Below, piece after piece: positions 1 to 43,083 of a stretch of DNA of 43,083 nt. Position 1 is the stretch's first letter, and every line of letters starts with the position of its first letter. The DNA lies in IMG/VR virus record IMGVR_UViG_3300037838_000203, positions 1-43,083 of that record, one strand, 5' to 3'. The translations under genes were made by a program, and so were the position numbers. The notes beneath the pieces were generated by a model. That model saw only the letters and a program-made list of their open reading frames with translations, had not been told where the DNA came from and searched no databases. Origin of the DNA: a virus.

Positions 1-31
1 TCCGTCTAGGTCACCGGCCTTTAATCCTTCA

Positions 32-514
32 TTAACTAATGTCATCTAAACTACTTAAATCTCCAGGCGCCTGGTCTGTTGCTTCTTGGCTCTCGATCTC
101 GTCCTTGCCGTGTTTGAAATTACCAATTAATGCTTTTGGCATTTTAATTTCTACTATCCAAATATCGTGGGCGTCTATCTTGCCCTTGGTTGTGCCTGGT
201 CTGTAATCTGCTGGAGTTTTGATCTGTCTTGGTTTCATTAACTCGTCTTTTTTATATGTGACTTTACAGCCTCTGTCCAACAATCTCTTGCCTCCCGCAG
301 GATCTGGCATCTTGTCTGCTGGCCACATGAATGAACATGTGACGAAGTGTCTTGAATCCACAGGACCTGAAAGCAATTCACCTTCTGCCCAGTTCTCAAA
401 GACGTACACGTCCAGTTCGTCTACGACCCTCTCGAAGTCTTTCAATATGCCCAGAGTAGGGCCTACCGCGTATAACGATTGTACGTTTTTGATTATGTCT
501 AAGACGTCGTGCAT
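32..514 (-). CDS. Conserved marine T4-like phage protein, function unknown
   Basis: A 160-residue soluble protein with no signal peptide or membrane segment. The core around residues 35-110 (ENWAEGELLSGP, SFMWPADKMPDP, a CKVTYKKDEL stretch) resembles a protein I recall as conserved in T4-like cyanophages. The C-terminal 30 residues are acidic and probably disordered. No enzymatic motif is recognised. The ATG at 514 is supported by a late-type box (GATAAATA at 521-528) only 6 nt upstream. It diverges from the small plus-strand reading frames at 592-877. Function unknown; it is a real gene on conservation and promoter grounds. Confidence 0.8.
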   Translation of the reverse strand: MHDVLDIIKNVQSLYAVGPTLGILKDFERVVDELDVYVFENWAEGELLSGPVDSRHFVTCSFMWPADKMPDPAGGKRLLDRGCKVTYKKDELMKPRQIKTPADYRPGTTKGKIDAHDIWIVEIKMPKALIGNFKHGKDEIESQEATDQAPGDLSSLDDIS

Positions 515-520
515 AGTTCT

Positions 521-528
521 TATTTATC
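521..528 (-). promoter_or_regulatory. T4-late-type promoter box
   Basis: On the minus strand this reads GATAAATA, one base from the T4 late consensus TATAAATA, and lies 6 nt before the ATG at 514. If transcription starts at the usual distance, the message is essentially leaderless. Confidence 0.6.
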
Positions 529-576
529 CTAAATATCTGTGTTGTAAAATATGCATACTTAATCTGGAAATTTGAT

Positions 577-584
577 CTTAAGTA
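577..584 (+). promoter_or_regulatory. Variant late-type box (CTTAAGTA)
   Basis: The plus-strand sequence CTTAAGTA is followed by TTTGT, then ATG at 592. The same box-plus-TTTGT arrangement precedes the starts at 33947 and 35516 (AATAAGTA, TTTGT, ATG). The recurrence suggests a real promoter firing towards 592-877. Confidence 0.45.
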
Positions 585-591
585 TTTGTAC

Positions 592-774
592 ATGAGTCGG
601 AAACAAAGACACATCAAATTGCAATCAATCACAACCTATGAGGAACCTTATGCTATCATCAAACGGCCTACAAATGCGACCTTTATTTCAACGGAAATTA
701 TGGAAACTAATGAGGAAGAAACGAGTGTACGACAAGAGAGTGAGCTTGTACATGCAGAATCAAGATTGGCTTAG
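592..774 (+). CDS. Possible small phage protein (60 aa), alternative to 638-877
   Basis: The ATG at 592 lies 7 nt after the variant promoter box at 577-584, the best argument for this frame. The product starts MSRKQRHIKL and then becomes acidic (ETNEEETSVRQESE). It overlaps the basic reading frame at 638-877 in another frame. Either the two are separate overlapping genes, only one is translated, or the N-terminus here was once joined to the 638-877 frame. No family is recognised. Confidence 0.35.
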   Translation: MSRKQRHIKLQSITTYEEPYAIIKRPTNATFISTEIMETNEEETSVRQESELVHAESRLA

Positions 775-877
775 GATAAGGAAACAGAAGGACAGACGTA
801 GACGTAGGGTGTTAACTAGATTATGGAAGGCAAGCCAATTGGCCATGCTCAAGAGGATTTACAATCAGGCTATTTGA
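638..877 (+). CDS. Small, very basic protein, unknown
   Basis: A 79-residue product rich in Arg and Lys, with regularly spaced Trp and Tyr and a KDRRRRR run near residues 52-58. This composition looks like a nucleic-acid-binding or structural phage peptide. Its stop overlaps the convergent gene ending at 870 by 8 bp, as happens at the two other convergent junctions here (15111/15116 and 35265/35280), which favours it being real. No Shine-Dalgarno precedes the ATG at 638, and the likely promoter sits 54 nt upstream in front of a different frame. Function unknown. Confidence 0.5.
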   Translation: MRNLMLSSNGLQMRPLFQRKLWKLMRKKRVYDKRVSLYMQNQDWLRIRKQKDRRRRRVLTRLWKASQLAMLKRIYNQAI

Positions 878-1145
878 TAAAGGCATCTATCGCTTCGGCG
901 TACCACTGTCTGTAGTGCTGTTCGATACGTTCGAAAGGGATCTGATCTCTCTGTGCTATAGGGATACCTGGTAGGTCATTCTTAAGGACCTCTTTGTTGA
1001 TCAAATCAAGTACCACTGTGTACTCTAACATTTTTCCTGGACCTATTTTCTTCTTTGAAAGTTCTACAAATTCATCAAACTTCTTGTCTGGTTTTATTAT
1101 GTACTTCACACAGAAGAATCTTTTCTTGTTGTGTTTACTACCCAT
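870..1145 (-). CDS. Small protein translationally coupled to the clamp loader
   Basis: A 91-residue soluble basic protein (start MGSKHNKKRFFCVKYIIKPD) whose ATG overlaps the 3' end of the gp44-type gene by 8 bp, so the two are almost certainly co-translated. In T4 the position after gene 44 is held by gene 62, the clamp-loader small subunit (187 residues), but this protein is half that size and I see no clear gp62 similarity. It may be a small replication accessory factor or an unrelated conserved phage protein. Confidence 0.75.
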   Translation of the reverse strand: MGSKHNKKRFFCVKYIIKPDKKFDEFVELSKKKIGPGKMLEYTVVLDLINKEVLKNDLPGIPIAQRDQIPFERIEQHYRQWYAEAIDAFIK

Positions 1146-2064
1146 TTTGTAACCTCGCTAGTTTTATCATTACACTTGCTAAATTTATTTCAGGATCAGC
1201 GACGAATGAATGGTCCACCAATCCTTGCTTGATAATTAGCACTGCCTTGTCCTGTGCGTCCTCATCTTTGGATATTATTTCCAAGTTGTCATACAACCAT
1301 CTGTATATCTCCTCACACTCTTCTGGTCTTGCCTGGGCACACACAAGTTTCCTTGCTTCTTGTATCTTGCCCTGCTTGAACAGATCCACCATCTGCAGTC
1401 TGTAGTCCTGTTGTCCTGAATCACCCGATGCCGGTGGCATCAGTTTGCCATCCCTTACATTCTGTTGTAGCATGTTGATACATTTCCTTAGATCAGGATA
1501 ACTCGCTTTCACGTAAGTGTCAAGCACTTCTATGTCCGGCGTAATATTTTCTGTGATAAGAATTTCACAAGCTCTCGCTGTGAATTCTGTCTTGTCGATT
1601 GTTTCCATATGGAAGCCTTGACATCTGCTGTGTAGTGCAGGGATCACCCTATTGGGATAGTTGCAAGTCAATATGAATCTCGCTGACGTGTGATACATCT
1701 CCATCACACCACGCAACGCCGCTTGTCCGTTTGGACTCATGTAGTCTGCCTCGTCTAACAACACATACTTGTATGCTCCAAATGGCATGATCTGTACGAA
1801 GTTGTTGATCTTCTCACGCACAGTATCAACGGAGTTTTCCCTCGAAGCATTTATCTCCAAGATGTCATAACTGCTGACATCCAGTTCTCCGAACAACACC
1901 TTCGCCAGTGTGGTCTTGCCCACCCCTGGGGCACCGCTCAATAACAAGTGAGGGATCGCTTTGTCATCTATCCAAGACTGTATCTGTTGACGTTGTGCCT
2001 CATCTCTGACCACGTACTCCTTTAGAGTCTTAGGCCTGTACTTCTCGACCCATAATTCTTTCAT
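1138..2064 (-). CDS. 44: Sliding-clamp loader large subunit (T4 gp44 / RFC family AAA+ ATPase)
   Basis: This is the ATPase subunit that opens the DNA polymerase sliding clamp and loads it at primer-template junctions. Visible motifs are the RFC-type N-terminus (LWVEKYRPKTL), Walker A GAPGVGKT (residues 44-51), Walker B LLDEAD (102-107), sensor 1 around TCNYPN and the SRC arginine-finger motif (146-148). The length of 308 residues is close to T4 gp44 (319). The start overlaps the stop of the upstream homing endonuclease by ATGA, and a 91-residue gene follows by overlap. The C-terminal third is the helical collar domain. Confident assignment. Confidence 0.96.
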   Translation of the reverse strand: MKELWVEKYRPKTLKEYVVRDEAQRQQIQSWIDDKAIPHLLLSGAPGVGKTTLAKVLFGELDVSSYDILEINASRENSVDTVREKINNFVQIMPFGAYKYVLLDEADYMSPNGQAALRGVMEMYHTSARFILTCNYPNRVIPALHSRCQGFHMETIDKTEFTARACEILITENITPDIEVLDTYVKASYPDLRKCINMLQQNVRDGKLMPPASGDSGQQDYRLQMVDLFKQGKIQEARKLVCAQARPEECEEIYRWLYDNLEIISKDEDAQDKAVLIIKQGLVDHSFVADPEINLASVMIKLARLQNG

Positions 2065-2732
2065 ATTTTTATCCTTTTGCCTTCTAATACTAAAATTACA
2101 TTGTAGTTGTTTTCTTTCACACTGTCAAGTTTTGCTTTGTTGAGTTTTTCAAGTTTTTTGTCTTTACCGTGATTATTCCATGTGTAATTTCCTTTTACTT
2201 CAAAAATCGTGTTATCTATCTTGAAGTCACTGATGTACAACCTTTCTTTCTTGGTAGTAGGATCTTTGTAATAAAAACAAGGACCTCTTTTAACATTGTC
2301 TTTAACGTATTGTATTCCGTGTTCCTCTGCTAGTTCTTGTAAAAAGTTGTATTCGTAGTTACTCTGGAGTAGAATACCTGTATCTTCATACGTCCTCCAC
2401 TTGCCATGATTATCCCACGGATTCTTAGCCCAATGTCTCCTCATGGTTTTTGCTAATTTTTTATAATGCCCTTGTTTTATTCTTGTAGCAGTGGCTTTCT
2501 TTGCTTGTATTTTGGTCATTCCTGAAGCCACTCTTGTTGCCAGACTTTTACGGCCAGCACTTAAATGGTCAACATTCTCACTGAAGTTCTTTCTTTTTTC
2601 GGGACAACTATTATAATGTTTTGAACAACATAACACACCACTCCGGAATCTGTATTGAGCTGTGTTGCCACAACCATACGCACAAGTCTCTTTGGTTTGT
2701 ATGCTAGTCGTATAAGGTTTATGATATTTCAT
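2061..2732 (-). CDS. Free-standing homing endonuclease, PD-(D/E)XK/Vsr-like
   Basis: A 223-residue protein with an N-terminal Cys-rich zinc-binding segment (Cys17, 21, 35, 36, 43), a basic middle with short helix-turn-helix-like repeats (ATRVASG, ATRIKQG) typical of homing-endonuclease DNA-binding modules, and a C-terminal nuclease core. Candidate catalytic residues are Asp169 (YISDF), Glu178 and Lys180 (FEVKG), the pattern of PD-(D/E)XK and EDxHD phage homing enzymes. It is inserted directly before the clamp-loader gene and overlaps it by ATGA. A late-type box (CATAAATA, 2765-2772) precedes it. A role in its own spread by cutting uninterrupted relatives is inferred. Confidence 0.8.
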   Translation of the reverse strand: MKYHKPYTTSIQTKETCAYGCGNTAQYRFRSGVLCCSKHYNSCPEKRKNFSENVDHLSAGRKSLATRVASGMTKIQAKKATATRIKQGHYKKLAKTMRRHWAKNPWDNHGKWRTYEDTGILLQSNYEYNFLQELAEEHGIQYVKDNVKRGPCFYYKDPTTKKERLYISDFKIDNTIFEVKGNYTWNNHGKDKKLEKLNKAKLDSVKENNYNVILVLEGKRIKI

Positions 2733-2764
2733 ACTTTGAATAGATAGTATTTTCTACCCAAAGT

Positions 2765-2772
2765 TATTTATG
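2765..2772 (-). promoter_or_regulatory. Late-type promoter box before the homing endonuclease
   Basis: The minus strand reads CATAAATA, one base from TATAAATA, 32 nt before the ATG at 2732. It suggests the endonuclease, and possibly the clamp loader behind it, can be read from its own late promoter. Confidence 0.45.
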
Positions 2773-2806
2773 ATTATTTTTTGATTCTGTGTAAGATATT
2801 TGTCAA

Positions 2807-3199
2807 CTAGTCTTCTAACAGTGTCTGCATCATGGCCCAGTGTCCTATGATGTTGCTACAATCCAGTTTGAAGCCAAACTCCCTGTCTATGTCTCTCAGG
2901 ATTTTGTTGGCCTTTGCCATGCTCAATCCTGCGTTGGCTGGTAATTGTAGTGCGTTGATTGTTTTCTTTTTAAGTGCTGTCGCGGCCTGTACCCTGTGCC
3001 ATCCATCTGTCAGCAGGTAGTAGCCTGAATCCTTTATGGGTGTGACCAGTATTGGATCCCAGGCGCCTTCTTTTTTCAACTTGTTTATCCATGTTCTCTT
3101 TTCTTTGTTAAGAGGACGAACTGCACCCAGTCCCATCTCTGCCATGGTGACTAGTTTGCTTATTTCTACTATTACTTTTTTGATCTTAATTGGTTTCAT
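2807..3199 (-). CDS. ParB/sulfiredoxin-fold domain protein
   Basis: A 130-residue protein whose centre carries the ParB N-terminal nuclease-like signature: the DPILVTPI strand followed by LLTDGWHRVQAA (residues 63-73), corresponding to the DGxHR motif that binds nucleotide or phosphate in this fold. The C-terminal helices (LSMAKANKILRDIDREF) resemble a ParB-like helical tail but are short, and there is no clear helix-turn-helix. In phages such proteins may be nucleases, CTP-binding DNA proteins or regulators; which applies here cannot be read from sequence. It overlaps the upstream zinc-protein gene by 14 bp. Confidence 0.75.
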   Translation of the reverse strand: MKPIKIKKVIVEISKLVTMAEMGLGAVRPLNKEKRTWINKLKKEGAWDPILVTPIKDSGYYLLTDGWHRVQAATALKKKTINALQLPANAGLSMAKANKILRDIDREFGFKLDCSNIIGHWAMMQTLLED

Positions 3200-3434
3200 A
3201 CTCTATGTTATTGATGTCCTGTATTATCTGCCATTCTGGACCATTTGGCAGTGGCTTCCTGGATGGGTAATCATTCTCGTCTGATATCTCTCTGTACCTG
3301 TTGGCACAAGGTGGACCACAGAATGGTCTGATTATCCTTTTATCATACTTGGTGTCGTGTAGGCTGTCGTACCAGTAAATTGCGTTGTCGAAAGTTTTCT
3401 TGCAGACGTAACAGTTATGCGATCTCTTAATCAT
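3186..3434 (-). CDS. Small zinc-binding protein
   Basis: An 82-residue protein with CYVC near the N-terminus (residues 8-11) and CGPPC near residues 39-43, forming a probable four-cysteine zinc ribbon. It is rich in aromatic and charged residues, with no membrane segment. It overlaps the GroES gene upstream by 8 bp and the ParB-fold gene downstream, so it belongs to this operon. Such small zinc proteins are common phage transcription or structural cofactors, but no specific role can be assigned. Confidence 0.7.
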   Translation of the reverse strand: MIKRSHNCYVCKKTFDNAIYWYDSLHDTKYDKRIIRPFCGPPCANRYREISDENDYPSRKPLPNGPEWQIIQDINNIEYETN

Positions 3435-3870
3435 TGCCCGGCAGTTTGGTCATCTGTTGGGCACCACCCATGTTGATGTATCCTGCCTGCTTCGAGTTGA
3501 ACTCTGGTTCGTCGTCTGAGACTAACAGGATGTCATTCTCGTCTATCATCCTCACTTCTAGTTCCGTGCCCTGTTTCTTGACTTTGAATCCCCTACTCCA
3601 ACGTCCATGCGATACCATAATCCACTCTCCAACTTTGACGTCTTCCTGTTGATCACCAATGGCATAGACCTTGCCCCATCTAGGATGGATTCCGCCCTCC
3701 GATCCGTCATCGTCTGTTAATATGATTCCGCCCTTGGTCTTTGTCTCTCCAAAGTGCATGTCTGAAACTAGCACTCTCTTCTTAAGGGGTTTGATATCGT
3801 TCTCAACGGTGTATTCCTTACCACCGTGTGATCCAAAACCTTTTGCTTGTAAATCTTCTAGTTGTCCCAT
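3427..3870 (-). CDS. GroES/gp31-type co-chaperonin
   Basis: This is the cap that works with the host GroEL chaperonin, probably to fold virion proteins as T4 gp31 does. After a 24-residue N-terminal extension the GroES fold is clear: NDIKPLKKRVLV, then the mobile loop ETKTKGGIILTDD (residues 42-54) that docks to GroEL, WGKVYAIG, VKVGEWIMV and the final DENDILLV strand. At 147 residues it is longer than bacterial GroES (about 97), with extra residues at both ends and a 'GGIHPRW' insertion after the loop. No good Shine-Dalgarno is seen before the ATG at 3870. Confidence 0.92.
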   Translation of the reverse strand: MGQLEDLQAKGFGSHGGKEYTVENDIKPLKKRVLVSDMHFGETKTKGGIILTDDDGSEGGIHPRWGKVYAIGDQQEDVKVGEWIMVSHGRWSRGFKVKKQGTELEVRMIDENDILLVSDDEPEFNSKQAGYINMGGAQQMTKLPGND

Positions 3871-3891
3871 TATAGGAATATTTTAACAGAT

Positions 3892-4335
3892 TTATTCTAA
3901 TCCGTCAAGTGCCGCATCTATGCCTTTTTTGGCTGTGCTCTCTGCTTTGGGTTTAACAGTCTCGGCTGTTTTCGCAACAGATACCGATTCAACCTTCTTA
4001 GGCTGTGGTGCCACTACTGTCTTGGGTGCTGGCTTTGATGCCACGGGTGTCATTTTCTGTACGGCCTTCACTGGCTCTGCCTTTGGCGCTGGCATTGGTT
4101 TACCTTTGCTCGGCGTGTCACTGACCATGCCTTTTGGTTGTTCGTAGTACTTCTTGATAACTGCTTCCTTAGTGGTTACTATCTGTCCGCCTGCCCCTAG
4201 TACATCTCCCTTGGCGTTTACGTTCATGTTACCAACTGCCTGTACAGACTCGTTGGCCGCTCTAAGTTTTTCTATGTCCACCATACGTCCTTGCATGGTT
4301 CTGTACATTCTTTTTCTGGGTGCTCTTGCTACCAT
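3892..4335 (-). CDS. Conserved phage protein with a Pro/Lys/Ala-rich disordered tail
   Basis: A 147-residue protein. Residues 1-70 (RAPRKRMYRTMQGRMVDIEKL, then NVNAKGDVLGAGGQIV) resemble a short conserved protein of T4-like cyanophages. Residues 70-147 are a low-complexity stretch of Pro, Ala, Lys and Val ending in a short acidic helix. The ATG at 4335 has a good Shine-Dalgarno (AGGAG, 8-12 nt upstream). The neighbours (GroES, structural proteins) suggest a head or assembly role, which is inference. Confidence 0.75.
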   Translation of the reverse strand: MVARAPRKRMYRTMQGRMVDIEKLRAANESVQAVGNMNVNAKGDVLGAGGQIVTTKEAVIKKYYEQPKGMVSDTPSKGKPMPAPKAEPVKAVQKMTPVASKPAPKTVVAPQPKKVESVSVAKTAETVKPKAESTAKKGIDAALDGLE

Positions 4336-4363
4336 AATAATATGCTCCTATTATAATTACTTA

Positions 4364-4897
4364 TCATCTCAAAAATTCAGTGATATCTAAATTGTACAGC
4401 ATGGGATTGATCTTGTGTACTCCTATTAAGAATAAACAGAAACTGGCCACGCTTGATCCTCTCCCTACACCCCATACAATGTTGTTTGCTCTCAACGTGT
4501 CGACAAAGTAAATTAAGAACTGTAACACACGTATGAATTGTTTCTTCTCAAACAGATCATATTCCATCTGCACTTGTAATTTCTCCTCATCGTTCTGACA
4601 TTTATCAAGCAACCATTCTAAGACATTTATTTGGTAATACTTCTCAGGCATGTGCCAGGTGTCGCAGTTCTCCTTGTCAAATTCTGCAGGTTTTGGTCTC
4701 TTGGGTGCTGTGTTGATCACTGGTAGATCTATACCCAACTCCTTTAGGCTGTCTGAATACTTGTCTATGTCGTTAAAGTAGAGTTTTGATATGTCAAAGT
4801 CTGGATCTGTGTACAGTAAGTCGATAACATCCTCTTCTGAGAATATTACATCACCGTGATCATTTATCTTTGTTTTTGTTTTTGTCTTTTCCGCCAT
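4364..4897 (-). CDS. DNA polymerase III alpha-like fragment (C-family, no catalytic Asp)
   Basis: The last 60 residues match the palm region of bacterial DnaE: a hydrophobic helix (FIRVLQFLIYFVDTLRANNI), then GVGRGSSVASFCLFLIGV (residues 143-160), corresponding to the DnaE GRGSxxGSLVAY motif, then INPMLYNLDITEFLR, corresponding to the DnaE DPLxYxLLFERFL motif. The protein stops immediately there, before the PDxDxD aspartates that do the catalysis in DnaE. The N-terminal 120 residues are acidic and not recognisable. At 177 residues against over 1000 in DnaE, it is either an old fragment kept for another purpose or a nucleotide-binding accessory. It overlaps the upstream gene by 38 bp. Confidence 0.7.
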   Translation of the reverse strand: MAEKTKTKTKINDHGDVIFSEEDVIDLLYTDPDFDISKLYFNDIDKYSDSLKELGIDLPVINTAPKRPKPAEFDKENCDTWHMPEKYYQINVLEWLLDKCQNDEEKLQVQMEYDLFEKKQFIRVLQFLIYFVDTLRANNIVWGVGRGSSVASFCLFLIGVHKINPMLYNLDITEFLR

Positions 4898-5507
4898 CTA
4901 AAACCTTTGGTTGGAACTCAAACACTTTAGCATGATAGTCGTGGGTCTTGTCAACAGGAATATTTTGATTGTTCCAACTGAAGTGTCCTGTGTAGATTCC
5001 TTTGTCAAGCTCTTGATCATATGTTGCCGTGTCTGCCCTTAACCACCATGGATCAAATTTACTGTATTTCGCTGAAAACCAATCGGGTCTATCTAACAGT
5101 ATAAGCTCTTTGCTGTCTTTGTCAACCTTGTAGGTAATACCATCGCCCTGCCATGATGATAGTTCGATGTTATTAATAGTGATGACAGAATCTAAAACCG
5201 AGTTTGCTTTACAGAAACACACCGCGGCCATGATCTGGTCATAGGGAGGTTTTGGTAATTCAATGAATCTGTTTGTAGAATTTTTCTTCAGTGTATGGTA
5301 GAGAGGTTCGTCTCTCCATGTTGTAATAGTGTTTGCAAAAACCTGATCGAAAAGATTTTTTAGTCTTTCAAAATAATCAGTCTGTTCTTTTAGACTTGCT
5401 GTGTGTGGCGTGAGAGAAATGTTTAGATTGTATTCATTAGAGAATAGTTCACCGTCGACTATGATTATGCTTTTGAATTTTGTCTTCCAAGTAAAAGTGT
5501 TTGACAT
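4860..5507 (-). CDS. Unknown conserved phage protein
   Basis: A 215-residue soluble protein starting MSNTFTWKTKF. The ATG at 5507 is preferred over a TTG one codon upstream. It is rich in Trp and aromatic residues, has alternating beta-type segments, and ends in a lysine/asparagine tail (KDKNKNKDK) that overlaps the similarly lysine-rich N-terminus of the next gene by 38 bp in another frame. An AGTAAATA sequence 5 nt before the ATG may be a weak late-type box. No family or catalytic motif is recognised. Confidence 0.65.
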   Translation of the reverse strand: MSNTFTWKTKFKSIIIVDGELFSNEYNLNISLTPHTASLKEQTDYFERLKNLFDQVFANTITTWRDEPLYHTLKKNSTNRFIELPKPPYDQIMAAVCFCKANSVLDSVITINNIELSSWQGDGITYKVDKDSKELILLDRPDWFSAKYSKFDPWWLRADTATYDQELDKGIYTGHFSWNNQNIPVDKTHDYHAKVFEFQPKVLDGGKDKNKNKDK

Positions 5508-5519
5508 CAAAACTATTTA

Positions 5520-5771
5520 CTAGTCGATGTTGACCAGGTCGCCTAGGTCTGGTTCGTTCCTTAACTTCTTGTTGTTCTTGTGCCATTCCTCGATACGTTT
5601 CTGTCTGACTGCATCTTGGTATGTCTTAAGTGCTTGTTGAAGATTGAAAAGTAACTCTGGATTCCTGCCACGTCTCGCGATTGCAACTTTTCTCGACAGT
5701 TCTTTGATACGTTTGGAGATGTCCTCCTCGGACATGTTGCCTATTTCTTCTTGTAATGGATGGAAGTACAT
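5520..5771 (-). CDS. Small helical protein conserved in marine T4-like phages
   Basis: An 83-residue, highly charged, mainly helical protein (IKELSRKVAIARR, LLFNLQQALKTYQDAVRQKRIEEW) of a type I recall in T4-like cyanophages next to structural genes. It has one of the best ribosome binding sites of the window (AAGGAGG ending 5 nt before the ATG at 5771). No catalytic motif. A structural or assembly role is suggested only by position. Confidence 0.75.
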   Translation of the reverse strand: MYFHPLQEEIGNMSEEDISKRIKELSRKVAIARRGRNPELLFNLQQALKTYQDAVRQKRIEEWHKNNKKLRNEPDLGDLVNID

Positions 5772-5786
5772 ATGCCTCCTTAATTA

Positions 5787-6350
5787 TTATACGTATTGTT
5801 TACCAAGTTGGTGCATCAATACTGTTGTGCCACCGTCTGGTGACATGAATTCGAACAAAGCTCTCCCTAGTCCTATTGTGATTTGGTCTGAAGTACCGTC
5901 ACTGCCAGTTACATTGTCTGCTTTGATCACAGCAGTTGGAAAAGTCAAGATACCTGTTGAGGCTGGCGCCACTGTCACGTCTAAGATCATTCTACCCAAT
6001 GCTCCTGTTGGGAAGTTAGTGAATGCAAACGTGGTATCTGCTGTTATAGTTAAAGTTTGATAATGACCATTCTCGTGATTCAATGTAACACTGCCACTAG
6101 ACACACTGCCGTGTGCATAGATAGTTTCTGACGTGTCTTTGAACTTTGCTCTTGAAACCTCGTTGTCTGTGAAATTACTGGCGGCATTTAGATTGGCCTT
6201 GTTTGTCTGCATCTCCTCTATCTCGGTTTTGCTTTCTATGAAATTTTGTTTAATGGCACTGAAGTTGTCTCTGAATCCTTGAGAACTGTTGTCCTGCCCT
6301 GCAACGGGAAAAGTTGGACTTATATTGCTTGGTACTATTTTACTTGCCAT
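5787..6350 (-). CDS. Virion structural/tail-fibre-like protein
   Basis: A 187-residue protein. The N-terminus (GQDNSSQGFRDNFSAIKQNF) is a divergent version of the 'ANDGTGDxLRxxxxKINDNF' start shared by the structural proteins at 9090-14806. A short helical segment follows, then a beta-rich C-terminus containing YQTLTITADTTFAF and a final LMHQLGKQYV. The ATG at 6350 overlaps the stop of the 837-residue structural gene (TAATG). A late-type box (GATAAATA, 6381-6388) lies inside the upstream gene 30 nt before the start. Virion role inferred. Confidence 0.75.
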   Translation of the reverse strand: MASKIVPSNISPTFPVAGQDNSSQGFRDNFSAIKQNFIESKTEIEEMQTNKANLNAASNFTDNEVSRAKFKDTSETIYAHGSVSSGSVTLNHENGHYQTLTITADTTFAFTNFPTGALGRMILDVTVAPASTGILTFPTAVIKADNVTGSDGTSDQITIGLGRALFEFMSPDGGTTVLMHQLGKQYV

Positions 6351-8863
6351 TATTGTATTCCTTTGTCTCTAAATTTAAGATATTTATCGTTGCTTCTCTC
6401 CACCTTTATAATAGTGCCTGCTGACGGTACTTCTTTGGTAAAAGTTATTGTTGTTTTGTTTGTACTGGTATTGTAAGATAGTGAAATGCCGTATTCATGG
6501 TCGGCTGATCTCAATTCTGTATCTGCTGTTGGATTAAGATGACCGGCAAATCCAGAAGCAGTCCACCCCTCACCTGGTAATACTGTTGCAGTACCTTCTT
6601 TGACCAATATATCTTCTTGGTGTACAAGTTCGTCAACCACAAATGCTGTTGTTGTGCCGTCCGCTGTGAAGGTTTCTGTCGCTACCTTGCTCTTGCTCAC
6701 CACATATCTATCTATCGTGAACGCTATGTTCTTGAAATTTAATGCCTTGTCTTCGATCCTTTTCTTAACCAACCCCGATGTTCCTGGTTTACAGTAGCAG
6801 ATCGGAATTGCCATTACATACCCTAATGGTGCCAGGTCGTCTGACTGGGTGGTTTTCATCCACAAAGGAAGATGGTCCCATTCTTTGTGTCCCAGGCTCT
6901 TCATTCTTGACCTCATATTCGCCACTGCATTTGGATACAGGGTTTCTATAAATCCAAGATCTGCACTCAACTGATTGGCGTATCTAACTTTGGATCCTGA
7001 TGTACTGAACGAAAGTCCTCCGTCTGTGGTTACTTCGTACTCCACGACATCTGCAGTGGCATTCATGGTGGATGCCCTAGGTCCTAATAATGGTTTTGCT
7101 ATGGCATCTCTCAATTTTATCGAACTAGAAACGGATTGCCCGTTTTTGTTGACCATGCTATCGTTTATCTCTATGTAAACCACTTCGTATTTTGTAGTTG
7201 TGCCTTCTTTGGCCACAGCAGTCTTTAAATCTCCAAAGTACAAAGTCTTGGGAGAGTGGTTTTGTTCCATCTGTTGTTGTAACGTCGTCAGCGTTTGTGC
7301 TTCTAGACCTGACATCATTAACATATCCGGCTTGACCGTCATCCCAAAGTTTGTGTCTTCTGGTCTGTATATATTTTCAACAGAGTTGATGTTTGGATCT
7401 TGAGCTATACTGTAGAATATGTTCTGATCAATGAATGATGTTGCATGTCCTGACATGTTTCCGTATTCTATCTGCGTGTATGGAATATCTATGTTTAATG
7501 TGAATTCTTTTGATGTTGCCAACGACTGGTATTGGTCACTAACAGAAGCCGTGAATGTGTATGCTCTTGTCGAGTCTGTGAAGTCACTTGGATCTATTGT
7601 TCCTACAAGATTTCCCTGCTCTGACAGTGTGATACCAGGTGGCAAAGATCCGGATGTTTTTGTATAACTCAGCACTCTATTAGTCTCTTCTGCCACTGCT
7701 TCTAGAGATAACAAACTTGGTATGTCGGCTTTTAATGTCCCGATCACTGTTGGTGTGGTAAATGCTATTCCTATATCCAACTCACCAATCACTTTCATGG
7801 TGAATGCTTGGTCTGTGAATACGTTAATGCCTGTACTGATCACCCGATTAGCTCTGACAGTGAATGTATAGTCAACTTCTATTGCGGCCTGTCTGGCCAA
7901 TTGCCCGTACAGTTCACCTGAATTGATGTCTATAGATACCCCTGCCGGCAATGAGCCTGACTGTATCGAATATTCTAGATCACCTTGTGTTGGATCGAAA
8001 TCCTCCACATCAATTTTTATGACCAAGGCATTGTCATGTCTGAATGTACCAAGATCTGAACCTGTCCTGAATACAGGTCTCCTGTTTGCACTTAGATCCA
8101 TGGTCAGTGCCGAGCCGTCCATTTCAGTTTTGTCTATGGTGATTGCTGTGTTAGAAACTCTCCAAAAGTCTGCACTGTATACAAATATACTATTGTTCTG
8201 TTCAACAAAACTGGTACCATCAGATACCCTGATTATGAAATCAAAATTTTTGCTTATGCTTTTTGTTGTGACAGTACGGTCAAACGTGCCGTCGAACTCA
8301 TCATCGTTGCCACTGCCATCATATCCTCCACGCACTCCAAATCTTTGATCATCTGTCAGTGCGACTATACCAGATATCAGTCCTGCCTTGCTCATGGTCA
8401 CACCTGGTGGTAGTGATCCTTGCACTATCTCATACACAAGAGACTGGCCTGCACGTGTGTCTGTGTCTGTGGCCTGCATCTGAAGTGATATACTGGAGCC
8501 ATCAATTACCCAGTAGAGTCCAACACTGGTAGAGTCATCCAGTTGCAGTTGTCCAGATGCTGTTGTGAACGTGGGTGTGTCCGCACCTTGAACATCTAAT
8601 GAAAAAGTCCTGTCTGTGATAGTGGTACCGGCCGTGGCTCGCACGACGAAGGTGTAAAGAGTTCTTTTGGCAACCTCAGCCGGAGTACCTGTCAGTAGGC
8701 CTGTGGATGTTACCTGCATTCCTGCGGGTAGGCTTCCTGCTATCACGGAGTAAGCGATGGCCGTTGAATCGCTAGTGTTCGCTTCTAGTTGAAGAGAAAA
8801 TGACGCTTGTTCGTCTATAGTTGCAATTTTACCTGCCGTGGTTGTCCACACTGGTGTTGCCAT
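6350..8863 (-). CDS. Large virion protein with putative Ig-like (He_PIG) repeats
   Basis: An 837-residue protein. The first 450 residues hold about four Ig-like repeats of the He_PIG type, recognised by repeated GSLPxGxxxxxxGxxxG motifs (GSLPAGMQVT, GSLPPGVTMS, GSLPAGVSID, GSLPPGITLS), each followed by a strand ending in TFxVxAxD. The C-terminal 380 residues are a different domain with IRLRDAIAKP-like helices, a PLWMKTTQ segment and a CYCKPGTSG stretch, then a beta-rich end. This architecture fits a tail-fibre or baseplate-associated adhesin. A late box (AATAAATA) and a Shine-Dalgarno (AAGGAG) precede the ATG at 8863. Confidence 0.85.
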   Translation of the reverse strand: MATPVWTTTAGKIATIDEQASFSLQLEANTSDSTAIAYSVIAGSLPAGMQVTSTGLLTGTPAEVAKRTLYTFVVRATAGTTITDRTFSLDVQGADTPTFTTASGQLQLDDSTSVGLYWVIDGSSISLQMQATDTDTRAGQSLVYEIVQGSLPPGVTMSKAGLISGIVALTDDQRFGVRGGYDGSGNDDEFDGTFDRTVTTKSISKNFDFIIRVSDGTSFVEQNNSIFVYSADFWRVSNTAITIDKTEMDGSALTMDLSANRRPVFRTGSDLGTFRHDNALVIKIDVEDFDPTQGDLEYSIQSGSLPAGVSIDINSGELYGQLARQAAIEVDYTFTVRANRVISTGINVFTDQAFTMKVIGELDIGIAFTTPTVIGTLKADIPSLLSLEAVAEETNRVLSYTKTSGSLPPGITLSEQGNLVGTIDPSDFTDSTRAYTFTASVSDQYQSLATSKEFTLNIDIPYTQIEYGNMSGHATSFIDQNIFYSIAQDPNINSVENIYRPEDTNFGMTVKPDMLMMSGLEAQTLTTLQQQMEQNHSPKTLYFGDLKTAVAKEGTTTKYEVVYIEINDSMVNKNGQSVSSSIKLRDAIAKPLLGPRASTMNATADVVEYEVTTDGGLSFSTSGSKVRYANQLSADLGFIETLYPNAVANMRSRMKSLGHKEWDHLPLWMKTTQSDDLAPLGYVMAIPICYCKPGTSGLVKKRIEDKALNFKNIAFTIDRYVVSKSKVATETFTADGTTTAFVVDELVHQEDILVKEGTATVLPGEGWTASGFAGHLNPTADTELRSADHEYGISLSYNTSTNKTTITFTKEVPSAGTIIKVERSNDKYLKFRDKGIQ

Positions 8864-8883
8864 TACTGTACTCCTTACAAGGG

Positions 8884-8891
8884 TATTTATT
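8884..8891 (-). promoter_or_regulatory. Late-type promoter before the Ig-like virion gene
   Basis: The minus strand reads AATAAATA, one base from TATAAATA, 20 nt before the ATG at 8863 and upstream of an AAGGAG ribosome binding site. Confidence 0.65.
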
Positions 8892-8896
8892 GGCGA

Positions 8897-9055
8897 TTAC
8901 TGGCTATTATTCTGTGTACGAATCCAGTGTTCTAGTTGCTGTCGGAGGCCTTCACATGTGATTTTGTCCTGCTCACGTCGTATGGCCTCCTCCAAGCGTT
9001 TGATCTCGGAATGTGCAGTCTTATGCCTATTACGGTCGTTGTAACGTCTTCTCAT
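8897..9055 (-). CDS. Small charged helical protein (52 aa)
   Basis: An intact 52-codon frame fills the otherwise empty gap between two structural genes. It starts MRRRYNDRNRHK and continues as an amphipathic, highly charged helix (IKRLEEAIRREQDK) ending RTQNNSQ. An AAGG ribosome-binding motif lies about 8 nt before the ATG at 9055, and its stop lies just upstream of the next late promoter. Size and composition fit a small phage assembly or regulatory protein; no family recognised. Confidence 0.6.
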   Translation of the reverse strand: MRRRYNDRNRHKTAHSEIKRLEEAIRREQDKITCEGLRQQLEHWIRTQNNSQ

Positions 9056-9089
9056 GTTTGCCTTGTTTAAGGACTATGTGTTTGTATTA

Positions 9090-10619
9090 CTACGCTTGAT
9101 CGTAGAATGGAATAACCCTTAGGGTTCCACCAATCTTTATCTTGATGTAACCTGTTGGTGTAGCCGGCAGTGCATCTCCACCACCTGCCGATCCCACAGT
9201 TGTCTGTGTGTCGGTCCTGATGTCCAAGTAACCTGTTCCGTCTGTGTCCAATTGTAAGTCAGCATTTGACACATGGGTAGAAATCTTGTTGTCAGTAATA
9301 GAAACTTGATCAAGAACAACAGATCCTGTACCATTTGATTCTATTACAACGTCTTCGTTGGTTACGTTGGCCTGTATTTTTGAACCTGTTTCCATGAATA
9401 AAGTATTATCAATCATCGCTGATGCTATAGACATGACTCCTGGTACTGATACAGTTCCAGAATTAAGTGTGATTGCACCTGTTCCGTTTGGACTTATTAT
9501 CAGTCCACCGTTACTATTAGTTGTGCTGATAGTGTTGGTATCAAATCTGATGTTATCCACATCTGCTTGTCCTGTGATTGCAACATTTCCGGTAATAGTT
9601 TGTCCAACTGTGGTCATAGCATTCTGGATGTCCACCACACCACTTCCGTTGGCCGAAAGTTCAAGGTTGGCATTTGTGGCATTTGTTGTGATCTTGTTGT
9701 CTTTGGTTCTAACACCATCAACATCTAATTGTCCTGTGATTGTTTGTGTTCCTGTTGTGGCGATGTCCGCAGTGTTTAGTGTTCCTACCACTGTTGCGTT
9801 TGCCAGTATCTTCGTGTGTCCTGAGCCACTGCCGTCTAATTCTAGATCTGCGTCTGAGGCGTTGGCCTTGATAGCGTTGTCATCTATTGTGACACCATCG
9901 ATCGCGATCGCACCAGTCATGGTTGCCGCATTTATCGTTGGGTTGGTTAAAACTTTGTTTGTTAAGGTTTGAGATCCTGTAAGAGTAGCCACTGTTGAAT
10001 CTATTGCAACAGTGACAGTATTATCTGTACCTGCTGTCGTGATACCAGTACCACCAGAGAACTGCAAACTCTCAGAGTCCAAGTCGATTGAAAGTGTTGT
10101 TGAGTCATCACATGCGAAGTCTAAATCCTGTGCTGTCACCTGTGCATCAACATAAGTTTTGATTGCACCCTGCGTGGCCAATAGTGTCGCACTTGAGCCC
10201 AATGTACCGTTGTCTATGCCTGTGACCGTTGCACCTGTCGCCAGTGCCAGAGATGTTCCCACGGCCAGTGTAGATCCAAGTGTTGTGGCACCGGTTACGT
10301 TCACTGTGCCTGTTGTCTGGATATTGTCTGCTAGTGTAATCTGTGTTGAATCATTGGAACTTATTTGGCTTCCGTTGATTGTGATTGATCCTAAGTCTAT
10401 GTTTCCTGTGCCATTTGGTGTGATAGTTACATTACCATTTGTCACGCCTGTAGTGATTGCAAAGTTGTTTACATCTAGATTTGCATCAAGTGTGTTGATG
10501 TCGTTGTCACCACCGTAAAGTTCTACGAAATTGTCATTGATCTTGTCAAATGCTGTTCTTAACGGATCGCCTGTGCCGTCATTTGCACTTGATCCTATGT
10601 TTATTGGTTGTCTTGCCAT
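9090..10619 (-). CDS. Repetitive tail-fibre-type structural protein A
   Basis: A 509-residue member of a four-gene tandem family. It starts with the shared module 'RQPINIGSSANDGTGDPLR...KINDNFVELY'. The body is a long run of beta-structured repeats of about 50-60 residues with recurring phrases such as 'NGTGNIDLGSITINGSQISS', 'DNKITTNATNANLELSANGSG' and 'ATTLGSTLAV', typical of fibrous trimeric phage proteins. The C-terminus ends in a short IKIGGTLRVIPFYDQ strand. A late box (10644-10651) and an AAAGGA ribosome binding site precede the ATG. Probable tail or neck fibre, late expressed. Confidence 0.82.
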   Translation of the reverse strand: MARQPINIGSSANDGTGDPLRTAFDKINDNFVELYGGDNDINTLDANLDVNNFAITTGVTNGNVTITPNGTGNIDLGSITINGSQISSNDSTQITLADNIQTTGTVNVTGATTLGSTLAVGTSLALATGATVTGIDNGTLGSSATLLATQGAIKTYVDAQVTAQDLDFACDDSTTLSIDLDSESLQFSGGTGITTAGTDNTVTVAIDSTVATLTGSQTLTNKVLTNPTINAATMTGAIAIDGVTIDDNAIKANASDADLELDGSGSGHTKILANATVVGTLNTADIATTGTQTITGQLDVDGVRTKDNKITTNATNANLELSANGSGVVDIQNAMTTVGQTITGNVAITGQADVDNIRFDTNTISTTNSNGGLIISPNGTGAITLNSGTVSVPGVMSIASAMIDNTLFMETGSKIQANVTNEDVVIESNGTGSVVLDQVSITDNKISTHVSNADLQLDTDGTGYLDIRTDTQTTVGSAGGGDALPATPTGYIKIKIGGTLRVIPFYDQA

Positions 10620-10643
10620 TTTTATAATTCCTTTTGTTACAGA

Positions 10644-10651
10644 TATTTATT
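10644..10651 (-). promoter_or_regulatory. Late-type promoter before fibre gene A
   Basis: The minus strand reads AATAAATA, 24 nt before the ATG at 10619, with AAAGGA between. Confidence 0.65.
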
Positions 10652-10678
10652 GTAAATTTTATAAACCTAATGTAATTA

Positions 10679-12040
10679 TTATATGTCTATCGCTATACGC
10701 TGGAATTTGAACACTGTGCTATCGTCGGTTATGTTAGTGACCTTAACCTGCACATTATCACCACTAATTGCAACGGAATATGTTGCCAGGCCTGTCGCAT
10801 GATCGCTCACTGATCCAAATGTTGATATGTACGCTGTAGTTCCGTCATGTATCACGTTGGCTTCCACTAATTCAAATCTGCTGTTTGTGGCGTCTGTGGC
10901 AGATATAAAGTATTTTGCACTTCTGTACACTGTTTTATCAAACGTGTTGAGAACACTAGTTGTTGAGCTGGCCACTGTTGTTGTGGCATCTGCTATGTCT
11001 GAGTGATTCAATGTTGCACCCGCGGTGGCGAATGAAAGTGTTCCTGCCCCGTCTGTGCTTATAAATTGTCCACTCGAGCCATCTGTGGTCGGGAAGGTAA
11101 ATCCACTTACTCTTACACCCCCTGAACCATTACCTGTCAGTTCTAGATTGGCGTTCGATGCATTTGTTGATACAGTGTTGTCTGCTATTGTTATACCATC
11201 GATTGTCAAAGATGCTGTAGTATTCAATGATGTGAACGAACCCGCCAAAGGTGTTGCACCACCTATGACTGTGTTATCAATAGCACCGCCATTGATATCT
11301 GCTTTAGCGATTACAACTTGTCCTGTTCCAGCAGGTGCAATAACAAGATCCGAGTTGGACTGTGTGGTTGTGATCTCGTTATCTGTAATATTGATATTAG
11401 AGTCAACAGTTAAATTTGCTACCACTACAGAACCAGTACCACCCGGTGTAAGGTTGATATCTGCGTTTGAACTTGATCCTATGGTGTTATCATTGAATGT
11501 TAGATTGTCTATTGTTGTTGTGCCAGCAAGACTTGTTGTACTTGTAACTGTGAGTGTTGACAACGTTGTTAGGCCAGATGGAACAGCAAGAGTAGAACTC
11601 ATGGTTGTTGCACCCGTAAGTGTTGATATACCAGATACATTTAAAGTGCCGTCCACAATCAAATTCTCATTGATGTTTATTGCTGACGAATCATCTGAAC
11701 TGAATGAGGTACCATTGATTTTTATAGCACCAAACACAACCGAACCAGTACCGTTTGGTATCAAATTTATGTTATCATTAGTCCTAGTGCCTTCTATATT
11801 GTTGTCATTGATACGTATTGCTGGAAAAGACACAGAACCTGTTCCGGCAGGAACAAAAACTATATCGTCGTTTGTTCTTGTGGCACTTATCTCGTTGCCA
11901 GTAAAGGAAAGATTTCCTGAGAATAAAGGTGAAGCATACAGTTCAGTGAAATTGTCATTGACCTTGGTCATTGCTGAACGTAAATTATCACCTGTTCCGT
12001 CGTTAGCGTTTGATCCTATGTTAAGTGTTTGTTGTGCCAT
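10679..12040 (-). CDS. Repetitive tail-fibre-type structural protein B
   Basis: A 453-residue paralogue of the neighbouring fibre genes. The N-terminal module is 'QQTLNIGSNANDGTGDNLR...KVNDNFTELYA'. The middle repeats the phrases 'RTNDNINLIPNGTGSVVFG' and 'NITDNEITTTQSNSDLVIAP'. The C-terminal 110 residues (FDKTVYRSAKYFISATDATNSRFELVEANVIHDG onwards) form a distinct beta domain that recurs in several copies in the next gene, so it is a mobile fibre-end module. Only 2 nt separate it from the upstream gene's stop. Confidence 0.82.
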   Translation of the reverse strand: MAQQTLNIGSNANDGTGDNLRSAMTKVNDNFTELYASPLFSGNLSFTGNEISATRTNDDIVFVPAGTGSVSFPAIRINDNNIEGTRTNDNINLIPNGTGSVVFGAIKINGTSFSSDDSSAININENLIVDGTLNVSGISTLTGATTMSSTLAVPSGLTTLSTLTVTSTTSLAGTTTIDNLTFNDNTIGSSSNADINLTPGGTGSVVVANLTVDSNINITDNEITTTQSNSDLVIAPAGTGQVVIAKADINGGAIDNTVIGGATPLAGSFTSLNTTASLTIDGITIADNTVSTNASNANLELTGNGSGGVRVSGFTFPTTDGSSGQFISTDGAGTLSFATAGATLNHSDIADATTTVASSTTSVLNTFDKTVYRSAKYFISATDATNSRFELVEANVIHDGTTAYISTFGSVSDHATGLATYSVAISGDNVQVKVTNITDDSTVFKFQRIAIDI

Positions 12041-12042
12041 GT

Positions 12043-14439
12043 CTATACTGCAATTACCCTTCTTATAACTTTGACCACGTGGTCGTTAGTGTTATTTATT
12101 GTGCCCCTGAGTCTTAGATTTCCGCTGTCTATATCTGCTGATACTGTGATAAGTCCTGTTGACGTTCCCACGTTACCAAATGTGCTTACATATGCAGTTG
12201 ACCCGTCATGAACAACATTTGCTTCAAAAATTTCGTAGTTCCCACCAGTAGCATCCACCACCTGAACATTATATTTGGCTACCCTGTATGTTGATGCCGA
12301 TACAGAATCAAGTGTTGCTGATGCCGATGAGGTTCCTCCTGGTCTGGCCAGGCTCACTCTGTATGCGTTCACAGTTGTTGAACCACCCGAAGTGGATGTT
12401 GCTGAAAGTGTCGTGGTAGATCCTGCGTGTCCCACGGTCAATAGAATTTGATCTGTGCCTTTTGATGATGTTAATCCGTATTGTGACACGAATGCATTTG
12501 TTCCGTCACTTACAACTGCCGCTTCGGTTATCGCTGAATGTCCTTCTGATGCGTTGTGCGAAACTATTACATAGTGTGCCGCCTGGTATGACCCAGTGCT
12601 GAAAGTATCTAGTGTTGTGGTTGCACTTGAAACTGTTACATTTCCTATCACATTTATGTTTGTTGAACTTCTGTCTGCTTCGTTGTCTGCCAACCTAATT
12701 CTGTATGCGTGTACCCTCAAGTTTGTTTCCAATCCTGCCGCTTTCAGTTCAAGGTTTGATCCGTTGATGGCCGCTGTCAATGTTATCAGGTCATTGTTAC
12801 CTGTGTTCACTACATTGTACGTTGAAACAAAAGCATCTGTGCCATTATGTACCACTGTTGCCTCACAGTTCATTAATTCTGTCTTAGATGCGTTATTCAC
12901 GGAGATGTAATACTTGGCACCTCTGAACGATCCATGTGCCCAACTGTCAATCACTTCACTGGCACTGTCAACGTCTGTGTTTATTACGACTGCCGCTTCA
13001 TCCTCGCCTGAGTATCCTGTTGAGTCATCGTCTCCTAACCCTATCCTGTAAAATGCAACACTGTTCTCAGGTGAACTACCTGTGCCCAGCAATCTCACTG
13101 ACCCACTACTGATGTCTGCTGTGCTTATTAAGTGATTGTTGGTTCCTGTCTTTACGTCTATGGAAGTTGTTATGAAAGCATCTGTGTTGTTGTGTACAAT
13201 AGAATGTTTTGTGACTTGTAATTCGTCGCTGGCATCATCTCTGTTCACTGCTAGGTACCATGCACTGTCATACTTGGAGGTGGCCCAACTGTCTTGCCCG
13301 ACTGTGCCCGACTCTATCCTGTTGTGTGTTCCTGTCGCTGTTACATGATCTATTTCTGTCAATGATGAAAAAGATATCGTCGTGGAGTTATCTTGTATGT
13401 CCGATACTCCCAGTAGTATGGGCGAAGTGAACCATGACAGTTGTCCAGAACCATTTGTACGTAGTACTTGTCCGGTCCCCCCATCTGCGTTGGGTACATT
13501 TATGCCATTGATCTTTACATATCCAGATCCGTTCGCTTTGAATTCTATGTTATCATTTGATCTGTTTGCTGTAATGACGTTATCCGTGATAGTAACACCA
13601 TCTGCAGTAACGGAAGGATTTGTTATTGAAACAGTTGTGAACGTTCCTGCCGCGGGTGTCGTTCCACCTATCACAGCATTATCTACAGTTCCTTGGTTCA
13701 TGTCTATTTTTGATACTTGTACGGAACCAGAACCATTTGCAGACAAAACAAAGTCGTCATTGGATCTTATCACTTTTATAACATTGTCAGTGAGATTAAT
13801 GCTCGAATCTATAGTCAAGTTGCTGACATTGACCACACCTGTTCCTCCTGGTGTAAGATTAAGATCAGCGTTGGAACTGGTTGCAATAATATTATCGTTA
13901 AACGTCAAGTTGTCTATGGTTGTTGTTCCTACAAATGATGACGCTCCTGATACCGCTAACGTTGAAAGTGTAGCAGTGCTTGAAACATCCAAAGTAGATC
14001 CTAAATTCACAGCAGTATCGAACGTCGTAACGGCAGAGTTTAACGTGCCGTCCACTGATAATGCCTCGTTGATATTTACTGCCGTGGAGTCCGCCGCACT
14101 TATTGAAGTGCCGGCAAATCCAATACCATCAATAATCAAAGATCCTGAACCATTTGGTACGAACTTTAAGTCGTCGTTGGTACGTAAACCCTCGATATTG
14201 TTGTCATTAAACCTTATTGCCGGAAAGGTTACTGATCCTGATCCAGATGGTTTGATCACTAGGTCGGCGTTTGAAGCAGTTGTACTAATGTTGTTCTGAA
14301 TTACATCTATGTCTGATATGACAGACGGCCTTGCGAAAAGTTCCGTAAAATTGTTGTTGATCTTGATCCCAGTTCCTCTGATAGTATCACCTGTACCATC
14401 ATCAGCCTGTGCTCCGATGTTGATTACTTCCTGGGCCAT
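12043..14439 (-). CDS. Large repetitive tail-fibre-type structural protein C
   Basis: At 798 residues this is the largest of the four paralogues. It has the N-terminal module 'QEVINIGAQADDGTGDTIR...KINNNFTELFA', a repeat region like that of protein B, then four tandem copies of the 'Y-x-x-A-x-Y-x-V-x-x-x-(N/D)A...EAxVVHDGTxAFVSxY' domain (roughly residues 370-480, 490-590, 600-700 and 700-798). Tandem end-domains of this sort are expected to vary between related phages if they bind receptors. It starts 2 nt after the stop of the 121-residue paralogue. Confidence 0.82.
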   Translation of the reverse strand: MAQEVINIGAQADDGTGDTIRGTGIKINNNFTELFARPSVISDIDVIQNNISTTASNADLVIKPSGSGSVTFPAIRFNDNNIEGLRTNDDLKFVPNGSGSLIIDGIGFAGTSISAADSTAVNINEALSVDGTLNSAVTTFDTAVNLGSTLDVSSTATLSTLAVSGASSFVGTTTIDNLTFNDNIIATSSNADLNLTPGGTGVVNVSNLTIDSSINLTDNVIKVIRSNDDFVLSANGSGSVQVSKIDMNQGTVDNAVIGGTTPAAGTFTTVSITNPSVTADGVTITDNVITANRSNDNIEFKANGSGYVKINGINVPNADGGTGQVLRTNGSGQLSWFTSPILLGVSDIQDNSTTISFSSLTEIDHVTATGTHNRIESGTVGQDSWATSKYDSAWYLAVNRDDASDELQVTKHSIVHNNTDAFITTSIDVKTGTNNHLISTADISSGSVRLLGTGSSPENSVAFYRIGLGDDDSTGYSGEDEAAVVINTDVDSASEVIDSWAHGSFRGAKYYISVNNASKTELMNCEATVVHNGTDAFVSTYNVVNTGNNDLITLTAAINGSNLELKAAGLETNLRVHAYRIRLADNEADRSSTNINVIGNVTVSSATTTLDTFSTGSYQAAHYVIVSHNASEGHSAITEAAVVSDGTNAFVSQYGLTSSKGTDQILLTVGHAGSTTTLSATSTSGGSTTVNAYRVSLARPGGTSSASATLDSVSASTYRVAKYNVQVVDATGGNYEIFEANVVHDGSTAYVSTFGNVGTSTGLITVSADIDSGNLRLRGTINNTNDHVVKVIRRVIAV

Positions 14440-14440
14440 G

Positions 14441-14806
14441 TTAGATACTCGCTAGTGTGATCTTTTTCCAGATTACTGTTGAACCATCGTAGTTGGCTGT
14501 GCAAACATACAAGTTAGTTGCGTCCCAACTGATCGAACCTGCCAGGTCACCTGTGTTTCCTACAGCAGTTGCAGTTTTCGTGGTCTTGATCACAAGTCTA
14601 TCTGCTTCTATCTGTACCTGTCCTGTACCATTTGGATCCAGTATTATGTTTCCATTTGTATCGGCACTCAATAGGGTGTTGCCTGACATCTGTAGGTCAC
14701 CGGCTAACTCAGCAAAATTGCTATTGACCTTGGTCATAGCGGTACGTAATGTATCTCCTGTTGCTGGATTTCCTGCTGTTCCTGTGTCTATTGTTAATCT
14801 TGCCAT
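14441..14806 (-). CDS. Short structural protein D of the fibre family
   Basis: A 121-residue protein with the same N-terminal module ('DTGTAGNPATGDTLR...KVNSNFAEL') and one repeat ('DTNGNIILDPNGTGQVQI'), then a short C-terminal domain ending 'VCTANYDGSTVIWKKITLASI' that resembles small carbohydrate-binding or fibre-tip ends. It is the first gene of the fibre run, read from a late box at 14820-14827, 13 nt before its ATG. Confidence 0.8.
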   Translation of the reverse strand: MARLTIDTGTAGNPATGDTLRTAMTKVNSNFAELAGDLQMSGNTLLSADTNGNIILDPNGTGQVQIEADRLVIKTTKTATAVGNTGDLAGSISWDATNLYVCTANYDGSTVIWKKITLASI

Positions 14807-14819
14807 AATGTGTTATTCG

Positions 14820-14832
14820 TATTTATTAAATA
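14820..14832. promoter_or_regulatory. Overlapping bidirectional late promoter
   Basis: Thirteen bases read TATTTATTAAATA. On the minus strand this contains AATAAATA (14820-14827), pointing at the fibre gene starting at 14806. On the plus strand it contains ATTAAATA (14825-14832), ending 5 nt before the ATG at 14838. Both match the late-box pattern used across the window, so two divergent genes appear to share one short element. Confidence 0.6.
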
Positions 14833-14837
14833 GTAAT

Positions 14838-15116
14838 ATGTTCATAGAAACCCTAAAAACAATGAAGTTGTACAAGAGGGAGAGCAAACTGGGTACCATG
14901 CACAACTATCACAGGAAGAACCTGATCTATGTGTTCAAATGCGATGCCTGTACAGAGACATTCATGAGGCCCAAGAGCAAGGTTGATCCGGATCGTGCCT
15001 CAAACGACTACAAACACGTGTGTAATAAATGTGATTCAAAGAAGTTCGCTCAAAGCGTAGGTGTCAAGATGCGTAAGGTGTATCAGTTGGACGCCAGCAG
15101 TACCAAGACCCTATAA
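14838..15116 (+). CDS. Small zinc-ribbon protein
   Basis: A 92-residue basic protein with CDAC near residues 36-39 and CNKC near residues 62-65, giving a four-cysteine zinc ribbon, followed by a basic C-terminus. The ATG at 14838 is chosen because the late-type box ATTAAATA ends 5 nt before it. It is one of very few plus-strand genes. Its stop overlaps the convergent gene ending at 15111 by 6 bp. A nucleic-acid-binding role is plausible but unproven. Confidence 0.7.
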   Translation: MFIETLKTMKLYKRESKLGTMHNYHRKNLIYVFKCDACTETFMRPKSKVDPDRASNDYKHVCNKCDSKKFAQSVGVKMRKVYQLDASSTKTL

Positions 15117-15854
15117 CTGTTTCCACTTGATGTCGTCACGTGATCCTGTGATCCATCTCTGTAGGTCAGCGTATATGCCGCACTTTATATTTGGTTGATC
15201 AAAGTACCAACGCAGGAACGGATTGCTTTCCAGGTATTCTTTTCGATTTATGAAATAGAAGTTTGTCCCGGGAAATTTCTTAAATGTTTGCCTGAGTTGA
15301 AACATCCATTCGTACTTCAGGTAGGCTTTCATGCTTTCACGACCTGGGTAGTTGATTGAATTCTTATAGATGTTGTTCTGTATCCTACTTGGGGTATCCA
15401 TCTCCCATTGCTGGGCACCCATTATGTCGAACGCCATTATGACAACGTTCCTGATGCCTGACTCTGCGGCCATCAACACAGCACTACAACCAGACCCCCG
15501 TGCTTTAGAGAAGTCGTTGGTTTTTATCTTGCCACCTTTCTTGATGTCACCACCACGCCATACCTTGTAGATCTTAAGGCCTTCGGGTATATCGTGTTCA
15601 TGGTCGCCTTCACAGATGTAATTCCATTTGCTAATATCATCCGGACCGTGTATACGTGGAGACTCCTTGCCATGGTTGTGCCACTGAGCCAGTTCCTCGT
15701 ACATGGGAGGATTTACTGCCACTATGTGGTTACATAACATTGGATGATCCCTGTAGATGGCGTTACATCCATATATCACACCATGTCCCTTTAAGTTATC
15801 TATTGGAAAAATATTTCTTGATTCACCGTTGCCTATTATGAAAGCGGTATCCAT
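15111..15854 (-). CDS. DUF115/MptE-like or sialyltransferase-like protein, copy 1
   Basis: A 247-residue protein. Its N-terminus FIIGNGESRNIFPIDNLKGHGVIYGCNAIYRDH has the phosphate-loop-like 'IGNGES' followed by 'xGCNAIYRD' seen in DUF115/MptE-type proteins and, more distantly, in GT42 sialyltransferases. Mid-protein 'GSGCSAVLMAAESGIRNVVIMAFDIMG' fits the second half of a Rossmann-like domain. A paralogue lies at 19857-20492. The start at 15854 (ATG) overlaps the stop of the Fe-S carrier gene (TAATG). Role in surface glycan or nucleotide-sugar chemistry is inferred. Confidence 0.65.
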   Translation of the reverse strand: MDTAFIIGNGESRNIFPIDNLKGHGVIYGCNAIYRDHPMLCNHIVAVNPPMYEELAQWHNHGKESPRIHGPDDISKWNYICEGDHEHDIPEGLKIYKVWRGGDIKKGGKIKTNDFSKARGSGCSAVLMAAESGIRNVVIMAFDIMGAQQWEMDTPSRIQNNIYKNSINYPGRESMKAYLKYEWMFQLRQTFKKFPGTNFYFINRKEYLESNPFLRWYFDQPNIKCGIYADLQRWITGSRDDIKWKQL

Positions 15855-16207
15855 TATACACCAAATGACTCTCCACATCCACACGAACTTGAACTGTTGG
15901 GATTGCTTATCTCAAACTGTGAGCCAAATGTTTCTTCAACCCAGTCAATTTTTGTTCCTGCAACGTAAAGCATAGAAGTTTCGTCTACTACAAATCTACC
16001 TGTGTGCCAATCTTCCACGTGGTCATCTTTACCTATGGACTCTTTTGTGTTTGCGAATCCCCACTCGTATTTGAAACCTGCACAGCCACCGCCCAGCACT
16101 GCTAGACTTACTGCATACTTGCCGGGATTCTTTTCAAGCAACTTTTCTATTTGATGCTTTGCCTCTTCTGTAATTTCAAACCATTTATGATTTTGGTAAA
16201 CTTCCAT
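15854..16207 (-). CDS. A-type Fe-S cluster carrier (SufA/HesB/IscA family)
   Basis: This carries [Fe-S] clusters to target apoproteins. The three conserved cysteines are present: Cys42 in LGGGCAGFKYEW, and Cys109 and Cys111 in SSCGCGESFGV. The length of 117 residues is normal for the family. The ATG at 16207 is chosen over an upstream ATT. It sits between sugar-modification genes and away from the SufE, SufT-like and ferredoxin genes at 38539-39835, but together they suggest the phage supports Fe-S assembly during infection. HesB-like proteins occur in some marine phages. Confidence 0.92.
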   Translation of the reverse strand: MEVYQNHKWFEITEEAKHQIEKLLEKNPGKYAVSLAVLGGGCAGFKYEWGFANTKESIGKDDHVEDWHTGRFVVDETSMLYVAGTKIDWVEETFGSQFEISNPNSSSSCGCGESFGV

Positions 16208-16218
16208 ACTATTAATTA

Positions 16219-16533
16219 TCAATTATCTTTACCACTGTTTTGTATTCCGACAGACATCCAGAATCTCGTGGCGTCTATTTTCTTCTCGAAACTCATGTAT
16301 GCGTTCTGGTGCTCCCAGTGGTTCTTGGGATCCTCTATCTCGCCCGCGGGTTCGAACCACCAACCCCACTTGCCTTCACAGTTTTGTTGGCACCAGTCTA
16401 TGCAGTCGCCCATTATGCCATTCGAATTCATATCTACATTGTACTCGAACTGTTGCATGTATCCACAGTCCTCCGGCACCTCGTCTAGCCTAGGATTGTT
16501 TCTCTTTACTTTTACTTTGCCGTAACTGGTCAT
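16219..16533 (-). CDS. Unknown Trp/Cys-rich small protein
   Basis: A 104-residue protein starting MTSYGKVKVKRNNP. The ATG at 16533 overlaps the stop of the glycosyltransferase gene (TAATG) and is preferred to a start 24 nt upstream. It has three cysteines (CGYM, CIDWCQQNC region) and many Trp residues (WGWWFEP, HWEHQ), and ends in a segment DATRFWMSVGIQ. Similarity to a known family is not recognised. Position suggests it acts with the neighbouring glycosyltransferase. Confidence 0.6.
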   Translation of the reverse strand: MTSYGKVKVKRNNPRLDEVPEDCGYMQQFEYNVDMNSNGIMGDCIDWCQQNCEGKWGWWFEPAGEIEDPKNHWEHQNAYMSFEKKIDATRFWMSVGIQNSGKDN

Positions 16534-17228
16534 TACTTCCAATGGTCTATTACCCACTGGTCTCCACTTTCCATGGGGTTCGGTGATCCATGGAACACCG
16601 CCACTCTATTGTCGGGTTTTATTTTCACAGGTTCCCTGAACCATTTCTTGCCGTCCTTGGTCAGAAGTTTCGTGTCTTTGAGTCCTATCATCTCCCACTT
16701 GTATGATCTTATCCATTCGTCTGGGAACCATGTTATGTCATCCTTGGCTCTCTTGGTTATCCAGTCCTGGTCTCCGTGATTCTGTTGCATGATCTGTGCT
16801 GATCTTTCTTTGAACTCCGTCCATAGGTAGTCCATTGTGCCTGCCTCCCAACGCATACAACTAGAGTTTGACAGTTTCCAGTCCTTGATCCTGCACCTGT
16901 TAAAATCCCTTATGATGTTGAACTTGCCTGGGTTAGTGAACAAAGGATCTATGTTGTCAAAGATGACCACGTCAAGATCAAAGAATAGTATGTTGCCTTT
17001 TAGTGGCATCTCCGGAGCGAACATCCATAACTTGCTCCACCACGACTTGATCCATGGATCGTTGGGCAGTTTAATTACATTTATTTCTGGATCTAATCCT
17101 GTGGGATCGTCTGTGAGACAGTGGAATTGATAAGGCACTGTGGTGTGCCTTTTGACCATGTTGTATAAGACGTTAGCATATTTGGAGATATACTTGTTGC
17201 CCCACTTAACGCATACTACGTGATTCAT
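16533..17228 (-). CDS. GT8-like glycosyltransferase
   Basis: A 231-residue protein with a GT-A fold signature. The N-terminal strand VVCVKWGNKYISKYANVLY is typical of GT8-type enzymes, and the DxD motif appears as FFDLDVVIFD (Asp84, Asp86), which would hold a metal and the nucleotide-sugar donor. A terminal VFHGSPNP resembles the family's 'HF.G..KPW' end. It lies in a run with the DUF115-like genes, so a role in glycan or virion decoration is plausible. Donor and acceptor cannot be inferred. Confidence 0.8.
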   Translation of the reverse strand: MNHVVCVKWGNKYISKYANVLYNMVKRHTTVPYQFHCLTDDPTGLDPEINVIKLPNDPWIKSWWSKLWMFAPEMPLKGNILFFDLDVVIFDNIDPLFTNPGKFNIIRDFNRCRIKDWKLSNSSCMRWEAGTMDYLWTEFKERSAQIMQQNHGDQDWITKRAKDDITWFPDEWIRSYKWEMIGLKDTKLLTKDGKKWFREPVKIKPDNRVAVFHGSPNPMESGDQWVIDHWK

Positions 17229-18315
17229 AACCCTGTTTTAATCCTTCCATCTGTATTTGTTTCCAATCGTCACTGTCCAGTGTGTATGGATAGTTCGTCT
17301 CTATAGACGGACCATGTATTGTTCTTATGCTGGTGATATTTAAATTTTTATTCATCACTTCATGTATATGCTGTATTGGAGCATCTGTCCCAAATGTCCT
17401 CTGCAGGTCCACTTGCCCTATTTTAATATAACCTAGGGATAACTTGGGATCTCCCCAATCATATCCGTTGTCATTGAGCCACCGCCTATATTCATCCATT
17501 TCCTCTTTTTTAAAATCGTGTTGTTCCTCGGTAATGGTCTGTCCCCATTCCACATCAAATTCTCCGGAATAATATTTCTGGTGATTGATCTCTGAACATA
17601 ATGCATCGGTCATTTTTGGAGCATGTTCGTCTCTGAATACTTCATAAAGTGTTTTGCCCACTTGTGACCAATGTAGGTAGACACCACCTAGTTCTCTGTC
17701 GTATCTGTTCTGCTTGAACAATTCAAAATCTTCTTCGTGTAGCGGGTGTCTAGGTGCATTCAGGAAAGTTGTTATCTGGGAAGGTCTCATCCATTCAGGA
17801 TCTAAGACGTTTTTCCTATCAGCATTTACCCAACTTTCAATCTCGTGGCAAATATTGTTCAGTTGCCTGATAGCATATTTTGTTTTGGTGTCTGCTTGTT
17901 TGTAAAAATTAGAAATCTCCCAAGCAGTGCCTTGCAGTTCTTCGAAATATCTATGCAAAGTATTACAGGCTTCATGCTTTAGTCTCTTACCTAAAGTCTT
18001 CGTAATATCACCATTCACTGCATTTCCTATGGGAAGGCTAGAACTGTACTGGAAATCGCCTGCATTAAATGGATGTATTTTTTCATATGATGGAGAAAAT
18101 TTAAAGGAGTTGATCTGTGTTATGCTTAAATTTAATTCTTTGACAAGATGTGCAAGATTCCTCTTTGAATCAGGGAATCCAAGGAAACAGAAATTCTTCT
18201 CCAGTATCCTTTCTTTTTTGAGATTGTCTTTGAGTGCCTCCAACCATCTGTGTCCCAATGGCGTGTCGTAGATCTGGAAGTAGTAGGCCTTTTCTGTCAG
18301 GCCCACCCTCACCAT
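17206..18315 (-). CDS. Unknown phage protein, related to 20825-21700
   Basis: A protein of about 369 residues. The ATG at 18315 is preferred because a TTG at 18387 would overlap the QueD-like gene by 59 bp. The N-terminus (AYYFQIYDTPLGHRWLEAL) and the C-terminal phrase LGYIKIGQVDLQRTF resemble, in position and pattern, the 291-residue protein at 20825-21700 (YFDLRFKLL...KWIDRVL and TGRIELARLDSNL), so I infer one family. The centre is helical with many His, Trp and acidic residues. No catalytic motif recognised; metal binding is possible but unproven. Confidence 0.65.
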   Translation of the reverse strand: MVRVGLTEKAYYFQIYDTPLGHRWLEALKDNLKKERILEKNFCFLGFPDSKRNLAHLVKELNLSITQINSFKFSPSYEKIHPFNAGDFQYSSSLPIGNAVNGDITKTLGKRLKHEACNTLHRYFEELQGTAWEISNFYKQADTKTKYAIRQLNNICHEIESWVNADRKNVLDPEWMRPSQITTFLNAPRHPLHEEDFELFKQNRYDRELGGVYLHWSQVGKTLYEVFRDEHAPKMTDALCSEINHQKYYSGEFDVEWGQTITEEQHDFKKEEMDEYRRWLNDNGYDWGDPKLSLGYIKIGQVDLQRTFGTDAPIQHIHEVMNKNLNITSIRTIHGPSIETNYPYTLDSDDWKQIQMEGLKQGYESRSMR

Positions 18316-18328
18316 ATCATGTATAAAG

Positions 18329-18778
18329 TTATTCTTTTCTGTAGATGGCACTGTTGGCTCCGTGTTCCATACATTCACATTCAACAACGTAGCACCTGTT
18401 ATTCGTGGCCGCCCTGATTATGTCATCAGCGGCATCAAAGGCATGTTTGGCGAATTTTTCAGCACCAACGCCATCGAATATTCTTATGTCGGCGAGATCC
18501 AAACCCTCAAGTTCCTTGAATTTGTCTAGGTGTGGGTCATTCTCATCCAAGGCCAATTTGTGATCGAAGTGATTCTCCAGCCATTTCTTCAATGGCTTCA
18601 AGCCACCGAAATCCACCGCCCAGTTCTTGTTGTCCAGGTCCTTGCAACCAAATGTAAATTTGAATGCTAATGAGTATCCGTGCAGTAGGTGGCAGTGTGA
18701 ATGATCTGCGTTGGGTTGTCTGAACACCGCAGATAGTCCTATGTTGTGTCCGTATGTTTTAGTTGAGTAGTAAGTCAT
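18329..18778 (-). CDS. QueD / 6-pyruvoyltetrahydropterin synthase-like protein
   Basis: A 149-residue T-fold protein of the family that makes carboxytetrahydropterin for 7-deazaguanine synthesis. Zinc- and catalysis-region residues lie in DHSHCHLLHGYSLAFKF (residues 25-41), the equivalent of the family's 'CxxLHGHxY'. AVDFGGLKP (family 'VxDFxxLK'), LDENDP and the C-terminal 'ECEMEHG..SAIY'-type end are also recognisable. Oddity: the second His of HGH is Tyr35, so one usual zinc ligand looks replaced unless His26, His28 or His30 substitutes. No other queuosine or preQ0 gene is in the window. AAGGAG lies well placed before the ATG at 18778. Confidence 0.82.
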   Translation of the reverse strand: MTYYSTKTYGHNIGLSAVFRQPNADHSHCHLLHGYSLAFKFTFGCKDLDNKNWAVDFGGLKPLKKWLENHFDHKLALDENDPHLDKFKELEGLDLADIRIFDGVGAEKFAKHAFDAADDIIRAATNNRCYVVECECMEHGANSAIYRKE

Positions 18779-18847
18779 CGTTTCTCCTTGCGTTGATGAC
18801 TTGCAGAGTGTTTAAAGAGGGATGAAAGTCTTGAGTCCTCTTGACCA

Positions 18848-19102
18848 TCAGTTCAACTTCTTGTCCAACTTCTGATCCATGTCCATCTGGAACGCTGTGT
18901 CTCTGATGCGATCCGTCAGTTCGTTTGGTATATTTAATTCTCCATCTATTATGCTCTTGAGAAAGTGTATCATCACAGTGAACTCGTTCCTGTTGGAAAC
19001 GGTCTCTGGATCGATACCGTGTTTCTCCATTGCGTTCAGCATGGCCTCAGACACATCTACAAGGGCAGTTATACTTTTCGAGTGTTTGTCAAAATGTGCC
19101 AT
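18848..19102 (-). CDS. Small unknown protein
   Basis: An 84-residue, helical, soluble protein (ITALVDVSEAMLNAMEKHGIDPE, then FTVMIHFLKSIIDGE). Its ATG overlaps the stop of the gene upstream (TAATG), so it is the second gene of an operon read from a sigma-70 promoter at 19419-19446. No family recognised. A 69-nt gap follows before the QueD-like gene, holding only that gene's ribosome binding site. Confidence 0.65.
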   Translation of the reverse strand: MAHFDKHSKSITALVDVSEAMLNAMEKHGIDPETVSNRNEFTVMIHFLKSIIDGELNIPNELTDRIRDTAFQMDMDQKLDKKLN

Positions 19103-19410
19103 TACGTGATTATGCTGGGTTTCTTTGGAACCTCGATCTTGCTGAATACTCTGTTGTACTCATCAGCGATCTTGTCATTGATGTGTGCTATTGAAATCAG
19201 TTTGTCGATTGCGATGTTGAATGGTTCATCCTGTTTAGCAGTGGAGAAAAATGTACCAAATGCCAATCCTTGTGGACCGTTCATAAGCACAAGTGCCTTC
19301 TCGATACTGACGTATCGTGTGTCGGTCCTGCTAAGATATTTTGCGATGACTTCTTCCCCTGAAATCAATTTAAGAGTAACTAGATCTCCATCTTTTATTT
19401 TATCAAACAT
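19102..19410 (-). CDS. Small protein, possibly Sm-like barrel
   Basis: A 102-residue protein. Residues 5-45 (KDGDLVTLKLISGEEVIAKYLS, then RYVSIEKALVLM) have the strand pattern of an Sm-like barrel: a short helix, then 'V.L.L.SGEEV.AKY' followed by paired strands. The C-terminus is helical. A near-perfect sigma-70 promoter (19419-19446) and an AAGGAT ribosome binding site precede it. An RNA-related role is only a guess from the fold pattern. Confidence 0.65.
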   Translation of the reverse strand: MFDKIKDGDLVTLKLISGEEVIAKYLSRTDTRYVSIEKALVLMNGPQGLAFGTFFSTAKQDEPFNIAIDKLISIAHINDKIADEYNRVFSKIEVPKKPSIIT

Positions 19411-19418
19411 ATATCCTT

Positions 19419-19446
19419 ATTATAAACTATCCTATGAGTTTGTCAA
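19419..19446 (-). promoter_or_regulatory. Sigma-70-type promoter
   Basis: On the minus strand TTGACA (19441-19446) is followed after 16 nt by TATAAT (19419-19424), both exact consensus hexamers. The start codon at 19410 lies 8 nt after the -10 box. The -35 overlaps the last codons of the glycosylase gene. Confidence 0.8.
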
Positions 19447-19837
19447 TGTATTTCTTTAATTCTTTGTCCTGTACGTTCGGTGGAATGTGATTGTAGAAAA
19501 ATATCTGGTAACTGTCAGACCCGTACTTGCCTATGCCGTGTAGGTCGCTGGCTTCTTTCTTGTCCCACGTGAGATACTGCTCCGTCATCTTTCTTATCCT
19601 CTTTGATCTAACCTCCCACATGCCCAACGGTTTCAGTATGTCCTGTTGTGTCTTCAATCTGCCACGCAGATACGCTTCTGGGTTGGGATATCTGGCAAAT
19701 AATTTTGGTAAGATTATCTTAACATGCTTACGATACGTGAGGTTGAGGCACATAACGCCCACCATGTGTTTCCATCTCTTGTGTGGAGCCTTCAGTTGCT
19801 GTTGCACCATCAGGTGATCCACCATTGGTTTGATCAT
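19427..19837 (-). CDS. MBD4-like HhH-GPD DNA glycosylase
   Basis: A 136-residue mismatch/base-excision glycosylase domain. It follows the catalytic domain of animal MBD4 closely: an N-terminal PxKxW segment, LKPLGMWEVRSKRIRKM (residues 68-84), EQYLTW, the helix-hairpin-helix LHGIGKYGSDSYQIF (99-113), and VQDKELKKY (122-130), where Asp124 sits at the place of MBD4's catalytic aspartate. It would remove thymine or uracil opposite guanine, or a modified base. The 4Fe-4S loop of EndoIII is absent, as in MBD4. A sigma-70 promoter (19844-19871) precedes it, with almost no leader. Confidence 0.85.
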   Translation of the reverse strand: MIKPMVDHLMVQQQLKAPHKRWKHMVGVMCLNLTYRKHVKIILPKLFARYPNPEAYLRGRLKTQQDILKPLGMWEVRSKRIRKMTEQYLTWDKKEASDLHGIGKYGSDSYQIFFYNHIPPNVQDKELKKYIDKLIG

Positions 19838-19843
19838 ACAGTA

Positions 19844-19871
19844 ATTTTATATTGGATTATTTTTTTGTCAA
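19844..19871 (-). promoter_or_regulatory. Sigma-70-type promoter of the DNA glycosylase gene
   Basis: On the minus strand TTGACA (19866-19871) is followed after 16 nt by TAAAAT (19844-19849), then 6 nt to the ATG at 19837. The predicted start of transcription falls at the start codon, implying a leaderless message. Confidence 0.7.
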
Positions 19872-20492
19872 CTGTTTGTTGATGAACTTGGCCATGCCGT
19901 CGTAGGTTTCCTGAAACACATTTCCATGTTGGCTCCATTCTTTGGGCATTTCCCAACGATCATGATTTACCACTATCCATCTTGTGTCTGGATCGGAATA
20001 TCCCATCAACTTGTGGAATTGGTATATCCAGTATGAAGGGTCAACCGGTCTTTTGATGTATGTGTATCCTTCTGAGCCTGTGTACATGTTGTTGATCTTG
20101 TCCTTCACCAACGTGTGCAGGTCAAATCCCAACATGAATATTGCCTTAGGCTTGAATGTCAATCCCAACACACCTGCATATGGTCCTGTGCCCCAGTGGA
20201 ATGGCTCGTCCTGTCTCTTGTCTCCGGAGTAGGGTAACTTTGGAAATTCTTTTACGTTCTGCCAATTCGCGAATTGGCTGGCCCACCTATCTCTGGTGTA
20301 TATTGTTGTTCCTTTTCCAACTGCATTCACTGCCTGTTGGCACATATGCTTATCAGCACAACAAAGATATTCTGTGACGTAGTCTCTATAGATTGCGTTG
20401 CAACCAATTACCGTGCTAAACAATTTCAATGGCGAGAGATCAAATCCCCTACGGGTTTCACCATTGCCTATTATGGAAACATACTTGGTCAT
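19857..20492 (-). CDS. DUF115/MptE-like or sialyltransferase-like protein, copy 2
   Basis: A 211-residue paralogue of the 15111-15854 product: SIIGNGETRRGFDLSPLKLF, then STVIGCNAIYRDYV, align with the same motifs there. The middle has GTGPYAGVLGLTFKPKAIFMLGFDL, corresponding to the second Rossmann-like half with an LGFD that parallels the other copy's MAFD. It may be a sugar- or nucleotide-transfer enzyme; the acceptor is unknown. A late-type box (20498-20505) lies 5 nt before the ATG. Confidence 0.65.
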   Translation of the reverse strand: MTKYVSIIGNGETRRGFDLSPLKLFSTVIGCNAIYRDYVTEYLCCADKHMCQQAVNAVGKGTTIYTRDRWASQFANWQNVKEFPKLPYSGDKRQDEPFHWGTGPYAGVLGLTFKPKAIFMLGFDLHTLVKDKINNMYTGSEGYTYIKRPVDPSYWIYQFHKLMGYSDPDTRWIVVNHDRWEMPKEWSQHGNVFQETYDGMAKFINKQLTKK

Positions 20493-20497
20493 AATGC

Positions 20498-20505
20498 TAT
20501 TTAAT
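20498..20505 (-). promoter_or_regulatory. Late-type promoter box
   Basis: The minus strand reads ATTAAATA, ending 5 nt before the ATG at 20492. The arrangement matches those at 23510, 37059 and 14825. Confidence 0.5.
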
Positions 20506-20516
20506 CACCCCTTTAA

Positions 20517-20543
20517 CAGCACACAGACGTCTGCACACTGCTG
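20517..20543. other. Interrupted dyad in the gap before 20492
   Basis: CAGCA and TGCTG flank a perfect 10-bp palindrome CAGACGTCTG (20524-20533). The element lies between the end of the 20574-20828 gene and the promoter of the next gene. It could be a weak terminator or a protein-binding site; there is no U-run to make a classical terminator. Confidence 0.3.
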
Positions 20544-20573
20544 GTAAATTTGAAATAGGAATAGTTGTACATA

Positions 20574-20828
20574 TCACTCATTTTCGTTGATTAAATGCCA
20601 TATGGTAAGATATTTGTCCCAGGCCTTTTGCAGTGTAGGATACTTCCTCCTCAGTGCGATGGCCTCTGCTCCCACCATTTCTGACTCCTCGTAAGCGGTC
20701 TCCTCATCCTTGGCCTTCTGTGATTGTTCGACCAGGATACGGTCACCGTTTGGTAATTGTTCATACACTGTTTCTCCTCCATCTGGTGAGATATAGATTG
20801 GATTGATCTTTCTTGGTTTATTTTTCAT
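20574..20828 (-). CDS. Small unknown charged protein
   Basis: An 84-residue protein (start MKNKPRKINPIYISPDGGET), with a beta-type N-terminus and a charged helical C-terminus (ALRRKYPTLQKAWDKYLTIW). Its ATG overlaps the stop of the upstream gene (ATGA). It ends the operon that begins with the exonuclease gene at 23203. No family recognised. Confidence 0.65.
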   Translation of the reverse strand: MKNKPRKINPIYISPDGGETVYEQLPNGDRILVEQSQKAKDEETAYEESEMVGAEAIALRRKYPTLQKAWDKYLTIWHLINENE

Positions 20829-21700
20829 GATAGGAAAAATGATTGAATGTGATTAAAATTTTTTATTTTTTCCAATAATTCCGTTTTTGTAAGATTTGAA
20901 TCCAAACGTGCAAGTTCGATACGCCCAGTCGTAAGCCTTTTGTCATCCGCCATGAATCCTTTTTGTTCTAAATAATTCTTGTGTGTTTCTATGTATTTCT
21001 TTTGTTTTTTTATTGTTTCCCGCACTTGCTCATCGCTGTCATCCAATAGATAGCATACACAATCTGCACTGAAGTGTAGATTAGGCACAACGTCATGATG
21101 GTGATCGTCATTGTCCTCCGCCAATGACTCGATGTTTTTCCCTACATCACTATACAATGTGTACAATGATCCAAAAATTCTTTTATTGGTAAAAAGATCA
21201 TAATCATTGCTGTCAAACAACTTTGTCTTTGGAAGGTCGAACCAGACAATTCTTATCTTTGGTGTTCCACTAATGTTTTCACACACATGCACGAACTGAT
21301 TTATCTCACTTAGATTTTTCCTAAACATTGGTGATTTATTTTTGAATATTGGGTTGTTCTTCCATTGGTCGAGGCCACCGTGTGTTTCTTCAAATATCGC
21401 ATGTATTTTGTTCAACATATCTTGATCATTTATATCTTCGATCTGTAATCCAAAAACTTTGTGTTCTTCGTCGACTTCTTTCATGAGTCTGTTGAGATTA
21501 TTTTTTACAAACTCATGATTTAAATCGTTGTTAAGATTATACATGGCCCATGGTTCTGATATTGGATATTGCTTTTGCTGGGCTTCTAGCACCCTGTCTA
21601 TCCATTTTGATATAAAATCATTTTTCAATAGTTTGAACCGAAGATCAAAGTAATCATTGTAATGGTCTCTCTTAGATAATCGCAGTGTTGCGTATTCCAT
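20825..21700 (-). CDS. Unknown phage protein, related to 17206-18315
   Basis: A 291-residue soluble protein. The N-terminus contains DYFDLRFKLLKNDFISKWIDRVL, the centre IRIVWFDLPKTKLFD and a His-rich stretch DDHHHDVVPNLHFSADCVCYLLDD, and the C-terminus TGRIELARLDSNLTKTELL. The N- and C-terminal phrases parallel the product of 17206-18315. The cluster DDHHHD and nearby CVC might bind metal, which is inference. The ATG at 21700 overlaps the HIT gene stop (TAATG). Confidence 0.65.
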   Translation of the reverse strand: MEYATLRLSKRDHYNDYFDLRFKLLKNDFISKWIDRVLEAQQKQYPISEPWAMYNLNNDLNHEFVKNNLNRLMKEVDEEHKVFGLQIEDINDQDMLNKIHAIFEETHGGLDQWKNNPIFKNKSPMFRKNLSEINQFVHVCENISGTPKIRIVWFDLPKTKLFDSNDYDLFTNKRIFGSLYTLYSDVGKNIESLAEDNDDHHHDVVPNLHFSADCVCYLLDDSDEQVRETIKKQKKYIETHKNYLEQKGFMADDKRLTTGRIELARLDSNLTKTELLEKIKNFNHIQSFFLS

Positions 21701-22101
21701 TAGTAATGTTCCTTGTGTTTCACTCCCAGGTGTGCGTGTCTTATGCCGCCTGGTTTCTCGCTGTCCCCGTCTTTCCTAGGTATAAAATGTATGTGTGGCC
21801 AAAATATGGTCTGTCCTGCACACTTGCCGATGTTCTGTCCCACGTTGAACCCATCCATCTTGCCTTCCTTGATCCTGTCTTGTCCCCACTGGAACGCCAG
21901 ACTGTATGACTTACCTATGTATTCCGCTGTGTTTTCTTTTGCTATGAAAAGCAAGTGTCCGTCAACACAAGGATATCGATCCTCGAACACCGCCGTGTGT
22001 TCATTCTCGAATATAGGTGTGCTGTTTCCGACCCAGGTAGATTCTTTGTAATTGTCTATGGGTTCAAAGGGCTTCTTGTAGATAGGTTTTTTGGATTGCA
22101 T
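21700..22101 (-). CDS. HIT-family nucleotide hydrolase/transferase
   Basis: A 133-residue histidine-triad protein. The catalytic motif is WPHIHFIPRKDGD (His103, His105 plus the following P-R), close to HxHxHxxP but with Pro102 at the first His position. The upstream elements FENEHTAVFEDRYPCVDGHLLFIAKE and the GFNVGQNIGKCAGQTI strand are typical. It would cleave dinucleoside polyphosphates or nucleoside phosphoramidates. It lies between a small unknown gene and the 291-residue gene, overlapping both. Confidence 0.88.
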   Translation of the reverse strand: MQSKKPIYKKPFEPIDNYKESTWVGNSTPIFENEHTAVFEDRYPCVDGHLLFIAKENTAEYIGKSYSLAFQWGQDRIKEGKMDGFNVGQNIGKCAGQTIFWPHIHFIPRKDGDSEKPGGIRHAHLGVKHKEHY

Positions 22102-22414
22102 CTGTTTCTATAATTCCTATCTTTATATTACTAGAATTTGGTCTATGTTGCAACCTTATTTGATCCCAAGTTTTGGTCTTTGGAACAGAAGGGTTGTACT
22201 CGTGAATATTTAATAGGTTAACCAATGCCTTCCTGACTTTTTCTGCACCTCCGTGCTTCTTACAGGTATCGGATCTGCCCACATGTACGATCTTATTGTT
22301 GATTTTTATTTTGTAAACACAATTCAATCTGATCCATTTGATTTTTGGCTTCTTACTGTGTTTGATCTTGAAACCTTCAATTTTATACAGTTCTTCTATG
22401 CTGTACCACTTCAT
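22064..22414 (-). CDS. Small basic protein, tentative GIY-YIG-like
   Basis: A 116-residue basic protein. The ATG at 22414 is chosen because it overlaps the stop of the membrane-protein gene (ATGA). The segment CVYKIKINNKIVHVGRSDTCKKHGG (residues 31-55) loosely resembles the 'GIY-YIG' pattern (VYKI ... VHVGRS), but the downstream Arg/Glu catalytic residues cannot be placed with confidence. It could be a degenerate nuclease or an unrelated protein. Its 3' end overlaps the HIT gene by 38 bp. Confidence 0.55.
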   Translation of the reverse strand: MKWYSIEELYKIEGFKIKHSKKPKIKWIRLNCVYKIKINNKIVHVGRSDTCKKHGGAEKVRKALVNLLNIHEYNPSVPKTKTWDQIRLQHRPNSSNIKIGIIETDAIQKTYLQEAL

Positions 22415-22677
22415 GACAAAATTCCTACGAAGTACACACCAACAATACAACCTGCAATCCCAAACACAACGTCGTCCCAACTCCAGTGACCTTTGCTCCA
22501 TAGGTCCAGTGCTTCCTTTACCACAGTTGCTATCAATCCTAGATATATAAATGGTTGCCAGAACACCGCGAACAGTGTGAGGAACATACCCCAAAAGAAA
22601 TGCAGTTGCAGATCAAATCTCAGATAGGATAGTATTATTGTTGCTATTTGTTTGTAGAGTAGTTTAATATCTGGCAT
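22411..22677 (-). CDS. Small integral membrane protein
   Basis: An 88-residue protein with three predicted membrane segments: HFFWGMFLTLFAVFW, FIYLGLIATVVKEAL and DDVVFGIAGCIVGVYFVGIL. The pattern 'HFxxGxxxT...KExxDxxxxGxxxWxDxxxGxxGxxxG' is that of a small membrane family found in phages and bacteria. Its size would fit a holin, but it is read with an exonuclease and HIT operon from an early promoter, which argues against a lysis role. It overlaps the exonuclease stop by 14 bp. Confidence 0.7.
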   Translation of the reverse strand: MPDIKLLYKQIATIILSYLRFDLQLHFFWGMFLTLFAVFWQPFIYLGLIATVVKEALDLWSKGHWSWDDVVFGIAGCIVGVYFVGILS

Positions 22678-23203
22678 TCTTGATGCCTAGTTGCTGGAAT
22701 ATCTGTTGTACTTTTCTTGCCTGGAAGTAGCAATCATCCAATGCGTTGTGCAATCCTGTTCTCTTTTCATTGGGATCACGTGGCACAAGAGCAAACAGCG
22801 TTCTTGAATCTCTGATCTGCCAGTAGTTCCATGGCACAGGAACTTTCATCTGTGCATAAAAATTTTGTAGTATTGCATAATCAAACAATGGACCTTGACA
22901 CCAGAACACATCTACTCCCACACACCATTTGTTCAACTGTTTAATAAAATATTTTAAATCAATCCTGTCATGATCACCCAGTGCTTCTTCTCTGACATCT
23001 TCCGCTTGTTTGCCCCACCATTCCACAGTCTCCTCCATGACATCTCTACCCATTGCAGTCTGTGAGTCAACATCTATTCTATGATACAAACCTTGTGAGG
23101 GTTCAATTCTATTGTATGGATCAAACTTCACGCCACCAACAGTCAGTATCGTGGCATTGGGATTGGTGGATAAGGTCTCCAGATCTATCATTGCGTGAAT
23201 CAT
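22664..23203 (-). CDS. 3'-5' exonuclease/exoribonuclease, DEDD family
   Basis: A 179-residue protein of the Rv2179c-like exoribonuclease type. The first acidic motif is MIDLETLS (Asp7, Glu9 from the ATG at 23203). Others are FWCQGPLFDYAILQNF (Asp in the middle) and HNALDDCYFQARKV at the end, giving the DEDD set. It would trim RNA or single-stranded DNA ends. It heads an operon of six overlapping genes and has a near-perfect sigma-70 promoter 5 nt before its ATG. Confidence 0.87.
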   Translation of the reverse strand: MIHAMIDLETLSTNPNATILTVGGVKFDPYNRIEPSQGLYHRIDVDSQTAMGRDVMEETVEWWGKQAEDVREEALGDHDRIDLKYFIKQLNKWCVGVDVFWCQGPLFDYAILQNFYAQMKVPVPWNYWQIRDSRTLFALVPRDPNEKRTGLHNALDDCYFQARKVQQIFQQLGIKNARY

Positions 23204-23208
23204 ACACA

Positions 23209-23237
23209 ATTATACTATGGAAATGTGGTAATGTCAA
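23209..23237 (-). promoter_or_regulatory. Sigma-70-type promoter of the exonuclease operon
   Basis: On the minus strand TTGACA (23232-23237) is followed after 17 nt by TATAAT (23209-23214), both exact consensus, then 5 nt to the ATG at 23203. The transcript should start at or next to the start codon. Strong early-type promoter. Confidence 0.82.
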
Positions 23238-23504
23238 TTAGACGCTTGAATTGGAATGCTCAGGATGATCAAGACTCAACTGTGCCTTGCCACCGTTGTC
23301 TATGTAAGCCTTGTATTCTGCGTAGTCTTTCTCATCTAGGCAGTGGATCTCACCTGCTGATGTGGTATATACATCTCTCATGTATCTGCTGACCGGGACA
23401 GCCTGTGCCATACACTCGTCGTAGGTGTTGAATTGTGCCGCATCAAACACTGCCTGGCAGGTGTCTTCGGTGAAACATATAATCATTACCATAAGGAATT
23501 TCAT
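23238..23504 (-). CDS. Small exported cysteine-containing protein
   Basis: An 88-residue protein with a short hydrophobic N-terminus (MKFLMVMIICF) that may be a signal peptide, then a region with cysteines at about positions 10, 16, 31 and 55, consistent with one or two disulfides in the periplasm. The middle (FDAAQFNTYDECMAQAVPVS) resembles small periplasmic phage proteins of unknown function. The late-type box TTTAAATA (23510-23517) ends 5 nt before its ATG, so it is probably late, like the secretion genes upstream. Confidence 0.65.
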   Translation of the reverse strand: MKFLMVMIICFTEDTCQAVFDAAQFNTYDECMAQAVPVSRYMRDVYTTSAGEIHCLDEKDYAEYKAYIDNGGKAQLSLDHPEHSNSSV

Positions 23505-23509
23505 ACAAA

Positions 23510-23517
23510 TATTTAAA
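23510..23517 (-). promoter_or_regulatory. Late-type promoter box
   Basis: The minus strand reads TTTAAATA, followed by TTTGT and the ATG at 23504. The TTTGT-ATG tail is identical to that at 33947 and 35516. Confidence 0.5.
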
Positions 23518-23543
23518 TCAACAATGAACGAAGTTATATTGTA

Positions 23544-23771
23544 CTACTTCTTCTTTTTCTGTAAAGTACGTATTTTAGTCTGTAGTCTGATCAGGTCGTT
23601 GTCAAGCAGTCTGACCCTGTCTATGAGTTTGATCAGTGTAGCCGATGTTGAAGACAGTTTGGGTGTGATTTCTGTCGTGATAAACTTCCAAAGGAAGTAG
23701 ATGAAGTATGCTAGGAAGAACACAGCCACAGTTGGGAAACCATAATCGTTTATGAGTGCAACTATGTCCAT
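23544..23771 (-). CDS. Small membrane/coiled-coil protein 2
   Basis: A 75-residue protein with a short N-terminal segment (MDIVALINDYGFPT), one membrane helix (VAVFFLAYFIYFLWKF) and a cytoplasmic-type heptad helix (LIKLIDRVRLLDNDLIRLQTKIRTL) ending in KKKK. The plan matches the neighbouring 93-residue protein (LGLP then membrane helix then coil), so they look like paralogues. A Shine-Dalgarno (AAGGAAGGAG) precedes the ATG. It lies at the 3' end of the secretion block and may form a membrane ring or scaffold, or be holin-like; undecided. Confidence 0.65.
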   Translation of the reverse strand: MDIVALINDYGFPTVAVFFLAYFIYFLWKFITTEITPKLSSTSATLIKLIDRVRLLDNDLIRLQTKIRTLQKKKK

Positions 23772-23815
23772 CTATACTCCTTCCTTTCTAGTATATTGGT
23801 AAACGTAATACATTC

Positions 23816-24097
23816 TCAATCCTTTCGGGCATCGGTCTTGCCGTCCGCTCTGGCCACCCTGTCAGTGTCTATTGGCAGTCCCAGTTGTTCGGAAACTTCC
23901 TGGTCAATTTTAAGTATGTCGTTGTTCATTGTCTTGACCCTGTTGTCCAATTGTGATATCACACTCTCGATGAACTTGATCGATGATACTATACCGTTCA
24001 GTATGTACCTGATTATGAACAGTATGAACACACCCATTCCCACAGTGGCGGCAATTGGTAATCCTAATTCTGCTACTAATTTAAAAAACTGTGTCAT
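23816..24097 (-). CDS. Small membrane/coiled-coil protein 1
   Basis: A 93-residue protein with MTQFFKLVAELGLP, one membrane helix (IAATVGMGVFILFIIRYIL) and a heptad helix (FIESVISQLDNRVKTMNNDILKIDQEV), then a charged tail ending DGKTDARKD. It is a paralogue of the 75-residue protein downstream. Its promoter region is identical over 20 bp to that of the ABC membrane gene at 27826, which ties it to the same late regulation. A holin-like role is possible from size, but the coil suggests oligomeric assembly. Confidence 0.68.
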   Translation of the reverse strand: MTQFFKLVAELGLPIAATVGMGVFILFIIRYILNGIVSSIKFIESVISQLDNRVKTMNNDILKIDQEVSEQLGLPIDTDRVARADGKTDARKD

Positions 24098-24105
24098 TAT
24101 ATGTG

Positions 24106-24113
24106 TATTTAAC
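24106..24113 (-). promoter_or_regulatory. Late-type promoter, duplicated module
   Basis: The minus strand reads GTTAAATA, then CACATATA, then ATG at 24097. The 20 bp 24093-24112 are identical to 27822-27841. The upstream half overlaps the last codons of the cyclase gene. Confidence 0.55.
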
Positions 24114-26034
24114 GCACCAAGGTGTACACATTCACAGGTTCGGTTTTGCCCTTGACTGTGATGCTGTCAACGAATTCAAAAGAGAATTTATCGTCTATAA
24201 CTTTCTTTGTTGCTTCTCCTACTATCAGTGTGTGTCCCAGCGTCTTACTTGCACTCTCCAAACGTGCCGCAAGGTTAACAGAGTCACCTATAACTGAGTA
24301 ATCAAATCTCTGGTCTGATCCCATGTTACCAACCAGTGCCTCGCCGGTGTTGATCCCTATTCCTATCTTGATGTTTGGTAAATTTTCTGCTGACAACTGT
24401 GTGTTCAGCATGGCCAATTCTGATTGCATCTGGGACGCTGTCAGCACCGCCAACATCTGGTGATCCTTTGTGTCCAATGGTGCGTTCCAGAACGCCATTA
24501 TGCAGTCACCCATGAACTTGTCCACTGTGCCACCATTGGCAATTATGACGTTGGTCATGCGTGTTAGGAATCTGTTGATCAGTTTCGTGAGTTCTGTTGG
24601 ATTGTCCTTGTACTGTTCTGATATGGGAGTGAATCCCCTAATGTCGCAGAACATGAAAGTCATGTATCTCGTTTCGCCACCCAGTTTCAATAGGCCGGGA
24701 TCTTTCTGTAACTTCTTGACCATCCGAGGATCAAGGTAGTGTTCGAACTGTTTCTTGATCTGTTGTTTCAATCTACTCTGTGTCGCGAAGTTGTTGTACA
24801 CAGAATGAGACCAAATCAGGAACACTGACAGGATTATCCAAGATGGGTCTACTAGGAATCCTTTGTTTGTATATGCCATGAATGCTCCGTAGGCAACACC
24901 TACTTCCACAAATAATAACAACGGTACAGCCAACAGCACACTGGTTCTCGGCAGTACAAGTATCAACAGCAATAATAAAAATGCCATGAACACTATCTCA
25001 TATGTGTCCGCCTGTGGTGTGCGTAATAGATATTTGCCTGTTAAAAATGTGTCTAGTGCTTGTGCAGATATGTTTTGATCTGTTGTCAGACCATGTGGTG
25101 TGTACTTCAACACACTTAATCCTGCGGCGTCTAGTCCCACAACAATTATTCTGCCTTTTATTTTTTCCTTGTCAAAGTTATCAGTCAGTATGTCTGTGGC
25201 TGATATATTCTCATACATCGACGGTTCGGCATAGTTGATGTACATCTCTGCATTATGGTTCACAGGTATACCTGCCTTCTTGCTCACAAGCACTTCGTCT
25301 ATGCCGTGTTGTTTTGCGATAACTTTGATTCTTTTTGATTTATTTAAAAGTCTAACATTCTCTAGTAGCATAGAGGGATATATCTTATCTCCCACACGTA
25401 TTAACACAGGCATCTTTCTCACGACAGCATCGGGTTCTGGTGAAGTAACATTCACACCCATGCCTGTTGCACCTGCACTGACTCTAGCAGTGGGTGATAC
25501 TATTCCTTCGAATTCATACAGCCAAGGTTGTACAACACCTTTTTCAATGATCTGTGTGGTGCTGGGTAATTCTGTGCCTGTCTCGTTTTTAACACTCATC
25601 ATTAAAATGGCTTTCTTGGATTCTTTAAGAACTATTGAGAACACCGCATCTGTGTCTAATAACACTTTGCCCAATTGCTCTCGCAGTTCGTTGTTCATAG
25701 GCATGGACTTTAAATATTCTGTGCCACTCATTCTGTCTGGTTCAGCAAACAGTATGTTGTAGTTCACCAGTATGGCTCCGTTGTCTACTAGTTTTGCGTG
25801 TAGCATGGCCATCACATGTCTGGGCCACGGCCATTGTCCATATCTTTTTAAATCTTCTTCTGTGACGTTGATCACAGTGACTGAGTCACTAACTTCCTGT
25901 CTCGGTTGTACATATTGGAAGTGATCCCACGTCTTGTATCTCAAGGTCTTCACTGTGTCGCTGTTGTCTATCCTGACCCCTGTCAGCACGACAGCAAATG
26001 CTATGACCATCCATATGCTTGTGAATATCTTCAT
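24109..26034 (-). CDS. CHASE2-domain class III adenylate cyclase
   Basis: A 641-residue membrane enzyme that should make cAMP. An N-terminal membrane helix (IFTSIWMVIAFAVVLTGV) is followed by a CHASE2 sensor domain outside the membrane (about 25-330), three membrane helices (about 335-420: FMAFLLLLLILVL and following) and a cytoplasmic cyclase domain (about 450-641). Catalytic residues are present: metal-binding Asp464 (FCDIRGF) and Asp510 (FMGD), adenine-selecting Lys506 and Asp578 (FDYSVIGD), Asn587 and Arg591 (NLAAR). The ATG at 26034 overlaps the upstream stop (TAATG). A complete cyclase in a phage-like genome is unusual. Confidence 0.93.
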   Translation of the reverse strand: MKIFTSIWMVIAFAVVLTGVRIDNSDTVKTLRYKTWDHFQYVQPRQEVSDSVTVINVTEEDLKRYGQWPWPRHVMAMLHAKLVDNGAILVNYNILFAEPDRMSGTEYLKSMPMNNELREQLGKVLLDTDAVFSIVLKESKKAILMMSVKNETGTELPSTTQIIEKGVVQPWLYEFEGIVSPTARVSAGATGMGVNVTSPEPDAVVRKMPVLIRVGDKIYPSMLLENVRLLNKSKRIKVIAKQHGIDEVLVSKKAGIPVNHNAEMYINYAEPSMYENISATDILTDNFDKEKIKGRIIVVGLDAAGLSVLKYTPHGLTTDQNISAQALDTFLTGKYLLRTPQADTYEIVFMAFLLLLLILVLPRTSVLLAVPLLLFVEVGVAYGAFMAYTNKGFLVDPSWIILSVFLIWSHSVYNNFATQSRLKQQIKKQFEHYLDPRMVKKLQKDPGLLKLGGETRYMTFMFCDIRGFTPISEQYKDNPTELTKLINRFLTRMTNVIIANGGTVDKFMGDCIMAFWNAPLDTKDHQMLAVLTASQMQSELAMLNTQLSAENLPNIKIGIGINTGEALVGNMGSDQRFDYSVIGDSVNLAARLESASKTLGHTLIVGEATKKVIDDKFSFEFVDSITVKGKTEPVNVYTLVR

Positions 26035-26393
26035 TACAGTCCTGCCCCTTGTCTAAATCCCACTATGACTGCTGTCAACATCCACAACGCAAAAACAATG
26101 ATTGGACTCAACAACCATAACCACCAGTAGTAGCGGAATATGCTCTGTCCTCGTTCTAGTCTGATCTTCCTGTTGTCCAAGAACCAATGCACTATCCTCT
26201 TGATAAAACTCTTTACGTGTTCGTTGACGAACTTGGCCAATATCCAACGCACCACCCTCATGACGATCAGTATGGGAGAGCTCAACACGTCGAACACAAT
26301 AAGGAAGATGTCAACACTGAGATCAACCATGTGGTCCGCAGTCATGGCCTTGCGCCATCTTTCCCTGATTGTCAGTTTCTTTTGTTCTTCCAT
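26034..26393 (-). CDS. Membrane protein of the secretion/cyclase operon
   Basis: A 119-residue protein with a cytoplasmic charged N-terminus (EEQKKLTIRERWRKAM), a first hydrophobic stretch (LSVDIFLIVFDVLSSPILIVM), a basic amphipathic loop (FIKRIVHWFLDNRKIRLERG) and a strong membrane helix near the C-terminus (WWLWLLSPIIVFALWMLTAVIVGF). It sits between the HlyD gene (1-nt gap, ribosome site CAGGAGAG) and the cyclase gene (TAATG overlap), so it is co-translated with both. No family recognised; it may link transporter and cyclase. Confidence 0.7.
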   Translation of the reverse strand: MEEQKKLTIRERWRKAMTADHMVDLSVDIFLIVFDVLSSPILIVMRVVRWILAKFVNEHVKSFIKRIVHWFLDNRKIRLERGQSIFRYYWWLWLLSPIIVFALWMLTAVIVGFRQGAGL

Positions 26394-26394
26394 G

Positions 26395-27120
26395 TTATCT
26401 CTCCTGTAGCGCCATGCCTATTCCGTTGTGGAAAGGTGTTGTCACGTAACTCAATATTGTACGTTCACCTGTGAGCACGAACACGTGTACCTGTATTCCT
26501 GGTACCAGTTGATACTGCATGTCTCCGTTGGCAAAAATTTGTGAATCTAATTCTAATTCTATCTCGTAGTAAGACATTGTCTTTCCTTGTACAGCATCCG
26601 GAGATATTCTGATTAGTTTTGCTTTGATAGGTAGATATGTGAATGCTTCACTGCTTGCCAGTTTAATTTTTGCAGATTGTCCCACTTCAACATAGCCTCT
26701 GTCCTTGACTTGCAGTTGTCCTTGCACTATTAATTTTTGATCCAGTGGTACTAGTATGGCTAATGCGTCTCCTTGTTTGACAACAGAGCCTGGATTTTTG
26801 TATGTGAGTTCTTGTATTCTGCCATCTATGTTTGCTTTGATATAGTAAGGCTCATATCCAACTCCTGGATTGATTGTAATTATGATATCACCTTTGTTCA
26901 CAACGGCTCCTTGCTTGTAATGAACTTTTACAATCTCCCCTGTCACCATCGTGCCTAATTTTGTGATGTTCTTCTCAGGTATGACCATACCATTGGCCAC
27001 TGTGGTAATATCAACCTTGGCTTGCCATGCCCACACAAACAGTGTAACAAATAGAATTGTCAACAAAACAAAGAACTTATTGTTTGATGAAACTGATGAT
27101 TTCTGCTGTTGCTCTATCAC
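26395..27120 (-). CDS. HlyD-type membrane fusion protein, short form
   Basis: A 241-residue periplasmic adaptor for type I secretion. It has one N-terminal membrane helix (FFVLLTILFVTLFVWAW), then ANGMVIPEKNITKLGTMVTGEIVKVHYKQGAVVNKGDIIITI, the lipoyl half-motif of HlyD, a second lipoyl half (IDGRIQELTYKNPGSVVKQGDALAILV) and a beta-barrel end. The usual long coiled-coil hairpin (about 150-200 residues) between the lipoyl halves is missing, hence the short length (HlyD is about 480). The start is a GTG at 27120, supported by a strong AAGGAGG site (27133-27139) inside the ABC gene, with a 44-bp overlap. Confidence 0.87.
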   Translation of the reverse strand: MIEQQQKSSVSSNNKFFVLLTILFVTLFVWAWQAKVDITTVANGMVIPEKNITKLGTMVTGEIVKVHYKQGAVVNKGDIIITINPGVGYEPYYIKANIDGRIQELTYKNPGSVVKQGDALAILVPLDQKLIVQGQLQVKDRGYVEVGQSAKIKLASSEAFTYLPIKAKLIRISPDAVQGKTMSYYEIELELDSQIFANGDMQYQLVPGIQVHVFVLTGERTILSYVTTPFHNGIGMALQER

Positions 27121-27826
27121 GTCTTGCTATTGCCTCCTTTGCTTTGGCATATTTGTTGGCACCTTGCAGTGCTCTTGCCGCCAATATGTTTGAACCTATC
27201 AGTAGTCCCACGTCCAGTGTGCCTGCGATTATCTGCATGGCACCCACTGACATGATTACCACTGTCATAAGTCCTGTTAAAAATATCTCCAAGTTCGCTG
27301 TGCTGTCACTCTGCAGGCTCAGGTTGATCCTCTGTGCGGTCAGCACCATCATGATGATCATGAATATGGCCGCGATCAGTGCCGCTGTCCAATTTATGTA
27401 AAGTAACACAACGAGGAATGCCAACACAAATGGCCAGTCTATGATCCAACCTGTGATGCTGGAACTGGTTGCACCTTTGATGGTTGCACCCGCAACTTCC
27501 AGTTTCTTGAACTGTTCTCCTGTGATCTGTGTGCCTTTGATCTTCTTTGCATACGCATTCAACAATGGAGTGAAGATCCTGATGTTCAACTGCTGTATCA
27601 TGCCTGCCCTGTTCTGCCTGAACCCAAATTCAAACGCCAGCAACAGAATGGCTCCCATGGCCAACGATATCAATGTTGACGTGACGCCTGATGCAAGGTA
27701 CTTGTTCAATACAATTATCACAAACAGTGCAGGAGCCAACGCACAGATGGCAATGATCAAACTGCTGATCAACAGCATTATGGCCGTGACTTTGTCACGG
27801 AATAGGTGTCGTAGGAAACTTGTCAT
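27077..27826 (-). CDS. Type I secretion ABC transporter membrane domain, no ATPase
   Basis: A 249-residue membrane protein matching the transmembrane half of HlyB/PrtD/LapB-type exporters: ALAPALFVIIVLNKYLASGV near the N-terminus, FEFGFRQNRAGM, the KIKGTQITGEQFKKLE loop, then paired helices (WPFVLAFLVVLLYINW, AALIAAIFMIIMMVLTA). It ends at KEAIARRDRATAEIISFIKQ. The nucleotide-binding domain that normally follows (Walker A, signature LSGGQ, Walker B) is absent, and no separate ATPase gene lies in the window. It is read from a late-type box at 27835-27842. Confidence 0.87.
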   Translation of the reverse strand: MTSFLRHLFRDKVTAIMLLISSLIIAICALAPALFVIIVLNKYLASGVTSTLISLAMGAILLLAFEFGFRQNRAGMIQQLNIRIFTPLLNAYAKKIKGTQITGEQFKKLEVAGATIKGATSSSITGWIIDWPFVLAFLVVLLYINWTAALIAAIFMIIMMVLTAQRINLSLQSDSTANLEIFLTGLMTVVIMSVGAMQIIAGTLDVGLLIGSNILAARALQGANKYAKAKEAIARRDRATAEIISFIKQ

Positions 27827-27834
27827 TATATGTG

Positions 27835-27842
27835 TATTTAAT
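27835..27842 (-). promoter_or_regulatory. Late-type promoter of the ABC membrane gene
   Basis: The minus strand reads ATTAAATA, then CACATATA, then the ATG at 27826. The 20 bp 27822-27841 are identical to 24093-24112. Confidence 0.55.
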
Positions 27843-27853
27843 TGATTTGGTAA

Positions 27854-29650
27854 TTAAAGGATTGGATCCACTAGGCCAAGTACCTTGTGCAATTGATATC
27901 TTGCCATCTGCCAATCTATCTGTGCGTTTAGGTACGCAACCTCACTCATTAGATGTGCTGTTTTCATGCCGAACACCGCCATTATGGGTGAGTTACCTGC
28001 TTGGAAGTCTGCCAGTGTGAGTTTGTACATCTCATCATTGATCTCAACTGTACGTTTCAGTGTTTGTAAATTCTTCTCAACCAGCACGTAGTTGTTCCAT
28101 GCATTGTCAAACTGTTCCTGTGTGGTTCTCAAGATGTCTTGATGTCTAAACTGTGCCGCACTCAAACGAGAACGATCTGCATTGGTCATGTGTCTGTTCT
28201 TGAAATTGAATAACTTCCAAGTCATTGTGATGTCTGCTCTCCACTCTTCTTTTTGTGAATCATGTGTATCATAACCACCACCTAGTTCACCGTCCTTCTC
28301 TGTGTAAGACAGTTTGCCGTCTACTCTTGGTTTAAATTCTGCGTTGTCGAATGCCAGTTGTTCCTGTGCAATAGTGATGTCCATGCTGGCTATACGCAGT
28401 GACGTGTTGTTGTTGATGGGTGCACCTTGTACAGGAATTATACCAAGTACATCTGCCAAAGGTTTTGGCATCTCTGCGATGTTGTGTGGCTTCCATCTCC
28501 AGACATTCTGGAATCTCTGTATGGCACTGTCTAGCCCTAGCCTGCTGGTCATTGACAGTGTTTGGTATGTTCTGTACTGTTGTTCAATCTGTAATTGTTC
28601 CAGTTTAGATCCTTCACCTTTTTTGACTTTCTCAATCGTCATTGCCAATGTGATCTTTGCGTTAGATTCCACTTTCTTGTTTGCTTCGTGTGTGTTGTAT
28701 GCTTTCTGTAGATTCAGCCATGCGTTGATGGCCTCTATAACAACATCTTCTTTTGTAAGTTCCAGTCTGTAGTGTGCCTGTTGAGCAGTTGCTTTGGCTT
28801 TGTCTATCATGGCAGTGGTCCTGCCTGCGTCCCAGATCATCTGTGTGACTGTTATTGATTTTTGTATGCCCTGTTTAGAATCGTGTGTGATTGTGTTTGC
28901 AGGATGTGTACCTTTTGCAGGAGTTCTGTCATCTTCCCAGTTGTTGCCAATTGATACAGTTACCTGTGGATAGTATGCTGTGTACTCTGATTTCAATGCT
29001 TCAACGGCCGCTTCATAATCCAGTTCTGCCGCTTTGATCTTTTCATTTTCTACGATCAGTCTTGGTAGCAATTCATGAAACTGCATCCATGTAATTTTTT
29101 GTTCAGCATCTACATCTGCCCATTCTTTCTCTGTGGCTTCTTTGACCAGTTTCTCATCTGCTTTGGCGTCCACTTCTTTTTTAGCAATTTCTTTTTTGAC
29201 TTCTGGTTTCTCTATTTCTTTAACAGGTGTTTCTGCTAGTTTCTTCTCTTCAATTGCTTTCTCAACTTTTTCTTCTACTTTTTCAGCAACATCCTTCTCT
29301 TCTTTTAATTCTTTTACTTTCTTCTCCGTTACAATTACTTGTTGTTCTATCTTCTCAAGTTTTTCAACTTTAGCAGTGGCCTTGGGAGCCTCTTCGACCT
29401 TGTCCTTGAATTTCTTTATGGGATTCTCTTTCTTCTTCTCAGGTGCTTCAACGGTTATAATATTCAATCCTTCGGGTATTTTGGTTCTAATTCTTGTTTG
29501 TAAACTCTCACTGCCTACGCAATTTTCCATCACATACTTTTCAGTTTCTTCAGTAACTTCCCACTTGCAACCTCCACTGTCTTCCGCAAAGACGGCCATG
29601 TTCCAATTGAACATGATTGCTATTAGGATGTAGTGTACGAGTTTTTTCAT
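27854..29650 (-). CDS. TolC-family outer membrane efflux protein
   Basis: A 598-residue outer-membrane channel for type I secretion. It has a signal peptide (MKKLVHYILIAIMFNWNMAVFA), then a Lys/Glu-rich linker (about residues 65-175) unusual for TolC, then two outer-membrane-efflux repeats (about 180-385 and 405-598) with typical helices (IKAAELDYEAAVEALKSEYTAYYPQV, QFDNAWNNYVLVEKNLQTLK) and a C-terminal ...QMARYQLHKVLGLVDPIL. A late-type box (29661-29668) lies 10 nt before its ATG, overlapping the stop of the giant substrate gene. With the HlyD and ABC genes it completes an envelope-spanning export path except for the ATPase. Confidence 0.92.
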   Translation of the reverse strand: MKKLVHYILIAIMFNWNMAVFAEDSGGCKWEVTEETEKYVMENCVGSESLQTRIRTKIPEGLNIITVEAPEKKKENPIKKFKDKVEEAPKATAKVEKLEKIEQQVIVTEKKVKELKEEKDVAEKVEEKVEKAIEEKKLAETPVKEIEKPEVKKEIAKKEVDAKADEKLVKEATEKEWADVDAEQKITWMQFHELLPRLIVENEKIKAAELDYEAAVEALKSEYTAYYPQVTVSIGNNWEDDRTPAKGTHPANTITHDSKQGIQKSITVTQMIWDAGRTTAMIDKAKATAQQAHYRLELTKEDVVIEAINAWLNLQKAYNTHEANKKVESNAKITLAMTIEKVKKGEGSKLEQLQIEQQYRTYQTLSMTSRLGLDSAIQRFQNVWRWKPHNIAEMPKPLADVLGIIPVQGAPINNNTSLRIASMDITIAQEQLAFDNAEFKPRVDGKLSYTEKDGELGGGYDTHDSQKEEWRADITMTWKLFNFKNRHMTNADRSRLSAAQFRHQDILRTTQEQFDNAWNNYVLVEKNLQTLKRTVEINDEMYKLTLADFQAGNSPIMAVFGMKTAHLMSEVAYLNAQIDWQMARYQLHKVLGLVDPIL

Positions 29651-29660
29651 TATGTACCAA

Positions 29661-29668
29661 TATTTATG
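29661..29668 (-). promoter_or_regulatory. Late-type promoter of the TolC gene
   Basis: The minus strand reads CATAAATA, 10 nt before the ATG at 29650, and overlaps the stop codon of the 1209-residue gene. Confidence 0.55.
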
Positions 29669-32600
29669 TTACCACGGTGACCTGGTCTGCTGTGCCTGTG
29701 TAGTCGTCCAGATCCCATTGCATGTCGTATGTGCCATCGTTGTTGTAGTCTATCTTGAACAGTGTGTTGTTGGTCAGTGTTCTTGAGATACTGGCACCAT
29801 TCGTTATGGCACTGATGTCTATACTGTCACTGCCTATGGTGTAGTCCAGTATGACGTCATTGTCACCTGTTAGGTCCGATTGGTTCAGTGCTGTGTACTT
29901 GATCACGTCTGATCCGTTGCCCGTCCATATCTCGTCTGAGCCCGTGCCGGGTGTGAAAGTGTCACTGCCTGTGGTTCCATACATCACCTCCCCGGCTGTC
30001 GTTCCGTTCAGCACACTGTATCCGTCGAATATCAAACTGGTTGCGTAGTGCAGGCTGTTCAGTGCGTAGGCGTCCCAGGCATCGTTCTCTGCAAAACCGG
30101 TACCAATGTAGTGGTCGGCTGGTGTGGTTGAGTAGTACACCGCACCTGCGCCTGCTTCCCAGACTGCGTCCACGAAGTGTCCTGTGTTTGAAGTCGTGGC
30201 CAATCCCAACACGTCCGAGTCAAGGTTGGTCATGTATCCGTGGTTGGTTGCATTACCACCACCTATGTTGAACTCACCCAGATGGTTGTTGCCGGCGTGA
30301 TCGCCATCGGGATCAACGCCAAAATCAGATGTGTCGTCCACCATGATACCACCCGGTCCATACTTCAACAGGTTGCTGGCGTTCTCGTCCGCTATCTGGT
30401 ATGCCGCCGCTTCATTGCCACTAGCACTTCTCGTGGTGACCACGTTGCCATTGTGTCCGGGCAGGTGGGTGTCAAGTGCTGAGTCATTGACCCATCTGTC
30501 ATACATCACGAACACACCACCATCATCGACCCATGAGGTCAGTGCCGTGCTGAATGGACTGCTGTTGAAACTACTGTTGCTGGAGTTGTAGTATGCTATC
30601 ACGTCATAGGTGTCAAGGTTGTTGGCATTGTAGGCCTCCGCAGTGTGTCCAAGTTCTGTGATTATGCCAGCACCATCTCCCGTTCCTGCGTATGCAATCT
30701 TCTGTTTGTAGGCACCCGCTGATCCATCCCCTGATGTTAACCACCCTGCTGGATCGTTGGCACTCTCTGCCACGTCTGTGACATTAACTACTTGGTTGGC
30801 AGTTGTTGTGTTGCCGTTGCTGTCAGTGGCCGTTATCGTCAATGTGTGTGACGTCGCAGTTTCATAATCTAGTGCCGCCGCTGTTGTGATGGCACCTGTT
30901 GAAGAATTGATTGTGAATAGATTTGATCCATTGCCCGCCGTTATTGAATATGTAACTGTTTCGCTCTCTGCGTCCGAGGCCGATATCGTTGACACCGCTG
31001 TGCCTGTGCTGACATCCTCTGCCAGTGACACAGCACTGGTGTTGGATATCTCAGGTGAGTGATTGTTCTCCACAGTGATCTGCCATGAGTCTATGTCCGA
31101 CGCACCATATGGATCCTGCACCTTCAACAGTATCGTGTAGGTCGTGTCCTCAGTGACTGAGAAAGCGGAGTTCAAATAAATTCTGTTGCCTGATATTTTC
31201 AACTTGCCAGTGGGATCATCAAATATCGAAAACGTCAGTTGGTCGTTGTTTGCATCTGATCCATACACGTAACCCAGGGTATCATCCACTGCCAGGTTTT
31301 CATTGACTGTGACTGCGTTGGGCATGTCCAACCATGGGGCCACGTTGACGTCCTGTTCCTCCGCCATGTCCCATATGAACTGATCCATGATGGCATCTGC
31401 CTCTAAGGAATCGTAGTAGGCGTCCTCGTTGTTGTCTATGACGTCCCAATAACTGTCATCCTCTAGGGCATAAAAATCATCAGCATTGTTGACGCCTGCG
31501 CCGGCGCCGTCGAAATACTCATCTATGTATTGAGCTTGGACCACCACCATGTCCTGAACCTGCTGGTCTATGACTTCATTGTCGGGATCCACCTCTTGAA
31601 AGAAGTCGTCCATCTCCTGTGCTATGGGCTCCTCCATCAGTGCTTTTTCTTTTTCTTCCTGTATGAGTTGTTCCACTGCTTGGTCATCGACTTGGTTCTC
31701 TTCATCGACGTTGAACACATCATTGTCCTCATTGAAACCTGGACCGTCTTCTGGATTAACTATTTCTCCATTATCCAAATTAATCATCATGTTGTCTTCT
31801 TCAATCATTTCTTCTAACTCTTGGAATTCTTCGTTGTTTTCCAACTCCTGCATCTGCTCTTCCACGTTCTCCTCAGCGAAGATGTCCTTGGGTTCTTCTT
31901 CGACGATGTCCTGTTGTGCTTCGTTCACTTCATTGAATTCTTCCATGACGTTCTCTTGTACGTCAAGCATCATGTCCTGTGGTGATTCATCTATGAACTG
32001 TTGCAGTTCGTCTGCTGGTATGAAGTTTTCGAACTCTTGCACAAACTGTTCTTGGAATTTTTCAAAGTTTTGTACAATGGCTTCAAATCTCTGCTCGACT
32101 GCTAGAACTTTTTGTTCAACAATTAATTCTTTTTCAATGACCTGGAGAACTTCTTTCTCCACAAACTCCACCTTGGCTTCTATCTCCGCGAAGTCCTCTT
32201 GCACTTCGGCAAATTCTTTCTCTATGTCTTGAACTTTCTGTTCCACGACCGCTTTCTCCTGGGCGACCACTTCGATCTCTTGTTCGATCTGTTGTACCTC
32301 TTCCTCGATCTCTTGAAATTCTTCTTCCAACTGTTGTAGTTCCTGTTCAATTTTTTCTCTTTCTTCAACAGGTGCGTCATCCAATTGTTCTTCTAGTTCC
32401 TCGATTTCTTCTGCAACTTCTTCTTTCTTTTCTTCGGCTTGTTCCTTTTCTTCTAAAACTTGCTCTTCCGCTTCTTCTAACTCTTCGGCTTCCTCTTCAA
32501 GTTCCTCAGCCTCCTCTTCCAGTTCTTCGGATTTCTCTTCAAGTTCTTCTGCCTCTTCTTCTAGTTGTTCTTTTTCTTCCTCAAGTTCCTCTTTTTCTTC

Positions 32601-33293
32601 TTCCAGTTCTTCTGCCTCTGCTTCTGCTTCTGCTTTTTCTTTGGCGGCTTCTTCTGTTTCTCTTTCAACTTCTGCCTTTGCTTCTGTTTTTTTAGTTGTT
32701 GCGATTGTTTTCGCAAACTTTTTAAGCACTACGTCTTTTGACAATATCACTGGAACTGTTGGTACAGTGTATGGATCAGTGATAATGGTTGCTTGGTATG
32801 CCTCTGTCAACAACACCTCACCGGAATCGTTTTTAATCATCACTTGTCCAACTGAACCATCTTCATTCGGTAACAATACTATTTCATTTTCTTCACCGTC
32901 TGTGTTGGCTTTACCCGCTACCTGTGTACCTCTTACGCCAATTGTTAATACAGGTGTGGTCACCTTCATTGCGTCAGCGCCTGTTTTAGCAATCTGTCCT
33001 GAGACGAATGAGAAGTTACCTTCTAGTACATTGGCATTCATAGATCCCACCGTTGGATCCTCGGGATCGTACACGAAATCATCTATGACCATTGTGCTGT
33101 TCGGGTCAACGGACATTGTGGTCTCATCTGCGAAAGCGATACCCACAGCGGTTCCGCCAGCACTGATAACATCATCCAAGTAGATGAAATCACCTTCGCT
33201 GAGTTCTATCGTCTGATCTCCACGCTGTATCTTGAACGCCTGTTCAGCCGTGGTGACTTTTCCGATTGCTAATGGGTCGCTGAAAACTGCCAT
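29664..33293 (-). CDS. Giant FecR-coiled-coil-cadherin-RTX protein, predicted type I secretion substrate
   Basis: A 1209-residue acidic protein. Residues 1-195 are a FecR-type beta domain (VYDPEDPTVGSMNANVLEG, VLTIGVRGTQVAG). Residues 200-600 are a very long Glu-rich coiled coil with heptads such as EELEEEKEELEEEKEQLEEE, then Gln/Asp/Asn-rich spacers. Residues 650-840 are two cadherin-like repeats. About 840-1085 is a ThuA/glutamine-amidotransferase-like domain (DVIAYYNSSNSSF, WVDDGGVFVMYDRW). About 1095-1209 is the secretion end, with glycine-aspartate nonapeptides (GSDTFTPGTGSDEIWTGNGSD) and DYTIGSDSIDIS. There is no N-terminal signal peptide, as expected for a type I substrate. Probably a secreted or surface-anchored adhesin. 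Confidence 0.88.
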   Translation of the reverse strand: MAVFSDPLAIGKVTTAEQAFKIQRGDQTIELSEGDFIYLDDVISAGGTAVGIAFADETTMSVDPNSTMVIDDFVYDPEDPTVGSMNANVLEGNFSFVSGQIAKTGADAMKVTTPVLTIGVRGTQVAGKANTDGEENEIVLLPNEDGSVGQVMIKNDSGEVLLTEAYQATIITDPYTVPTVPVILSKDVVLKKFAKTIATTKKTEAKAEVERETEEAAKEKAEAEAEAEELEEEKEELEEEKEQLEEEAEELEEKSEELEEEAEELEEEAEELEEAEEQVLEEKEQAEEKKEEVAEEIEELEEQLDDAPVEEREKIEQELQQLEEEFQEIEEEVQQIEQEIEVVAQEKAVVEQKVQDIEKEFAEVQEDFAEIEAKVEFVEKEVLQVIEKELIVEQKVLAVEQRFEAIVQNFEKFQEQFVQEFENFIPADELQQFIDESPQDMMLDVQENVMEEFNEVNEAQQDIVEEEPKDIFAEENVEEQMQELENNEEFQELEEMIEEDNMMINLDNGEIVNPEDGPGFNEDNDVFNVDEENQVDDQAVEQLIQEEKEKALMEEPIAQEMDDFFQEVDPDNEVIDQQVQDMVVVQAQYIDEYFDGAGAGVNNADDFYALEDDSYWDVIDNNEDAYYDSLEADAIMDQFIWDMAEEQDVNVAPWLDMPNAVTVNENLAVDDTLGYVYGSDANNDQLTFSIFDDPTGKLKISGNRIYLNSAFSVTEDTTYTILLKVQDPYGASDIDSWQITVENNHSPEISNTSAVSLAEDVSTGTAVSTISASDAESETVTYSITAGNGSNLFTINSSTGAITTAAALDYETATSHTLTITATDSNGNTTTANQVVNVTDVAESANDPAGWLTSGDGSAGAYKQKIAYAGTGDGAGIITELGHTAEAYNANNLDTYDVIAYYNSSNSSFNSSPFSTALTSWVDDGGVFVMYDRWVNDSALDTHLPGHNGNVVTTRSASGNEAAAYQIADENASNLLKYGPGGIMVDDTSDFGVDPDGDHAGNNHLGEFNIGGGNATNHGYMTNLDSDVLGLATTSNTGHFVDAVWEAGAGAVYYSTTPADHYIGTGFAENDAWDAYALNSLHYATSLIFDGYSVLNGTTAGEVMYGTTGSDTFTPGTGSDEIWTGNGSDVIKYTALNQSDLTGDNDVILDYTIGSDSIDISAITNGASISRTLTNNTLFKIDYNNDGTYDMQWDLDDYTGTADQVTVVT

Positions 33294-33311
33294 CTAGTAC
33301 GTATCCTCACT

Positions 33312-33333
33312 GCGTATATTTAATAATATACGC
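33312..33333. promoter_or_regulatory. Perfect palindrome over a late-type promoter
   Basis: GCGTATATT and AATATACGC form a perfect 9-bp inverted repeat around TAAT. The minus-strand box ATTAAATA (33317-33324) for the giant secreted-protein gene lies inside it, 23 nt before the ATG at 33293, with a GAGGA site between. It could be an operator for a dimeric regulator, a hairpin, or chance. Confidence 0.5.
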
Positions 33334-33359
33334 TGTTATAAAAACCACGTACTTTTATG

Positions 33360-33947
33360 CTAGTCTTTGAATAGTTTTGAGGTGATCTCTGCTGTCTTAC
33401 TGCGTATTGCCCTGCTGACACACTCCTCCCAGATGTCGTCGGATTTGGTGTCTGCCAACTGTCCGAACACCAGTTTCTCATCGTAGTCCAACACCAACCA
33501 ACTCATGGCAGGCGTGTGTGGGTGTTCTATCTCCTCTTCCAACTGTGAACTGTTCCAACTGGCCATGCCCAGCATGATCATCCTGTTCAGTGGTCCACCA
33601 CCTCGGGCCACGTCTTCCAGTATCTTGCTGTCCAGTGTGAATCCCACAGTGCCTTCAATGAGCGTGTTGGTGCTGGCCAGCCTGTATTCGGTGCTGTGTA
33701 GCACTCCCACCACGTTGTTTAAAACTGGTCCACCGTAGTAGACGGGTGGATTGACTCCGGGTTTCAGTTTTATGTTGCCCTCCTGGCACACGTGTTGGAA
33801 AGTGGGCCTCTGGCACCGCTTGTTGATCATCACACCTGACGCTCCGGAAACGTCGTGCTTCCATATGAACACCACCGTCTTGGCGAATCTGGGATCAGGC
33901 ATGCCAGGTGGTGCCACTAGTAATTTGCCCTGTGCATCAATGATCAT
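33360..33947 (-). CDS. YqgE/AlgH family protein (UPF0301), complete
   Basis: A 195-residue protein starting at the ATG at 33947 (an upstream in-frame extension would run through the divergent promoter and into the radical SAM gene). It has the family hallmarks: GKLLVAPPGMPDPRFAKTVVFIWKHD near the N-terminus, GASGVMINKRC, VYYGGPVLNNVVGVLHST, TVGFTLDSKILEDVARG and MLGMASWNSSQLEEEI. The length is close to E. coli YqgE (about 187). The function of the family is poorly known. A variant late box (AATAAGTA) lies 5 nt before the start. Confidence 0.88.
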   Translation of the reverse strand: MIIDAQGKLLVAPPGMPDPRFAKTVVFIWKHDVSGASGVMINKRCQRPTFQHVCQEGNIKLKPGVNPPVYYGGPVLNNVVGVLHSTEYRLASTNTLIEGTVGFTLDSKILEDVARGGGPLNRMIMLGMASWNSSQLEEEIEHPHTPAMSWLVLDYDEKLVFGQLADTKSDDIWEECVSRAIRSKTAEITSKLFKD

Positions 33948-33952
33948 ACAAA

Positions 33953-33989
33953 TACTTATTTCCTGCACATATATAGGGACCAATAAGTA
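33953..33989. promoter_or_regulatory. Divergent variant late promoters between yqgE-like and radical SAM genes
   Basis: The 49-bp gap 33948-33996 carries two boxes pointing outwards. On the minus strand AATAAGTA (33953-33960) then TTTGT leads to the ATG at 33947. On the plus strand AATAAGTA (33982-33989) leads to the ATG at 33997. The arms form an imperfect inverted repeat. Confidence 0.5.
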
Positions 33990-33996
33990 ATTGTGA

Positions 33997-35280
33997 ATGT
34001 TTGAAAAAGAAAAAAAATATTTTCCAAAAATCACAGATCCACAGTGCCAGTTGAAATGGAATTGGTCAACTTTATGGCTCAACGATGGGACTACCAATTC
34101 TTGTCACCGTTGTTTGAAAGTGCCGTTGGATCCGGATAATTTTGACAATTTCCATAATCTACCTTTCAAAATCAAAGAAAGAGAAATAATGTTGTCTGGT
34201 AAATGGCCCACTGTGGAAAACGGTGGTAGTGGTCATTGTAACCACTGTAAGAGGGTAGAAGATTTTGGCGGAACCAGTGACAGGTTGAACATGCTCAAGA
34301 TGCCGAACCAAACGCCCCCTGAACTCTACAAAGATCCAAAGTCCACTTTTGTGACGCCGAGGATCCTTGAACTATTCATGAACGATACCTGTAACCTGAA
34401 GTGTACATATTGTGGACCAAGGGATAGTAGCCAGTGGAAAAGTGAGCTCAAGAAGTACGGAGCACTCACAGACCCCGATGGCAATCCTTCAACAACACAC
34501 GCACCAACATCAAGGGGCATGTTCAAGAGCAAAGATCAGAGAGCGTTAATGGACAAGACCAAGGACTGGCTGTTACGTAACGCCTACAAATTATCAAGAT
34601 TGCACTTGCTGGGTGGAGAAACCTTCTATCAATCTGAACTGGATGAGATACTAGACACTTTGGAGAACGTAAAAGCCAGGGATCTCGAACTGAACATAGT
34701 TTCCAATCTAATGGTCAAGGAAGAACGTTTTAAATCAGTCATCGAACGTATAAAGAGACTGGTGAAAGATCGAAGGATCGGGAGATTTGATCTCTCCTCC
34801 AGCATAGACGGATGGGGGCCGGAAGCGGAATATGCCAGGACTGGACTGAAATGTGATCATTTCGAAAAACTGTTTTCGTACGCTGTTGATCAAAAATGGA
34901 TGCGTCTACACGTCAACATGACCACCACATCAATGATTGTGAAGTCCGTGCCATTGTTAATAGGGAAAATTATGGATTACAGGAAACACAATCCAAAAAT
35001 TACTTTGCGAGCGAACTTCCTGACAGGAACTCCGATACTACATCCATCTACCTTTGGAAGGAAAATGTGGACCAACGATCTAGAAAAAATATTGTCTGTG
35101 TGGCCGAATGAAACCCAGCAAGACAGAAATGCGATGCAGGAGTTCAAGGGTATTTTTGACTCAATACCAACAGAAATGCCTGATGAGAAGATGTTGAGAT
35201 ATTTTAAACACTTCCTAGATCAATTAGATAAGCGTAGAAACACCGACTGGCGGAAAGTTCTACCTCATTTAGATATCTGA
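33997..35280 (+). CDS. Twitch-domain radical SAM protein
   Basis: A 427-residue plus-strand enzyme. The radical SAM cluster motif is CNLKCTYC (Cys132, 136, 139). Two further Cys pairs, CHRC (Cys36, Cys39) and CNHC (Cys81, Cys84), may hold an auxiliary cluster or zinc. LLGGETF and the later [13 protein letters not shown] strand complete the SAM barrel. Such twitch radical SAM proteins recur in marine T4-like phages with unknown substrate. It lies between the full yqgE-like gene (divergent) and the YqgE-chimera gene (convergent, 16-bp overlap). The Fe-S genes elsewhere in the window could serve its clusters. Confidence 0.87.
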
Positions 35281-35516
35281 TCAAACTTCTTTAATTTTAT
35301 TAGCAAACTTTCTAAATCGTACAGGTGTAGGTTGTTTGGACCGTCCGATGCCGCATTGTCGGGATCATCATGCACTTCCATGAACACACCCGCAACACCC
35401 ACGGCCACGGCCGCACCCGACACATCGTGTCTCCATATGTACACGACCGTCTTGCGGAATCTGGGATCCGGCATGTTTGGTGGTGATATGAGCAACTTGC
35501 CCTGTGTGTCGATCAT
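35265..35516 (-). CDS. Chimeric short protein with YqgE N-terminus
   Basis: An 83-residue protein. Residues 1-33 copy the YqgE start closely ([33 protein letters not shown]). Residues 34-83 are unrelated to YqgE ([33 protein letters not shown]). Even the promoter (AATAAGTA then TTTGT, 35522-35529) duplicates that at 33947. It may be a partial duplication fused to another sequence that gained its own use. The C-terminal [14 protein letters not shown] helix may be a binding motif. Confidence 0.6.
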
Positions 35517-35521
35517 ACAAA

Positions 35522-35529
35522 TACTTATT
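35522..35529 (-). promoter_or_regulatory. Variant late box duplicated from the yqgE-like promoter
   Basis: The minus strand reads AATAAGTA, then TTTGT and ATG (35516), base for base as at 33947. Confidence 0.5.
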
Positions 35530-35559
35530 TTTTTAAGGGGGAGTGAATGTGCGTAGTGA

Positions 35560-37053
35560 TTAGTTTTTACCTTTATCTACAGTGGTCAATTCTTTCATCA
35601 GAGGTCCCATATCTATTTCAAAGAGTGCTTTGTTTCCATCTGTTTTAACCTGTATCTCCATAAAAATACCTTTGTTCCCTTCGACAGTGACATCTTTCAC
35701 AACCAATCTCGGATATTGTTTTCCAACTAAATCTGCTCTGAAATTCCTTTTTTCAACTTCTTTATCTAATTTTTTAAAATCCATTACTCTATAACCACCT
35801 TTGTACACATGGACTATCTTTGCTCCTGCAAAATCCTGTGCCAATCTAAAAAGATTTCGGAGCATGATACGTTCTTTTGTATCACCTACTAATCCTTTAT
35901 CTATCTGAATCGCCGCTTCTTTGAAACTGGCAAAGAATGCATCACCCAGTTCTGGCGTGTCCATGAAGTCATCCTCCGCCGCTGATATGTCTACTCCTAC
36001 ATTCCCCCAGAATTGTTCTTGATAGAACCAACGATCATCACGTGAATATGTTGCATCATCTTTTTCTTTTTGTCTTAGAGCACCTCCCATTGGTGCTTGG
36101 CCAAACTGTTTTACTTTCCCACTCTTAATAGATCTCTCAAACTTCACACGTTCCCCATCTGCATATTTTATATACACATCAACAGTAGTTGCTTTTTGTT
36201 CGGAACGCCCATCTGCGATAACTTCTACATTGTCTATCTTTTTATTGTTACTAAACATATCGTCTAATTTTTTGAAGTCTGATGAATTATTAACATAGTT
36301 TGCTATGGAGTTCATATGATCAATAACATCTTTGTCTTGATAGGTTTTTGGATCTTTCAAACCTTTAAAATCGTTGTCTGGCAGGTATGTTTGTAATGCA
36401 ATTTTATCACCGGTGTCTTTATTTCTGGACATCACTTTATCGCCATTCGACTTTAAGAATTTCATTACCCCTTGTTTTATGCTATTTGCTCCTATTGGAC
36501 GTTCACTCAAAAGTGCAAGGAACAGGCCCATTCCAAATAAACCTTCTGAAACATAACCTACGTTGTAATATTTCCTGTCTCCTTTAAGCTCAGGGCCTTT
36601 GTATATTTGATTTGCTTTTATTTGTGTAGGCTTCCCATCAATTTTTCCTACAAGTGTATCACCAAACTGTAGGTCGGTTAATTTTTGTCCAGCATCAGGT
36701 TGAAACATTGTTTCACCTGTATTGCCAATTGCTATTGGTTTGTTTTTTAATAACATTTGATTGACGGCGCCAAGATACTTTGGTTTTGAACTAGGACTCA
36801 CTTTAGAAAGATCTGCTTCTTTCACAAACCACGGAGTCTCGAAACTTTCCTTCTTCATGAATCTGTGTATAAGGTCTTGGTATAACTTGTCATGCGATGC
36901 CTGTGATATCTCACCCTTGTCTTTACGGTTGTGTAGGTCCTTTACACCTGTCAGGAAGTCCGGATAACTGGCCACGTTGGGCATCTGTACCACCTTCTTC
37001 TCAGGTCCTGGGAACTTGATTATCTCTGCTTCTTTGGCAAACCATGGTTTCAT
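35560..37053 (-). CDS. Large unknown phage protein with PWFxKEA repeats
   Basis: A 497-residue soluble protein. The N-terminal 85 residues carry two copies of a short motif, PWFAKEA (residues 3-9) and PWFVKEA (74-80), separated by a helical linker. The region [30 protein letters not shown] resembles the 'D...(E/S)xK' core strands of some restriction-endonuclease-like proteins, but the assignment is tentative. The rest mixes beta strands and charged helices. The only exact T4 late consensus in the window (TATAAATA) lies 5 nt before the ATG, suggesting strong late expression, perhaps as a virion or injected protein. Confidence 0.75.
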
Positions 37054-37058
37054 ATAGA

Positions 37059-37066
37059 TATTTATA
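37059..37066 (-). promoter_or_regulatory. Exact T4 late promoter box
   Basis: The minus strand reads TATAAATA, the full T4 late consensus, followed by TCTAT and the ATG at 37053. It overlaps the end region of the sugar dehydrogenase gene. Confidence 0.75.
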
Positions 37067-37069
37067 TGC

Positions 37070-37876
37070 TTATGACTGGTTCTTTTTTCTAAGTGTGTCG
37101 TTTATCTTAATGCTGGTTTCTAGCTGTGTGAACTGCGTGTTCAGTATCTCACGTGCGAACCAGGCCAGTGCGTTGGTGTCCTTGGGGAAGCATGATCCTG
37201 CATATCCTCGTTGTCCATCATTGCCGGGCACCTTCATGTGTGACTTGCCTATTCGAGGATCGTTTGCAATGATGTCTGTGAACGTTTGCCAGTCAGAACC
37301 TTTGGCCGCTTTAAGCACATCATACATCTCATTCATGAATGTGACCTTGGTTGCAAGGAAACTGTTGATGCAATACTTGACCATACTAGCAGTGACCATA
37401 TCTGTTTTGTACACAGGACATTCTTTGCAATCACTGTGTTCCTTGTATAATTTTTCCACAGCGTCTGTGTCCGCATTTACTCCGCCAAATACGTGCATGG
37501 GTGGATTAACAAAATCGTTGATGTAGTTTTTCTCTGTGAGGAACTCTGGATTGTAAACTATTCTCAAATCCACACACTGTTCTCGTATGCTTTGTAATTT
37601 GTATGCTGGCACAGTTGACTTTACAACCACAAGCAATCCTTTGCTGTTGTTCAATTGTTGCATCACACCTTCCAGTATCTCTGTGTTGCACTCGCCTGAT
37701 TCCGACTGTGGCGTTGGCACTGCCACGAATGTTGCGTCAGGCTTGAACTTGATCAGATCCTCTATGGTGTTATCACTGTTGTGTTTGGGATCCACTATGA
37801 ACTTCTGTATGTCTCGGGTGAATCCATGGTCCACTGCCGAACCCACAAATCCATGTCCTACTATTCCTAATTTCAT
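37070..37876 (-). CDS. UDP-glucose/GDP-mannose dehydrogenase-like, short form
   Basis: A 268-residue protein. It has the NAD-binding start KLGIVGHGFVGSAV with GHGFVG (residues 7-12), the TFVAVPTPQ loop, KSTVPA, YNPEFLTEKN, the central helix MVKYCINSFLATKVTFMNEM and the catalytic cysteine motif GYAGSCFPKDTNAL (Cys near 229). The C-terminal UDP-binding domain (about 120 residues) of full enzymes (about 390-450) is missing, so it would oxidise a nucleotide sugar only if a partner completes it, or use a smaller substrate. It is read from a sigma-70 promoter (37883-37911). Confidence 0.88.
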   Translation of the reverse strand: MKLGIVGHGFVGSAVDHGFTRDIQKFIVDPKHNSDNTIEDLIKFKPDATFVAVPTPQSESGECNTEILEGVMQQLNNSKGLLVVVKSTVPAYKLQSIREQCVDLRIVYNPEFLTEKNYINDFVNPPMHVFGGVNADTDAVEKLYKEHSDCKECPVYKTDMVTASMVKYCINSFLATKVTFMNEMYDVLKAAKGSDWQTFTDIIANDPRIGKSHMKVPGNDGQRGYAGSCFPKDTNALAWFAREILNTQFTQLETSIKINDTLRKKNQS

Positions 37877-37882
37877 ACAAGT

Positions 37883-37911
37883 ATTATATTGTATATTGTA
37901 AACGATGTCTA
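37883..37911 (-). promoter_or_regulatory. Sigma-70-type promoter of the sugar dehydrogenase gene
   Basis: On the minus strand TAGACA (37906-37911, one mismatch) is followed after 17 nt by TATAAT (37883-37888), then 6 nt to the ATG at 37876. Confidence 0.72.
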
Positions 37912-37912
37912 T

Positions 37913-38542
37913 CTATTTGGTTAGGTATTTCCAACTGTATGGAAACTTCTCATCGCAGATGCTGTGTATCTGATCTGCAACGTCTCTGGTCTCTTTCTGC
38001 GTGTCAGGTTTGCATCTCAGGTTACACACCCTAGAGAATGCGTACAGTGTTCCAGACCAATACCATTCAGTCATCATTGATTGAGGTAAAACCATACGTG
38101 CCTGTTCAGGTGCAACACCTTTTTGCAATAGACTGTTGTACAGTATCAGACAGCTCTCCATTGTGGTCTCCATATTGTGATTAATTGTTTGGTCCAGTTC
38201 TACTTCTCCGTCTGAACCTTGTTTTGAATTCTGTGGTCTGCCTCTCCATGCGTCTGGTTTGTACAGCTCAGGTGGAAAGTCTACGTAACGTCTTGAAACT
38301 TCATTCCATACCAGTCCCACTTGGTGCTTTACAAGTTGTCGTGCAACGAAGATGGGAGCCTTGATCCTGAACTGCAGACTTGCGTGTGCGAATGGTGACC
38401 AGTGTTCGTGTTCTGCGAGATACTTAATCAACTTCTCGTCTGACTGTTCAAATGTTTTTTTAGTTTTGCTATAACTTACACGTGCCGCATTGACAACAGA
38501 CAAGTCTGTGCCCATTTTATCTATTAGTTCTACTTGCATCAT
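37913..38542 (-). CDS. thyX: Flavin-dependent thymidylate synthase ThyX
   Basis: This makes dTMP from dUMP using methylenetetrahydrofolate, FAD and NADPH, supplying thymidine for phage DNA. The ThyX motif appears as KHQVGLVWNEVSRRY (residues 72-86; Lys72, His73 in place of the usual Arg-His, and Gln74 in place of Arg). Other hallmarks are EHEHWSPFAHASLQF and the C-terminal ARMVLPQSMMTEWYWSGTLYAFSRV. The Lys/Gln variant is, from memory, common in marine phage ThyX. The length of 209 residues is normal. The start overlaps the SufT-like stop by ATGA. Confidence 0.95.
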   Translation of the reverse strand: MMQVELIDKMGTDLSVVNAARVSYSKTKKTFEQSDEKLIKYLAEHEHWSPFAHASLQFRIKAPIFVARQLVKHQVGLVWNEVSRRYVDFPPELYKPDAWRGRPQNSKQGSDGEVELDQTINHNMETTMESCLILYNSLLQKGVAPEQARMVLPQSMMTEWYWSGTLYAFSRVCNLRCKPDTQKETRDVADQIHSICDEKFPYSWKYLTK

Positions 38543-38937
38543 AGTCCCATTAAATCACGGATCTCAGGATTTATCATGTCTCGACCCCACTGTGGTTGCA
38601 TGGTAATTTTTACTTTACATTTCATGTTGGGTATGCTCTCAACTTTCTGTACAACATCCTTTGGTATCATGTCCGCCGCCGGACAGAATGCACTTGTAAG
38701 GCTCATCAACACGTGTACGTGGCCGTCTTCGGTTACCTTGACATCGTATATCAATCCAAGGTTATAGATGTCTACACTTATCTCAGGATCATAACACTCT
38801 TTCAGTTTCTCAACTATGCGAGGCATGTACTCCTGTTGTGTAGGCGGATGTTCTTTGATGTCACTTAGATCCGTTTTAAGTTGTGGATCCACTGTTGCAC
38901 TGTCGTTCGGTAACCATCCTAGTGGTGTTTCAATCAT
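38539..38937 (-). CDS. SufT/MIP18-like (DUF59) Fe-S assembly protein
   Basis: A 132-residue protein with a DUF59 domain from about residue 40: YDPEISVDIYNLGLIYDVKV, then HVHVLMSLTSAFCPAADMIPKDVVQKV, and a terminal RDMINPEIRDLMGL like the family's 'WxxxxMSxEGRxxLG' end. The conserved 'S..CP' is kept (SAFCPAA). SufT-type proteins help mature Fe-S enzymes. It overlaps SufE by 8 bp upstream and ThyX by 4 bp downstream, in one early operon with ferredoxin. Confidence 0.9.
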   Translation of the reverse strand: MIETPLGWLPNDSATVDPQLKTDLSDIKEHPPTQQEYMPRIVEKLKECYDPEISVDIYNLGLIYDVKVTEDGHVHVLMSLTSAFCPAADMIPKDVVQKVESIPNMKCKVKITMQPQWGRDMINPEIRDLMGL

Positions 38938-39331
38938 TTGCTATCCTTATTATTCTATCTATCAGTTCTCCAAGACCGTTCTGTCTCTGCATTGTCAATA
39001 GTTCTTTGATGCCTAGTGGTGTGAAACTCTCCACAGTCAGATTTGCCACTTCGCTTTTTTGTTCTCCATTAACAATATCTGTTACTACTTTTGCAGTGCC
39101 TTTGCTGATGTGTGCATCTCCGTCAACTTGATATATCATTGTGCCGTCATCTTTTGCACCACCTATCACCCATAGTTTACTTGCACAACCACGGATCCTG
39201 TTGTCGTCTATTTTTACAGACTCCGGTAGGGGTTCTAGATCTTTTGCCTTACCTATGAGATAGTGTAGCCTGTCGTGTCCTTCTAGCAGTTTCAAATTCT
39301 CCCCCATTTCTGCTATTTTGTCTGTTATCAT
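38930..39331 (-). CDS. sufE: SufE-like sulfur acceptor
   Basis: This accepts sulfane sulfur from a cysteine desulfurase (SufS type) for Fe-S assembly. It has the SufE signature GHDRLHYLIGKAKDLEPLP, then NRIRGCASKLWVIG with the acceptor Cys49, GDAHISKGTAKVV and a C-terminal PLGIKELLTMQRQNGLGELI. The length of 133 residues is normal. No desulfurase is in the window, so a host enzyme is the likely partner. It overlaps the 60-residue upstream gene by ATGA and the SufT-like gene by 8 bp. Confidence 0.93.
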   Translation of the reverse strand: MITDKIAEMGENLKLLEGHDRLHYLIGKAKDLEPLPESVKIDDNRIRGCASKLWVIGGAKDDGTMIYQVDGDAHISKGTAKVVTDIVNGEQKSEVANLTVESFTPLGIKELLTMQRQNGLGELIDRIIRIAND

Positions 39332-39510
39332 TTTTTTTCTGTTTTAAAAGGCAGATTTTTTCCTGACAGTTCATCTTGCGTTGCTTCGATGTCTTTCTTC
39401 ATTTGGAATCCATATCCCTCTCTACCCAGTTGGTGTATCTTTGGGTCGAACTGTGAATTCTCACTTGCCTGCTTTTCTCTTTGCTTTTGCCATTTTGATT
39501 TTTTCTTCAT
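39328..39510 (-). CDS. Small basic unknown protein
   Basis: A 60-residue highly charged protein (KSKWQKQREKQASENSQFDPKIHQLG, then GFQMKKDIEATQDELSGKNLPF). It lies 1 nt after the ferredoxin stop and overlaps the SufE start, so it is a firm operon member. No zinc or cluster motif. It could be a small Fe-S accessory or simply a conserved phage gene; unknown. Confidence 0.65.
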   Translation of the reverse strand: MKKKSKWQKQREKQASENSQFDPKIHQLGREGYGFQMKKDIEATQDELSGKNLPFKTEKK

Positions 39511-39511
39511 G

Positions 39512-39835
39512 TTATTTGTCCTTAAAATATTTTTCTAGTCTCCCTTGTTCTCCTGAATGTTTTTCATAGTCAGGCATGGGATCTTTCTTTTCTGACAGCA
39601 CTGCCCACTCTTGCGACCACTTGCCGTTGAACTCCACCCACTTTGCTCCTTCTTCGTCTGTGTCAGGCAATATTGCATCTTCCGGACACTCCGGCTCACA
39701 AACACCACAGTCTATGCACTCGTCGGGATTGATCACCAGCATGTTCTCGCCCTCATAGAAACAGTCCACTGGACACACTTCCACACAGTCAGTGTGCTTA
39801 CACATTATACACTTGTCGTTTACTGTGTATGTCAA
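39512..39835 (-). CDS. Ferredoxin with two Fe-S clusters (FdxA type)
   Basis: A 107-residue electron carrier. Starting at a TTG at 39835 (the protein then begins MTYTVNDKC as the family does), the clusters are held by Cys9, 12, 17, 21 and 25 (CIMCKHTDC...CPVDC) and Cys40, 43, 46, 50 ([11 protein letters not shown]), the seven-iron FdxA pattern. A longer TTG start at 39892 would overlap the upstream gene by 53 bp and adds residues not found in the family. The start lies 4 nt after the upstream stop. It may serve ThyX, the radical SAM protein or Fe-S assembly. Confidence 0.9.
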
Positions 39836-39839
39836 TGTA

Positions 39840-40025
39840 CTAGAGTTTCGATAGTGACTCGAGCTTATCTTCTGCGTGTGCAAGTATCTCAAGTTTCTTC
39901 TCAGCAGTCACAACATAGTCTATATGTTCTGCGACACCAATTGGATTCGCCAGGAATACTCTCAGATCTGCTTTCGCTACTTCAATATCGCCTTCTAATT
40001 TTTTAATCAATGCTTCTTTGATCAT
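39840..40025 (-). CDS. Small helical protein common in marine T4-like phages
   Basis: A 61-residue coiled helical protein ([21 protein letters not shown], then [24 protein letters not shown]). I recall a closely similar small protein ('...LxGDIxxAKAxxxVxxxNPxGxxEHxDxV...') in T4-like cyanophages. It opens the ferredoxin-SufE-SufT-ThyX operon behind a sigma-70 promoter (40043-40071) and an AGGAGAAACA ribosome site. Function unknown. Confidence 0.75.
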
Positions 40026-40042
40026 TGTTTCTCCTATGTGTA

Positions 40043-40071
40043 ATTGTATATTTAATTGTAGTACTTGTCAA
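40043..40071 (-). promoter_or_regulatory. Sigma-70-type promoter of the Fe-S/ThyX operon
   Basis: On the minus strand TTGACA (40066-40071) is followed after 17 nt by TACAAT (40043-40048). Unlike most promoters here it leaves a leader of about 10-15 nt, with a clear AGGAG site before the ATG at 40025. A late-like ATTAAATA lies within the spacer. Confidence 0.78.
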
Positions 40072-41409
40072 CTACCAAAAATATTTGTCTTTGAAGTCCA
40101 ATAATTTCCTTATGCAGACAAAATCGTCTAAAAAATAGTGGTTACTGGTATGGCTCCTTACATCGTGTGTGTACTCTTTGTGTTTGGTAAACCATAACAC
40201 GTTTGTCTTCTCTAAATCAAATTTATTACATACAGAGTCCGCCTCACCTTTATACCGATTGTAAGTGTAATCAACTGCAAATTTTTCTATTAATCTTAAA
40301 AAGATGTTTGGTTGTAGTTTTTGATAGTAACCCCATTTTTGTTGGAAATTGGTTGCGTCATTTATTGTTTTTTTTGACCATCTCCAAGCAGGACGTAGGT
40401 CATGTATGGGCCATGCTTTATTCATACTAAAATACACTTCGTCAACTAGATTTAAATCAATATCAACAACATCTGTTGAAACAGGAGACCAAGTTAAATC
40501 AAGTCCTATATAACAATTTTTACTTCTTGCTTCTTCTATCTTCTTTACAAGAGTTTTGTTGTCATACCACGGAGACGGGTACTCAAATAAGACATGCTGG
40601 TTTTCTTCTATATCCTCGAAAGCATTTTTCAATTCTAAATTGGTGTCTTTTGTTACCTCTCCGATGAAATAATAGTGCTTTGGTGCGAGATAAATTTTGT
40701 CCTTACATCTATTGATAAAAGAATCTAAAAAAGTTATTACACCACTGCCGTAATTGAAAGATTCAAATTGGTCAATATTTCTAAACTTTAATATGTTTGA
40801 ATTTCCAATCCATTCTTCTAACTTTGCTCTCACTTGCTTGAAATCTAACAGTTGTTTGACGTCTTTTACTTGCAGACTATCCACAACATCTATAACAGTT
40901 TTGTCTTTGGGAGGTAGACACCCTGCGAATATGTATTTGTAATCTTCATAGATACTGTTGAAATTTTTTTCCCTGTATGGATTTCCTCTTGTATTCTCTT
41001 TTGGATTTTCAAATTCTTCATTAGCAATAAGCCAAGCGGCCTTTTTTAAAGTATCATTGGTTTGTTCAAGCACTACTTCCATAGACCCTGTATATCCAAA
41101 ATATAAATTATTTTTTATCTTGTCAACAGCATCGTGGTGATTTGATTTATCGATAGTATACTCCAATACCTTTACTTCGTTAGTGAAGTCGCCGTCATTT
41201 ATCTTAAAGTATTTTAATGTTGCAAACGATTTCGTGTCTGTTGGATCTTTCTTTGAAAAGTTTATTTGAAGTACATTATGAACTTTAAGTAAGTGCCCGT
41301 GTATTGTATTTCCTATAACTGAACGTCCGTTAATTTTAACATCAACTGCACAATCACCAACTAAATCAAATGCATATTCAATTTTTTCAATAGGAAAGTC
41401 AAATTTCAT
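40072..41409 (-). CDS. Degenerate PLP-dependent transferase-fold protein, tentative
   Basis: A 445-residue protein. The second half follows the order of fold-type-I PLP enzymes: FNYGSGVITFLDSFINRC (cofactor-binding start), HVLFEYPSPWYDNKTLVKKIEEARSK, then CYIGLDLTWSP (in place of 'xxDExY'), DEVYFSMNKAWPIHDLRPAWRWSKK (in place of 'SxSKxxxxxGxRxGW', with a candidate Lys near 332). The N-terminal 150 residues are a separate beta-rich region. The Asp and Lys are at the expected spacing, but other motifs are weak, so enzymatic activity is uncertain. It ends the ClpS-Grx operon; its ATG overlaps the glutaredoxin stop. Confidence 0.55.
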   Translation of the reverse strand: MKFDFPIEKIEYAFDLVGDCAVDVKINGRSVIGNTIHGHLLKVHNVLQINFSKKDPTDTKSFATLKYFKINDGDFTNEVKVLEYTIDKSNHHDAVDKIKNNLYFGYTGSMEVVLEQTNDTLKKAAWLIANEEFENPKENTRGNPYREKNFNSIYEDYKYIFAGCLPPKDKTVIDVVDSLQVKDVKQLLDFKQVRAKLEEWIGNSNILKFRNIDQFESFNYGSGVITFLDSFINRCKDKIYLAPKHYYFIGEVTKDTNLELKNAFEDIEENQHVLFEYPSPWYDNKTLVKKIEEARSKNCYIGLDLTWSPVSTDVVDIDLNLVDEVYFSMNKAWPIHDLRPAWRWSKKTINDATNFQQKWGYYQKLQPNIFLRLIEKFAVDYTYNRYKGEADSVCNKFDLEKTNVLWFTKHKEYTHDVRSHTSNHYFLDDFVCIRKLLDFKDKYFW

Positions 41410-41633
41410 TACTCTGAGAGTTTTTTCTCTAACTCGTAGTAACCGCCAAGATGTTCACCGTCTAGCCAAATCTGTGGCATGGTCCTTGCGTTAGGCACAA
41501 GTTCTAATAGATCCTGTATCTTGTGACCTTCTGCTATGTTCTTCTCTTCGTACTCGATGCCTTTGTTCTTCAGTAAGTTTTTTGCTTTTGTACAATACGG
41601 ACAGGCCGGCTTGCTCCATACTACTGCTTTCAT
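41409..41633 (-). CDS. Glutaredoxin
   Basis: A 74-residue dithiol glutaredoxin, active site CPYC (Cys11, Cys14) after WSKPA, then KGIEYEEKNI and TMPQIWLDGEHLGGYYEL, which holds the cis-Pro and the glutathione-binding GGY. The ATG at 41633 is chosen because it overlaps the upstream membrane-gene stop by ATGA and gives the family length. It may keep a phage reductase or Fe-S proteins reduced. Confidence 0.93.
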   Translation of the reverse strand: MKAVVWSKPACPYCTKAKNLLKNKGIEYEEKNIAEGHKIQDLLELVPNARTMPQIWLDGEHLGGYYELEKKLSE

Positions 41634-41836
41634 TCGTCGTCTCCTAACATTTGTTTTGCCCTGACCCATCCGTAAAACACGAGATCGAACCAAAGCCAGT
41701 TTATTATAAATCCTAATTTAGTGAAATGCAATCCTAAAAGATATCCTGGCAGGAAGAACATCACAAGCCAAAACGTGAAAAGGTATCGTCTTATGTAGTT
41801 ACGTGGTATTGCCCAGAACAGCCAATTGCTAATCAT
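41630..41836 (-). CDS. Small membrane protein
   Basis: A 68-residue protein with two hydrophobic segments (YLFTFWLVMFFLPGYLLGL and FIINWLWFDLVFYGWV) and a basic loop (PRNYIRRY). It lies 4 nt after the 112-residue gene and overlaps the glutaredoxin start by ATGA. No family recognised. Confidence 0.65.
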   Translation of the reverse strand: MISNWLFWAIPRNYIRRYLFTFWLVMFFLPGYLLGLHFTKLGFIINWLWFDLVFYGWVRAKQMLGDDE

Positions 41837-41840
41837 ACTA

Positions 41841-42179
41841 TTAATTATTGACTTTGTCTAGCAAGATTCTGATCTTTGGAATCTGCACTATGCCTTTGAC
41901 GTGTAAGATAAGTTTGTAAACAGGAGCAAAAATCCAGTGTGCGTTAGTAAGTCTAGTGGTGTAAATGAAAAAACTTTGTATTATGTCGAAGCACTCCTCT
42001 ACGTCATTCTCGAGTGCATTGGCTTTGAGCACGTCTTGAGAAAGTTTTAACAGGATTGTGTTGAATCTCGCACACGCATAATCCAGTGTTCCGGTGTACT
42101 TGTCTATGTGTCCGGGGGTCACATCTTGGATGAAATCAACTACAGCCTGATTCCTCTCAACGTAACTTCGGAAGTCCAT
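41841..42179 (-). CDS. Unknown helical protein after ClpS
   Basis: A 112-residue helical, soluble protein (start MDFRSYVERNQAVVDFIQDV), with a hydrophobic C-terminal stretch (AHWIFAPVYKLILHVKGIV). Its ATG overlaps the ClpS stop (TAATG), so it is translated with ClpS and may cooperate with it. No family recognised. Confidence 0.65.
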   Translation of the reverse strand: MDFRSYVERNQAVVDFIQDVTPGHIDKYTGTLDYACARFNTILLKLSQDVLKANALENDVEECFDIIQSFFIYTTRLTNAHWIFAPVYKLILHVKGIVQIPKIRILLDKVNN

Positions 42180-42487
42180 TACTGCTTCTTGACTTTGACC
42201 TGTAGTGGGAAGTTCTCCTGTCTGGCCGCGAGTGTTGTTTCAATACCCTTCTGCTCTGCCACTTCATGAACATAAGAACCAACGATGCCCTGTCCGTCCT
42301 CGTGAATTTTTCTTGTAATGTTATGTGCCTGCTCAGGTGTCTTGTTGTAGATCTGTTTGAGAACCTTTACAACGAACTCCATAGTTGTTATACTGTCGTT
42401 GAGGAATATCACATCGTACATTCCAGGCTCGTCTAGTTTAATTTTTTCTTTAGTAAGTGTTTGTATATCTGTCATATCTTGTATCAT
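42179..42487 (-). CDS. clpS: ClpS adaptor of the Clp protease
   Basis: The product delivers N-end-rule proteins to host ClpAP. The ClpS core is clear: YDVIFLNDSITTMEFVVKVL (N-degron pocket, with the LNDxxTTMEFV signature), the YNKTPEQAHNITRKIHEDG helix and VGSYVHEVAEQKGIETTLAARQENFPLQV. The length of 102 residues is normal. A phage ClpS may redirect host proteolysis. The ATG at 42487 is 5 nt after a perfect TATAAT; a second ATG four codons on (42475) is possible. Confidence 0.94.
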   Translation of the reverse strand: MIQDMTDIQTLTKEKIKLDEPGMYDVIFLNDSITTMEFVVKVLKQIYNKTPEQAHNITRKIHEDGQGIVGSYVHEVAEQKGIETTLAARQENFPLQVKVKKQ

Positions 42488-42492
42488 CCATT

Positions 42493-42520
42493 ATTATAGC
42501 ATATCTACACAAGTTGTCAA
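42493..42520 (-). promoter_or_regulatory. Sigma-70-type promoter of the ClpS operon
   Basis: On the minus strand TTGACA (42515-42520) is followed after 16 nt by TATAAT (42493-42498), both exact, then 5 nt to the first ATG at 42487. It is one of the strongest promoters seen and implies a leaderless message. Confidence 0.85.
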
Positions 42521-42527
42521 TTATGGA

Positions 42528-42548
42528 AGGGTGGCATATTACCACCCT
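42528..42548 (-). terminator. Hairpin terminator after the Hsp20 gene
   Basis: On the minus strand AGGGTGG, a 7-nt loop and CCACCCT form a perfect 7-bp stem about 12 nt after the Hsp20 stop, followed by TTCC rather than a long U-run. It separates the Hsp20 gene from the ClpS promoter. Confidence 0.65.
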
Positions 42549-42560
42549 ATCCACTTTGCT

Positions 42561-43010
42561 TTACTTGATTTCGATAGTTTTTGCTTTCTTGTGTTCTGGA
42601 ATAATTCTTTCCATACTCACTTTAAGCAAACCATCTTTAAGTTCCGCACCTTTGACCTCAACATCATTAGCAATAGTAAATGTTCTTGTGAACATTCTTT
42701 TTGATATGCCTCTGTGTTGCATTCCGTCGTCGTATTTCTCAACTTCGTCTGCCGGATCTTTGTTTGGTTTTGATTTTACAGTGAGCAAGTTTTCTTTGTA
42801 CTCAACTATGATGTCATCTTTACCAAATCCTGCAAGTGCAAGTTCTACGTCATAGGTGTTCTCACCAGTCTTCACTATGTTGTATGGTGGGAAATTGCCA
42901 GTTCCTCTGAAGAAACTGTCGTCCATCATGGCATCGAAGTGATCGAACCAGTCGTCAAATCCTACTGTGTGTGGTCTTAGGTTATTAAAAATAGATAGAT
43001 GTTTTGTCAT
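42561..43010 (-). CDS. Hsp20/alpha-crystallin small heat-shock protein
   Basis: A 149-residue holdase chaperone. The alpha-crystallin domain spans about residues 40-135: PPYNIVKTGENTYDVELALAGFGKDDI, ENLLTVKSKPN, RGISKRMFTRTFTIANDVEVKGAELKDGLLKVSMERI, with a C-terminal tail KKAKTIEIK. The N-terminal region has paired Phe/Asp (DDWFDHFDAMMDD). Similar genes are standard in marine T4-like phages and may protect virion assembly. Preceded by AGGAGG and a late box (43074-43081) with a 63-nt leader. Confidence 0.94.
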   Translation of the reverse strand: MTKHLSIFNNLRPHTVGFDDWFDHFDAMMDDSFFRGTGNFPPYNIVKTGENTYDVELALAGFGKDDIIVEYKENLLTVKSKPNKDPADEVEKYDDGMQHRGISKRMFTRTFTIANDVEVKGAELKDGLLKVSMERIIPEHKKAKTIEIK

Positions 43011-43073
43011 TGCTGTCCTCCTATGTTAGCAAGGTTAATGTATGAAGATCCTATCTAAAGCAATCTTCAACTG

Positions 43074-43081
43074 TATTTATT
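43074..43081 (-). promoter_or_regulatory. Late-type promoter of the Hsp20 gene
   Basis: The minus strand reads AATAAATA, 63 nt upstream of the ATG at 43010. It is the longest leader among the late boxes found. Confidence 0.55.
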
Positions 43082-43083
43082 AT

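What the first reader, a model, noticed from the sequence alone, without database searches (positions are those of the whole stretch)
4364..4897. DNA polymerase III alpha fragment that ends just before the catalytic aspartates
The GRGSSxxSF...INPMLYNL...EFLR order is that of the DnaE palm, but the reading frame stops at the point where DnaE has PDxDxD. The gene is intact and embedded between structural genes. It may be a domesticated fragment that binds host polymerase III subunits (for example beta or tau) to shut off host replication.
Basis: partly seen in the sequence, partly recalled or inferred. Interest (0 to 1): 0.6.

Follow-up and report, generated by a model that had tools for sequence, protein, structure and literature searches.

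The report
Half of a split phage polymerase
This gene makes the first half of a very small bacterial-type DNA polymerase that many large bacterial viruses carry in two separate genes; the split was described in 2021, so this is a new example of a known oddity and not a polymerase fragment re-used to block the host.

Summary
The 177-aa ORF at 4364-4897 (minus strand) carries the Pol III alpha palm motif (GRGSS...INPMLYNL...EFLR) and stops just before the PDxDxD catalytic loop. It is not a chance match, a frameshift or a lone domesticated fragment. It is the N-terminal subunit of the split minimal Pol III alpha of jumbo phages (phrog_11127, E 1e-46), described by Iyer et al. 2021 (PMC7824862). 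All 157 orthologous ORFs examined stop within 0-3 aa of the same point. The missing part is a separate 190-210-aa protein (phrog_11778) that starts at (M)PDIDIDF and is encoded 11-227 kb away. All 59 listed phage records with the N half also have the C half, as do all nine IMG/VR contigs of at least 180 kb. In AlphaFold models the N half covers E. coli alpha 276-393 and the C half 400-809, with GRGS and all three catalytic Asp invariant. The window is a 43-kb fragment without the C half. Overlapping contigs lead to the lineage's primase-helicase module, where a close relative carries it. The likely function is a two-piece, roughly 370-aa C-family polymerase working beside the phage's own family B polymerase. 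Activity is untested in the papers found.

The parts
4364..4897 (-). N-terminal subunit of a split minimal DNA polymerase III alpha (177 aa, phrog_11127)
   Evidence: PHROG E 1.3e-46; PF07733 E 2.9e-10; 157/157 orthologues end at the same point
4367..4663 (-). Palm part of the subunit, residues 79-177, equivalent to E. coli Pol III alpha 276-393
   Evidence: AlphaFold model mean pLDDT 86.9; VIA-align Z 10-12.7 to Pol III alpha structures
4451..4465 (-). GRGSS motif, residues 145-149 (dNTP triphosphate-binding motif of C-family polymerases)
   Evidence: G143, G145, R146, G147, S148 invariant in 66/66 sequences
3892..4335 (-). Conserved small gene next to the N half (phrog_14844, unknown function)
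   Evidence: present next to the N half in 74/75 loci with enough flank
3427..3870 (-). GroES/gp31-like co-chaperonin
   Evidence: PF00166 E 1e-9; in 74/75 N-half loci
1138..2064 (-). Clamp loader, T4 gp44 family
   Evidence: phrog_168 E 4.4e-78; in 74/75 N-half loci, same strand
4860..5510 (-). Upstream gene of unknown function whose end overlaps the start of the N half by 38 nt
   Evidence: ORF coordinates; homologue upstream of the N half in 36/36 close relatives, 16/39 distant ones
5520..5771 (-). Small conserved upstream gene, unknown function
   Evidence: present near the N half in 72/75 loci

Best explanation
The gene encodes the N-terminal subunit of a two-subunit, minimal C-family (Pol III alpha type) DNA polymerase of a large marine T4-like phage. 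This subunit carries the first half of the palm with the GRGS dNTP-binding motif. The other subunit (phrog_11778), encoded about 150 kb away beside primase and helicase in this lineage, starts at PDIDID. It carries the three catalytic aspartates and a short finger region, without the thumb insertion, PHP, beta-binding, OB or tau-binding domains. The two halves probably associate without covalent linkage to rebuild one palm. The enzyme then probably acts as a second, accessory polymerase (gap filling, repair or lagging-strand work) beside the phage's family B polymerase. Shown here: homology, conserved split point, complementary coverage of one fold, invariant active-site residues, co-occurrence, genome context. 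Inferred: assembly in trans, catalytic activity, and the biological role.
For: Family match phrog_11127 1.3e-46; C half phrog_11778 up to 4.7e-108. N model residues 79-177 align to E. coli alpha 276-393, and C model residues 1-191 align to 400-809 of the same enzyme: adjacent, non-overlapping. GRGS invariant 66/66; D3, D5 and D7 present in 64/64 sequences with that region, K66 and D68 in 65/65. All 59 listed phage records with the N half have the C half; all nine IMG/VR contigs >=180 kb have both. N and C distances correlate over 19 genomes (r 0.64, no permutation of 5000 as high). The C half in the window's lineage: overlapping contigs G047, G048 and G052 end inside the primase gene, and relative G057 (primase 82%, helicase 78% identical) carries the C half beside it. 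A family B polymerase is in all nine isolates tested and in close relative G002. The split polymerase was proposed independently by Iyer et al. 2021.
Against: No biochemistry was found in the held papers. The 43-kb window itself lacks the C half. The thumb and clamp-binding parts of Pol III alpha are missing, so processive synthesis would need help. No complex of the two halves could be modelled with the tools. Foldseek E-values for the N half are weak (7e-3), though its 16 best hits are all Pol III/PolC.
Confidence: 0.78

Rival explanations
1. The two halves form a complex that keeps the fold and binds dNTP or DNA but mainly serves as a non-catalytic accessory, for example a replisome or primase-clamp-loader adaptor.
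For: N half lies with the clamp loader and C half with primase/helicase; a family B polymerase is already present; thumb and clamp-binding parts are missing.
Against: All three catalytic aspartates and the GRGS motif are invariant across very diverged phages, which a purely structural role would not require.
Confidence: 0.15
2. A domesticated palm fragment that binds host Pol III subunits (beta or tau) to shut off host replication.
For: Short, intact, truncated before the catalytic residues.
Against: The segment equals alpha 276-393, which does not contain the known beta or tau sites; the complementary half is in the same genomes; it sits in a conserved replication/morphogenesis cluster.
Confidence: 0.03
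3. A split gene rejoined in trans, by a split intein or trans-spliced intron, giving one covalent polymerase.
For: A clean cut inside one domain and distant halves recall DnaE fracture genes.
Against: N halves end 0-3 aa after the palm sequence and nearly all C halves have the DID motif within about 20 residues of the frame's start, leaving no room for inteins; the stop is followed closely by the next conserved gene. Trans-spliced introns were not searched for.
Confidence: 0.03
4. Assembly or frameshift artefact hiding a full-length polymerase.
For: None found.
Against: The same stop occurs in 157 of 157 ORFs from independent genomes and metagenomes.
Confidence: 0.01

Closest known systems
Split minimal DNA polymerase III alpha of group 2.2 jumbo phages (Iyer et al. 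2021, PMC7824862; phrog_11127 plus phrog_11778)
   Same: Same N-terminal subunit, same split point, partner encoded far away, family B polymerase also present.
   Different: From an uncultivated marine lineage about 28-42% identical to the isolates; the C half is not on the window and is inferred from overlapping relatives.
Truncated Pol III alpha CBB_328 (172 aa) of phage vB_PcaM_CBB (PMC5259590)
   Same: Same gene and length; authors noted it looked truncated.
   Different: They did not recognise the complementary half.
PF07733 protein found in 51.9% of PGC_A marine jumbo phages (PMC9123017)
   Same: Same domain; probably largely this gene in marine jumbo phages.
   Different: In the passages read, that paper reports the domain only, not the split.
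Bacterial DnaE / PolC
   Same: Palm fold, GRGS motif and, in the partner, DxD and the third Asp.
   Different: No PHP, thumb, beta-binding, OB or tau-binding parts; two polypeptides totalling about 370 aa instead of about 1100-1400.

Membership tests
Split minimal Pol III alpha of jumbo phages, N-terminal subunit | Whole-length match to phrog_11127 | tested here: met
   E 1.3e-46, residues 6-177 against profile 4-171 of 171
Split minimal Pol III alpha of jumbo phages, N-terminal subunit | Stops before the PDxDxD loop, at a conserved place | tested here: met
   157/157 orthologues end 0-3 aa after the model
Split minimal Pol III alpha of jumbo phages, N-terminal subunit | Complementary C half with catalytic Asp in the same genome | tested here: inconclusive
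   Not in the 43-kb window. All nine contigs >=180 kb have it; lineage relative G057 has it beside primase
Split minimal Pol III alpha of jumbo phages, N-terminal subunit | Family B polymerase also encoded in the genome | tested here: inconclusive
   Found in 18 of 22 records, all 9 isolates, and syntenic relative G002; the window itself is a fragment that does not reach that region
Split minimal Pol III alpha of jumbo phages, N-terminal subunit | The two halves form an active polymerase | not testable with these tools
   Needs biochemistry; not shown in the papers found
Bacterial DnaE/PolC (complete enzyme) | Catalytic aspartates, PHP and finger domains in one chain | tested here: not met
   Pfam match ends at position 94/260 of PF07733; no PHP or finger match
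Split-intein DnaE | Intein sequence at the end of the N half and the start of the C half | tested here: not met
   No residues for an intein after the palm in any N half; nearly all C halves have DID within about 20 residues of the frame's start

The most novel reading that the evidence does not exclude
An obligate two-chain, roughly 370-residue C-family DNA polymerase, the smallest of its kind, is active in trans and serves as a dedicated second replicative polymerase next to a family B enzyme in a widespread group of marine phages.
Probability: 0.45. Interest if true: 0.65.

Novelty: new member of a known kind. Interest (0 to 1): 0.4.

Why it matters
It explains a recurrent puzzling annotation ('truncated Pol III alpha') in large phages. 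The pair is a natural minimal Pol III catalytic core that can be expressed and tested, which bears on how small a C-family polymerase can be and why these phages keep two unrelated polymerases. The survey here adds quantified co-occurrence, two conserved genome contexts, an abundant marine lineage, and a 141-kb phage with both halves.

Tried and rejected
Searching the window for the C half with two profiles, filters off: only chance-level hits. Searching seven fragments of close relatives (53-103 kb) and the first walk contigs: none. This turned out to be because those contigs also lack primase and helicase, beside which the C half lies. Genome-contig scan for longer relatives: the two closest hits are short MAG contigs from alphaproteobacterial bins, too weak to name a host. 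Fused N+C ORFs: none; the three long-tailed hits were separate intact 566-568-aa DnaE genes.

Full report
Observation. The ORF at 4364-4897 on the minus strand is 177 aa long and contains GRGSSVASF, INPMLYNL and EFLR as described. It matches Pfam DNA_pol3_alpha above the curated cut-off over residues 98-176 (E 2.9e-10), ending at profile position 94 of 260, and phrog_11127 over its full length (E 1.3e-46). The finding is therefore real and not chance.

Relatives. tblastn against 50,697 phage records finds the gene in jumbo phages such as 121Q, RaK2, CBB, PA5oct/Paride, Atu_ph07, Phosso and SCTP-2 at 28-42% identity. Of the ORFs extracted, 157 of 157 true orthologues end 0-3 aa after the model end and none continues into the rest of a polymerase. 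The three exceptions are separate intact DnaE genes of 566-568 aa.

The missing half. Weak PF17657 finger-domain hits in 121Q and Phosso led to 190-210-aa proteins starting with (M)..DIDIDF. They form phrog_11778, also labelled DNA polymerase. All 59 listed jumbo-phage records with the N half carry it. All nine IMG/VR contigs of 180 kb or more carry both. The distance is 11 kb in the 141-kb Alishewanella phage Slicko01 and up to 227 kb elsewhere. The N half is next to a small conserved gene, a GroES-like gene and gp44 in 74 of 75 loci each; the C half lies near primase and DnaB-type helicase in isolates.

Structure. The AlphaFold model of the N half (66 sequences, mean pLDDT 86.9) aligns over residues 79-177 with E. 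coli alpha 276-393 and equivalent parts of other Pol III structures (Z 10-12.7 for the best). The C half model (65 sequences, pLDDT 88.2) aligns with E. coli alpha 400-809 (Z 8.5, rmsd 4.0 A). The two cover one fold side by side. The first two catalytic Asp are present in 64/64 sequences with that region, the third in 65/65, and GRGS in 66/66. The spacing between the DxD motif and the third Asp is about 60 residues in the phage proteins; from memory it is about 150 in E. coli, so the thumb insertion appears to be gone.

The window's own lineage. The window and relatives up to 103 kb lack the C half. Walking outward: the window's Hsp20-like gene (42561-43010) links to G047, which also has the N half, and to G048. 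A protein at the end of G048 links at 100% identity to G052, which starts inside the primase gene, followed by helicase. G057, with primase 82% and helicase 78% identical to G052, has the C half beside primase. The lineage therefore very likely has the C half, about 150 kb from the N half along this path, in a genome of at least about 238 kb. This is an inference across related contigs and not one molecule.

Function. A family B polymerase gene is found in all nine isolates, in eight of the nine largest contigs and in G002, so the split enzyme is probably a second polymerase. The N and C distance matrices correlate (r 0.64 over 19 genomes), about as well as N with gp44, so this shows shared descent rather than specific contact.

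Literature. Iyer et al. 2021 already described this split minimal Pol III alpha in group 2.2 jumbo phages and proposed that the two proteins reconstitute an enzyme. The CBB paper had noted the truncated gene, and a marine jumbo phage survey found PF07733 in 51.9% of its PGC_A group. No experimental test was found in the searches made. The finding is thus a new member of a known kind; the host-shut-off reading is not supported.

Noticed in passing
window 24109-26034 (-), with 26395-27120, 27854-29650 and 29664-33293: A 641-aa protein with CHASE2 and adenylate/guanylate cyclase domains (PF05226 2e-39, PF00211 9e-22) next to HlyD-like and outer-membrane efflux (TolC-like) proteins and a 1209-aa protein; the cyclase is 71% conserved in relative G002. 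A membrane cyclase beside secretion genes seems unusual in a phage.
   Followed up: partly
window 2061-2732 (-): 223-aa ORF with no significant Pfam or PHROG family, between the ParB-like gene and gp44; absent at this place in relative G002 and in all 36 close relatives counted, so probably a recent insertion.
   Followed up: partly
L123 8745-10442, L144 8872-10572, L162 15998-17701; G018 23682-24335: Some phages carry, a few kb from the C half, a separate intact PHP-less DnaE of about 566-582 aa (PF07733 plus finger), so they appear to hold two C-family polymerases.
   Followed up: partly
L014 (Alishewanella phage Slicko01, 141 kb) 2524-3036 and 13875-14486: Both halves lie 11 kb apart in a phage below the jumbo size limit, with a gp44-like clamp loader between them.
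   Followed up: partly
window 33997-35280 (+): Radical-SAM-like gene with many paralogues in relatives G002 and G006.
   Followed up: no
window 37913-38542, 38930-39331 (-): ThyX (PF02511 5e-49) and SufE (PF02657 3e-28) genes carried by the phage.
   Followed up: no

Follow-up and report, generated by a model that had tools for sequence, protein, structure and literature searches.

Why would a virus carry genes resembling a bacterial protein secretion system next to a cyclic-nucleotide cyclase? The question is raised by eight ORFs at 23544-33293 of the viral record IMGVR_UViG_3300037838_000203, of which positions 1 to 43,083 were analysed (termed the window). All eight lie on the minus strand, and their place and order are those that an earlier sequence-only reading had given: a large substrate, a TolC-family channel, an ABC exporter membrane domain, a HlyD-type adaptor, a membrane protein (MEM119), a CHASE2 cyclase and two small proteins (sORF93 and sORF75). 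The overlaps it had listed were each recovered, namely TAATG at 26034, 44 bp at 27077-27120 and 1 nt at the junction of the HlyD and membrane protein genes. Moreover, the four module genes before which it had seen late-type boxes are the same four of eight that have NTAAATA within 45 nt upstream. These boxes, all on the minus strand, are TTAAATA at 33317..33323 before the substrate, ATAAATA at 29661..29667 before TolC, TTAAATA at 27835..27841 before ABC-HlyD-MEM119-cyclase and TTAAATA at 24106..24112, overlapping the cyclase stop codon, before sORF93-sORF75. Among 56 minus-strand genes, a list that we chose from the ORFs of the window, 14 have the box within 45 nt upstream, compared to 1.9% of positions taken at random (P 2e-12 in a binomial test). 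In relatives, counted in loci that were picked for complete starts and not dereplicated, the box is found before the substrate (7/7), TolC (8/8), ABC (17/17) and sORF93 (11/12) and is absent before HlyD (0/15) and the cyclase (0/10). The boxes are presumably late promoters.

The module and its flanks recur in many viral contigs from different samples, with an ABC identity to the window of 47-97%. Wherever a locus extends at least 1.5 kb upstream of the cyclase, both ABC and HlyD are there (21/21), and a related 172-kb contig that has the module also has phage-type replication and nucleotide genes. The gene order, which the earlier reading had suggested looking for in related marine phage contigs, is found in many uncultured ones, and this recurrence together with the late-type boxes bears out its view that the block is phage-borne. 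The ABC, HlyD, TolC and cyclase genes have a low dN/dS of about 0.03-0.15 among the window pairs listed. A local rise in GC to 0.52 is seen at 30-31 kb. This rise and the bacterial origin of the gene families could point to an assembly chimera or to bacterial DNA in a viral bin. However, recurrence across so many viral contigs contradicts a chimera; phage-type boxes precede the units and the short ABC form described below is absent among the 30 bacterial ABCs counted, and we give this explanation next to no credence. The description of the genome as T4-like is borne out only in part: there are a gp44-type clamp loader and proteins of the baseplate/fibre type, but gp44 finds its best matches, at 54%, in Pseudomonas phages of about 285 kb. 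Queries with the terminase and capsid of HTVC008M, used as markers of the pelagimyophage lineage (Kyanoviridae), matched none of 7 and 10 related records, respectively, and no positive control matched either.

The ABC protein (27077..27826, minus strand, 249 aa), read earlier as an ABC membrane domain, is a six-helix exporter membrane domain. Its AF2 model (pLDDT 83) matches HlyB residues 140-450 with a VIA Z of 19.0, the PDB profile match alone being weak (E 0.6). Its match to TIGR03375 (8.7e-16, 57.3 bits) lies below the cut-off of 693; this family being tied to LapB, we take the protein to be of the LssB/LapB class. What had not been noted is that the ATPase domain is absent. An alignment of 17 phage copies, with the deletions mapped on 12, shows that both coupling loop 2 and the ATPase domain have been deleted, and the complete ABC ORFs from phages, 21 in number, all measure 247-251 aa, whereas the 30 bacterial ones counted all have 528 aa or more. 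An ATPase-domain profile built from 31 bacterial ABCs matches no ORF in the 72 phage loci, which are fragmentary records, and matches all 32 bacterial copies scanned, 31 of which had served to build it. PF00005 was above its cut-off in only one of 13 records, in a single stand-alone protein that we read as SufC-like. The adaptor (26395..27120, minus strand, 241 aa, GTG start) exceeds the Pfam cut-off for HlyD (6e-17) and has the lipoyl halves and the beta-barrel without the alpha-hairpin, aligning to 8dck_C 64-128 and 329-478. It matches TIGR01843 in two stretches (1.7e-45; 155.8 bits, below the cut-off of 208.65). About 184 hairpin columns are deleted in 12 phage copies when compared to 14 bacterial ones, the latter chosen at 400-460 aa; in known systems the hairpin is the part that meets TolC. 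The TolC-family outer-membrane channel (27854..29650, minus strand; Pfam OEP 2.4e-49) has a Lys/Glu-rich N-terminal extension at about residues 61-193 and matches TIGR01844 at 1.4e-29 (103.4 bits, below the cut-off of 225.15). For TolC, HlyD and the ABC domain alike, the best NCBIfam matches are type I families, all under their cut-offs. The block had been called a type I secretion block. This name is not supported as it stands, since ATPase domain and adaptor hairpin are missing in the 17 aligned phage copies of each protein. Thus, although of type I origin, the block falls short of a complete type I system.

That the block has a substrate of its own is supported. The large substrate gene (29664..33293, minus strand), with a stop codon immediately 5' of its ATG, encodes a FecR domain (residues about 8-190), an acidic coiled-coil-like stretch (about 200-430), a cadherin repeat (755-838) and a weak RTX C-terminus; across loci the type I substrates have 1005-1696 residues. 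The label RTX-type fits only in part: in the window the RTX match reaches 18.1 bits against a Pfam cut-off of 23, whereas the substrates of loci L046 and L092 are above it. A repeat pattern of our own design was not found in four of eight substrates, and the type I signal in those four is therefore only putative. The FecR domain (residues 1-200; 32694..33293, minus strand) is over the Pfam cut-off (3e-7) and matches the cell-surface anchoring domain 5ix9 by profile (E 7.4e-8, query 8-80). Its model, which has a mean pLDDT of 73 with weak stretches, resembles 5ix9 in Foldseek (E 0.02, prob 1.00, rmsd 1.3 over 61 columns) with a modest VIA Z of 6.1. Anti-sigma/PupR signalling domains give better fold matches than the anchoring domain (Foldseek E 2-4e-4, VIA Z about 15); hence the domain may serve signalling alone. 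Judged by profile and predicted model, the FecR domain is homologous to the N-terminal anchoring domain of RTX adhesins, with a putative role in retention. The cited passages of two papers describe an N-terminal retention domain that anchors RTX adhesins (PMC12077191, PMC6890996).

The cyclase gene (24109..26034, minus strand) encodes a CHASE2 sensor and a class III nucleotide cyclase, both above the Pfam cut-offs (CHASE2 2.1e-39; Guanylate_cyc 8.9e-22). Asp464, Lys506, Asp510 and Arg591 are invariant in 10 phage cyclases and were also aligned to solved cyclases; we take the four to be the catalytic residues, with Lys506 presumably pointing to adenine. The CHASE2 cyclase of the earlier reading is supported, cAMP being the putative product. 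The cyclase domain is also matched (2.7e-30 at best) by models of PycC, the cyclase of Pycsar (cyclic pyrimidine defence); as to a linked effector, the other six proteins scanned gave no PADLOC match. In a tree made with a quick method and set against 78 bacterial cyclases, 13 type I cyclases and 26 curli-linked ones fall, together with one Caulobacteraceae sequence, on one side of a branch with a support of 100. S. meliloti CyaD1 produces cAMP constitutively when CHASE2 is removed, as stated in the cited part of PMC5498481, which favours the display and sensing reading given below. MEM119 (26034..26393, minus strand), with two predicted helices, is optional and was not found beside the cyclases of some relatives. 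The small membrane protein sORF93 (23816..24097, minus strand) and its paralogue sORF75 (23544..23771, minus strand) both belong to phrog_18771. The pair lies within about 3.5 kb downstream of the cyclase in 60 of 71 loci and was not found in the other 11. sORF75 also matches a holin PHROG weakly (E 0.0023), much less well than it does phrog_18771, which is unannotated.

In HTVC008M and Melnitz, CsgF is directly preceded by homologues of sORF93 and sORF75, and a curli (type VIII) version of the module occurs in cultured SAR11 and OM43 phages. That version, with FecR and adenylate cyclase, is already published, and the cited passages add that the two are not always present (PMC9599517). In our scan for FecR, the cyclase was present within the examined stretch in all five type I loci and in 44 of the 67 curli ones, as well as in HTVC008M and Melnitz; in the remaining 23 curli loci it was not seen within that stretch. 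Of the 10 proteins at 23238-34097 of the window, none matched a Csg family of Pfam at E 0.1 or better, and no annotated phage record, those of HTVC008M, Melnitz and the HTVC023P type included, had a TolC or ABC match. Using the same settings and hydropathy alone, all 66 curli-linked FecR ORFs but none of the eight type I substrates were seen to have a hydrophobic signal-peptide-like start. Since the same FecR-CHASE2 pair is combined with a curli pore in related phages, the export machine appears to be exchangeable. The earlier statement that such a module is not well described fits the type I variant, of which no report was met in the open-access papers searched, but not the curli variant.

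The anatomy of the module, that is its genes, their order, boxes, deletions and homologies, together with the difference in N termini and the shared cyclase branch, is firm. As to function, we tentatively suggest, at chances just short of even, that the phage has adapted a LapA-type adhesin secretion system into a module for surface display and sensing. Four transcription units, expressed late in infection, would yield the substrate, TolC, a membrane complex of ABC membrane domain, short HlyD and CHASE2 cyclase, and the two small membrane proteins. The substrate would enter the export route C terminus first, while its FecR domain would stay periplasmic and keep the remaining protein spanning TolC and exposed on the cell surface. 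From its place in the periplasm, the CHASE2 domain may then sense the FecR domain and switch cyclic-nucleotide synthesis, by which the infected cell would learn that display is done. Energy for the export that we infer could come from a host type I ATPase subunit acting in trans, or from the proton gradient and folding outside. The most likely benefit would be an infected-cell surface that is altered or aggregated against competing phages. A more radical reading, which we consider doubtful, is an ATPase-free trans-envelope display machine. Here membrane domain and short adaptor would form a port that is passive or driven by protons, while TolC with its extension would bridge in the adaptor's stead. 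The retained FecR domain would serve as anchor and as reporter at once, and completed display would be signalled by the CHASE2 cyclase. Phages would have swapped the export part, type VIII or type I, and kept this reader.

The same deletions could also mean that these proteins do not export the phage substrate. The ATPase-less ABC and hairpin-less HlyD might be dead subunits that stop a host type I adhesin exporter, with the result that the surface of the host is altered or adhesin-dependent superinfection prevented. Motor, coupling loop and TolC-contacting hairpin are gone while membrane and ring parts are kept at low dN/dS, and full type I systems are frequent in bacteria with CHASE2 cyclases, all of which would suit such a poison. 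However, it would need neither a TolC nor a large substrate of its own, each with a late-type box, and the curli version pairs FecR and cyclase with pore and fibre genes in phages of SAR11 and OM43 hosts, which lack a curli system according to the cited passages of PMC7029224 and PMC9004378. We regard it as unlikely. Quite unlikely, too, is canonical secretion with host assistance, in which a host ABC subunit supplies the ATPase, the substrate is released normally and the cyclase is an unrelated regulator. The type I families as best, if sub-threshold, NCBIfam matches and the retained six-helix fold are in its favour, but with coupling loop 2 deleted motion could come only via the partner subunit, and the company of FecR and CHASE2 cyclase with two export routes argues against an unrelated cyclase. 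Finally, the TolC or CsgG hole in the outer membrane and a holin-like sORF pair could form a gate for lysis timing that the cyclase signal opens. A lysis role was suggested for the Melnitz curli pore in the cited part of PMC9004378, and the holin match of sORF75 and the late-type boxes are in line with it. This gate is nevertheless very unlikely, as that match is marginal and the large substrate, HlyD, the ABC domain and an N-terminal FecR domain on a substrate lacking a signal-peptide-like start would be left unexplained.

These findings suggest that the curli genes of ocean phages, puzzling in themselves, represent one form of a wider plan consisting of FecR, CHASE2 cyclase and an exchangeable export route. 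The type I variant offers a second, independent system in which to ask what the curli genes do, and its consistently motor-less parts raise the question of how, or whether, such a system moves protein. Moreover, the homology of FecR to an anchoring domain suggests, in a form that can be tested, what CHASE2 sensors may respond to; the cited part of a 2016 paper called the factors recognised by CHASE2 domains unknown (PMC5192318).

Several known systems resemble the module in part. Among 80 bacterial CHASE2-cyclase loci, in many of which the contig ends early, 28 have an ABC, 27 HlyD, 25 both and 28 FecR, in accord with the earlier statement that FecR proteins occur beside CHASE2 cyclases in bacteria. 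In alphaproteobacterial loci with full type I systems, such as L123, L133, L160 and L168, the cyclase has ABC, HlyD and a large FecR protein in its vicinity, as in the phages. However, bacterial HlyD has 414 aa or more in 30 of 31 cases, the exception being L143 with 248 aa, and the bacterial cyclases and FecR domains fall outside the phage clades. In the Burkholderia operon of a FecR-LysM protein and a CHASE2 histidine kinase, FecR is likewise predicted to lie outside the cytoplasm beside a CHASE2 sensor, but the output is a kinase and there is no secretion system among the four genes described in the cited part of that work (PMC5192318). The pelagiphage curli module (HTVC008M, Melnitz and HTVC023P-type), as presented in the cited parts of PMC9599517, PMC7029224 and PMC9004378, shares FecR, the CHASE2 cyclase, the sORF93/sORF75 homologues and the cyclase branch. 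It differs in its CsgG/CsgF export parts and in its FecR protein, which is small and begins with a signal-peptide-like stretch. LapA/MpIBP-type RTX adhesin secretion, finally, shares the ABC class, TolC, HlyD, an N-terminal 5ix9-like domain and the lack of a signal-peptide-like start. The phage set, in contrast, is without ATPase, coupling loop 2 and adaptor hairpin, and has a CHASE2 cyclase nearby where the adhesin systems use the c-di-GMP LapD/LapG switch, as described in the cited passages of PMC6890996.

The window is a single uncultured virus record, 43,083 bases long. All eight genes that the sequence-only reading had placed at 23544-33293 were recovered there on the minus strand, and their succession is as it had stated: the block runs from the substrate through TolC, the ABC membrane domain, HlyD, a membrane protein and the CHASE2 cyclase to two small ORFs, here named sORF93 and sORF75. 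The family names are borne out by Pfam matches above cut-off for CHASE2, cyclase, OEP, HlyD and FecR. The substrate, a 1209-residue protein, had been called RTX-type; a Pfam RTX match exists but lies under the cut-off. The module as observed stands, while its interpretation as a type I secretion block is recast here as a motor-less, type I-derived and FecR-bearing module. Its flanks encode a gp44-type clamp loader and baseplate/fibre-type proteins, together with thymidylate synthase and exonuclease. An AlgH-like gene (PF02622) is found at 33360-34097 (minus strand) and a second, short AlgH-like fragment, judged by eye, at 35265-35516 (minus strand). Between the two, on the opposite strand, lies a radical-SAM-like gene (33997-35280, plus strand), as if its insertion had been accompanied by a duplication. 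Moreover, AlgH-like ORFs of 26-56% identity are located upstream of the module in the viral loci L058, L082, L084, L088, L089 and L092. A tRNA scan and Rfam scans gave no matches, nor did the exact pattern TATAAATA-N6-ATG.

The same gene block, which the sequence-only reading had suggested seeking in related phage contigs, proved to be a conserved phage module. The cyclase query retrieved 69 loci among viral contigs and the ABC query 26, three of them new, resulting in 72 loci in all, with near-identical contigs counted separately. Of the loci whose sequence continues for 1.5 kb or more on the upstream side of the cyclase, 21 of 21 carry both ABC and HlyD. Both small ORFs lie downstream in 60 of the 71 loci where the cyclase was found, and a sORF93 match is on the opposite strand in 15 loci. 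Searches of 50,697 annotated phage records found nine with the cyclase, six with the substrate (through its FecR part only) and nine with HlyD, where matches of E 0.01 or better were counted and three come from Salmonella enterica assemblies; TolC and ABC matched none. For a 172 kb phage record (G008), 33 selected ORFs were scanned, and the best 25 of 47 families are mostly replication and nucleotide genes. The same record contains ORF pairs that by eye resemble TctA/TctC-type transporter parts (L267, 4593-7068; L268, 10798-12981). The Terminase_6N profile found no match in seven records, with its positive control matched. The Gp23 and Portal_T4 profiles (seven records each) and the HTVC008M terminase and capsid queries were likewise empty, but carry little weight, since no control matched in these searches.

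The phage type I parts are consistently truncated. All 21 complete copies of the phage ABC are 247-251 residues long. Compared to 14 bacterial neighbours, 56 columns are missing after residue 162, at the position of coupling loop 2, and 237 columns, which correspond to the ATPase domain, after residue 249. An AF2 model of the ABC (pLDDT 83, built from 17 sequences) covers HlyB 140-450, with 249 aligned residues and a Z of 19.0. By itself, the ABC profile finds weak sequence matches in PDB (best E 0.6), and the best NCBIfam match of the protein, TIGR03375 (8.7e-16), falls far under cut-off, as expected for a truncated protein. HlyD aligns with 8dck_C 64-128 and 329-478; the intervening hairpin is therefore gone, a deletion of about 184 columns. 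Complete phage HlyD ORFs comprise 232-323 residues, the longest being that of viral locus L031, whose start lies inside ABC. The dN/dS values in the window pairs listed are 0.04-0.15 for ABC and 0.03-0.15 for HlyD, and thus neither has the look of a decaying remnant. TolC, finally, carries a Lys/Glu-rich N-terminal extension of 63-148 residues in ten copies measured, which was not seen by eye in the readable bacterial N termini (12 examined, L123 partial, L136 unreadable). Electrostatic pairing of this extension with an acidic stretch of the substrate was considered and dropped, because the extension is near neutral (net charge -11 to +9 in ten of 11 measured).

A motor profile built from 31 bacterial ABCs found no match among the ORFs of the 72 phage loci; it recognised 32 of 32 bacterial copies, 31 of which had served to train it, as well as a stand-alone ATPase at L072. 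We adopted this profile in place of a Walker A plus signature pattern, which was absent from the phage ORFs, because the pattern detected just 13 of the 32 bacterial copies. PF00005 gave a single match above cut-off across 13 records, to a stand-alone protein, plus sub-threshold matches. This protein was rejected as the type I motor and, judging its neighbours by eye, taken as SufC. At L072 1450-3462 (phage record G002), a stand-alone ABC ATPase taken as SufC is followed by a TonB-dependent receptor-like protein, again by eye.

Type I ABCs are present in 28 of the best 80 bacterial CHASE2-cyclase loci, HlyD in 27, both in 25 and FecR proteins in 28; ABC, HlyD and FecR occur together in seven, and at least one of ABC, HlyD, FecR or TolC in 52. 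Bacterial ABCs away from contig ends have 528-1305 residues (30 ORFs), and bacterial HlyD ORFs 414-885 in 30 of 31, the exception being L143 with 248. Since these ORFs are far longer, the phage ABC and HlyD look like reduced derivatives of bacterial CHASE2-linked type I systems. Across the bacterial loci (L105-L184, mostly alphaproteobacteria), a complete type I system is often found next to the CHASE2 cyclase, in some cases together with a large FecR protein; among the titles and abstract openings listed, we found no description of this arrangement.

The late-type boxes of the window are not due to chance: of 56 minus-strand genes (a selected list), 14 have NTAAATA no more than 45 nt upstream, as against 1.9% of random positions, and four of the 14 belong to the module. 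Among relatives it precedes the substrate in 7/7, TolC in 8/8, ABC in 17/17 and sORF93 in 11/12 cases, but HlyD in 0/15 and the cyclase in 0/10. From this placement we read the module as four transcription units. The model for the box is the T4 late promoter, and by this analogy we infer that it acts as a late promoter.

The FecR domain at the N terminus of the substrate is proposed to be the key to the mechanism. The only solved chain that its profile finds under 0.001 is 5ix9 (E 7.4e-8), deposited as antifreeze protein / cell surface anchoring domain, which we take to be part of the Marinomonas ice adhesin. Its AF2 model (pLDDT 73, 15 sequences) comes closest to the signalling domains of anti-sigma FecR and PupR (E 2-4e-4 in Foldseek, Z about 15), with 5ix9 next (Foldseek E 0.02, probability 1.00, rmsd 1.3 over 61 columns; in VIA, Z 6.1, rmsd 2.9, 73 aligned). 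A retention fold is common to the Marinomonas ice adhesin, LapA and FrhA (PMC12077191), and such adhesins remain anchored in a TolC-like channel (PMC6890996). In a hydropathy test, a hydrophobic, signal-peptide-like start was seen in 66/66 curli-linked FecR ORFs but in 0/8 type I substrates; in the window, the substrate ATG is immediately preceded by a stop codon. Taken together, the likeness to 5ix9, the retention literature and the N-terminal starts suggest that the FecR domain could sit in the periplasm in both versions, brought there by a signal peptide (curli) or by retention (type I). The CHASE2 domain would be in the periplasm with it. CHASE2 probably restrains the cyclase, because Sinorhizobium meliloti CyaD1 without CHASE2 makes cAMP constitutively (PMC5498481). 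Downstream of a common FecR-coil N-terminal half, the substrates have two unrelated-looking C-terminal endings, one in the window, L007, L046 and L092, the other in L013, L040, L050 and L058, as if the exposed end were swapped between phages.

Our best explanation is a motor-less, type I-derived, FecR-bearing module that would serve surface display and sensing. We give it close to an even chance, having slightly lowered our confidence because the best fold matches of the FecR model are signalling domains. The ATPase-less ABC and hairpin-less HlyD could instead be dead subunits that poison a type I exporter of the host, a decoy that we consider improbable, though marginally less so than at first. 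The phage records analysed are fragments, and display and sensing are predicted from their genes.

Phage curli modules help to explain the anatomy of the window's module. HTVC008M (SAR11) and Melnitz (OM43) each have one cluster with sORF93 and sORF75 homologues, CsgF, CsgG and a curlin-repeat protein. A FecR protein comes next, and between it and the CHASE2 cyclase lies one more protein, which has curlin repeats in Melnitz and is annotated as hypothetical in HTVC008M. Curli genes are found in 67 of the best 80 viral FecR loci, 44 of them with a cyclase in the stretch examined; five have the type I set and a cyclase, and eight neither curli nor type I genes. The viral loci L192 (9914-12748) and L193 (9758-12532) encode FecR proteins of 944 and 924 residues, with no curli or type I matches in the stretch examined; their FecR domains group with large bacterial ones. 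L032, L052 and L060 combine curli genes with a module-type cyclase, and L032 has TolC, ABC and HlyD upstream as well. In L032 (1926-10536), L060 (3-7842) and L052, the type I-side cyclase lies near the curli genes, and there is a second CHASE2-type cyclase. In a cyclase tree (quick method, midpoint root), the 13 type I phage cyclases form one clade (99), whose neighbours are the curli-side cyclases from L032 and L060. With a support of 100, all 39 phage cyclases, joined by the one from Caulobacteraceae L128, stand apart from the 78 remaining bacterial ones. In L128, FecR and the cyclase have CsgF and CsgG close by; this stretch (5992-12049 of a MAG) is the equivalent, in a bacterium, of the phage curli module. 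In the FecR tree, type I and curli domains are separate clades; because deep branching is weak and long branches come together, we name no ancestral version. The simplest history is that phages retained the cyclase lineage and swapped the export part, with no direction implied.

Pelagiphage curli with FecR and adenylate cyclase, neither always present, have been described, with superinfection defence, sibling capture and import as suggested roles (PMC9599517), and so has a phage curli pore (PMC7029224, PMC9004378). The text of PMC9599517 has no whole-word occurrence of TolC, HlyD or 'type I', and among the matches listed, by titles and abstract openings, we found no open-access report of the phage type I version. 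What is new is this variant itself and what it implies for the published curli version. The modules of HTVC008M and Melnitz share FecR, CHASE2 cyclase and sORF93/sORF75 homologues with the window, but have CsgF and CsgG where the window has TolC, ABC and HlyD.
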